Shown: positions 1-35,975 of the stretch, piece after piece
Position numbering within the stretch: position 1 is the stretch's first letter
Layout of the letters: each line of letters starts with the position of its first letter
Origin: Planctomycetaceae bacterium
Lineage (GTDB): Bacteria > Planctomycetota > Planctomycetia > Pirellulales > Pirellulaceae
Length of the DNA: 35,975 nucleotides
Assembly (NCBI GenBank): GCA_007121535.1
Contig: SKKK01000290.1
Coordinates: 1 to 35,975, forward strand
Direction of reading: 5' to 3'
Notes under the pieces: model-generated
Seen by the model: only the letters and a program-made list of their open reading frames with translations
Database searches by the model: none
Told to the model about the DNA's origin: nothing
Translations under genes and position numbers: made by a program

Positions 1-105
1 TCCGTTCATCAAATGGACGAGATTGACAACTTTCGCCTTGGCCCACCCCTTCGGCAATCCATCTTCCCCGCTCATCCCGACGAACTCTCGAAACCAAAGA
101 CCGCG

Positions 106-194
106 GGCAGAAAAATTGATGGCAGAAAGATGGGATCGGGATGGATCGGTAGGTCCTTCATCGTATTCATATTTCTGCCATCAATCTTTCTGCC
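106..194. repeat. Long inverted repeat (hairpin element)
   Basis: Two 27-base arms (106-132 and 168-194) are reverse complements at 25 of 27 positions, around a 35-base loop. Each arm itself carries two GGCAGAAA boxes separated by ATTGAT. It lies just beyond the 3' end of the hsdR remnant and could fold in RNA from either strand. It looks like a dispersed intergenic hairpin element rather than a gene. Bases 1-105 hold nothing else I can support. Confidence 0.7.
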
Positions 195-203
195 AAATTC
201 TTC

Positions 204-2244
204 CTACGCCGCCAGCCTCACGTTCAGTTCCTCCAGCATTTCCGGCAACTTGTCGCCGAACAGTTCGTAGGCTTTGCCCAGGCCGCCGAATTGGCTGAAG
301 GGGGCGTATTCGAAATCGTCTTGGTCGATGCTCAGACTGCCGGCCACGTGGTCGCGGATGGCCACCAGCCACCGCATCTGCTCGGTGGTAAACGTTGCGC
401 CCGACGCTCGCTGATCGTCCAGCCACCGCTCGAACCGCTCGCCGACGGTCATCCCGATGGGACATAACGGCTGGTTCGGGTCGATGGCATGACGGACCAG
501 GGCGATCAGATCGACCAACTGCTGGCCGCCCGCCGCCCGGACCGCGCCCGGTTCGACTGCCTGGAACGCTTGCCACAACCGCACCGGACTGGCCGACAGC
601 GGCGGTTTCTGCAGCGCCGCTGTCGGCCAACTCCTTGACGTGCCGGTACCGCAGCCCGGCTCGGTACGGATGACTGTACAGCAACTGCAGTGCTTCGATC
701 TGGTCCTTGTTGTCTTCGATGAATTGCCGGAAGTCGGTGATCTGCGTCTTGGCTTTCTCCAGGGCTTGTGCATCGTACCCGGCGCTCAACAACTCGTCGG
801 GCGTGATCTCGTCGATCACCTGCTCCAGCGAACGCTTGATGTTGATCACGGCTTCGCGCAGCTCGGGTTGATGGAACGGCCGCAGCGCGTCTCGCATGGC
901 AGCCTGCTCGGCCTGGTCCAACTGCTCGTCGGTCGGTTCCTCGCCGGCGGGCAGCCCGAAATGCTCGGCCGCTCGAGCCGTATTGGCGTCCGGATCCAGG
1001 CTGCCCAGCAGGTTGTCGCAGAGTGTGGCGAGCGACTTGCCACCGGCTACGGCCGCGATCTCCTGCTGTTGCACCGGGCTGGCCTGATGCTCCAGGCGCG
1101 CCAACCTCGAGGCCAGCGTGGAAACGACGTCCGCGTTGGCGATGCCTTTGGCCACGGCGTCCAGGACCTTTTCCAGCGGCACCGACGGCTGGCGGTCCAG
1201 CGGTTTGCTGGGCGTCTTGTCCCGTTCGCAGACTCCCACCGCGTCCACGATCACGAAGCGGGTCTTCCGTTGGGCATCGGGCGTGACGCTCCGCAGCGCG
1301 TCCGGATCGACGACGCGCGAGCCACGGCCCTTCATCTGCTCGAAATAGGTCGCCGAATTGATGTTCCGCAGAAATAGCAGGCACTCCAACGGCTTGACGT
1401 CCGTCCCGGTCGCGATCATGTCCACGGTCACGGCGATCCGAGGATGGAACGAATTGCGGAACTCGGCCAAAAGCTGTTTCGGTGTCTTGCCGGTCGTCTT
1501 CGACGTGATCTTCTGGCAGAAGTCGTTGCCCTTGCCGAATTCCTCCCGGATGATCTTTACGATGTCCTCGGCGTGCTGGTCGGTCTTGGCGAACACCAGG
1601 GTCTTGGGGACTTCGGTCCGGCCGGGGAAGATCTCGGTGAACAGCCTGTCGCGGAACGTTTGGATGAGCAGCCGGATCTGAGGCTCGGAGACGACGTCCC
1701 GATCGAGTTGACTGGCGGTGTACGTCAAGTCGTCGTCCAGTTCCTTGTATTTCGTCGACTTGGTGCGGCGATCCCGATGAGGGACGAACATGCCGGGCTC
1801 CTTTTCCAGCGTGGCCCCTTGCTCGGTGATCTTGGTAGCGATACGGTAGACGTCATAGCCGACATTCACACCGTCGGCCACGGCATCCTCGTGGGTGTAC
1901 TGCTGGACCAGATTGCGTTTGAAGAACCCGAGGGTCTGGGCCGTCGGCGTCGCGGTCAGACCGATGATGAACGCGTCGAAATACTCCAGCACCTGCCGCC
2001 AGACGTTGTAGATCGATCGGTGGCATTCATCCACGATGATGAAATCGAACAATCCGATGGGAATCCCAGGATTGTAGACGACGGGCAGCGGTTCCTTGAT
2101 CAGCGAGAATTCGGACTCGAACAGCGACCCTTCTTCGGCCTCTTCGTCCCGTTCTTCTTCGCCCTTGAGCATCGAGTACAATCGCTGGATGGTCGTGATG
2201 CAGACGCGGCTGGCCGGATCGATCGTGTTGTGGCGCAGGTCTCG
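204..2244 (-). pseudogene. hsdR: Type I restriction endonuclease subunit R, truncated and frameshifted
   Basis: This is the C-terminal two thirds of an HsdR (DEAD-like helicase/translocase) subunit of a type I restriction enzyme. Visible helicase motifs are DECH (motif II), LTATP (motif III) and the GRGSR motif VI region, followed by the HsdR C-terminal segment ending at the TAG at 204-206. The N-terminal nuclease domain and Walker A are absent: similarity stops near 2236-2250, where the DNA switches to a transposase remnant on the other strand. There is also a frameshift near 600-640: the frame reading VKELADSGAA must change to the one reading KPPLSASPVRLW to continue into the family-typical DDFEYAPF segment. 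No hsdM or hsdS is seen nearby. The product should be inactive. The exact junction is uncertain. Confidence 0.85.
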
Positions 2245-2598
2245 ATGCCGATACCCGCCTTGCCGCCCAATTTGCCGTATGATGAACAGGCCAAGCGACA
2301 GACGGCAACGAGGTTCATCGAAGAAAGGACGGATGCCTACCTGCACAACAACCGTCACCGCATGCGTTACGCTGAGCACCGCCGTCGCGGTCTGCCCATT
2401 ACGACGGCCCTGATGGAATCCACGATCAAGCGAATGAACCGTCGGGTCAAGGGCACAGAAAAGTTCTGGCGCGAGGGGGCCGAACCGATGCTGCAACTCG
2501 CCGCCGATAAAATCAGCGAAACCGAGCCGCTGGAAATCTACTGGAAAAACAAAGCAGAAATCCAGAATGGCAAGCGCAAATCCCGTGCCAAAGCCTAA
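2245..2598 (+). pseudogene. Transposase C-terminal fragment
   Basis: An open frame of about 117 codons ends at the TAA at 2596-2598 and contains YLHNNRHRMRY, RRRGLPITTALMESTIK and NRRVKGTEKFW, a pattern I associate with the C-terminal end of transposases common in planctomycetes (ISKra4-like, family assignment tentative). The frame runs on upstream as far as 1444, but that part is only the shadow of hsdR. No N-terminal half is present, so this is the 3' end of an insertion sequence that replaced or truncated the 5' part of hsdR. The element's right end probably lies shortly after the stop, around 2600-2650, but no matching left end is visible. Confidence 0.65.
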
Positions 2599-2845
2599 CA
2601 AACCCTGTCCTGCACCCAACGTCAGGGGTCTTGCCGTTTTGGCTCAGTTTCGCTCGAAGATCATCGAAATTCGCTGCAATGTTCCAATCAGCCAAACTTT
2701 ACCCCGCTTTAGAGGTTATTGGTTATGCGCGTTGATGGTATTTTTGTTGGCGATCAATCCACATCGATTCCTTCCGAGGTACCGGTAGTAACAGCCGAAA
2801 CAGAAAAATTTTTCAAGTTCCCCCTCGAATCCCATCTCTCCTAGA

Positions 2846-2874
2846 TTGACATTCGAAAAATCCCTACTTAAATA
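2846..2874 (+). promoter_or_regulatory. Sigma-70 type promoter for the YTV-type protein
   Basis: TTGACA (2846-2851), a 17-base spacer and TAAATA (2869-2874) form a near-consensus housekeeping promoter. Transcription would start near 2881, giving a leader of about 110 bases before the ATG at 2991, which is preceded by the strong ribosome site GAGAGGAAGGAG. The rest of the 392-base gap 2599-2990 holds the probable insertion-sequence end and nothing else recognisable. Confidence 0.75.
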
Positions 2875-2990
2875 GGCTGAAGAAGGCAGTGTTTTTGTGC
2901 CGCCCAGTTTTGGTCACCAAGTGGATTCCGCAGGCGATTTGATTTTTCGAACCATCTCTGTTTCACAATTTCGAGAGGAAGGAGCTTCCC

Positions 2991-4061
2991 ATGCTTCGCT
3001 ACCCGTTTCTTGCCGTCGCGCTTGCCGCGTTGTTAATTGCAAATCCGTCGTACGCTGGGCATCATGCCGGTGGCATGGCGGATGACGATCCGTTGGAACT
3101 CCAGCACGTGCAGAAGGACGTTGCTGAGCATGTGCAAAAGGGAACCCCGCAGTACGTGCAGCGGACAATTTACACCCCGCAGTGGGTGACCGAAACTCGC
3201 AAGGTCATGGTCACTCGATACGTCCAGGAGAAGCGCGAAGGCGTCAAGACCGTGATGCGTTGCGTGCCGGAGCAGCGGGAGGTCCAACGATCGTGCACGG
3301 TCATGGTGCCTGAAAGGCGTACGAAGACCGTCCCGGTCACACATTATCGTCCGGTCTACCGCCAAGTCGAACGGAAGTACGCCGTGCAAGTCCCCGAATG
3401 GACTCAGAAAGAAGTCCAATACACCGTGATGGTCCCGCACGTGGAGACTCGGCAGGGCGTTCGCAAAGTGTGCCACTGGGTGGAAGAGGAAGTGGTCAAA
3501 ACCGTGAAACGCGATCATGGCCACTGGGAAGTCCAGATGGTCCAAGTGCCCTGTTACCCCAGGCGTTGGTGCCGCTGGCGTGCGTGCTGCGATCCCTGCT
3601 GCGTCTCGGTTCGCACGGTCTGCCAGAAGGTTTGGGTACCAAACATTGTGGAAGAAGAAGTGACCGTTACCGTCTGCCGTCCCCAGATCGTCGAAGAACC
3701 GTACGAGTATCAAGTGACGGTTTGCAAACCCGAGGTGCGAACCAAAATGGTGAACGTGTGCAACATGCGAACCGAGATGCGTACGCGTCTGTGTACGGTG
3801 GTCGATTATGAACGAGTCGTCACCCAGCGGCAGGTATGCTACACGGTTTGCGTTCCCAAAACTCGCACTTGGACCGAATTGGTGACGACCTATCGGCAAG
3901 TCGCTGAGCAGGTGCCGTACACCTACACGGTTTGCGTCCCGGTACAGGAAGAGCGGGAAATCGAAGTGAAGGTTTGCCAGATGGTCGCCAAGACGATCGA
4001 CGTACCGGTTTGCACGGTGGTCTGCTGCCGACCGGTGGTTCGCCGTTTCCGCTGTCTGTAA
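2991..4061 (+). CDS. Secreted Cys-rich YTV-repeat protein (planctomycete type)
   Basis: The 356-residue product starts with a signal peptide (hydrophobic residues about 5-18, cleavage probably after PSYA). The mature part consists almost wholly of short alternating strands of the pattern YTV.VP / V..Q..YTVCVP, rich in Val, Arg, Glu, Thr and Cys, matching the YTV motif described for secreted and cell-wall proteins of planctomycetes such as Rhodopirellula. A very Cys-rich centre (CCDPCC) separates two repeat-rich halves, and many repeats carry one Cys, so disulfide cross-linking outside the cytoplasm is likely. No enzyme motif is visible. It is a single-gene unit with its own promoter and a strong terminator, which fits high expression of a structural envelope component. 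The exact role is inferred, not shown. Confidence 0.8.
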   Translation: MLRYPFLAVALAALLIANPSYAGHHAGGMADDDPLELQHVQKDVAEHVQKGTPQYVQRTIYTPQWVTETRKVMVTRYVQEKREGVKTVMRCVPEQREVQRSCTVMVPERRTKTVPVTHYRPVYRQVERKYAVQVPEWTQKEVQYTVMVPHVETRQGVRKVCHWVEEEVVKTVKRDHGHWEVQMVQVPCYPRRWCRWRACCDPCCVSVRTVCQKVWVPNIVEEEVTVTVCRPQIVEEPYEYQVTVCKPEVRTKMVNVCNMRTEMRTRLCTVVDYERVVTQRQVCYTVCVPKTRTWTELVTTYRQVAEQVPYTYTVCVPVQEEREIEVKVCQMVAKTIDVPVCTVVCCRPVVRRFRCL

Positions 4062-4094
4062 GCCGATTCCCGGAACACCGTGGCCGAACCTTTT

Positions 4095-4128
4095 GAGCGG
4101 GCTGACGAATCAGCCCGCTCTTTTTTTT
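4095..4128 (+). terminator. Rho-independent terminator
   Basis: A perfect 11-bp stem (GAGCGGGCTGA at 4095-4105 with TCAGCCCGCTC at 4110-4120) with a CGAA loop is followed by eight T (4121-4128). It starts 34 bases after the stop of the YTV-type gene. Confidence 0.95.
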
Positions 4129-4229
4129 GGGGAACGAGAACTTGTCCGAGACGTGCATCCATGCTGAATAGTGAAATTGGTCTTTCTGGCAGCGAAACAG
4201 CGGCAGGCACACGGATTGTTGTACAGTAC

Positions 4230-4258
4230 TTGCTTTTCGAAAGGGCGGACGATACAAA
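4230..4258 (+). promoter_or_regulatory. Candidate sigma-70 promoter for the BON-domain gene
   Basis: TTGCTT (4230-4235), 17 bases, TACAAA (4253-4258). It would start transcription near 4265, about 80 bases before the ATG at 4345. The strong upstream terminator means this small gene needs its own promoter, but the boxes are only a moderate match. Confidence 0.4.
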
Positions 4259-4344
4259 ACAGATTGGTGGAAGCGACAAGAAAGCGGAACCGTGGAGGGC
4301 AGGTTTTGGCATTTTTGACTGATGCAAGAGAGGAGAAGTGTATC

Positions 4345-4575
4345 ATGGCAGAAGTGCTTGACGCGGATCTTGCGTCGCGGGCCAAATCGGAGTTGGAACA
4401 CAGTCCGGTACCCGCTCTTCGTAAGCTGAGTGTCCAGCAATCGGGCGAAGCCTTGGTGATCCGAGGACGCGTGTTGCGATTTTACCACAAGCAGTTGGCT
4501 CAGGAAACGGTTCGAGCCGTATCGGGGGGGCTACGTGTGGTGAATTCGGTGGAAGTCTTGATGAGTGGTGTCTGA
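4345..4575 (+). CDS. Small BON-domain-like protein
   Basis: A 76-residue product beginning MAEVLDADLASRAKSELEHS. The order of a short helix, then strands around ALVIRGRV, then a helix with Q.LAQETVRAV and a final strand GLRVVNSVEV, resembles a single BON domain, a fold linked to phospholipid or envelope binding. There is no signal peptide, so it may act in the cytoplasm. The ATG at 4345 is chosen because AGGAG lies 10 bases upstream; longer readings of the frame lack a ribosome site. It ends 14 bases from the 3' end of the convergent lpxK gene. Confidence 0.7.
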   Translation: MAEVLDADLASRAKSELEHSPVPALRKLSVQQSGEALVIRGRVLRFYHKQLAQETVRAVSGGLRVVNSVEVLMSGV

Positions 4576-4589
4576 TCCCGGGCTGGGTT

Positions 4590-5651
4590 TTATCGGGGCA
4601 GATCTCGAAAACGTCGCAGGCGGCGGTCGAGGTCCTCTTTGCCATTGGTGACTTCCAGCCCGACCTCGACTGCCCATAACTCGCATGGTCCCAAGTGTTG
4701 AGTCCCCAGCTTGACCAAGTCCTTGCAGGTACACAGAAGCGTGTCCACCCGGGGCATGGTTGCCGCCCACCGAGCCAAGCGTGCGACTTCGGCATTCGGA
4801 TAGGCGAAATGGTCGGGTAGTGCGCGGAACCCGGTTACCTGGCAGCCCAACGTTTGCAACGTGTGAAGGAATCCCTGCGGGTTGCCGATCCCGCAGAAGG
4901 CGGCGACGGATCGGCCCTGCAGATGCAGCAGCGATCGCTGCTGCCCATCGGCGGCGATCAAGCATGTGGGTTGATGGATCACTTCGATCCAATCGGCGTC
5001 GGGAGCCAAGCGTCGAGCGCGGTCTCGTAACGCGGATCGCTGTTCGGCCGATATGGCATCGGCACGGGACAGGGCGATCACGTCGGCTCGAGCCAGTCCC
5101 GACACGGGTTCACGCAGGGTGCCGCGAGGCAGGACGTATTCCCACCCGAACGGTTCCAGCGCGTCCAGCAGCACGACGTCCAGATCTCGATGGATGCGTC
5201 GGTGCTGGAATCCATCGTCCAGCACGATGATTTCACAACCTCCGCGTTCGATCGCCTCGCGAGCGGCAGCCACTCGATCGCGATGCTGCACGTGGACCAG
5301 ATCCGGAATCCTGGCGGCCATTTCCATCGCCTCGTCGTTCGGTTGGCCCGGACCAGCCTTGTAGCCGCGGCTGACCACTCCGGCGGCGTCACCCTGCTGG
5401 CGGAACCACTGGACCAGCCACAGCACCAGCGGCGTCTTTCCGGTGCCGCCGACCGTCAGATTTCCGACGCTGATCACCAGCGCCGGTACTCGGTGGCTGG
5501 TCAACAGTCCTCGGTCGTAAAGCCGATTCCGGCACCAGGTGACCGTCCCGTAAGGGATCGCCAGCGATCGCAACACGGTGCGCATCAAGGCGGCGACCAC
5601 GCCGGTCCGTTGTCCGCTGGCCAGTTCACGAAACGGGGAAGGATTCTCCAA
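4590..5651 (-). CDS. lpxK: Tetraacyldisaccharide 4'-kinase (lipid A synthesis)
   Basis: LpxK phosphorylates the 4' position of the tetraacyldisaccharide precursor of lipid A at the inner membrane. The product has the family P-loop SVGNLTVGGTGKTP (residues about 61-74), then VVSRGYK and the acidic motif LDDGFQHRR. The proposed start is TTG at 5651, giving 353 residues: it is preceded by AAGGGGG and keeps the N-terminal helix (FRELASGQRTGVVAALMR) usual in this family. The alternative ATG at 5585 would remove it, and a longer frame to 5777 runs into the upstream gene. It follows the dehydrogenase gene by 67 bases on the same strand and may be cotranscribed. Its presence implies a Gram-negative outer membrane with lipid A. 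Confidence 0.93.
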   Translation of the reverse strand: MENPSPFRELASGQRTGVVAALMRTVLRSLAIPYGTVTWCRNRLYDRGLLTSHRVPALVISVGNLTVGGTGKTPLVLWLVQWFRQQGDAAGVVSRGYKAGPGQPNDEAMEMAARIPDLVHVQHRDRVAAAREAIERGGCEIIVLDDGFQHRRIHRDLDVVLLDALEPFGWEYVLPRGTLREPVSGLARADVIALSRADAISAEQRSALRDRARRLAPDADWIEVIHQPTCLIAADGQQRSLLHLQGRSVAAFCGIGNPQGFLHTLQTLGCQVTGFRALPDHFAYPNAEVARLARWAATMPRVDTLLCTCKDLVKLGTQHLGPCELWAVEVGLEVTNGKEDLDRRLRRFRDLPR

Positions 5652-5718
5652 ATTCGCCCCCTTCGAATCGACGGTCGGTTTTCGCCGGCGTGCCGGTGAA
5701 CGTTTGGCGCGGTCCGAG

Positions 5719-6819
5719 CTACATCCGGGCGCAGATGGCGTCGGCCATCTCCTGGGTGCCCACCGCCGTGGGATCATCGCGATGCGGTTTCAGATCGTAG
5801 GTCACGTCCTTGCCCTCGGCGATCACGGCAGCCACGGCTTGTTCCAGACGATCGGCAGCATCTGTCTCGCCCAGATGCTTCAGCATCAGCATGCCGGACA
5901 GGATCAGCGCGGTGGGGTTCACCTTGTTCTGACCCTTGTACTTCGGCGCGCTGCCGTGCGTCGCTTCGAAGACCGCTCCCGCAGGACCGATATTGGCGCC
6001 CGGTGCGACTCCCAAGCCACCGACCAGTCCCGCCCCCAGGTCGCTAAGGATGTCACCGTACAAGTTCTCCATGACCAACACGTCGTACAATTCGGGCTTT
6101 TGTGTCAATTGCATGCACATGTTGTCCACAATGCGTTCTTCGAATTCGATGTCCGGATACTGCTCGGCCACTTTCATCGCCGTCGCCAGGAACAAACCAT
6201 CGGAATACTTCATGATGTTCGCTTTGTGGACCGCGGTGACTTTGCGACGGCCGTTTTTTCGCGCGTAATCGAAGGCGCATTGGACGATCCGTTCTGTCCC
6301 GGAAACGCTGATCGGCTTGATCGATACGCCCGTTTCCGCGCCCGGGGTCTTGATCTTGCGGTCCGACGGCAACGTGTTGATGAACTCGATAAGCTGGCTC
6401 GTCTCTTCGCGTCCCGCCTCGAATTCGACCCCGGCGTACAGATCCTCGGTGTTCTCGCGAACGATCACAATATCGACGCCCAACCCGCTGAAGAACGAGC
6501 GGACGCCGGGGTAGTGCTTGCAGGGTCGGATACAGGCGAACAGCCCCAATTCCTGGCGCAGGTACACGTTGATGCTGCGAAAACCCGTGCCGACTGGGGT
6601 TGTGATGGGAGCCTTCAGAGCGCATCCGGTCCGACGGACGCTTTCCATGACCGAATCGGGGATCGGCGTTCCGGTCCGCTCCATCACATCGACACCGGCC
6701 TCCTGGAGATCCCAGTTGATGGAAACGCCCGAGGCATCGACGCACTTGCGAGCCGCTTCGGCCAATTCCGGTCCGACGCCGTCGCCGGTGATCAGGGTGA
6801 CTTCATGAGCCATGTTCAT
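5719..6819 (-). CDS. Isocitrate/isopropylmalate dehydrogenase family protein, probably NAD-dependent isocitrate dehydrogenase
   Basis: A 366-residue beta-decarboxylating dehydrogenase. Visible family motifs are [11 protein letters not shown] at the N-terminus, the substrate-loop region [28 protein letters not shown], the Lys-containing [12 protein letters not shown], the metal-binding [17 protein letters not shown] signature and [13 protein letters not shown]. The Ser in RSINVYLR and the short length favour an NAD-dependent isocitrate dehydrogenase of the TCA cycle; 3-isopropylmalate or homoisocitrate specificity cannot be excluded from sequence alone. Two ATG codons lie seven bases apart at the start; TAGGAGCGA sits just before them and suits the second (MAHEV) at least as well. 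Confidence 0.88.
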
Positions 6820-6902
6820 TCGCTCCTATTATTCTCGAATCCGGTGAGAGGGAAGTTTTCGGACAAGCGACCAGCGCTGCCCCGGTCCGAACCAAGTCGC
6901 CC

Positions 6903-6930
6903 ATTATCGCCACCGGCGACGGATATGCAA
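6903..6930 (-). promoter_or_regulatory. Candidate promoter for the dehydrogenase-lpxK unit
   Basis: Read on the minus strand: TTGCAT (6925-6930), 16 bases, GATAAT (6903-6908). The -10 box is good and the -35 weak. It lies about 85 bases upstream of the start codon in the divergent intergenic region 6820-7091. Confidence 0.3.
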
Positions 6931-7005
6931 GCACCGTGAAGCGGTTGGTGCCACCAGATGACGACCGACGGTTGATTTGGTACGATTTGAAGGCTCATCG
7001 TTGGG

Positions 7006-7033
7006 TTGATTGAGATGGTTATGTCGGTATAAG
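7006..7033 (+). promoter_or_regulatory. Candidate promoter for the PAS histidine kinase
   Basis: TTGATT (7006-7011), 16 bases, TATAAG (7028-7033), predicting a start near 7040. This supports translation from the ATG at 7092 rather than from the more upstream in-frame codon at 7041. Confidence 0.4.
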
Positions 7034-7091
7034 GACCGTTTTGCCCGGTGGGATGGTGTCCCCCGAAACCTTTGACGCGGGTAGGGAAGTC

Positions 7092-8282
7092 ATGTCAAAT
7101 CCGACGGAAGAAGCTGTCACCACGTTTTTTGCTCCGGCGGGCCGTAGCGACCCGGCCGATTTGCAGCGGCAGCATGCATCGTGGATTGGTGGCCCGTTGC
7201 TGCAGCCGATGATCGACGCCATGTCGGACGTGGTATTGATTCTGAACCAGAACCGGCAGGTCATCGGCGCGAATCGCCGACTTCTGGAACTGTTGAACTG
7301 CCAGATCCATGATGTCTTGGGGAAACGGCCCGGCGAGTTGGTCGGTTGCCGCAATGTGGACGCGGGGCCGGACGGGTGCGGTACCGCTCGCCAGTGCGTC
7401 ACGTGCGGGGCGGTCGAGGCGATATTGCAGAGCCAGCGGCGTGAGGACCGGGTGACGCGCGAGTGCCGGATCACGTTGAAGGAACCGGTAGGCGGCGCCT
7501 TGGATCTGCTGGTCAGTGCGACCGCCGTCGACGTGGATGGTCAGCGATACACCCTTGGCGTGCTGAAGGATATCAGCGATCAGAAACGGCTGGCCGTTCT
7601 GGCTCGGATGTTCTTCCACGACGTGATGAACACGGCAGGCGGCATCCAGGGTTATGCCGAATTGATTCGCGAAAGTCTTCCCCAGGACTCACCGGAATCC
7701 GAGGAAATGGCGGAACTGACCGAGTTGGCCGAGCAACTGATCGAGGAAATCCGAGCCCAGCGGGATCTGACCTATGCCGAAACGGGTGATCTGGAGCCCG
7801 AATTCGAGGAAGTCGACGCCGCTGATCTACTCCATCGGCAACAGCACCTGTTGGCCAAGCACCCGGTCGCGAACGGTCGGCGCATCGAGGTGATCGTCGC
7901 ACCGGGGACCAAGCTGGTGACCGATCCGCGACTGCTGGGGCGGGTGTTGAGCAACATGATCAAGAATGCTTTGGAAGCGGCTCGCGCGGGCCAGGTGGTC
8001 ACGGTCCGCTGCGATTCCGTGGACGCGCACCTGGAACTCCAGGTACACAATCCGCAGGTGATGTCCCGCGAGGTACAGATGCAGATCTTCCAACGTTCGT
8101 TCAGCACCAAGTCGGGCAGCGGGCGCGGGATCGGTACCCACAGCATCAAGCTGTTGGGCGAGCGATACTTGGGCGGAATCGTGAGCTTTATCAGTTGCGA
8201 TGGTCACGGCACCACGTTCTCGATGCGACTGCCTCGAACTCCCGCATTGACACCGCCGGACGAAACCCATTGGTCGGTATGA
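7092..8282 (+). CDS. Cytoplasmic PAS-domain sensor histidine kinase with a Cys4 motif
   Basis: A 396-residue soluble kinase with no membrane segment. A PAS domain (about residues 38-165) contains four clustered cysteines, Cys86, Cys96, Cys102 and Cys105, in the pattern C-x9-CG-x4-C-x2-CG, which suggests binding of a metal or Fe-S cluster, or a redox switch. The phosphoacceptor is probably His176 in FFHDVMNTAGGIQGY. The ATPase domain has N-box NMIKNALEA, but its G1 box reads VHNPQ instead of the usual DxGxG; the following QIFQRSFSTK and GRGIGTHSIK are well kept, a form I recall in a recognised subgroup of such kinases. The start at 7092 is preceded by TAGGGA. No response regulator lies next to it. 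Its partner and signal are unknown. Confidence 0.85.
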   Translation: MSNPTEEAVTTFFAPAGRSDPADLQRQHASWIGGPLLQPMIDAMSDVVLILNQNRQVIGANRRLLELLNCQIHDVLGKRPGELVGCRNVDAGPDGCGTARQCVTCGAVEAILQSQRREDRVTRECRITLKEPVGGALDLLVSATAVDVDGQRYTLGVLKDISDQKRLAVLARMFFHDVMNTAGGIQGYAELIRESLPQDSPESEEMAELTELAEQLIEEIRAQRDLTYAETGDLEPEFEEVDAADLLHRQQHLLAKHPVANGRRIEVIVAPGTKLVTDPRLLGRVLSNMIKNALEAARAGQVVTVRCDSVDAHLELQVHNPQVMSREVQMQIFQRSFSTKSGSGRGIGTHSIKLLGERYLGGIVSFISCDGHGTTFSMRLPRTPALTPPDETHWSV

Positions 8283-8291
8283 ATATCTGAC

Positions 8292-8978
8292 TCAAGCGGC
8301 TTTTCGTGCGGCGGATCGAAGCTGGTACAAGCAGGTATTTCCTTGCTTGCCGACCTGCCGGGCGATTTGCATCTGCCGCAGACAGTAAGCGATCCGTTGA
8401 GCGATCCAGCGGGGGATGTCCAACAATTGGGCCAGATCCGCCGTATGGAAGGGGTTGGGCAATTCATCGGGCAGCAACCGCACCAGATCCGCACCTTTTT
8501 GGAACCGATGGCTCGAGGCGATCCGCAGCAGTTGTTGATCTTCGACCAGATGATCGTTTCTCCGGCGTCGTCGGCGACGCCCGTGCCCCGGATACCGCAA
8601 TTCGTCGATCTCGACCAACGGGACCTCCAACGTCAGATTCCGGTGCGGAAAGACACGAGTGAAATAGACCAATTCGTGGAACACGTCCAGGATGCTTCCT
8701 CGTTTCGGGCTGGCGCGACGCCCCAAGATTCGGCCTCCCTTGCGTTCCAAGCGCACGATACTCTTGCGCGCCACGATCGGCTTGACGACCATCACGCGAT
8801 GGCCGTCGGCCAGCAGCGAAGCGATCTTATCCCGGATCGCCGCCAGCGAACCATGTTGGATCTCGATCAAGCGATCGTCCGTCAGCACATCGATGCGATA
8901 GCTGCCCAGTCGCGCCTCGATCTGTGCCTCGGCGGAAGCATAATACTCCTTCAGTTGACGGTGCAGCGAGGTTTCCAC
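8292..8978 (-). CDS. Unknown protein with possible PD-(D/E)XK-like N-terminal region
   Basis: The 228-residue product begins at GTG (8976-8978), with AGGGAG a short distance upstream. I do not recognise the family with certainty. The N-terminal third has strand-like stretches with YRID (Asp30) and LIEIQ (Glu39, Gln41), followed by a helix, an arrangement that resembles the nuclease core of PD-(D/E)XK proteins with Gln in place of Lys. A very basic stretch HGRRRRRRRND lies near the middle. The C-terminal part (FHTADLAQLLDIPRWIAQRIAYCLRQM) looks like a winged-helix DNA-binding segment. It ends 9 bases from the end of the convergent kinase gene. A DNA-related role is a guess. Confidence 0.6.
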   Translation of the reverse strand: METSLHRQLKEYYASAEAQIEARLGSYRIDVLTDDRLIEIQHGSLAAIRDKIASLLADGHRVMVVKPIVARKSIVRLERKGGRILGRRASPKRGSILDVFHELVYFTRVFPHRNLTLEVPLVEIDELRYPGHGRRRRRRRNDHLVEDQQLLRIASSHRFQKGADLVRLLPDELPNPFHTADLAQLLDIPRWIAQRIAYCLRQMQIARQVGKQGNTCLYQLRSAARKAA

Positions 8979-9319
8979 CGGGACGGCTCCCTGTCCTTGT
9001 TTCTTAACGGCCTACACCCGCGGGAGGTTCACGGGGGCCGCCAGCTTCGATTCGGCAGCATCCGGAAATGTACCGCCGAAAGACCTGTCTGTCAGCGGCA
9101 AAATGGGACCGATCTCCCCCAGATTCTCCGTCAAGCAAGCACAGCTAGCACGTTTGGACCCGCGCTTCCATGCACGTCATCCGAATTTCCCTTCCGGACC
9201 TGTCCCCCGACGCATTCGATTGCCCGAAGCAACACGTGCGACGAAATCGTCGTGCGATAGATTTGTCGTGCGTTGATTAAGTCTTGTTGCAATGCCCTCT
9301 TGCAAGGGGGATGGCGTTT
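8979..9319. other. Non-coding region between two genes, no clear content
   Basis: This 341-base stretch separates the 5' end of the unknown gene from the 3' end of the nuclease gene. Small self-complementary patches occur (for example around 9240-9275 and CCCTCTTGCAAGGGG near 9296), but nothing convincing as a promoter, RNA gene or terminator. Open frames crossing it have no recognisable protein features. Confidence 0.5.
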
Positions 9320-10015
9320 TCACGGATGGTCACTGGCGAGGCAACAAAACCGCAAGAACGTGTGGAAGATTTCGATTGGCTGGCCTCCTCGACCTCGTCC
9401 GTGACCGGACCGGTAGGTGTGAGGAAAGTCTGCGATCACGGGTTCGTGTCGCCAGGGGCTTTGAGGGCGACACGAATATTTCTGCGGCGATTTCGCCAGG
9501 CAACGTTCGATTCTCGCGGCCCAGGTCTGTTCGTCGTCCGACTGAACGTAGCCGAGCATTCCAGCGTTAGCATCAGCGGCCGCATATTCGGCATTCAGAA
9601 AACACCCCAACCCTTTTTCGCCCAGATATGCGGTGGCCATGTGAGTCGTTGCCAGACGCTTGCATTCAAATCGAAAGCGGGCGCGAGGCGAGGATTCGGC
9701 ACAATCCAATCGGATATCGACTCGCTGTCGACTGCGGCCGCGACGTACGCGACGACGTTTCGGTTGGTTTTCGGGTGGGTCATCGTGAACGCAGAAGAAT
9801 CGCATCCAATCTTCGGCCGGATAGTCCAGCGTATCCGCCACGGCCTCCACCAGATCGCCGGTAATGGTTGTCTCTTCGGATTCGGCGTATTCGGCGGGAT
9901 TTAACCGGTCGTAGCCGAGTTTGAGCAATCGGTGAACTCGCGGAATGAACACCGTGTCGTAATCGACGGTATTGCTCGAACGACCGCCGGGTTGATACGA
10001 CTGGCGGCCTTTCAC
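9320..10015 (-). CDS. Putative restriction endonuclease (PD-(D/E)XK type) paired with the methylase
   Basis: A 231-residue product starting at GTG 10013-10015; the start shares GTGA with the stop of the upstream methylase gene, so translation is probably coupled. The centre carries QRVDIRLDCAE (Asp100, Asp104) followed by FRFECKRL (Glu117-Cys-Lys119), the spacing expected of a PD-(D/E)XK nuclease active site, with a possible upstream Glu in TGDLVEAV. A basic linker (KRRRVRRGRSR) precedes the motif. Co-occurrence with an N6-adenine methylase makes a restriction nuclease the best reading, though no specific family was recognised and cleavage specificity is unknown. Confidence 0.7.
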   Translation of the reverse strand: MKGRQSYQPGGRSSNTVDYDTVFIPRVHRLLKLGYDRLNPAEYAESEETTITGDLVEAVADTLDYPAEDWMRFFCVHDDPPENQPKRRRVRRGRSRQRVDIRLDCAESSPRARFRFECKRLATTHMATAYLGEKGLGCFLNAEYAAADANAGMLGYVQSDDEQTWAARIERCLAKSPQKYSCRPQSPWRHEPVIADFPHTYRSGHGRGRGGQPIEIFHTFLRFCCLASDHP

Positions 10016-13000
10016 GCGGGGACCTCTGCTGGGGAAAGAGTTTCAGCGATGATCTCGCGGGCGTCGACCATGGCTTGACTCTCGGTCCAATGGAAGCGTT
10101 GGAGTGGCTTGAACATAAACATCCTGCGTCCTTCGTAGATCCGCAGATTGCGGTCGAAATAGACCCATTGCGCCCGCTGCTCTCGCAGCCGCTGGCGAGT
10201 ACGATCCAATTGTCGTCCAGCCGCCTCGTCTGCCTTTGCAATCGCCACTTCTTGGGCCGCTGCGGACGAGGAAACAAGATTCACTTGGATCATGCCCGAG
10301 AGATGATCGTACACTACCGCCACGCTGTGGCGTTTGGGCAATCGACCATCGATAAAGCCGTCCAATTCGCGTTTGAGCCGTTCAGCGTAGCGACGTAGTT
10401 CATCGGCGGCGGGTGCACGAACCGCAGCTTGCCCCGTGTTGCCATCGTTCAGAGCCAATCGAACATGGACCAAATCATGGATCAGCGTCCGTTCGTGTTC
10501 ATCGAGTTTCAGCGATTCGTTGACCATCTGGTTCATTTCCGCCAGCAGGACGATCAATTGATCGTCGTCGTCGGGCGGTAGCAAGGACAATTGTCGGTGC
10601 GTTACCGCGTTGGATTCGATCGGTTCACCGGCGGCGCGCGGACGTGTCTGAACAAGCCTGGCGTGCAACTCGCACCACTCATGCAAATGATCTCGAGAAA
10701 GGTCCGCCAGTGCGATCGGCATCTGCCGTAATGCTCTCAATGTGGCGCGATCCCGTTTGACACCAAACTCCGGCGAGGATACGAACTGATAATAGAACGC
10801 AAAGTCAGAGCTTAGGTACAAAGACAAAGCCTTTAAGAACTTCTTGTCATCCGTCGAGCTTATGATGCCGATCTGACGTGGCGGGACCACCAAGTATTCA
10901 TCACAATAGACGGCAAACGTTCGTGCTGCGCTAACGATCACATGGGGTGGTCGGCAGACGGACAAGGGCAATTTCACTCCACCCCGTCGTCTCACATACC
11001 TCAGTTCCGGTTCGACTGGAACAATGGCTGCTTCGGGAAAAGAGAAAACGTGACGCAGGCGTTTTAGTTGTTTGATGTCCAGGGTGTTCTTTCCGACAAC
11101 TTCCTCTACCAACGCCACGTCTTCGTTTGCATTTCCCGCACGCAATTCAAGCCCTTGGGAAACAACAATCACCCCATCACTTTCCAATTCTTGAAACGCC
11201 TGGAACTGTCGTTCCAGCTTCTTCAACAGCCGCCGATCCAGCGACGATCCCCAGCTCGCCAGTTTCCAGGGCAAACCGCTGCCGTCGGCGATCGCTTGCC
11301 ATGGAATGTCCCGGATCTCGCTGGCGTTGATCACGATGCTCCAGGACTCCGTGCGTCTTCCTTCACGGCTTGGGCGAGTCGGCTCCTGGTTGGCGACCAG
11401 GGGTGAATAGGTTCGCACGAATTCTGCTTCATTCGGTATCTCACCTTCGGATCGTGTTTCGTAGAACAGAGCGGCAGCGGGCACGCGGAATCGGCCGGCG
11501 GAAAGGACTTCGGCCAGGTTGGAGAAATTGATCACCGTATTGACTTTCGCCTGCTGGAAGAACGCGGCGCGAAAATCTTGCGCGGGGTTTTCGAACAGAC
11601 TCATAGCCGGAAGGAACAGACCCACCTCGCCGTTTGGCGCCAGGTAGTCCAGTACCTTCCACGCGAAGGCCCTCGCCACCTGGTTGCCACCCACGGGGCG
11701 TTGGCGACGATTCTGGCGCATCCATTGCCACACCGGCGGATCGTAGTCCAGCAGTTGGTTTGGATTCAGCTTCTTCCATGGTGGATTGCCGACAATCCAA
11801 TCGAAGTGATCGAGTACCTCGCGAGCACAGGATGGAAGGTCGAAGAAATTCGCGCAGAAGATATTATTGTCGCGCAGCACAGGCAGCTTAAACCGGCTAC
11901 GGCTTCGACCTTCCAAGTCCGGAGGATCGACGTAATCCAGTAACGTCAAGACCAGACTCAATTCTGTGACGTTACACGCATCGGACTCCGCGTCGACCCC
12001 GAAGATACTTTCCCTTAGCAAATCGCGAAGCTGGCTGGGTTTGGGTTGACTGCCCGGCGGAAACTCTTTTTCCACCAACCTCCGATAGCACTGCACCAAG
12101 AAGGCGCCCGACCCGCACGATGGATCAAGCACTCGCATTCCCCGCTTTAGTGGGCGCCGCTCATCCAATTCGGACAACATCAGATTGACCACAGGGATGG
12201 GTGTGTAGTACGCGCCGATCTGCCGACCGCGACTTCGCACGCTCGAGTCTTGAGGTGCGTTTAGAAATTGTTCGTACACGACCGACAACGTTTCGATGGG
12301 AATGTACGAAAAATCGTAGGCATCGAAGTCAAGGCTTAGCTGCCGATCTCCGACGGCCGACATGTCATCTCCGTTGAAGACCCCGGCCACGCAACGAAGC
12401 TGATCCTCTGTCGGCCCAGTCGTGCGGTCCAAATCCAAGGGAAAAACGCTGCCGTTTAGCCACTCGTCCAGGTTCTTAAGAACGCTCCGCAGACCATTCA
12501 AGGTTGCATGCCGCCCGAAAATGGCTGATTCATCCAGCTTCCAACGCTGCAGTTTCTTCGGGGACAGAATTCGGCGATCCCGAAGATAATGCAGATACAC
12601 GTACTTGCCAATCAAAGCGTGAGACTGCTCTCGGGTTAATCCGGAACGGCACAACCAGCGATCCAATGAGTTGAGATTGTCAAGCAGCCGCCAATCGACG
12701 CGGGCTTCGGTTGCGACGTCTTCGGCGCGTTGCTGCCACAATCGACCGCTGTCGATCGAGTCGGCGTGAAAATCTGCTATCAATTCGGCTAGGTCTTGGA
12801 AATCAGTTAGTGGCGTCAGCGGCCCCTCCAACGTCCCATCCGGCGACTGGCGATGCTGAAACCCGGAATACAGGCGCAGTCCCTTCGGCGTATGAACGAT
12901 CAGGAAGGGTACCACGTCCTGATTCCACACGAGGCGATGGAATCGGTTCGCTTGGTCTTCTGAGGCCGCTTTACACACGTAAACCACAGGAACGATGGGG

Positions 13001-13176
13001 GCTGACGCATCGTCCGATGGTCGTAACGTGTACACGCCCTGCAATCCCAAGTAAGCTTTGGCGCGACGGAAGATGTGCCCATAATCCGGGACCGTTGCAA
13101 GGTTGGACTGGCGTCGCCCCAGGAAATTCGGCGAACCACGGTAGCCAAGTTCGTCAATCAATTCGGCGATCTGCAT
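10012..13176 (-). CDS. N6-adenine DNA methyltransferase of a restriction-modification system
   Basis: This 1054-residue protein has the gamma-class adenine methylase motifs: the FxGxG-like SAM site DPSCGSGAFL (residues 351-360), preceded by the GAYYTPIPVV motif X region, and the catalytic NPPW (464-467). About 300 residues lie ahead of the catalytic domain and 500 residues follow; the latter include a region resembling target-recognition domains (CDEYLVVPPRQIGIISS, SSDFAFYYQF, RALRQMPI). That layout is like large type IIG or type I-like methylases, but no nuclease motif is visible within this protein; nuclease function is probably supplied by the overlapping downstream gene. The ATG at 13174-13176 has no obvious ribosome site. 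It is apparently intact, unlike the hsdR remnant 10 kb away. Confidence 0.88.
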   Translation of the reverse strand: MQIAELIDELGYRGSPNFLGRRQSNLATVPDYGHIFRRAKAYLGLQGVYTLRPSDDASAPIVPVVYVCKAASEDQANRFHRLVWNQDVVPFLIVHTPKGLRLYSGFQHRQSPDGTLEGPLTPLTDFQDLAELIADFHADSIDSGRLWQQRAEDVATEARVDWRLLDNLNSLDRWLCRSGLTREQSHALIGKYVYLHYLRDRRILSPKKLQRWKLDESAIFGRHATLNGLRSVLKNLDEWLNGSVFPLDLDRTTGPTEDQLRCVAGVFNGDDMSAVGDRQLSLDFDAYDFSYIPIETLSVVYEQFLNAPQDSSVRSRGRQIGAYYTPIPVVNLMLSELDERRPLKRGMRVLDPSCGSGAFLVQCYRRLVEKEFPPGSQPKPSQLRDLLRESIFGVDAESDACNVTELSLVLTLLDYVDPPDLEGRSRSRFKLPVLRDNNIFCANFFDLPSCAREVLDHFDWIVGNPPWKKLNPNQLLDYDPPVWQWMRQNRRQRPVGGNQVARAFAWKVLDYLAPNGEVGLFLPAMSLFENPAQDFRAAFFQQAKVNTVINFSNLAEVLSAGRFRVPAAALFYETRSEGEIPNEAEFVRTYSPLVANQEPTRPSREGRRTESWSIVINASEIRDIPWQAIADGSGLPWKLASWGSSLDRRLLKKLERQFQAFQELESDGVIVVSQGLELRAGNANEDVALVEEVVGKNTLDIKQLKRLRHVFSFPEAAIVPVEPELRYVRRRGGVKLPLSVCRPPHVIVSAARTFAVYCDEYLVVPPRQIGIISSTDDKKFLKALSLYLSSDFAFYYQFVSSPEFGVKRDRATLRALRQMPIALADLSRDHLHEWCELHARLVQTRPRAAGEPIESNAVTHRQLSLLPPDDDDQLIVLLAEMNQMVNESLKLDEHERTLIHDLVHVRLALNDGNTGQAAVRAPAADELRRYAERLKRELDGFIDGRLPKRHSVAVVYDHLSGMIQVNLVSSSAAAQEVAIAKADEAAGRQLDRTRQRLREQRAQWVYFDRNLRIYEGRRMFMFKPLQRFHWTESQAMVDAREIIAETLSPAEVPA

Positions 13177-13231
13177 GGCAGAAATAGATTGGTTAGCGAC
13201 ATTGTTTCGGGATCAGAGACTGCCAGCAGTG

Positions 13232-13260
13232 ACGATATACAAAAGAACACATCTTGTCAA
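13232..13260 (-). promoter_or_regulatory. Candidate sigma-70 promoter of the restriction-modification operon
   Basis: On the minus strand TTGACA (13255-13260) is followed after 17 bases by TATCGT (13232-13237), in an AT-rich patch just upstream of the methylase gene. The leader would be about 50 bases. The -35 box is perfect and the -10 box partial. Confidence 0.5.
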
Positions 13261-13357
13261 TTAAACTGACACCGCATTTTGTACGTCACCAAGAATACTT
13301 GGAAGGTACCTTCAATTCAAGAGATGCAAGAACTGAACACGCCAGCTTGAACTGAGT

Positions 13358-14209
13358 TCAGTAAAGTGCTGCGGCCAATTGGCGGCGGTAGGTGGTCGTC
13401 AAATCTGAGTCTTCGGGTAGCACTTGGAAGATGTCGACCATCAGCTTTCGGGCGGGTTCGCCGAATCGCTGTTTGTGGTTTTGCACCAAGTCCAACGCGA
13501 TCTCCAAGGCTTCCTGGTGCTGGCCCGCCCCGGCCAAGGCTTCGGCCAACGAGAATTTCAGGTCCGGATCGTCCGGTTGCGCCGCAAGAGCCGCTCGGCA
13601 TGCATCGATGCTGCCCGCGCCGTCCGCATTGCTCAGCAAATCCAGCTCGGCCCGAATCCGCTGGACCGCCGGCGTCGCCACTCCCATCTCCTGAAGCTCG
13701 TCAAGCAACTCCCGGCATTCCGTCAGTCTTTCCAGAGAAAACAAGACCTCGGCCAACCCGATCGCGGCTTCCGTCAACCGAGCGTCCTTTTCGAGGGCCT
13801 CCCGATATTTTCGCTCGGCCCCCTCCGGATCCACCTCAGCGATTCGCCGGGCTTCCGCAAGACACCGCTCCGCTTCGGTCGGCAGCAGACGCTGAAGCCA
13901 TGCGCGAATCTCCGCTTCGGGCAACGCGCCGACGAACGAGTCGACCAATTGGCCGCCGCGAAAACCGCAAACCGCCGGAATACTCGATATCCGCAAAGCC
14001 CCAGCCACCGACTGGTTTTGATCCAAATCCGCTTTCACCAAGACAAACTGGCCCGCAAAGTCGGCTGCCAGTTTCTCCAGCACCGGCCCGATTATCCGGC
14101 ACGGCTGGCACCATGGCGCCCAGAAATCGACGACCACCGGGACTTCCTGCGAACGTAGGATCACATCCCGCTCGAATGTCGTATCACTGGTCTGGTGAAC
14201 AAAACCCAT
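13358..14209 (-). CDS. Thioredoxin-domain protein with C-terminal TPR (CnoX/YbbN type)
   Basis: 283 residues: an N-terminal thioredoxin fold (about 1-110) with VVVDFWAPWCQPCR (Cys34, Cys37) and the cis-Pro segment SSIPAV, followed by a helical TPR-like region to the end (EAERCLAEARRIAEVDPEGAERKYREAL and similar units). This is the layout of the chaperone-linked thioredoxin CnoX/YbbN, which protects clients from oxidation. The active site is CQPC rather than the usual CGPC; both cysteines are present, so redox activity is possible. The ATG at 14207-14209 is chosen because GGGAGG lies about 8 bases upstream; a TTG ten codons earlier would place that ribosome site inside the gene. Confidence 0.85.
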   Translation of the reverse strand: MGFVHQTSDTTFERDVILRSQEVPVVVDFWAPWCQPCRIIGPVLEKLAADFAGQFVLVKADLDQNQSVAGALRISSIPAVCGFRGGQLVDSFVGALPEAEIRAWLQRLLPTEAERCLAEARRIAEVDPEGAERKYREALEKDARLTEAAIGLAEVLFSLERLTECRELLDELQEMGVATPAVQRIRAELDLLSNADGAGSIDACRAALAAQPDDPDLKFSLAEALAGAGQHQEALEIALDLVQNHKQRFGEPARKLMVDIFQVLPEDSDLTTTYRRQLAAALY

Positions 14210-14363
14210 TTTCCCATCCTCCCTAGATTCGCCAGGCAAGCTGCCAGGGATCGGCAGCGTTCATTACATGGAGGCCATTCTAACGACTGACCAGCCAGCC
14301 GAAACCACATAGCGCTGACGCAACCACCCGTTACAGTGGTTTTCTGGTGTATCGGCGTTGCTC

Positions 14364-14393
14364 TTGTCACGGTCCGCGTTCGGTTGCTACACT
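14364..14393 (+). promoter_or_regulatory. Candidate sigma-70 promoter for the left kinase/activator pair
   Basis: TTGTCA (14364-14369), 18 bases, TACACT (14388-14393); predicted start near 14400, leader about 135 bases. The divergent intergenic region 14210-14535 (326 bases) also holds a minus-strand TAGAAT (14277-14282) that might serve the thioredoxin gene, with a poor -35 box. Confidence 0.4.
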
Positions 14394-14535
14394 CTGCCCT
14401 CGCAGCGCCGGGAATCGTTCATCCCCTGGCTACGCCAGGATCGCGGCGCGGGTTGATAGAGACGCGAGCAAACCGGCCCTGCCGTGGTGAACGGGGCTCG
14501 GTGTCCACTTTGCTGAGAGCGACATGGAGGTCGCC

Positions 14536-16179
14536 ATGTGCCACCGTTGGCTGATTCGTGACAAGCTGTTGTTGGGCATCGCGATGCTGATGCTGATCGT
14601 GTCCATTTTGGCCTTCAGCAGCTTTCGCGGAGTGTACGCCTATCGCGCGTTGGCTCGATCGATCAGTCACCACCGGGCGGCCGAACTGCGACTGGTCTCG
14701 GAATTATCGTATCAGATCGGCGAATTGCGAGCCGTGTTGAACCAGGTCCGTCGCCAGGAGGACCTGCGGCGGCTGGCGGTTAGCAACCAGGAATTGCGCG
14801 AGCAGTTTCGGGCGATCTTCCTGGACGTCAACGACAAACTTCTCAAGTATCAAAAGCGGCTGGATGCCTTCGAACGCGATGGATGCCCGGGTTGGGAGAT
14901 GCCGCTGCAAGAGCCCGAGCGCCAGGCCTTGGCCGAGATCCGCGCCGCATTGGAATGGGTCGCTCAGCTAAATTCCGACGAAGCCTGGGTCATGAATCGC
15001 GTCTTCGTGGAAGGGTTGGACGAGGCGTTGGTCGATGCGCACACGGCGGCGATGAAACTGCCTTTCTACCTACAGCAGCGGATGCACGAGATCGTCAGTG
15101 AGGTGCGCGGCCAGTATCGAACGTGGATCGTGTTGACGTGGGTTTCCAGTTTCGCTTCGTTGGTGATTTTCATCGCCCTGCTCGTGTTCATCTACCGCAG
15201 CATCTTTCGGCCGCTCCGCAGCCTGATCCACGGTTCGCGTCGCGTGGCGGTCGCTCGCGACTTCGACCATCGCATCCGTCTGGACACGCAGGATGAAGTG
15301 GCCGAACTGGCCGAAGCAATGAATGCGATGACCGACCAGTTCCAACGGGTTCGCGACGACCTGGCTCAGCAGATCCGCGAACGTGACGAACAGGTTCGAG
15401 AGCGGACCAAAGCCGTCGTCCGCAGCGAAAAGATGGCCAGCCTGGGCTTGCTGGCCGCCGGCGTCGCCCACGAGATCAACAACCCGTTGACCTCGGTCGC
15501 CGGTTGCGCCGAGGCACTGGAATCGCGGCTGCATGACATTATCCAGGAAGACGATCGTCTGCCGGACGACGAGCATAACCCGGAGATCGACGTGCTGCGC
15601 CGCTATCTGCGGCGCATCCAGGACGAAGCCTTCCGCTGCAAAACGATCACCGAACAACTACTGGATTTTTCGCGCTTGGGCGATTGTCAGCGCCAGCAAA
15701 CGGAACTGGGCGATCTGGTCGAGGGCGTGATCGCCATGGTTGGCCATCTGGGCTGCTATCGTGATAAGCAGATCGAGTTCCAGCAGCCCGAGTCCGTCTG
15801 GGCGATGGTCAACCCGCAAGAGATCAAGCAGGTTGTGCTGAACCTGATCACCAACGCATTGGACAGCCTGGACGTCCGGGGAACCGTCCGAGTCGAACTG
15901 CGGCGGTCGGCGATCATGGCCGAACTGGAGGTCAGCGACAATGGCTGCGGGATGACCGACGAGGTCAAGCAGCATCTGTTCGAACCCTTCTTCACTCGAC
16001 GCCGGGACGGGCAAGGGACGGGGCTGGGGCTATCGATCACCTACGGCATCGTGCGGGATCACGGTGGCGAGATCATCCCGTTCAGCGACGGCCCAGGCTG
16101 CGGCTCGCGTCTTCTGGTCACTTTGCCTCTCGTGACTCAACAGGAACAACTTTATGAAACGAAAAACAAAGTCGCCTGA
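14536..16179 (+). CDS. Membrane-bound sensor histidine kinase (NtrB-like), left border of hydrogenase island
   Basis: 547 residues from the ATG at 14536, which has GGAGG five bases upstream; the ATG four codons earlier would contain this ribosome site. Layout: transmembrane helix about 10-30, a mostly helical periplasmic domain of about 165 residues, a second transmembrane helix about 197-220, HAMP (about 221-275), HisKA with SEKMASLGLLAAGVAHEINNP (His312) and a HATPase domain with N-box NLITNALDS, DNGCGM and GQGTGLGLS. The helical periplasmic domain has no recognised ligand motif. It overlaps the following activator gene by 26 bases and is certainly its partner. Position next to the hydF end suggests control of hyd genes, which is inference. 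Confidence 0.92.
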   Translation: MCHRWLIRDKLLLGIAMLMLIVSILAFSSFRGVYAYRALARSISHHRAAELRLVSELSYQIGELRAVLNQVRRQEDLRRLAVSNQELREQFRAIFLDVNDKLLKYQKRLDAFERDGCPGWEMPLQEPERQALAEIRAALEWVAQLNSDEAWVMNRVFVEGLDEALVDAHTAAMKLPFYLQQRMHEIVSEVRGQYRTWIVLTWVSSFASLVIFIALLVFIYRSIFRPLRSLIHGSRRVAVARDFDHRIRLDTQDEVAELAEAMNAMTDQFQRVRDDLAQQIRERDEQVRERTKAVVRSEKMASLGLLAAGVAHEINNPLTSVAGCAEALESRLHDIIQEDDRLPDDEHNPEIDVLRRYLRRIQDEAFRCKTITEQLLDFSRLGDCQRQQTELGDLVEGVIAMVGHLGCYRDKQIEFQQPESVWAMVNPQEIKQVVLNLITNALDSLDVRGTVRVELRRSAIMAELEVSDNGCGMTDEVKQHLFEPFFTRRRDGQGTGLGLSITYGIVRDHGGEIIPFSDGPGCGSRLLVTLPLVTQQEQLYETKNKVA

Positions 16180-17530
16180 TCGCTTGAAGATCCTGTTCGC
16201 GGACGACGAGGCAGGGATTCAGGAGTTGATGAGTTTGGAACTGCCGCGCATGGGGCACCAGGTGACCGTCTGCCCCGATGGTCTGACGGCTGCTGCTGCG
16301 CTGGAGCGGAATACCTATGATTGCGTGCTGGTCGATCTGGACATGCCGGGATTGAACGGCTTGCAGGTCATCGAAATGGCGAAGGAGTTGTCGCCGGAAA
16401 CCGAAGCCGTCGTGCTGACCGGCAAATCAACGGTCGATACGGCCGTGGCTGCGCTGCGCCAGGGCGTGTTCGACTATCTGACCAAACCGTGCAAGCTGGC
16501 CGAGTTGGAATCGCTGCTGTCCCGGATCGCACAAAAACGCGAACTGAAGAACCAATACCGCGCTTTGAAAAGCCAGTTGGACCGCATCGAGGGCGGCAAG
16601 AGCCTGGTCGGTTCGCACGAATCCATGCGACAGGTCCGGGAACTGATCCGCAAAGTTGCGCCAACCCATTCCACCGTGCTGATCCTGGGTGAAACGGGAA
16701 CCGGCAAGGAGTTGGTCGCTCGGGCTGTCCACGAATCGAGCTTGCGAGTCGAAAAGCCCTTCGTGCCGATCAATTGCGGCGCCCTGCCGGAAACCTTGAT
16801 CGAAAGCGAACTGTTCGGGCATCGCAAGGGCGCGTTTACGGGCGCAGACGAGCAGCGGGTCGGGTTGTTCGAGGTGGCCGACGGCGGGTCGATCTTTTTG
16901 GACGAGATCGGCGAGTTGCCCAAGTCGCTGCAGGCCAAGCTGCTGCGCGTGTTGGAAAGCGGCGAAATCCGCCGGATCGGCGACAACGAATCGCGAAAGA
17001 TCGACGTGCGCGTCATCTGTGCGACTCACCGTAACCTGGTCGACATGGTCGAAGAAGGCGATTTCCGCGAAGACCTGATGTACCGCATCAATACGTTCGA
17101 GATCCATTTGCCGCCCCTGCGGACGCGCATCGAGGATATCCCCGAGCTGGCCGAGCACTTGTACCGCCGCTTCCGTCCGGGGATGCCCGCTGACCAGCCC
17201 GTCTTCAGCTCCGAAACGCTCGAACGACTGTGCACCCATTCGTGGCCCGGCAACGTGCGCGAACTGGCCAACGTGATCGAACACGCCACCATCCTGTGCG
17301 ACTCGCCGCCGATCCAGCCGAAGCACCTGCCGCAATCCTTCGGCTCTCGAACCGCTCGCCTGCCCGAATTGGGACCATTGTCCTTGCGGGAGTTGGAACT
17401 CCAAGCGATCCAGCAATCGCTGGAACGGCACGGAGGAAACAAGTCCGTCGCCGCCGAAGAACTCGGCGTCAGTCTGAAGACGTTGTACAACAAGCTGAAC
17501 CAGGCCCACCTGGAAAAGAAGTCCGCCTAG
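16154..17530 (+). CDS. Sigma-54 dependent response regulator (NtrC family), left pair
   Basis: 458 residues in three domains. Receiver: Asp17-Asp18 acidic pair, phosphorylation site Asp61 in VLVDLDMPG, Lys110. AAA+ domain: Walker A GETGTGKE (178-185), the sigma-54 contact loop GAFTGA (225-230) in its canonical form, Walker B FLDE (247-250), RREL-type arginine region and SWPGNVREL. C-terminal Fis-type helix-turn-helix (GGNKSVAAEELGVSLKTLYNKL). It is activated by phosphorylation from the overlapping upstream kinase and would open -24/-12 promoters such as those found before hydG and hydC. Its TAG stop lies in a CTAG that also supplies the stop of convergent hydF. Confidence 0.95.
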   Translation: MKRKTKSPDRLKILFADDEAGIQELMSLELPRMGHQVTVCPDGLTAAAALERNTYDCVLVDLDMPGLNGLQVIEMAKELSPETEAVVLTGKSTVDTAVAALRQGVFDYLTKPCKLAELESLLSRIAQKRELKNQYRALKSQLDRIEGGKSLVGSHESMRQVRELIRKVAPTHSTVLILGETGTGKELVARAVHESSLRVEKPFVPINCGALPETLIESELFGHRKGAFTGADEQRVGLFEVADGGSIFLDEIGELPKSLQAKLLRVLESGEIRRIGDNESRKIDVRVICATHRNLVDMVEEGDFREDLMYRINTFEIHLPPLRTRIEDIPELAEHLYRRFRPGMPADQPVFSSETLERLCTHSWPGNVRELANVIEHATILCDSPPIQPKHLPQSFGSRTARLPELGPLSLRELELQAIQQSLERHGGNKSVAAEELGVSLKTLYNKLNQAHLEKKSA

Positions 17531-18780
17531 TGCCGCCGAACTTCGTCACTGCAAGCGGTCAGGCTGCGGTACAGATCCAGGGCGGCGGGGAAGGGGGACA
17601 GGGCGCGGTCGAAGATGCCGAGGCTGTAGGCGATGGTCAGGCCGTAGTTGGTGATCGGGACGCCGGCGCTGCGGCAGCGGAGGATGCGGGAAAGCATCTC
17701 GCGCCGGTTCTGGACGCATGCGCCGCAATGGACGACCAAGTCGACGCCGGTCAGATCCGAGGGGAAATCGTGACCTTGATAGTGCTGGAAGTCCAGGTCC
17801 CCGCCGACGTATTGCCGCAACCAGCGGGGGACCTTCACGCGGCCGATGTCGTCACCGATCGGATGGTGCGTACAGGCTTCGCAGACCAGCACGCGGTCGC
17901 CGGGCCGCAGTCGGTCGATGGCCAACGCGCCGCGGACCAGTTCGACCAAGTCTCCCTTGTGCCGAGCAAATAGGATCGAAAACGAAGTCAGCTTGACGTC
18001 TGGCGGCGTGTCTGCGGCGACTTTCAGAAAGGCCTGCGAATCGGTGACCACCAGCGCCGGAGGATGTGTCAGCCGCCCCAACGCCGCCCGCAGTTCACGC
18101 TCTTTTACCACCAGACAACAGGCGTCGCTGTCCAACAGGTCGCGGATGGTCTGGACTTGCGGCAAGATCAAGCGACCTTTTGGTGCTTCCATGTCGATAG
18201 GCACCACCAACACGGCCAGCTCGCCGGGCGGCACCAGATCGCCGGCAATGCTGGGCGGATCTAGCAGACTGGCTGGCGTGGCACGGATCAACGCCTCACG
18301 CAGTTCCAACAGGCCCGCACCAGTGGTCGCTGCCGTTTCCACCAGGGGGACGCCCGCTGTGTGCAGACGCTGGCGTAATGCGGGCGGAGCGACGCCCAGG
18401 TCGCTCTGGTTGCTGACAACGATCACGGGGGTCTTCCGCGAGTTCAGTTCATCCACCAACTGCTCCTCGAAGTCGCTCCAGTCGCCCTGATTGCAAACGA
18501 GTACGGCCAAGTCGGTTCGGTCCAACACGGCGCGCGTCTTGGCCGCCCGCAACTCGCCCAACGCGCCTGTGTCGTCGATGCCGGCCGTATCGATGAACAG
18601 CACCGGGCCCAGCGGCAGCAGTTCCATCGGCTTTTCCACCGGGTCCGTCGTCGTGCCGGCGATGGCCGAGACGATCGACACATCCTGGCGCGTCAACGCG
18701 TTCAACAGCGAACTCTTGCCGACGTTCCGTCGGCCGAACAGGGCGATGTGCAGTCGATTTCCTCGCGGCGTGCGTTGCAT
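17527..18780 (-). CDS. hydF: [FeFe]-hydrogenase H-cluster maturation GTPase HydF
   Basis: HydF is the scaffold on which the diiron subcluster of the H-cluster is assembled before transfer to HydA. The 417-residue product has a GTPase domain with P-loop GRRNVGKSS (16-24), DTAG (64-67) and NQSD (124-127, usual NKxD with Gln instead of Lys), then a dimerisation region, then the cluster-binding domain with Cys303-Thr-His305 and His351-Cys352-x2-Cys355, matching the family pattern CxH...HCxxC. It is the last gene of hydG-aspA-hydF, 18 bases after aspA. Its stop overlaps that of the convergent activator gene by the four bases CTAG, leaving no room for a terminator. Confidence 0.97.
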   Translation of the reverse strand: MQRTPRGNRLHIALFGRRNVGKSSLLNALTRQDVSIVSAIAGTTTDPVEKPMELLPLGPVLFIDTAGIDDTGALGELRAAKTRAVLDRTDLAVLVCNQGDWSDFEEQLVDELNSRKTPVIVVSNQSDLGVAPPALRQRLHTAGVPLVETAATTGAGLLELREALIRATPASLLDPPSIAGDLVPPGELAVLVVPIDMEAPKGRLILPQVQTIRDLLDSDACCLVVKERELRAALGRLTHPPALVVTDSQAFLKVAADTPPDVKLTSFSILFARHKGDLVELVRGALAIDRLRPGDRVLVCEACTHHPIGDDIGRVKVPRWLRQYVGGDLDFQHYQGHDFPSDLTGVDLVVHCGACVQNRREMLSRILRCRSAGVPITNYGLTIAYSLGIFDRALSPFPAALDLYRSLTACSDEVRRH

Positions 18781-18798
18781 ACTTCCATTTTCCTGTCG

Positions 18799-20217
18799 TC
18801 AGAAAGTGTGAGACACGTGGACGGAGCCGAGCCGCGTGACGGCGTCGGGCGCGACAGCCTGGTCGAATTGCTCGGCGGTCAGCAGCCCCTGTTCCAGGAC
18901 AACCTGACGCACGGTCTTGCCTTCCGCTTCAGCGGTGCGTGCCACAGCTTCGGCCGCCTGATAGCCGATCCGGTCCACCAGCGCCGTCACGGTCGCCGTA
19001 GCAGCATCGACCGCGCGGCGACAGCGTGATTCGTCGGCCGTGATCCCTCGCACACAATGCTGGACCAAAATCTGGCAGGCGTTCCGGGCCAAGTCCAGAC
19101 TGGTCAGCAGGCTGTCGGCGATCAGGGGCAGGAACTGATTGAGTTCCAGATTGCCCAGCGAAGCGGCACTGGTCAAGGCCTGGTCGTGGGCCACGATGGA
19201 CAAGGCAGCTTGGCACACCGCCTCAGGGATCACCGGATTCACCTTGCCGGGCATGATCGACGAACCGGCTTGGCGCGGCGGCAAGGTGATCTCGCCCAGG
19301 CCGGCCACCGGACCGGACGACAACAGCCGCAGGTCGTTGCTGACCTTCAGCAGGCTGCTGGCCAACGCCCGCAACATGCCGCTGACTTCGACGAACACGT
19401 CCGCGTTTTGTGTGGCATCGATCAGATTTTCCGATCGAGCCACACCCAGGCCGGTGAGCTGTTGCAGATGATCGACCACGCGGAAGATGAACTGTCGCGG
19501 CGCGCCCAGCCCCGTGCCGATGGCCGTGCCGCCCAGGTTGACGACGCGCAACCGTTCCTCGCATTTGTAGATCCTCCAGCGGTCGCGGGCAAAGGCTTCG
19601 GCGTAGGCTCCCATGCTGCGGCCCAGTGTCGTGAGCACCGCGTCTTGCAGTTGAGTCCGGCCGACTTTGACCACGTGGGCCAGCTCGCGTTCCTTGTGCT
19701 GAAAGGCATCGACCAGGGCGATCACGTCCCGTTCCAGCAGCCGGAACTGACCGATGGCTGCCACGCGCAGCGCCGTCGGATACGTGTCGTTGGTCGATTG
19801 GTGCAGGTTCACGTCGCGCAGAGGATGCAGCGTGTCGTAATCGCCCAGGGGCCGGCCGAGCTGCTGCAGGGCGCGGTTGGCAAGCACCTCGTTGACATTC
19901 ATGTTGGTCGACGTGCCGGCACCACCCTGCAGGGCATCGACGATCACGTGTTGGTCCAATCGCCCGTCGGCCATATCCTGGCAGGCGGCTTCCAGGGCCG
20001 CGAACTTGTCGCCGTCGGGCCACGCGCCCAGTTCCTGGTTGGTCCGGGCACAGGCCAGCTTGACCCAGCCGTAGGCGTGAACCAAGTGCCGGCTGACCGG
20101 TCGTCCGCTGAGCGGAAAGTTCTCAACAGCTCGCTGTGTGTGAATTCCGTACAACGCATCGGCCGGAACGGGCAACTGTCCCAGCAGATCGGTTTCGATG
20201 CGGTAATTGGTGGACAT
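18799..20217 (-). CDS. aspA: Aspartate ammonia-lyase within the hydrogenase maturation operon
   Basis: 472 residues of the aspartase/fumarase superfamily: GTSTNMNVNEVLANRAL (101-117), HQSTNDTYPTA (139-149) and the signature GSSIMPGKVNP (318-328) containing the catalytic-loop Ser. The reaction is aspartate to fumarate plus ammonia. The ATG at 20215-20217 (MSTNYRIETDLLG) is the start; the frame extends upstream to 20490 but that part lies in the hydG 3' end and has no family similarity. It sits between hydG and hydF, and I recall such a lyase gene recurring in [FeFe]-hydrogenase maturation clusters in other bacteria. A role in providing nitrogen for the bridging dithiomethylamine ligand is an inference from context. 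A fumarase activity cannot be wholly excluded. Confidence 0.9.
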   Translation of the reverse strand: MSTNYRIETDLLGQLPVPADALYGIHTQRAVENFPLSGRPVSRHLVHAYGWVKLACARTNQELGAWPDGDKFAALEAACQDMADGRLDQHVIVDALQGGAGTSTNMNVNEVLANRALQQLGRPLGDYDTLHPLRDVNLHQSTNDTYPTALRVAAIGQFRLLERDVIALVDAFQHKERELAHVVKVGRTQLQDAVLTTLGRSMGAYAEAFARDRWRIYKCEERLRVVNLGGTAIGTGLGAPRQFIFRVVDHLQQLTGLGVARSENLIDATQNADVFVEVSGMLRALASSLLKVSNDLRLLSSGPVAGLGEITLPPRQAGSSIMPGKVNPVIPEAVCQAALSIVAHDQALTSAASLGNLELNQFLPLIADSLLTSLDLARNACQILVQHCVRGITADESRCRRAVDAATATVTALVDRIGYQAAEAVARTAEAEGKTVRQVVLEQGLLTAEQFDQAVAPDAVTRLGSVHVSHTF

Positions 20218-20300
20218 TGGCGTCTGGTGGTAACTCGTTTCAACGGACAAGTGAAAGACTGAGTGAACAGTAGGTGTCGGACTCAGTTTGGTAGCACGCG

Positions 20301-21737
20301 TCAATAAAACAAATCTCGGTCTTGCGTGGTGACGATCCGCTGCAGACGACGTTCCAACTCTTGTTTGCGTTGGCCGTCGGGCATCGCGGCCAGGCCGTCT
20401 TGGATTAGCCGTTCGCCCAATCGTCGCGTGGCGGGCGAAGCGTAATCGATCAGGTACTCTTGCAAGGTGGTCAAGGCGTTTGGCGTACACAGCCGCTCGA
20501 TAAAGCCCGGAACGGCGAACTCCATGAACTGTTCACCGGTGCGGCCCAATCGGTAACAAGCCGTACAGAAACTGGGGATGTAACCGTCGGCCAGCAATTG
20601 CGCCACCACCTGGTCCAACGTTCGCACGTCGCCCAGTTCGAACTGCTCGCGCTCGCACACCTGCTGTTGAGCGTCGCCGGCTTCGGTGTATCCGCCCAGC
20701 TCGATACGGCTGCCCGCGTCGATCTGCGACACTCCGAAGCCCAGCAACTCCTGTCGCACCTCGGGCGATTCGCGCGCGGTCAAGATCATGCCCGTATAAG
20801 GCACGCTCAGCCGCAAGATCGCGACCAGCCGCTTGAAATCATCGTCGCCGACCAGCCAGCGGTCGTCCAGATGCACGCCGGACGCCGGACGCAGCCGCGG
20901 GAAACTGATCGTGTGCGGGCCACAGTCGAATTTGGCCATCAAGTGCCGCGAGTGGCTCACCAGCCCGAGCACTTCGAAACGCCAGTCGTACAGTCCGAAC
21001 AGCGCCCCGATCCCGACGTCGTCACAGCCGCTTTCGTAGGCGCGGTCCAACGCATCCAGCCGCCACAAGTAGTCCGATTTCCTCGTGCCCATCGGATGGA
21101 CCTTTGCGTACGTGGCGTGATGATACGTCTCCTGGAACACCTGGTAGGTTCCGATCCCGGCCTCTTTCACGATGCGAAAGCCGTCGTGATCCTGCGGCGC
21201 TGCGTTGATATTCACCCGGCGGATCTCGCCTTGGCCGTCCTTCACCGCGTAGACGGCGTGTACCGTGTCCGCGATGAACTCGGGCGAATACCGAGCGTGT
21301 TCGCCGAACACCAGGATCAGCCGCTTGTGCCCCTTTCGCTCCAAGGCCGTGACCTGGGCTTGGATCTCGGATGAATCGAGCGTGCGGCGGATCGCGGCCT
21401 GGTTCCGCGAGCGGAAACCGCAGTAGGTGCAATCGTTCACGCAGTAGTTGCCGATGTACAGCGGCGCGAACAGCACGATGCGGTTACCGTAGACATCGCG
21501 TTTGAGTTGCCGGGCGGCGGCAAAGATCTCTTCGATCAGTTCCGGCGACGTCGCGTTCAACAGCACGGCCGTCTCCGCCTCGGTCAGCGGCTGCTTGGCC
21601 AAGCTCTTGGCGATCACGTCGCGAACCGCCGCCGCATCGGCCGGGCAGTCCAGCAGGTCTTGCAAGGCGCAATCGTTGATGAAATCGCAGGCACCATCGC
21701 TGAGCCGTGGGCCGGCGGTCGGCAGGGGTATCGTCAT
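20301..21737 (-). CDS. hydG: [FeFe]-hydrogenase maturation radical SAM tyrosine lyase HydG
   Basis: HydG cleaves tyrosine to supply the CO and CN ligands of the H-cluster as an Fe(CO)2(CN)-cysteine synthon. The 478-residue product has the radical SAM motif Cys99-x3-Cys103-x2-Cys106 (YCVNDCTYCGF) and the C-terminal CTAC (Cys391, Cys394) that belongs to the second, five-iron cluster and distinguishes HydG from ThiH. Family segments FQETYHHATYAKVHP and GIGALFGLYDWRFE are intact. The ATG at 21735-21737 fits a sigma-54 transcript starting about 30 bases upstream; a longer frame to 21806 would overlap that promoter. It is the first gene of hydG-aspA-hydF. Confidence 0.97.
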   Translation of the reverse strand: MTIPLPTAGPRLSDGACDFINDCALQDLLDCPADAAAVRDVIAKSLAKQPLTEAETAVLLNATSPELIEEIFAAARQLKRDVYGNRIVLFAPLYIGNYCVNDCTYCGFRSRNQAAIRRTLDSSEIQAQVTALERKGHKRLILVFGEHARYSPEFIADTVHAVYAVKDGQGEIRRVNINAAPQDHDGFRIVKEAGIGTYQVFQETYHHATYAKVHPMGTRKSDYLWRLDALDRAYESGCDDVGIGALFGLYDWRFEVLGLVSHSRHLMAKFDCGPHTISFPRLRPASGVHLDDRWLVGDDDFKRLVAILRLSVPYTGMILTARESPEVRQELLGFGVSQIDAGSRIELGGYTEAGDAQQQVCEREQFELGDVRTLDQVVAQLLADGYIPSFCTACYRLGRTGEQFMEFAVPGFIERLCTPNALTTLQEYLIDYASPATRRLGERLIQDGLAAMPDGQRKQELERRLQRIVTTQDRDLFY

Positions 21738-21778
21738 GATCTTACTCGGTTTCTTGGAGTTTGTTTTCGTTGAAGTTG

Positions 21779-21793
21779 GCAAACGGCGTGCCA
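21779..21793 (-). promoter_or_regulatory. Sigma-54 (-24/-12) promoter of hydG-aspA-hydF
   Basis: On the minus strand the sequence is TGGCACGCCGTTTGC, an exact match to TGGCACG-N4-TTGC with the correct distance between the GG and GC elements. Transcription would start near 21767, about 30 bases before the hydG ATG. The presence of two sigma-54 activators in the same island supports it. Confidence 0.85.
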
Positions 21794-21807
21794 GGTAAAC
21801 AAGCATA

Positions 21808-21822
21808 GCAAATCCTGTGCCG
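21808..21822 (-). promoter_or_regulatory. Second, weaker sigma-54 promoter candidate before hydG
   Basis: CGGCACAGGATTTGC on the minus strand differs from consensus only in the first base and keeps GG/GC spacing. It lies 29 bases upstream of the perfect copy on the same strand, so it could be a tandem promoter or a non-productive sigma-54 holoenzyme site. Confidence 0.5.
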
Positions 21823-21872
21823 AACGGGATTATCCAATCGTTCGGACGCGGCTCGGGCAGTTTATTTCGGTT

Positions 21873-21983
21873 GCGGGCGTCAGCCCGCTTTGGAGCCTTT
21901 GGCTGTTAGATGCACATACGGTGCGCGCGTCTTTGTAGGTTGGGACTTTGTCCCGACCGGGTCGGGTCAGAGACCCAACCTAC
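21873..21983. repeat. Cluster of intergenic hairpin repeats
   Basis: Two units. First, GCGGGC-gtca-GCCCGC (21873-21888). Second, a larger hairpin with outer arms GTAGGTTGGG (21935-21944) and CCCAACCTAC (21974-21983), enclosing smaller palindromes GGGAC-ttt-GTCCC and CCCGAC-cgg-GTCGGG. They resemble dispersed intergenic repeats rather than coding DNA, and lie between the Uma2-type gene and the hydG promoters. Confidence 0.65.
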
Positions 21984-22031
21984 GTCGGTTGCACCTGGAC
22001 GCCGCGTTAGGATCGGCAAATCAATCATTAA

Positions 22032-22173
22032 GCGGCACGGCGCTAGCCGCCGGTAAGTGAGCGGCATGGCGCTAGCCGCCGGTAAGTGAGCGGCATGGCG
22101 CTAGCCGCCGGTAAGTGAGCGGCATGGCGCTAGCCACCGGTGGCCTCCCGAACCGGCGGCTAGCGCCGTGCCG
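22032..22173. repeat. Tandem 29-base repeats with CTAG-centred palindromes plus an inverted copy
   Basis: Three full 29-base units start at 22032, 22061 and 22090 and a shortened fourth at 22119; each reads GCGGCAYGGCGCTAGCCGCC followed by GGTAAGTGA. An inverted copy (22153-22173, CCGGCGGCTAGCGCCGTGCCG) can pair with any of them to make a strong hairpin. A related hairpin recurs at 35820-35866. There are no unique spacers, so it is not CRISPR. It sits just after the 3' end of the Uma2-type gene and could help end its transcript. Confidence 0.85.
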
Positions 22174-22211
22174 ATCACCCGAAAACACAACCGTAATTTT
22201 TCTGCGGATCT

Positions 22212-22874
22212 TTACCCGCCCACGGCTTCCGCGAACAGGCGGCGCAGCGACAATTCGAATCCGGGCAAGACGGGTTCGCCGCACAGACTGCCGTCCTCAC
22301 CGATCGCGTCGCACTGCTGCTCGCCCGTGTACGAGCGGGCCGTTCGTGTCTGAGGATCGATGTACCAAACCAGCCGGACGCCGGAGGCAAAGTATTCTTG
22401 CAACTTGCGGTCCAATTCTGCGGCGGTATTTCCCGAGGAAAGCACCTCGACGGCCAAGTCCGGAGCTACGGGCAGAATCGGGTAGTCTGCCAGCCGTCGA
22501 TTTCCCAGCCGCTCCCAACTCACGAACGACACGTCCGGAACGCGAACCTGTCGTGGCTGGATCCGCAACAAGCCGTCCGGTCCCAACAGCACGCCCATTC
22601 TGTGCTCTTGCAGGTACATCTTCAAGAAGAAGGACAAGGTGATCGCCACCGCCGATTCGTAGCTCCCCATCGCCTTCTCCACCAGGACGCGATCGATCAA
22701 CTCGCAGATTCTGCCCGTACGCGCTTCGGCCTGTTCGGCATCTTGTTCGGTTGCCGTGCCGGGCGCGGGGCACATGCGGATTCTCTCCGGCGGGATGCCG
22801 CCGAGTTGCTCGAGCAAATCGGCGACAGTCTCGACGCTCGACGAGTGCGAAGATGGTGCGGTCGCAACGGTCAT
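22212..22874 (-). CDS. Uma2-family (DUF820) putative endonuclease
   Basis: The 220-residue product starts at ATG 22872-22874, with TAGGGA nine bases upstream. The sequence has the family's typical order: an N-terminal region with ICELIDRVLVEKAMGSYES, then the PD-(D/E)XK-like core RVPDVSFVSWERL...APDLAVEVLSSGNT and the helix ELDRKLQEYFASGVRLVWYID. Uma2 proteins are predicted PD-(D/E)XK nucleases of unknown function, abundant in planctomycetes and cyanobacteria. It lies between hydE and hydG on the same strand, has a likely promoter of its own and is bounded by repeats, so it looks like an insertion into the hyd region rather than a hydrogenase gene. Confidence 0.85.
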   Translation of the reverse strand: MTVATAPSSHSSSVETVADLLEQLGGIPPERIRMCPAPGTATEQDAEQAEARTGRICELIDRVLVEKAMGSYESAVAITLSFFLKMYLQEHRMGVLLGPDGLLRIQPRQVRVPDVSFVSWERLGNRRLADYPILPVAPDLAVEVLSSGNTAAELDRKLQEYFASGVRLVWYIDPQTRTARSYTGEQQCDAIGEDGSLCGEPVLPGFELSLRRLFAEAVGG

Positions 22875-22919
22875 CAACTGGGTTCCCTACTGCTCGGCTC
22901 CGGCTATCCAAGATTACTG

Positions 22920-22948
22920 ATTCTAGTGGCGTTGACATCCGGCGACAA
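22920..22948 (-). promoter_or_regulatory. Candidate sigma-70 promoter for the Uma2-type gene
   Basis: TTGTCG (22943-22948), 17 bases, TAGAAT (22920-22925) on the minus strand, between the hydE stop and the Uma2 start, with a leader of about 40 bases. Confidence 0.45.
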
Positions 22949-22966
22949 TGGGTTTCTTGGGGAACG

Positions 22967-24031
22967 TCACGTGGTTGTGGGAGTTTGTCGATGAATCGCG
23001 TTGGGCGAATCGCCGCGGCCTTGGCCCACGCGGCGGTCGATGGCGGCGATGCGCACGCCAAGACACGTGTGGCAGGCGTCGCTGGTCTCTCGTACGCACG
23101 CTTTGTCCGGATAGATCTCGTACAAGGCCCGGTATTCGGGCGGCGTCAAATTGGGCATGACCACGTTGGCGCCGCGGGCCAGTCCCAGCTCGCGCCCGCG
23201 GGCTCGGTTGAGCGTAGCCAAAGCCGTCGTGCTGGGGATATTGGCTCGCGGGCACACCAGCCGCGCCAGGGCGATCACCTTGTAGGTCATCAATTCGCTT
23301 CCCGGAACTTGATCGTCGAAAGTGTCTGCCAGACCCGGGGCGCCCAGCGGCGTTGCCGGGTGCGGCAGGAAGGGCCCTACGCCGATCATGTCCAAATCCA
23401 ACTCGCCAAACCATTGGATGTCGCGGGCGAGGTCCTCGTAGGACTGGCCGGGGATGCCGATCATCACGCCGCTGCCGATCTCGTAACCCATTTCCCGCAG
23501 GCGCGGCAGCAGGCCCAAGCGATCCGAAACGCGGCTGGGCGACGAGGGATGAATGCGGTCGTACAACGGGCGGTTCGAGGTCTCGAAGCGCAACAGGTAG
23601 CGGTCCGCGCCTGCGGCACGCCAGTCGAGCAGCTCCTGTTCCGAGCGCTCGCCCAAACTGAGCGTCACGGCCAGCGGCGTTTCGCTCTTGATCCGGCGGA
23701 CCAGTCCGGCGACCCATTCCCGCGTCAATCCCGGGTCTTCCCCGGCTTGCAGGACCACCGTGCCGTAGCCGAAATCCACCGCCTGTCGCACGCAAGCCAT
23801 GATTTCATCTTCGCTCAGCCGATAGCGAGTCAACGCGGCGTTCGAAACGCGCAGCCCGCAATACGCACAGCGGGAACTGCAATAGTTCGAAATCTCGACC
23901 AGCCCCCGCAAATGGACCTCGTCGCCCGCGTATCGCTTGCGCAGCCGGTCCGCCGCTTGCCAGAGCTGGTCAAGACGCGAGGCGTCTTGTTCGCGGAGCC
24001 AGGACAGGATTTCGGTGAAGCTCAGTGGCAT
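22967..24031 (-). CDS. hydE: [FeFe]-hydrogenase maturation radical SAM protein HydE
   Basis: HydE is the radical SAM enzyme that processes the HydG-made iron synthon on the way to the diiron subcluster. The 354-residue product has Cys51-x3-Cys55-x2-Cys58 (YCSSRCAYCGL) and family segments TVVLQAGEDPGL, RFETSNRPLYDRIHP and GIPGQSYEDLA. The C-terminal KACVRETSDACHTC keeps the C-x7-C-x2-C site of the optional second Fe-S cluster known from Thermotoga HydE. It follows the receiver-kinase hybrid gene after only 3 bases, so it is the last gene of the long operon that begins at hydC, apart from hydG and hydF. Confidence 0.97.
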   Translation of the reverse strand: MPLSFTEILSWLREQDASRLDQLWQAADRLRKRYAGDEVHLRGLVEISNYCSSRCAYCGLRVSNAALTRYRLSEDEIMACVRQAVDFGYGTVVLQAGEDPGLTREWVAGLVRRIKSETPLAVTLSLGERSEQELLDWRAAGADRYLLRFETSNRPLYDRIHPSSPSRVSDRLGLLPRLREMGYEIGSGVMIGIPGQSYEDLARDIQWFGELDLDMIGVGPFLPHPATPLGAPGLADTFDDQVPGSELMTYKVIALARLVCPRANIPSTTALATLNRARGRELGLARGANVVMPNLTPPEYRALYEIYPDKACVRETSDACHTCLGVRIAAIDRRVGQGRGDSPNAIHRQTPTTT

Positions 24032-24034
24032 GTT

Positions 24035-25240
24035 TTACGTCGTCGTTGGTACCTGGGAGTTGGCGGGCAGCGTGTTTTCGCCGCTCAAGCAAGGACTCGG
24101 GGTCGCCGGCTCGTCGGACCCTTGGTCGCGCAGTACGACGGTAAACGTGCTGCCCACACCGGCTTGGCTGGTCACCGTCGCGTCACCGTCGTACAAGCAG
24201 GCCAGCTTCTTGACGATGGAAAGCCCCAGGCCGCTTCCGAGGATATTCTGAGTCTTCTCGTTGCGAATCCGCACGAACTCGCCAAACAGCCGGTCGGCCT
24301 CTTCTTGCGTCAGGCCGATGCCAGTATCGACGACTGCGATCGTGACACGGTCGGCCTCGCGCGTCAAACGCACGTCCACTCGTCCTCCTTCGCGGTTGTA
24401 CTTGATCGCGTTGGAGATCAGATTGTTCAGGACCATCTCGATTTCGCCGCGATCGGCGACCATACGCACCCGTTCCGGCGCATCACAGGCGATTTCGATT
24501 CGCTTCGCCGCCGTCTCCGATGCAAAGGTTTCCAAAACGCCGTGTGCCAACGGGACCAGATCGACCGTCGCAAGCTGCCGCTGGCGTTGCCCGGATTCGA
24601 TGTGCGTCACGTCCAGCAGATCGGTCACGAGTTTTCGCATCCCTTCGATGCGATTCAGGCTGCGCTCGATGGCCTCGACGTAGTCAGGCAACCGATCTCC
24701 CAATCGCCCCTCTTGCAGTAGCCGAAGGTAGCCCTCCACCGCGTTCAACGGTGCCTTCAGTTCGTGCCCTAGCACGCGAATGAACTGGAATCTTACCTGG
24801 CGTTTCTCTTCGGCCAGTTTTCGCGCTTGCTTGGCAAGCGCCAGTCGCGCGGCCGCTTTGCGGGTGGTGTTTCTCAACTCGTCGGGCGTAAAAGGCTTGG
24901 CCAGGAAATCGTAGGCTCCCCGCTTTGTGGCCTGGACCGCCGTCTCGATCGAGGCATAAGCCGTGATCATGATCGTCAGCATCTCGGATTGCAGACCGCG
25001 CGTCGCGTTCAAGACTTCCAGTCCGCTCATGCCGGGCATTTTGTGATCCAGGAACAGGATGTCGGGCCGCGAAGCACGGATCTTTTCCAAAGCAGCTTCG
25101 CCACAGTCTGCCTCCTCGACAGCAAACCCGATCGTCTCTTCCACGTCCGGGACCTGCACGGTAAAGTCACGCAGAGTTCGAGCCACGCCCAAACGCATGC
25201 CTAATTCGTCGTCGGTTACCAGTACTCGCAGGATATCCAT
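24035..25240 (-). CDS. Receiver-histidine kinase hybrid (REC-HisKA-HATPase)
   Basis: 401 residues without membrane segments. The N-terminal receiver has Asp10-Asp11, phosphorylation site Asp65 (ILFLDHKMPG) and Lys115, and is followed by a coiled-coil linker, HisKA with VLGHELKAPLNAVEGY (His159), and HATPase with N-box NNLISNAIKYN, VDTGIGL and GSGLGLSIVKK. A receiver in front of a kinase core suggests its activity is set by phosphotransfer from another kinase, here most simply the hydrogenase-like sensor kinase encoded two genes upstream. It is 17 bases downstream of the lone receiver gene and 3 bases upstream of hydE, so it is cotranscribed with the hydrogenase. Confidence 0.92.
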   Translation of the reverse strand: MDILRVLVTDDELGMRLGVARTLRDFTVQVPDVEETIGFAVEEADCGEAALEKIRASRPDILFLDHKMPGMSGLEVLNATRGLQSEMLTIMITAYASIETAVQATKRGAYDFLAKPFTPDELRNTTRKAAARLALAKQARKLAEEKRQVRFQFIRVLGHELKAPLNAVEGYLRLLQEGRLGDRLPDYVEAIERSLNRIEGMRKLVTDLLDVTHIESGQRQRQLATVDLVPLAHGVLETFASETAAKRIEIACDAPERVRMVADRGEIEMVLNNLISNAIKYNREGGRVDVRLTREADRVTIAVVDTGIGLTQEEADRLFGEFVRIRNEKTQNILGSGLGLSIVKKLACLYDGDATVTSQAGVGSTFTVVLRDQGSDEPATPSPCLSGENTLPANSQVPTTT

Positions 25241-25257
25241 AGCGTATTGTTTCTAGG

Positions 25258-25695
25258 TCAGGACATCGCGCCTGCCGTCTCGGTCGTTGTCACCTTGCCA
25301 GGCATCAGCCGGTCGATTTCGCTCAGCAGTTGCTCGAATCGAATCGGCTTGGCCAACAGAGCGTCTGCGGCAATCCAGGCGCGGTCGTTGTCGGTGGCTA
25401 GGGCAAAATCCAGTCCCGTCTCGCTGACGATCGACGTGACCAGGATCAATGGAATTTTAGGCGCCACTTTACGGATGTGGTAGCACAGCGTAAAGCCCGT
25501 ATCCGGATTGTCCATCATCACGTCGATCACCGCCAAGTCGGGATGCCGCTCGGCCAATCTCCGCTTGGCATCTGACTCGCCGACGGCCGTCACGACGTCG
25601 AATCCAGCGGCTTCGAGCTGCACCTTCTGCTGCCAGAGGAAGTCACTGTCGTCGTCGACCAGCAATACAAGCGGTTTCGTGGGAGTTGTGGTCAT
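25258..25695 (-). CDS. Single-domain response regulator (receiver only)
   Basis: 145 residues, one receiver domain: acidic cluster Asp14-Asp16, likely phosphorylation site Asp58 (LAVIDVMM), Thr in LVTS and Lys in LLAKP. There is no output domain, so it is likely a phosphate shuttle or sink, or acts by protein contact. The start at 25693-25695 has AAGGAGA six bases upstream. It lies between the hydrogenase-like sensor kinase and the receiver-kinase hybrid, which fits a relay between the two. Confidence 0.92.
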   Translation of the reverse strand: MTTTPTKPLVLLVDDDSDFLWQQKVQLEAAGFDVVTAVGESDAKRRLAERHPDLAVIDVMMDNPDTGFTLCYHIRKVAPKIPLILVTSIVSETGLDFALATDNDRAWIAADALLAKPIRFEQLLSEIDRLMPGKVTTTETAGAMS

Positions 25696-25750
25696 CGGTT
25701 TCTCCTTGAATCTAGCCGGCTACGCCGGAATCTGAAGTCCTAATCTTTCA

Positions 25751-25815
25751 CCTGATCTTTCACCTAATCTGTCCTTCCCACGAGGCAGTCGAAAAAGATT
25801 AGGTGAAAGATTAGG
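25751..25815. repeat. Inverted repeat inside the hyd operon
   Basis: Arms 25751-25770 (CCTGATCTTTCACCTAATCT) and 25796-25815 pair over 20 bases with one mismatch around a 25-base loop. An extra direct copy of the CTAATCTTTCACCT box begins at 25740, offering an alternative arm. It fills the 127-base gap between the sensor kinase gene and the lone receiver gene. In the operon RNA it would fold as a long AU-rich hairpin, possibly a partial terminator or processing site. Confidence 0.75.
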
Positions 25816-25822
25816 TCTGTAC

Positions 25823-27808
25823 TCACTCCCGACGCGGCAGGACCACGGTAAAGGTGGTGCCGGTCGGACCGGCCGCGGAGTCGGCTTGGGACTGGACGCG
25901 AATGTCACCGCAATGCATCTTTACAATTCCATAAATGACAGCCAACCCCAGACCTGTGCCCTTGCCCATCGGTTTGGTGGTAAAAAACGGATCGAAGATC
26001 TTCTTCATGTTCTCTTCCGGGATGCCCGTGCCCGTATCGATGACGCTCAGCACAACTTGTTCCGCAGCCTCGCTGGTCCGGACCGTCAACGTGCCGCCCG
26101 TTTCCATCGCCGCCACGGCGTTGGATATCAAGTTGGTCAACACCTGGACGATCTGGTCGCGATCGACTTCCGCGATCGGATCGGTCAATTGGTGCTCGAC
26201 GCGAACCTCGACATCTTCGGGCAAGCGGATCGCCCGCAGGGCACGATCGACCAGATCGCGTACGTCGGCCGGATAGCGGACGACCTTGTTCTGTCGGGCG
26301 AAGTGCAGCAGACCCGCAACGATCTTTTTGCAGCGGTCCGCCTGTTCGGTGATCATCGTCAGATCGCTGCGCAGCGAGCTGTCATCGGGACAGGCGTCCA
26401 GCAGCAAATGCGAATACATCAGGACCACGCCCAACGGGTTGTTCACTTCATGGGCAATCCCAGCGGCCAACTGTCCCATGCTGGCCAGTTTTTCCGACTG
26501 AATCAGAGCATCCTGTGCCTCGGCCAACTGCCGGTTTGACGCCTCGACTTCCCGCACGGCTCCGTACAGTCGGTCGATCGTGTAGGGTAAGCACATGGTG
26601 TTTTCGGCCAACCCCTTGCAGATCGCCACGGCATGCTCTCGGCAGGTATCGTAGCCACAGGCGCCACAGTTCAATTGATCCTTCGGCGAATCCTTGCCGA
26701 TGCGAGCCATGACCTCCTGCAACTGGTCCGCCTCCGGCAAGGGGGTGCGTTGATCGTCGGCTTCGAAACCGCGGGACAGATCCAGATTCTGGGATCGCCG
26801 CAGGTTCTCCTGCCAGTGCCACTGATCGAGCGATTCCATGCGATTGCAGACGTGGAGCTGCACCAACCGGCGGCGGTTGAACAGCGGCAGCGAGTTGCGA
26901 ATACCGGGGCCGGTGATGCAGCCCTCGCAGCACAGAGCCTCCAGCAGTTTCGCGCCCAGATCGCCCGAGGCGAATTCCTGAATGGCGTCCAGGACGTGAC
27001 TGCGACCCTGGGTCGCCACGACCTCGCCGTTCATCAGATCCTCGTCGATGTTCGACGCCTGCAACAGACCGCGACCGATCGGAAACACGCCGCCCGTGCC
27101 GCCGTACGGCGGGTCAAAGGCGCACGGCTCGACCTGTCCCGGCTCCAGGCCCCGAGCATCGAAAATCTGCCGCAATTCCTCGAAGGTCAGAACCTCGTCG
27201 ACGTCCCCGGCCACCGCACGACTCGCGGCCTCGGCTTTCTTGGCGATGCAAGGTCCGATGAAGACGACGGCCAGGTCGTCGCCGTGCATCTTCCGCGCCA
27301 CGCGGGCCGTGGCCACCATCGGCGACACGATCGGCGCCAGCGAGCCGACGAATTCCGGGTAGTACTTTTCCACATAGCTGATCACGGCGGGGCACGTCGT
27401 GGCGATGAAGCCGCGGCCGTTCGTAGCGCCCAACAAACGCCGGTACTCGCGAGCGACCAAGTCGGCCCCGAAACTTACCTCCAGCACCAACGCGAACCCC
27501 AACCGCCGCAGCATTCCAGCGAGCTGCTCGTGGTTGACATCGGGAAACGCAGCAGGGAAGCTGGGCGCCAGGCAGACCGCCACGCGACGGCCGGACCGCA
27601 GCAGGCTCTCCAGTTCGCCCGTGGCGCTGCGGACTTGCTTGGCGTCCTGCGAACACACGAGCACGCAGTTGCCGCACGCGATGCAGCGCTCGTCCACCAC
27701 CTCGGCTTGGCCCGTGGCGACTCGGATCGCCTTGGCCGGGCATTCGCGGACGCACGTATAGCACATGCGGCAGCGTTCTTTTACCGTGGTGACGTAATTC
27801 GTGGACAT
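25823..27808 (-). CDS. Histidine kinase fused to an [FeFe]-hydrogenase-like sensor domain
   Basis: 661 soluble residues in this order: two [4Fe-4S] ferredoxin motifs (Cys13/16/19/23 and Cys42/45/48/52); an H-cluster domain (about 75-320); a CxxCGxxxC Fe-S domain (Cys381, 384, 389, 406); a coiled coil; HisKA with [21 protein letters not shown] (His453); HATPase with N-box [17 protein letters not shown] and GKGTGLGL. In the H-cluster domain the four cysteines expected to hold the [4Fe-4S]H part are kept (Cys139 in ATTCPA, Cys187 in GPCIAKK, Cys293 and Cys297 in CCEGC), but the catalytic loops differ from those of HydA: TTCPAVI for TSCx[12 protein letters not shown] for GASGGVMEA. This is the group C, kinase-linked sensory type of [FeFe]-hydrogenase, likely sensing H2 or redox state. 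It is 29 bases after hydA. Confidence 0.93.
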
Positions 27809-27837
27809 GAGGATCTCCGGATAAACGCTTCGCCTCG

Positions 27838-29559
27838 CTACGCCAGCGCATCTCGCGGGACATAATGGGTATGCAGCAACTCGTGGCTCGTGTGACTCAG
27901 CGGCTGGCCGAGGAATTCATCGTACAGCCGTTTCACGGAGGCATTGTTGTGCGAGGTGCGGACCGACTCTTGTCGATCCAACTCGTACAGCCCCTGCATC
28001 CGTCTGCGGACCGCATCCACGTCGGCGCCGAAGGGCTGACCGCCGCCCGCGACGCAGCCGCCGGGGCAAGTCATGACCTCGATGAAGTGCAGATCGCTGC
28101 GGCCGTCGCGGATCTGGTCCAGCAATCGGCAGGCATTTCCCAGACCGCTGACAACGGCGACGTTCAACGTCAGCCCATCGACGTTGACGCTGGCCTGCTT
28201 GACGCCGTCCATTCCACGCACGGCGTCGACGGTAAAGGCTTCCAATTCGCGGCCTGTGACCATCCAATGCGCCGTGCGGATTGCGGCCTCCATCACGCCG
28301 CCGCTGGCGCCGAACAACTTGCCCGCCGTGGTCCGCTCGCCAAACGGCGTGTCCGCGTTCTCCGCCGGGACTTCTGCCAAATCGAGACCGTGCATGTGCA
28401 GCAGTTGGACCAGTTCGCGCGTCGTCAGGACGGCGTCGATATCCGCAACGCCATGCCGCATCATTTCCGGCCGAGCCGCCTCGAACTTCTTCGCCGTACA
28501 GGGCATGATGCTGACGCTGTAGATGTCGTGCGGATCGATCTGCTCGCGATTTGCGAAATAGCTCTTGATCACCGCGCCCATCATTTGTTGGGGACTCTTG
28601 CAGGTCGACAGGTTGCCGATCGATTCCGGATAGGACGTCTCGACAAACTTGATCCAGCCCGGTGAGCAACTGGTCAGCATGGGCAGTCGCCCGCCGTTCT
28701 GCAGCCGGTGGACCAATTCCGAAGCTTCCTCCATGATCGTCAGATCGGCGGTAAAGCTGGTGTCGAAGACGCGATCGAAGCCGAGCCGACGCAAGGCGCC
28801 GGTCATCGCTCCGGCCACGTCCGCGCCCACGGGCAGACCGAACGCCTCGCCGACGGTCACCGAGACGGCCGGGGCGTGCTGGACCACCACCCGTTTTCGC
28901 GGATCGCGCAGCGCCGCCAGCACCTCGGGGATGTGGCTCCGCTCCGCCAGCGCGCCGGTCGGGCAGACCACCACGCACTGGCCACAGTTGATACAGCCCG
29001 ATACGTTCAATCCGTCGTCAAAGGCCGTACCGATCTTGGACCGCGAGCCGCGACCGATAAAGTCGATGCAACCGACGCCTTGGACTTCTTCGCAGACTCG
29101 CACGCACTTGCCGCACAGCACGCACTTGGACGGCTCGCGCACGATCGATGGGCTGGACATGTCCATTATGTGGCGACTCTTCTCGCCCGCGTAACGACGC
29201 TGACGGACGCCCAGTTGTTGAACCAGATCCTGCAACTGGCAGTCCTGGTTGCGGGTGCAATACAGGCAGTCGTCCGGATGGTTGGCCACCAACAGTTCGA
29301 CGATCGTCCGCCGTGCGAGAACGGCGCGTGCGGAATGCGTACGGACTTTGGTGGGCTGCGTGACGGGATAAGCGCAACTGGGAATCAGCCCCCGTTGGCC
29401 TTCGATCTCCACGACGCACATCCGGCAGGCGCCGCTGGGCAACAAGCCTTCCAGGTGGCACAGCGTGGGGACCTGGACACCGGCTCGCCGCAACGTCTGC
29501 AACAACATTTCTCCGGGCTCTGCTTCGAACGGCCGACCGTTGATTTCAATCGTGACCAT
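27838..29559 (-). CDS. hydA: [FeFe]-hydrogenase catalytic subunit, NAD-linked multisubunit type
   Basis: The 573-residue subunit carries the H-cluster. N-terminal [2Fe-2S] domain (Cys34, 45, 48, 62), then the His/Cys cluster segment HPDDCLYCTRNQDC (94-107), two [4Fe-4S] motifs (Cys146-156 and Cys189-199), then the H domain with L1 TSCSPGW (296-302), L2 MPCTAKK (352-358), L3 FGASGGVMEA (416-425) and TCPGGCVAGGGQP (498-509; Cys498, Cys502). The C-terminal small-subunit-like tail (SVKRLYDEFLGQPLSHTSHELLHTHY) is present. The ATG at 29557-29559 has GAGAGGA seven bases upstream; the frame runs on to 29883 only within the hydB 3' end. With hydB and hydC it forms a trimer of the electron-bifurcating or NAD(P)-dependent type. 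Confidence 0.97.
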   Translation of the reverse strand: MVTIEINGRPFEAEPGEMLLQTLRRAGVQVPTLCHLEGLLPSGACRMCVVEIEGQRGLIPSCAYPVTQPTKVRTHSARAVLARRTIVELLVANHPDDCLYCTRNQDCQLQDLVQQLGVRQRRYAGEKSRHIMDMSSPSIVREPSKCVLCGKCVRVCEEVQGVGCIDFIGRGSRSKIGTAFDDGLNVSGCINCGQCVVVCPTGALAERSHIPEVLAALRDPRKRVVVQHAPAVSVTVGEAFGLPVGADVAGAMTGALRRLGFDRVFDTSFTADLTIMEEASELVHRLQNGGRLPMLTSCSPGWIKFVETSYPESIGNLSTCKSPQQMMGAVIKSYFANREQIDPHDIYSVSIMPCTAKKFEAARPEMMRHGVADIDAVLTTRELVQLLHMHGLDLAEVPAENADTPFGERTTAGKLFGASGGVMEAAIRTAHWMVTGRELEAFTVDAVRGMDGVKQASVNVDGLTLNVAVVSGLGNACRLLDQIRDGRSDLHFIEVMTCPGGCVAGGGQPFGADVDAVRRRMQGLYELDRQESVRTSHNNASVKRLYDEFLGQPLSHTSHELLHTHYVPRDALA

Positions 29560-29588
29560 GCGTGTTCCTCTCTCGTTGACGGTTGTCC

Positions 29589-31580
29589 TCAATTTTTCAG
29601 CACCGCGCCCGGCTTGCAGACGTCCAAGCAAGTTCCACAGCCGATGCACTTGTCGGCGACGATGTAATGCAGTTGTTTCGGCGAACCGACGATCGCGTCC
29701 GTCGGGCACTTCTTGGCGCACAACGTACAGCCCTTGCACCTGTCCGGGTCGATCGTAAAGGTCAGCAATTCGGCACACACCCCCGCCGGACAATGGCGTT
29801 CGTAGATATGCGATTCGTACTCGTCGCGGAAGAACCGCAACGTGCTGAGCACCGGGTTCGGAGCGGTCATCCCCAGCCCGCACAGGCTGGCGTCGCGGAT
29901 CGTCTCGGCCAAGTCCTGCAAGTGCAGCACGCTGTGGAACCGCTCCAGAGCATCAATGCCCTTCTCACGCTGCCGGCCCCGCGTGATCCGCTGCAGGATC
30001 TCCAGCATGCGCCGCGTGCCTTCGCGGCAGGGAATGCACTTGCCGCAGCTCTCGCGCTGGATGAAGTCCATGAAGAACATGGCCACGTCGACCATGCAGT
30101 TGTCTTCATCCATCACCACCAGACCGCCGGACCCCATCATGGCGCCCACCGTCTTCAAGGACTCGTAGTCGATATCGATGTCCAGGTGCTGCTCAGGGAT
30201 GCAGCCGCCGGAAGGACCGCCGATCTGTACGGCTTTGTATTGCCGCCCGTCGGGAATGCCACCGCCTACGTTGAACACGATCTGCCGGACCGTCGTACCC
30301 ATCGCGACTTCGACCAAGCCCGTGCGGGCGACCTTTCCGGACAGGGCGAACACTTTCGTGCCTTTGCTGGTGGGGGTGCCCAGGCTGCTAAACCATTCGG
30401 CGCCGCGATCGACCAGCATCGGCACGTTGGCCAGCGTCTCGACGTTGTTGATGATCGTCGGCTTGCCGAACAGCCCTTTCAACGCAGGAAACGGCGGACG
30501 GGGGCGAGGCATCCCGCGGCGGCCTTCGATGCTGTGGATCAGCGCCGTCTCTTCGCCGCACACGAACGCTCCGGCCCCCATCTTGATTGCGATCTGCAGG
30601 TTGAAATCGGTGCCCAAAATGTTCTCGCCCAGCAGCCGATTCGCCTCGGCCTGGGCCAGAGCCACTTGCAAGCGTTTGATCGCCAGCGGATATTCGGCGC
30701 GGATGTAGATATAGGCTTTCGTCGCACCGATCGCATAGGCGGCGATCACCATGCCTTCGACCAACCGGTGCGGGTCGCTTTCGATCACCGCCCGATCCAT
30801 GAAAGCGCCCGGATCTCCCTCGTCGGCGTTGCAGATCAGATACTTGCCATCGCTCTTCGCCATGCAAGCGAACTTCCACTTCGTGCCCGTGGGAAACCCG
30901 CCGCCGCCTCGGCCTCGCAAGCCGCTGGCTTCCACCAGTTCGCAGACCTGGGCCGGCGTGTACTGCCGTACCATCTTGGCCAGCGCCTGGTAGCCGCCGT
31001 GGGCGATGTACTCGTCGATCTGAGCCGGGTCGATCAAGCCGCAGTTGGCCAGCACCCAACGCGTCTGCGGCGCGAAGAACGGATGCTCGTCCAGAAACGG
31101 TACGTCGTCCCACGGCTTCAGCGTGGCATGGCGATGCTGGGCAAGTGCCAGCTTGTCCGGGATCTGGCCGACCAGCACTGCGTCCAACAAGCCGTTGACT
31201 TTGTCCTTGGTAACCTGCTGGAACATGACGCGCGTGCGGCCCGGAATTTGGATATCGACCAGCGGTTCGGCCGAGCACAAACCGATGCAGCCGACTTTGA
31301 TCACGTCGGCTTTGACTTCGTGGAGATCGAGATAGGCACGGATGACGTCCAGCGTCTCCTGAGCGCCGGCCCCCAAGCCGCATGTGCCCGCGCCCACGAA
31401 GATGGCCGGCCGCACCAGGCGGTCGCGCCGCAGTTCGGCAATGCGGTCTTCCCATTGCTGGCGCACCGCTTGGTCCTGCGAGCCGTCGTCGTCCAACAGC
31501 CAGGAGAGAAGTTCGGGATAGGTGGCAAACGCCGCCGCAGTCGCCGGCGCGGTGCGCCTGTCAAGCAGCTTGGTCGTCAT
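29589..31580 (-). CDS. hydB: Hydrogenase NADH-binding flavoprotein subunit (NuoF-like)
   Basis: 663 residues: an N-terminal thioredoxin-like Fe-S domain (Cys67, Cys98, Cys102), a NuoF core with the FMN/NADH-binding glycine loop GRGGGGFPTGTKW (223-235), CNADEGDPGAFMDR (250-263) and GAGAFVCGEETALI, the N3-type [4Fe-4S] site Cys512/515/518 and Cys567, and two C-terminal [4Fe-4S] ferredoxin motifs (Cys615-625 and Cys645-655). This is the fused form typical of HydB in HydABC hydrogenases, which passes electrons between NAD(H), ferredoxin and HydA. Its start lies inside the hydC 3' end (20-base overlap), and hydA follows after 29 bases. Confidence 0.96.
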   Translation of the reverse strand: MTTKLLDRRTAPATAAAFATYPELLSWLLDDDGSQDQAVRQQWEDRIAELRRDRLVRPAIFVGAGTCGLGAGAQETLDVIRAYLDLHEVKADVIKVGCIGLCSAEPLVDIQIPGRTRVMFQQVTKDKVNGLLDAVLVGQIPDKLALAQHRHATLKPWDDVPFLDEHPFFAPQTRWVLANCGLIDPAQIDEYIAHGGYQALAKMVRQYTPAQVCELVEASGLRGRGGGGFPTGTKWKFACMAKSDGKYLICNADEGDPGAFMDRAVIESDPHRLVEGMVIAAYAIGATKAYIYIRAEYPLAIKRLQVALAQAEANRLLGENILGTDFNLQIAIKMGAGAFVCGEETALIHSIEGRRGMPRPRPPFPALKGLFGKPTIINNVETLANVPMLVDRGAEWFSSLGTPTSKGTKVFALSGKVARTGLVEVAMGTTVRQIVFNVGGGIPDGRQYKAVQIGGPSGGCIPEQHLDIDIDYESLKTVGAMMGSGGLVVMDEDNCMVDVAMFFMDFIQRESCGKCIPCREGTRRMLEILQRITRGRQREKGIDALERFHSVLHLQDLAETIRDASLCGLGMTAPNPVLSTLRFFRDEYESHIYERHCPAGVCAELLTFTIDPDRCKGCTLCAKKCPTDAIVGSPKQLHYIVADKCIGCGTCLDVCKPGAVLKN

Positions 31581-32073
31581 GTTTCGCGGCCTTCTTTCGA
31601 TAGGAGTCCAGAATCTTGATCACCGACTGGGGCGTTACGCTGGCATGGAACACGTCGTTGATGCAAATCACCGGGGCCAGTCCGCAAGCGCCGATACAGG
31701 CGACCACCTCCAAACTGAACATTCGGTCGCGGCTCGTCTGGCCTGCATCGATCTTCAGCTCGCGTTTGATCGCCTCGAACACGGCGGCCGAGCCCTTGAC
31801 ATGACAGGCCGTGCCGCGGCAGACCTGCACGTGATAGCGGCCCTGGGGCTGGAAGCGGAATTGGTTGTAAAAGGTAGCCACGCCGTAGATCTTGCTGGTC
31901 GGCAAATCCAGGTGCTGGCCGATCCGCACGATGGCGGGCCGCGACAAATATCCATGATGCTCCTGGACTTCCTGCAGCAAGGGAATCAACGATTCGCGCC
32001 GCGCAAGCGGATATTCGGCCAGGATCGATTCGAGGTCCGGTTCGGGCGTGGTTTCAGGTAGGACGACAATCAC
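31561..32073 (-). CDS. hydC: Hydrogenase [2Fe-2S] subunit (NuoE-like)
   Basis: 170 residues with the thioredoxin-like [2Fe-2S] fold: Cys85-x4-Cys90 (CRGTACHVKG) and Cys126-x3-Cys130 (CIGACGLAP), preceded by the helical NuoE domain (LIPLLQEVQEHHGYL, TSKIYGVATFYNQF). It is the first gene of the hydrogenase operon. The proposed start is GTG at 32071-32073, with GGAG eight bases upstream and about 50 bases after the predicted sigma-54 transcription start. The frame continues upstream to 32199, but that would put the promoter inside the gene, and the extra residues do not look like NuoE. Confidence 0.94.
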   Translation of the reverse strand: MIVVLPETTPEPDLESILAEYPLARRESLIPLLQEVQEHHGYLSRPAIVRIGQHLDLPTSKIYGVATFYNQFRFQPQGRYHVQVCRGTACHVKGSAAVFEAIKRELKIDAGQTSRDRMFSLEVVACIGACGLAPVICINDVFHASVTPQSVIKILDSYRKKAAKHDDQAA

Positions 32074-32135
32074 CAAAAAGACTCCACACACATAGGTTGC
32101 AACAGCGAGTCGGAAAACGCGCTTTCCTGTTATAC

Positions 32136-32150
32136 GCAAGCCTTGTGCCA
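32136..32150 (-). promoter_or_regulatory. Sigma-54 (-24/-12) promoter of the hydCBA operon
   Basis: On the minus strand the sequence is TGGCACAAGGCTTGC, preceded by TTT: a TGGCAC-N5-TTGC match with exact GG/GC spacing. Predicted transcription start near 32124, about 50 bases before the hydC GTG. It faces the divergent kinase/sigma-54 activator pair, which is the usual arrangement for an activator and its target. Confidence 0.88.
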
Positions 32151-32232
32151 AAACCCCCGACTTCGTGGAATTGCAAGGCAGCGGCGGCATTTGCCGCACG
32201 GGACCATGGTAGAAACAACGGGAATTTCGGGC

Positions 32233-32247
32233 CGGAAACGGTTTCCG
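32233..32247. promoter_or_regulatory. Palindromic operator, candidate activator binding site
   Basis: CGGAAAC-G-GTTTCCG is a perfect 15-base inverted repeat centred about 115 bases upstream of the predicted hydC start, in the range where sigma-54 activators bind, and about 45 bases upstream of the -35 box of the divergent kinase promoter. A looser copy with the same half-sites, GGAAA-N6-TTTCC, lies at 32112-32127 across the predicted start. Confidence 0.55.
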
Positions 32248-32283
32248 AGTACACGCGGCGGCGGATTCGGGGATGGTGGATCA

Positions 32284-32312
32284 TTGACAACAGGAGGCTC
32301 GCGGTGTATAGT
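32284..32312 (+). promoter_or_regulatory. Sigma-70 promoter for the right kinase/activator pair
   Basis: TTGACA (32284-32289), 17 bases, TATAGT (32307-32312): one base from full consensus. Transcription would start near 32319, 55 bases before the ATG. The regulators would therefore be made constitutively, with the divergent hyd operon under sigma-54. The divergent gap 32074-32373 also holds the sigma-54 promoter and the operator. Confidence 0.8.
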
Positions 32313-32373
32313 TCGGCAATACACTGTATGACGCGGACGGGTCGGGCCCTCCGCCAAGAAGGGTCCTCGCTCT

Positions 32374-34347
32374 ATGACCATCCGACTAAAACTGACCATC
32401 TTGTCAATCGCTGGCATCCTGGTTGCCAACGCCCTCGTTTCTTTGGCGGCCCTCTCGTATCTGCAATCCGCGTGGCTGCGCGAGGTCCAAAACCGCGTGC
32501 AACTGGACCTTCGATCGGCACGCGCCCTGTACGAGGGCCGCGCTCAGCACGTGGCAGGCTACTTACAGGCAGCCGCGCTGAACCCCGAGATTCTCGCCGC
32601 TATGAGTGGCACAGGTTACCCTGAAAGAAGGGTGCAGCAGCGACTTCAGCAGGTGCGCCGAATCGGTACGATGGACTTTCTCTCGCTGCTGGACGCTGAC
32701 GGTCGCGTTTTCATGGGCGCCGAACCCGGGGCCGCGATCGGGGACGATCTGTCACACAATGCGGTGATTGCCGCAGCGATCAGCACGCTGCAACCTGCCA
32801 CCGGAACCCTGCGAGTCCCCGAGGCGACGCTCCGACGAATCGGCGACTCACTGGCCGCTCGAGCCCGCATCGATCTGATCCCCACCCGCGAAGCGGAACC
32901 GACGACGGAGACCACCAGTTCCGATGGCTTGGTTCTTGTAGCCGCCGTTCCTTTGCTGGATGCACGCGGCGCGCTCCAAGGGTTGCTGTACGGCGGGGAT
33001 CTGCTGAACGGGCGAAACGATTTGGTGGATTCGATCCGTGACGCCGTGTTCTGCTCGCCGATCGATGATGCCCCATCGCTGGACACGGTGACGATCTTCC
33101 TGGGAGACGTTCGGATCGCAACCAATGTCCGCCAAGCCGACGGGCAACGGGCGATTGGGACAAGGATGAGTCGAAAAGTGGCCGAGGAGGTATTGGAGCG
33201 CGGCGAGGTCTGGACGCGCCCGGCCTTTGTCGTCAACGACTGGTACGTCACGGCCTACGAACCGATTTGGGATCCCGAGCGCCAAGTCGTCGGTTCGCTG
33301 TACGTTGGGTTGTTGCAGGCGCCTTTCCAGCAGCGGCGCAACACGCTGGTGGGCGTGGTGTCGCTGATGGTGCTGTCGGGCACCGTGGCCTGCTTTCTGC
33401 TGATCTACTTCATGAACTACCTGGTGTTGCGACCGGCCAGCAAGGTGATCGAGATGGCTGGCCGTGTGATCCAAGGCGATCTGACGGCGCGGGTCGGAAT
33501 GCGGCCGCCCGGCGAGATCGGCGTACTGTGTCAGTCGGTCGATCAGATGGCGGACGCGTTGGCCGAACGCGAACAGCAATTAAAGGCCGCCACCGGCAAG
33601 CAATTGCACCGCAGCGAAAAGCTGGCCTCGCTCGGTCGCCTGGCGGCCGGTGTCGCCCACGAAATCAACAACCCGCTGACCGGCGTGCTGACGTTCGCCC
33701 ACCTGATGAAGGAAAAGCCCAATATGGACGACCAGGATCTACAGGATCTGGATCTGATCATCCACGAAACCACGCGAGCCGCAGAGATCGTCCGCGGCCT
33801 GCTGGACTTTTCCCGCGAGCGAGCGTCGATCAAGGAACCGCTGAATCTGAACGAAGTGATCGCGCGAACCATTCGCTTGATCCGCAACCAGAAGCTTTTC
33901 GAACGTATCGCGATCGACGAGGATCTGGCCAACGATCTGCCGGACATCGAAGGGGACATGAACCAGTTGCAGCAGGTGCTGCTGAACCTGTCGCTGAACG
34001 CCTGCGAGGCCATGCCGACGGGCGGCACGCTGACGTTACGCACGCGCAGCCAGCAGCGCGGGGTGATGGTGATCCTGGAGGACACCGGCGGCGGCATCGA
34101 CCCGGAGCATCTCGAACGCGTATTCGACCCCTTCTTCACCACCAAGCCCGTCGGCAAAGGCACGGGGTTGGGGTTGAGCGTCAGCTACGGGATCGTCCAG
34201 CAACACGGCGGCACGATCGAGGTTGACAGCGAACTGGGGCGCGGCACCACTTTCACCCTCGTTTTCCCCGCACTGGGTCAAGAGCCTGTCGCGGCGACCG
34301 CAGACTCGGTTCCCCGCGAGCATCCGTTCCTGGCAACGGCCGACTAG
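32374..34347 (+). CDS. Membrane sensor histidine kinase with periplasmic Cache-like domain, right pair
   Basis: 657 residues: transmembrane helix about 8-28, a large periplasmic region (about 30-322) that looks like a double Cache sensor (N-terminal helix VQLDLRSARALYEGRAQHVAGYLQ split over two turns, FLSLLDADGRVFMGAEPG, and the terminal VVGSLYVGL), second transmembrane helix about 324-347, HAMP, HisKA with SEKLASLGRLAAGVAHEINNP (His429) and HATPase with LNLSLNACEAMPTGG, DTGGGID and GKGTGLGLS. Cache domains usually bind small extracellular molecules; the ligand is not predictable. It lies divergent from hydC and 21 bases upstream of its activator partner. Confidence 0.93.
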   Translation: MTIRLKLTILSIAGILVANALVSLAALSYLQSAWLREVQNRVQLDLRSARALYEGRAQHVAGYLQAAALNPEILAAMSGTGYPERRVQQRLQQVRRIGTMDFLSLLDADGRVFMGAEPGAAIGDDLSHNAVIAAAISTLQPATGTLRVPEATLRRIGDSLAARARIDLIPTREAEPTTETTSSDGLVLVAAVPLLDARGALQGLLYGGDLLNGRNDLVDSIRDAVFCSPIDDAPSLDTVTIFLGDVRIATNVRQADGQRAIGTRMSRKVAEEVLERGEVWTRPAFVVNDWYVTAYEPIWDPERQVVGSLYVGLLQAPFQQRRNTLVGVVSLMVLSGTVACFLLIYFMNYLVLRPASKVIEMAGRVIQGDLTARVGMRPPGEIGVLCQSVDQMADALAEREQQLKAATGKQLHRSEKLASLGRLAAGVAHEINNPLTGVLTFAHLMKEKPNMDDQDLQDLDLIIHETTRAAEIVRGLLDFSRERASIKEPLNLNEVIARTIRLIRNQKLFERIAIDEDLANDLPDIEGDMNQLQQVLLNLSLNACEAMPTGGTLTLRTRSQQRGVMVILEDTGGGIDPEHLERVFDPFFTTKPVGKGTGLGLSVSYGIVQQHGGTIEVDSELGRGTTFTLVFPALGQEPVAATADSVPREHPFLATAD

Positions 34348-34368
34348 TGACAACATGTGAGAATCCCT

Positions 34369-35754
34369 ATGCAGCACCGTATTCTGGTCATCGACGATGA
34401 AGCCGTGGTCGGCTTGAGCATCAAGCGGACGCTGGCGCCCGGCGGGCACGCGATCGACGTCTATCAAGATCCGCACGCCGGTCTCCAGGTGGCGTTGTCC
34501 GGCGGCTACGACGTGATCTTTTTGGATCTGATGCTGCCCGGAGCCAACGGACTGGATCTGTTGGCTCAGATCAAAGCCGCCGATGTCTCCTCGGAAGTCG
34601 TGATCATCACGGGGTATTCCTCCGTCGAAACTGCCGTGCAGGCCATCAAGCAGGGGGCGGCCGATTACTTGAGCAAGCCGTTTTCACCGGACCAGTTGAA
34701 GTTGGTGCTGGCGAAAGTCGCGGAGCACTCGACGCTGATCCGCGAAAACGCCGCGTTGCGCCAGGAGTTGGAACTCAATCGGGGCTTCGAAGGGATCATC
34801 GGGGAAAGCCGGGCGATGGAGCACGTCTTCGGAATGATCAAACGCGTAGCCCCGACCGATGGCACCGTTCTGGTCACCGGCGAAAGCGGCACCGGCAAAG
34901 AGATGCTGGTCCGAGCCATTCATCGACTCAGCCGCCGCAAGGACGGGCCGCTGCTGGCCTGCGATTGCAGCGCCTTGGCCCCGACGCTGTTGGAAAGCGA
35001 GTTGTTCGGCCACGTGAAAGGATCTTTCTCCGGTGCGGTGGCGACCAAGCAGGGCCTGTTCGAGGCGGCGACCAAGGGCACGTTGTTTCTGGACGAAGTC
35101 GCCAACTTGACCATGGAGACGCAAGGAAAACTGCTGCGCGTACTGGAGAGCAAACGCGTCCGCAAGGTAGGCGACACGGCCGAACGGGAGATCGACATCC
35201 GGCTGATCGGCGCCACCAATCGGGATTTGCAGGAGTTGGTACGCGAGGGTTCGTTCCGCGAGGACCTGTACTATCGCTTGAACGTGGTCCCGATCTATCT
35301 GCCGCCACTGCGCGAGCGGCACGGCGACATCCCGTTGCTGGCCGGTGTATTTCTCGACCGGTTCTGCAAGAAGCTGGACACGCCGGTAAAAGGCTTTACG
35401 CAGGAAGCCGTGGCCCAGATGGAAAGCTACGCCTGGCCGGGGAACGTCCGCGAGTTGCGGAACATCGTCGAGCGGATCGCGATCCTGTGCGAAGGCGAGC
35501 GCATCGAACTCCGCCACCTGCCGCCGGAAATCCGCCAGGCGTCCCCTGCCGCGTCCGTCACGCAATTGCCGCATTCTTGGGACGAGTTCAAGAAGCTCAA
35601 GCAGCAGGTACGCGACTCGGTCGTCGAAGACCTGGAACGTCGCTTTTTAACCGAAACCCTCCGCCGCTTCGACGGCAACGTCAGCCGCGCCGCCGAAGAA
35701 ATCGGCATCCAGCGCACCAACCTGCACGCCCTGATTCGCAAATACGGCATCTGA
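34369..35754 (+). CDS. Sigma-54 dependent response regulator (NtrC family), right pair
   Basis: 461 residues from the ATG at 34369 (a GTG four codons earlier is possible; neither has a strong ribosome site). Receiver: Asp9-Asp10, phosphorylation site Asp53 (VIFLDLMLPG), Lys in LSKPF. AAA+ domain: Walker A GESGTGKE (171-178), Walker B LFLDE (239-243), YAWPGNVREL. The sigma-54 contact loop reads GSFSGA (218-223) instead of GAFTGA, with the key Phe kept. C-terminal Fis-type helix-turn-helix (FDGNVSRAAEEIGIQRTNLHALIRKYGI). It is the best candidate activator of the divergent hydC promoter; the palindrome at 32233-32247 is its likely binding site. Both points are inferred from position. Confidence 0.94.
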   Translation: MQHRILVIDDEAVVGLSIKRTLAPGGHAIDVYQDPHAGLQVALSGGYDVIFLDLMLPGANGLDLLAQIKAADVSSEVVIITGYSSVETAVQAIKQGAADYLSKPFSPDQLKLVLAKVAEHSTLIRENAALRQELELNRGFEGIIGESRAMEHVFGMIKRVAPTDGTVLVTGESGTGKEMLVRAIHRLSRRKDGPLLACDCSALAPTLLESELFGHVKGSFSGAVATKQGLFEAATKGTLFLDEVANLTMETQGKLLRVLESKRVRKVGDTAEREIDIRLIGATNRDLQELVREGSFREDLYYRLNVVPIYLPPLRERHGDIPLLAGVFLDRFCKKLDTPVKGFTQEAVAQMESYAWPGNVRELRNIVERIAILCEGERIELRHLPPEIRQASPAASVTQLPHSWDEFKKLKQQVRDSVVEDLERRFLTETLRRFDGNVSRAAEEIGIQRTNLHALIRKYGI

Positions 35755-35819
35755 GCAGTGCCCCCCATCATCGCAGAAAGAGCGTAGTGCGTTGTCCAGG
35801 CGAAAAATGCGGATTGTGA

Positions 35820-35870
35820 GCGGCACGGCGCTAGCCGCCGATTCTGGACGCTACCGGCGGCTAGTGTTTT
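35820..35870. repeat. CTAG-centred inverted repeat, possible terminator
   Basis: The left part (35820-35840, starting GCGGCACGGCGCTAGCCGCC) belongs to the same family as the tandem repeats at 22032-22173. CGCTAGCCGCCG (35829-35840) pairs with CGGCGGCTAGTG (35855-35866) with one wobble or mismatch, followed by TTTT. It may end transcription of the kinase/activator unit. Confidence 0.65.
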
Positions 35871-35939
35871 GCCTCTGACGGACGTTGAGCTTTATCTATG
35901 TGCTAGAGTTTAACTCAGCCGAAGAAAGGGAAAAGCTCG

Positions 35940-35975
35940 ATGTCGAATCGGAAGTATTTTACGCCTGAACAGAAA
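35940..35975 (+). CDS. Start of a probable transposase gene, cut by the window end
   Basis: Twelve codons read MSNRKYFTPEQK, with AAGGGA about nine bases before the ATG. The beginning resembles small helix-turn-helix transposase subunits (IS3 OrfA or similar), which often start with a basic stretch and FTPEQK. Too little is visible to be sure. Confidence 0.4.
   Translation, partial: MSNRKYFTPEQK

Follow-up and report, generated by a model that had tools for sequence, protein, structure and literature searches.

How does a hydrogen sensor pass its signal to a kinase when no PAS domain lies between them? Among the sensory [FeFe]-hydrogenases characterised in the portions of the literature available to us, TmHydS terminates in a PAS domain and TamHydS lacks a fused output. 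We analysed a 35,975-nucleotide stretch of a Planctomycetaceae genome (contig SKKK01000290.1; hereafter the window), in which positions 25823-27808 encode HydS, a predicted sensory [FeFe]-hydrogenase/histidine kinase of 661 residues. The coding strand is minus, and reading this interval on the plus strand (frame 1) gives two stops; coordinates below refer to the minus strand unless stated otherwise. With sensor and kinase on one chain, joined by a heptad-locked linker, H2 input and autophosphorylation output would be measurable on a single protein, and the linker geometry makes HydS well suited to testing how signals are relayed in hydrogen sensors.

The first-pass annotation placed ferredoxin motifs, an H-cluster domain, an additional Fe-S domain and a kinase core on one polypeptide, and the ORF call and Pfam assignments bear this out. 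HydS begins with two [4Fe-4S] ferredoxin motifs of the Fer4 type (residues 10-56, 27641-27781; Cys13, 16, 19 and 23 and Cys42, 45, 48 and 52), followed by the H-domain PF02906 (Fe_hyd_lg_C; residues 75-301, 26906-27586, E 4e-48), which a structure match also recovers. Next come the C-terminal FeS domain PF04060 (residues 378-408, 26585-26677), with the motif Cx2Cx4Cx16C formed by Cys381, 384, 389 and 406, the HisKA domain (residues 444-506, 26291-26479) with the phospho-acceptor His453, and HATPase_c (residues 549-660, 25829-26164). Both kinase domains score above the cut-off, and the phospho-His, N and G boxes of histidine kinases are present.

We compared HydS with 79 relatives, defined as distinct H-domain sequences with a kinase match starting fewer than 130 residues past the H-domain. 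The window's own copies were dropped as duplicates, and other classes received 5 rows in which the gap was longer and 212 in which no kinase match qualified; the 112 of these 212 that scored at least 130 bits entered the ligand and loop alignments, two of them (L001, which is the window, and L129) being cut copies of the fused type. The relatives show the same domain order, and Cx2Cx4Cx16C occurs in HydS and in 79/79 of them. H-domain, FeS, HisKA and HATPase domains were found in all 74 aligned members (73 relatives and the window itself), across which H453, N456, N457, P458, N563, G593, G595, G617 and G619 are invariant. This conservation across several phyla argues against chance, and a chance ORF or an annotation artefact was rejected. 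A Pfam scan of the whole ORF detected no PAS domain at E 1e-3, and PAS is absent from the 18 families listed for the 74 members, confirming the PAS-free sensor-kinase junction described earlier.

Structure prediction against hydrogenase templates had been proposed as a check on the H-cluster domain. The AlphaFold2 monomer of HydS (mean pLDDT 88.5) recovers the [FeFe]-hydrogenase fold: its first 350 residues fit solved [FeFe]-hydrogenases with VIA Z of about 40, and the best 18 VIA rows are all [FeFe]-hydrogenases (Z 38.4-41.5, rmsd 2.4-2.8 over 345-363 residues), including 8zqd_A (Z 41.5) and 4xdc_A (Z 39.6).

A MAFFT alignment to CpI, whose C300, C355, C499 and C503 we take to be the H-cluster ligands, equates these residues with Cys139 (loop L1, 27392-27394), Cys187 (loop L2, 27248-27250), Cys294 and Cys297 of HydS, respectively. 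All four ligand positions are therefore kept, with the last pair spaced CxGC rather than CxxGC. The first-pass annotation had named Cys139, Cys187, Cys293 and Cys297; three of these stand, while the L3 ligand is Cys294. Cys293, which has the canonical CxxxC spacing to Cys297, was rejected as the C499 equivalent because the alignment places C499 at Cys294 and column 293 is Cys in only 26 of the 79 relatives (F 35, A 12, S 5, L 1), whereas column 294 is Cys in 79/79. The one relative with an unshortened L3, L160, reads CCDGGC, in which the canonical C499 is the second Cys, in agreement with the second Cys as ligand. The segment GGTGGVFPI had been labelled loop L3, which proved incorrect, as its Phe242 aligns with CpI F417. 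The true L3 reads LCCEGC and lacks one residue relative to MACHGGC of CpI, with Cys294-E-G-Cys297 at 26918-26929. This contraction (CxGC) is found in 78/79 directly fused relatives, 5/5 rows with a longer gap and 26/112 other rows.

Two loci encode second sensor-like proteins beside divergent hydCBA genes, L014 (3319-5196, plus strand) and L015 (copy L124, minus strand). In these proteins C499 is replaced by N or D and K358 by A, no kinase match was found in either, and they are nested within the kinase-fused clade of the H-domain tree. From these substitutions they are probably H-cluster-less pseudo-sensors.

The shortened L3 might disturb the H-cluster, and HydS could then be a degenerate H-domain protein that holds no full H-cluster and acts as an O2- or redox-sensitive Fe-S kinase. 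The near-universal contraction among the fused relatives is in keeping with such a protein, and the paralogues L014 and L015 indicate that loss does occur within the kinase-fused clade. Against it, C355, C499, C503 and K358 (Lys190 in HydS) are kept in 79/79 fused relatives and C300 in 78/79, the remaining one being a gap, and the window itself encodes the maturases. We consider degeneration improbable.

On the group A proton path of CpI, HydS carries T for C299 (Thr138), Y for E279, L for E282 and A for S319; in addition, M353 is replaced by G (Gly185) and M497 by L. Among the 79 relatives, Y replaces E279 in 76, A replaces S319 in 73, G replaces M353 in 79 and L replaces M497 in 77, and the C299 column contains P 24, T 22, A 17, S 12, D 1, N 1 and C 1, the remaining relative having a gap; the replacement of C299 that marks sensory group C is thus seen in the window, and Cys is kept there in only 1/79 relatives. 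Judged from these replacements, the group A proton path is lost in HydS and its relatives. This loss bears on another possible reading, in which HydS is bifunctional: it would be a slow hydrogenase, and its kinase part would chiefly respond to a partner protein, for instance HydA, and not to H2. Its close linkage to hydCBA would suit that role, but the missing proton path speaks against it, and we regard it as very improbable.

In the H-domain tree, 34 sensor rows, including RaHydS, are separated from 7 group A rows with SH-aLRT 100; the tree contains no named group B or D reference and so does not separate C from D, and one of the 34, L055_Ra2nd, is a long branch of uncertain group. Twenty rows with contracted L3 form one group of 21 together with L160 (SH-aLRT 90), and L3 is uncontracted in the remaining 13 sensor rows. 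These sequence criteria give good support to the earlier view of HydS as a sensor and not a fast enzyme: the proton path is replaced, the ligands are kept, HydEFG are co-encoded and the H-domain groups with RaHydS and not with HydA. From the same features we infer that HydS contains an H-cluster and senses H2.

How might the state of the H-cluster reach the kinase? In the AlphaFold2 model a single helix spans residues 407-472, with pLDDT of about 50 at residues 431-450 within it, and the part between Cys406 and His453 (residues 407-452, 26453-26590) is hydrophobic at 407, 414, 421, 428, 435 and 442. Of the residues present in these six columns, 99 to 100 percent are AILMVF. Between the last FeS cysteine (Cys406) and the phospho-His the distance is 47 in 56, 40 in 22 and 33 in 1 of the 79 relatives, so that it keeps to whole heptads in 79/79, the steps being 7 or 14. 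A tree of the sensor part alone requires at least four changes of linker length. The changes are few (4), and 20 of the 22 forty-residue linkers fall within one clade. That all four would be multiples of seven by chance has a probability of about (1/7)^4 = 4e-4, supposing that any step size is possible.

Distances elsewhere in the protein behaved differently in part. The spacing from His453 to the N-box takes nine values (104-112) with 14 changes in 60 sequences, and that from L2 to C503 takes six values with 12 changes in 80 sequences. From C503 to Cys381 the distance is 84 in 72/80 sequences, with 5 non-heptad changes to 75, 81, 82 or 85; the distance from H-domain to FeS domain is thus nearly fixed, and rigid spacing is not peculiar to the helix. 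A Fourier scan of linker hydrophobicity gave 5.07 at a period of 3.3, 4.12 at 3.5 and 0.74 at 3.6, and is therefore not sharp at 3.5.

The continuous helix with its whole-heptad spacing suggests that the coupling is probably mechanical. A redox relay would work otherwise: the H-domain or the ferredoxin clusters would report the ferredoxin/NADH state or electrons from H2, and a redox change of the C-terminal [4Fe-4S] cluster would switch the kinase. The invariant C-terminal cluster motif among the relatives, the position of that cluster at the start of the kinase helix in the AlphaFold2 model and the adjoining bifurcating-type hydrogenase, which connects NADH, ferredoxin and H2, are all compatible with a relay. 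The whole-heptad spacing favours a mechanical link instead, and the C-terminal cluster of TamHydS is not reduced by H2 but remains oxidised, according to the accessible part of PMC13104023. The TamHydS result argues against the relay and fits mechanical coupling without proving it, and TamHydS belongs to group D, so that the result may not transfer. On balance a redox relay seems unlikely, and mechanical coupling is the reading that we carry forward.

Which proteins would receive the signal? The minus-strand gene order is hydC-hydB-hydA-hydS-response regulator-REC-kinase-hydE, followed by a Uma2-like gene, hydG, an aspartate ammonia-lyase gene and hydF. Upstream of hydS lie hydA, encoding a group A6-type subunit (27838-29559 with the start set by homology, ORF 27838-29883; NF040763, 815 bits, cut-off 765), and, by family search, the NuoF-like hydB (29589-31580) and the NuoE-like hydC (31561-32073; GTG start inferred). 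Downstream are a single-domain response regulator of 145 residues (25258-25695) and a REC-HisKA-HATPase kinase of 401 residues (24035-25240), both from ORF calls and Pfam, and then the maturase genes hydE (22967-24031, TIGR03956), hydG (20301-21737, ORF to 21806, start inferred; TIGR03955) and hydF (17527-18780, TIGR03918). The aspartate ammonia-lyase gene (18799-20217, ORF to 20490, start inferred) was assigned by family search, and a Uma2-family putative endonuclease gene (22212-22877) lies between hydE and hydG.

Divergent from this block, on the plus strand (32374-35754), are genes for an sCache-HAMP histidine kinase (32374-34347) and an NtrC-type sigma-54 activator (34357-35754). This pair is a possible output of the HydS circuit, although the activator is paired with its own sCache kinase. 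At the hydF end, 14524-17530 (plus strand) encodes a second HAMP histidine kinase and an NtrC-type activator, the latter (16154-17530) labelled by sequence inspection, so that a kinase-NtrC pair borders the hyd block on either side. A Cys-rich repetitive protein of 356 residues with repeated VCVP/VCKP-like stretches is encoded at 2991-4061 (plus strand).

The genome (9.3 Mb, 706 contigs) contains three H-domain matches: HydA and HydS in the window, and, on a different contig (L002, G000:C183:29713-30621), a further group A-like HydA that is 47% identical to the window HydA. Loop L1 of the window HydA reads TSCSPGW, with Ser at CpI C300, like A. woodii HydA1 (7q4v). Ser occupies that position in 47/110 such motifs from the fetched loci; in the sensors C300 is retained, and C299 is lost in almost all of them.

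The circuit recurs well beyond this genome. We searched with a profile of the sensor part and verified the kinase fusion on fetched loci. Kinase-fused members were present in 72/1507 genomes across six phylum-level searches, mostly in the arrangement hydCBA-hydS-response regulator-REC-kinase: in 20/392 genomes of the window's phylum and, for the phyla represented by the genomes named, in 20/345 (a Bacteroidales genome), 9/198 (an Elusimicrobia genome; one cut at a contig end), 5/191 (a Bdellovibrionales genome), 16/235 (a deltaproteobacterial genome) and 2/146 (a Gastranaerophilales genome). The phylum of an Eisenbergiella genome gave sensor matches in 150/249 genomes, and no direct kinase fusion in the 30 loci fetched. 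It supplied the 5 rows in which a longer gap precedes the kinase (L235 having PAS_4), and these 5 are a lower bound for PAS-kinase rows, as L238, which falls under the kinase threshold, also has PAS and then a kinase by Pfam. In 18 sensors of this phylum (L218-L230, L233, L234, L242, L245 and L246) the H-domain-FeS module is joined to a sigma-54 AAA+ domain (phmmer E at most 5.5e-38); L218 reads Fer4-H-domain-FeS-Sigma54_activat-HTH_8 by Pfam, Fis HTH included, and its L3 is contracted.

Neighbouring genes were counted where the contig allowed. Among the 41 loci that extend 3.5 kb or further downstream, an adjacent response regulator was found in 36, a REC-kinase-like gene in 40 and both in 36, and any maturase gene was seen in only 23. 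hydA lies directly upstream on the same strand in 38/43 loci with at least 3 kb upstream. The five loci without the pair are L248, L250, L251, L261 and L262; in L262 a response regulator match lies inside a longer frame, and in L261 (linker 33, row L077) an NtrC-type gene stands in this place instead. We identified REC-kinase-like genes by their BLAST matches to the one in the window, and some of these matches cover its kinase part only. In the 36 of 46 such frames that were measured, the lysine-to-His spacing is 44 (22 frames), 51 (1) or 166 to 207 (13). The difference between 44 and 51 is a whole-heptad step, and the longest class is consistent with an inserted domain, two of which look like PAS inserts by eye.

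Promoter-like sites provide a candidate output. A pattern scan identified sigma-54-type -24/-12 sites 62 nt before the inferred hydC start (TGGCACAAGGCTTGC, 32136-32150) and 41 nt before the inferred hydG start (TGGCACGCCGTTTGC, 21779-21793), and rpoN was found in the genome. The strict pattern TGGCACN5TTGC occurs four times in the window versus 0.22 expected (first-order Markov resampling) and 52 times in the genome versus 22 for the reversed control; the remaining two window sites, 2590 (minus) and 32412 (plus), are not ahead of hyd genes. With one mismatch allowed, the 5 window sites are at chance (mean 2.11; at least 5 in 8/100 shuffles). Given the strict counts, two such well-placed copies are unlikely to have arisen by chance. 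Among other loci, fixed-spacing sites precede hydC in 11/35 (the window not among them), versus a shuffled mean of 0.06 and a maximum of 1, and precede other gene starts in 3/314. The fixed-spacing pattern was chosen after a weighted-score scan had been seen, and 8 of the 11 loci belong to the Bacteroidota phylum or Chlorobiaceae, so the 11 are not independent. The fixed-spacing scan found no site before hydC in 24/35 loci and none before hydG in any of the 23 relative loci. With the looser weighted score the contrast was small: at its higher threshold it gave hydC 4/42, hydG 1/23 and 0 to 2 per gene at other starts. A perfect palindrome at 32233-32247 was rejected as an activator site, as its other two matches (at most 3 mismatches) lie far from hydG and their count is at chance.

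Taken together, we propose that HydS is probably an H2-controlled sensor kinase whose Fe-S domain is mechanically coupled to the kinase and which regulates the adjoining bifurcating hydrogenase. HydS would belong to the sensory (group C) [FeFe]-hydrogenase line and act as a histidine kinase of the cytosol that responds to H2. With Cys139, Cys187, Cys294 and Cys297 as ligands, its H-cluster would bind H2 and react with it slowly, as the kept ligand positions and the co-encoded HydEFG suggest. The altered state would displace or re-orient the C-terminal [4Fe-4S] domain, and this movement would enter the continuous helix that runs from the last cysteine to the phospho-His. With no PAS domain between, a dimeric coiled coil would probably rotate or supercoil and thus shift autophosphorylation. 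The kinase probably phosphorylates the lone response regulator and/or the neighbouring REC-kinase, whose gene order is conserved. The output would be expression of the bifurcating hydCBA genes and the maturases, here probably via sigma-54 in view of the sites and rpoN, with HydS as the presumed input.

A broader generalisation is tentative, and we think it somewhat less probable than not. HydS and its relatives may represent a class of gas sensors that do without PAS: the Fe-S domain would replace it as the mechanical coupler, with its cluster as a rigid anchor of a phase-locked coiled coil, and H-cluster state would be conveyed by helix rotation. The L3 contraction would then be an adaptation from catalysis to signalling, and the module a transferable H2-control circuit across several phyla, with sigma-54 promoters on hydCBA in some lineages.

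The architecture is not brand-new. In the available portion of PMC11406978 (2024), group C3 sensors carry a kinase domain where others have PAS and lie beside bifurcating hydrogenases; the hosts of one such type, BfuT sub-type V, include Hydrogenedentota, Caldithrix abyssi and Bacteroidota. Both sub-type V, as described there, and HydS have an H-domain with a kinase where sub-type IV has PAS, and the kinase fusion and the position beside bifurcating (bfu)ABC genes hold for the window and its relatives. Linker phasing, L3 contraction, response regulator/REC-kinase neighbours and sigma-54 sites are features of HydS that this portion does not mention for BfuT. We likewise found no report of the heptad lock, the contracted L3, the conserved response regulator/REC-kinase circuit or the sigma-54-type sites ahead of hydC and hydG in the open literature available in part, the L3 terms having been sought within PMC10055695 and PMC8163306.

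RaHydS of Ruminococcus albus 7 (group C) belongs to the same sensor clade (tblastn 34.6% identity over 96% of the 423-residue sensor part). Unlike HydS, it has an uncontracted L3 (ACNGSC), L1 reading SSCCHSV and a separate SpoIIE phosphatase gene following. The other systems were compared with HydS through the parts of their descriptions available to us. The cluster motif Cx2Cx4Cx16C is common to groups C and D (PMC8163306). TmHydS (group C, M2f) shares with HydS the replaced C299 and M353 and the C-terminal cluster motif (PMC8163306, PMC10055695); it differs in M497, which is Ser (Leu in HydS), and in its PAS domain, and the PAS after the cluster motif that defines M2f is absent from HydS. 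TamHydS (group D, M2e) resembles HydS in Cx2Cx4Cx16C, the absence of PAS, an adjoining trimeric group A hydrogenase and Leu at M497, whereas its kinase-like ATPase is a separate flanking gene and M353 is Ser (Gly in HydS) (PMC8163306). The H-domain/FeS sigma-54 activators of Clostridiales, already listed in PMC6615313, use the same sensor module with a sigma-54 activator, not a kinase, as output. Finally, LvrB-type Rec-controlled kinases resemble the neighbour at 24035-25240 rather than HydS, in their REC-DHp-CA order and heptad preference before DHp; when LvrB is activated, a coiled coil arises from a helix whose length follows a heptad preference (PMC13269768).
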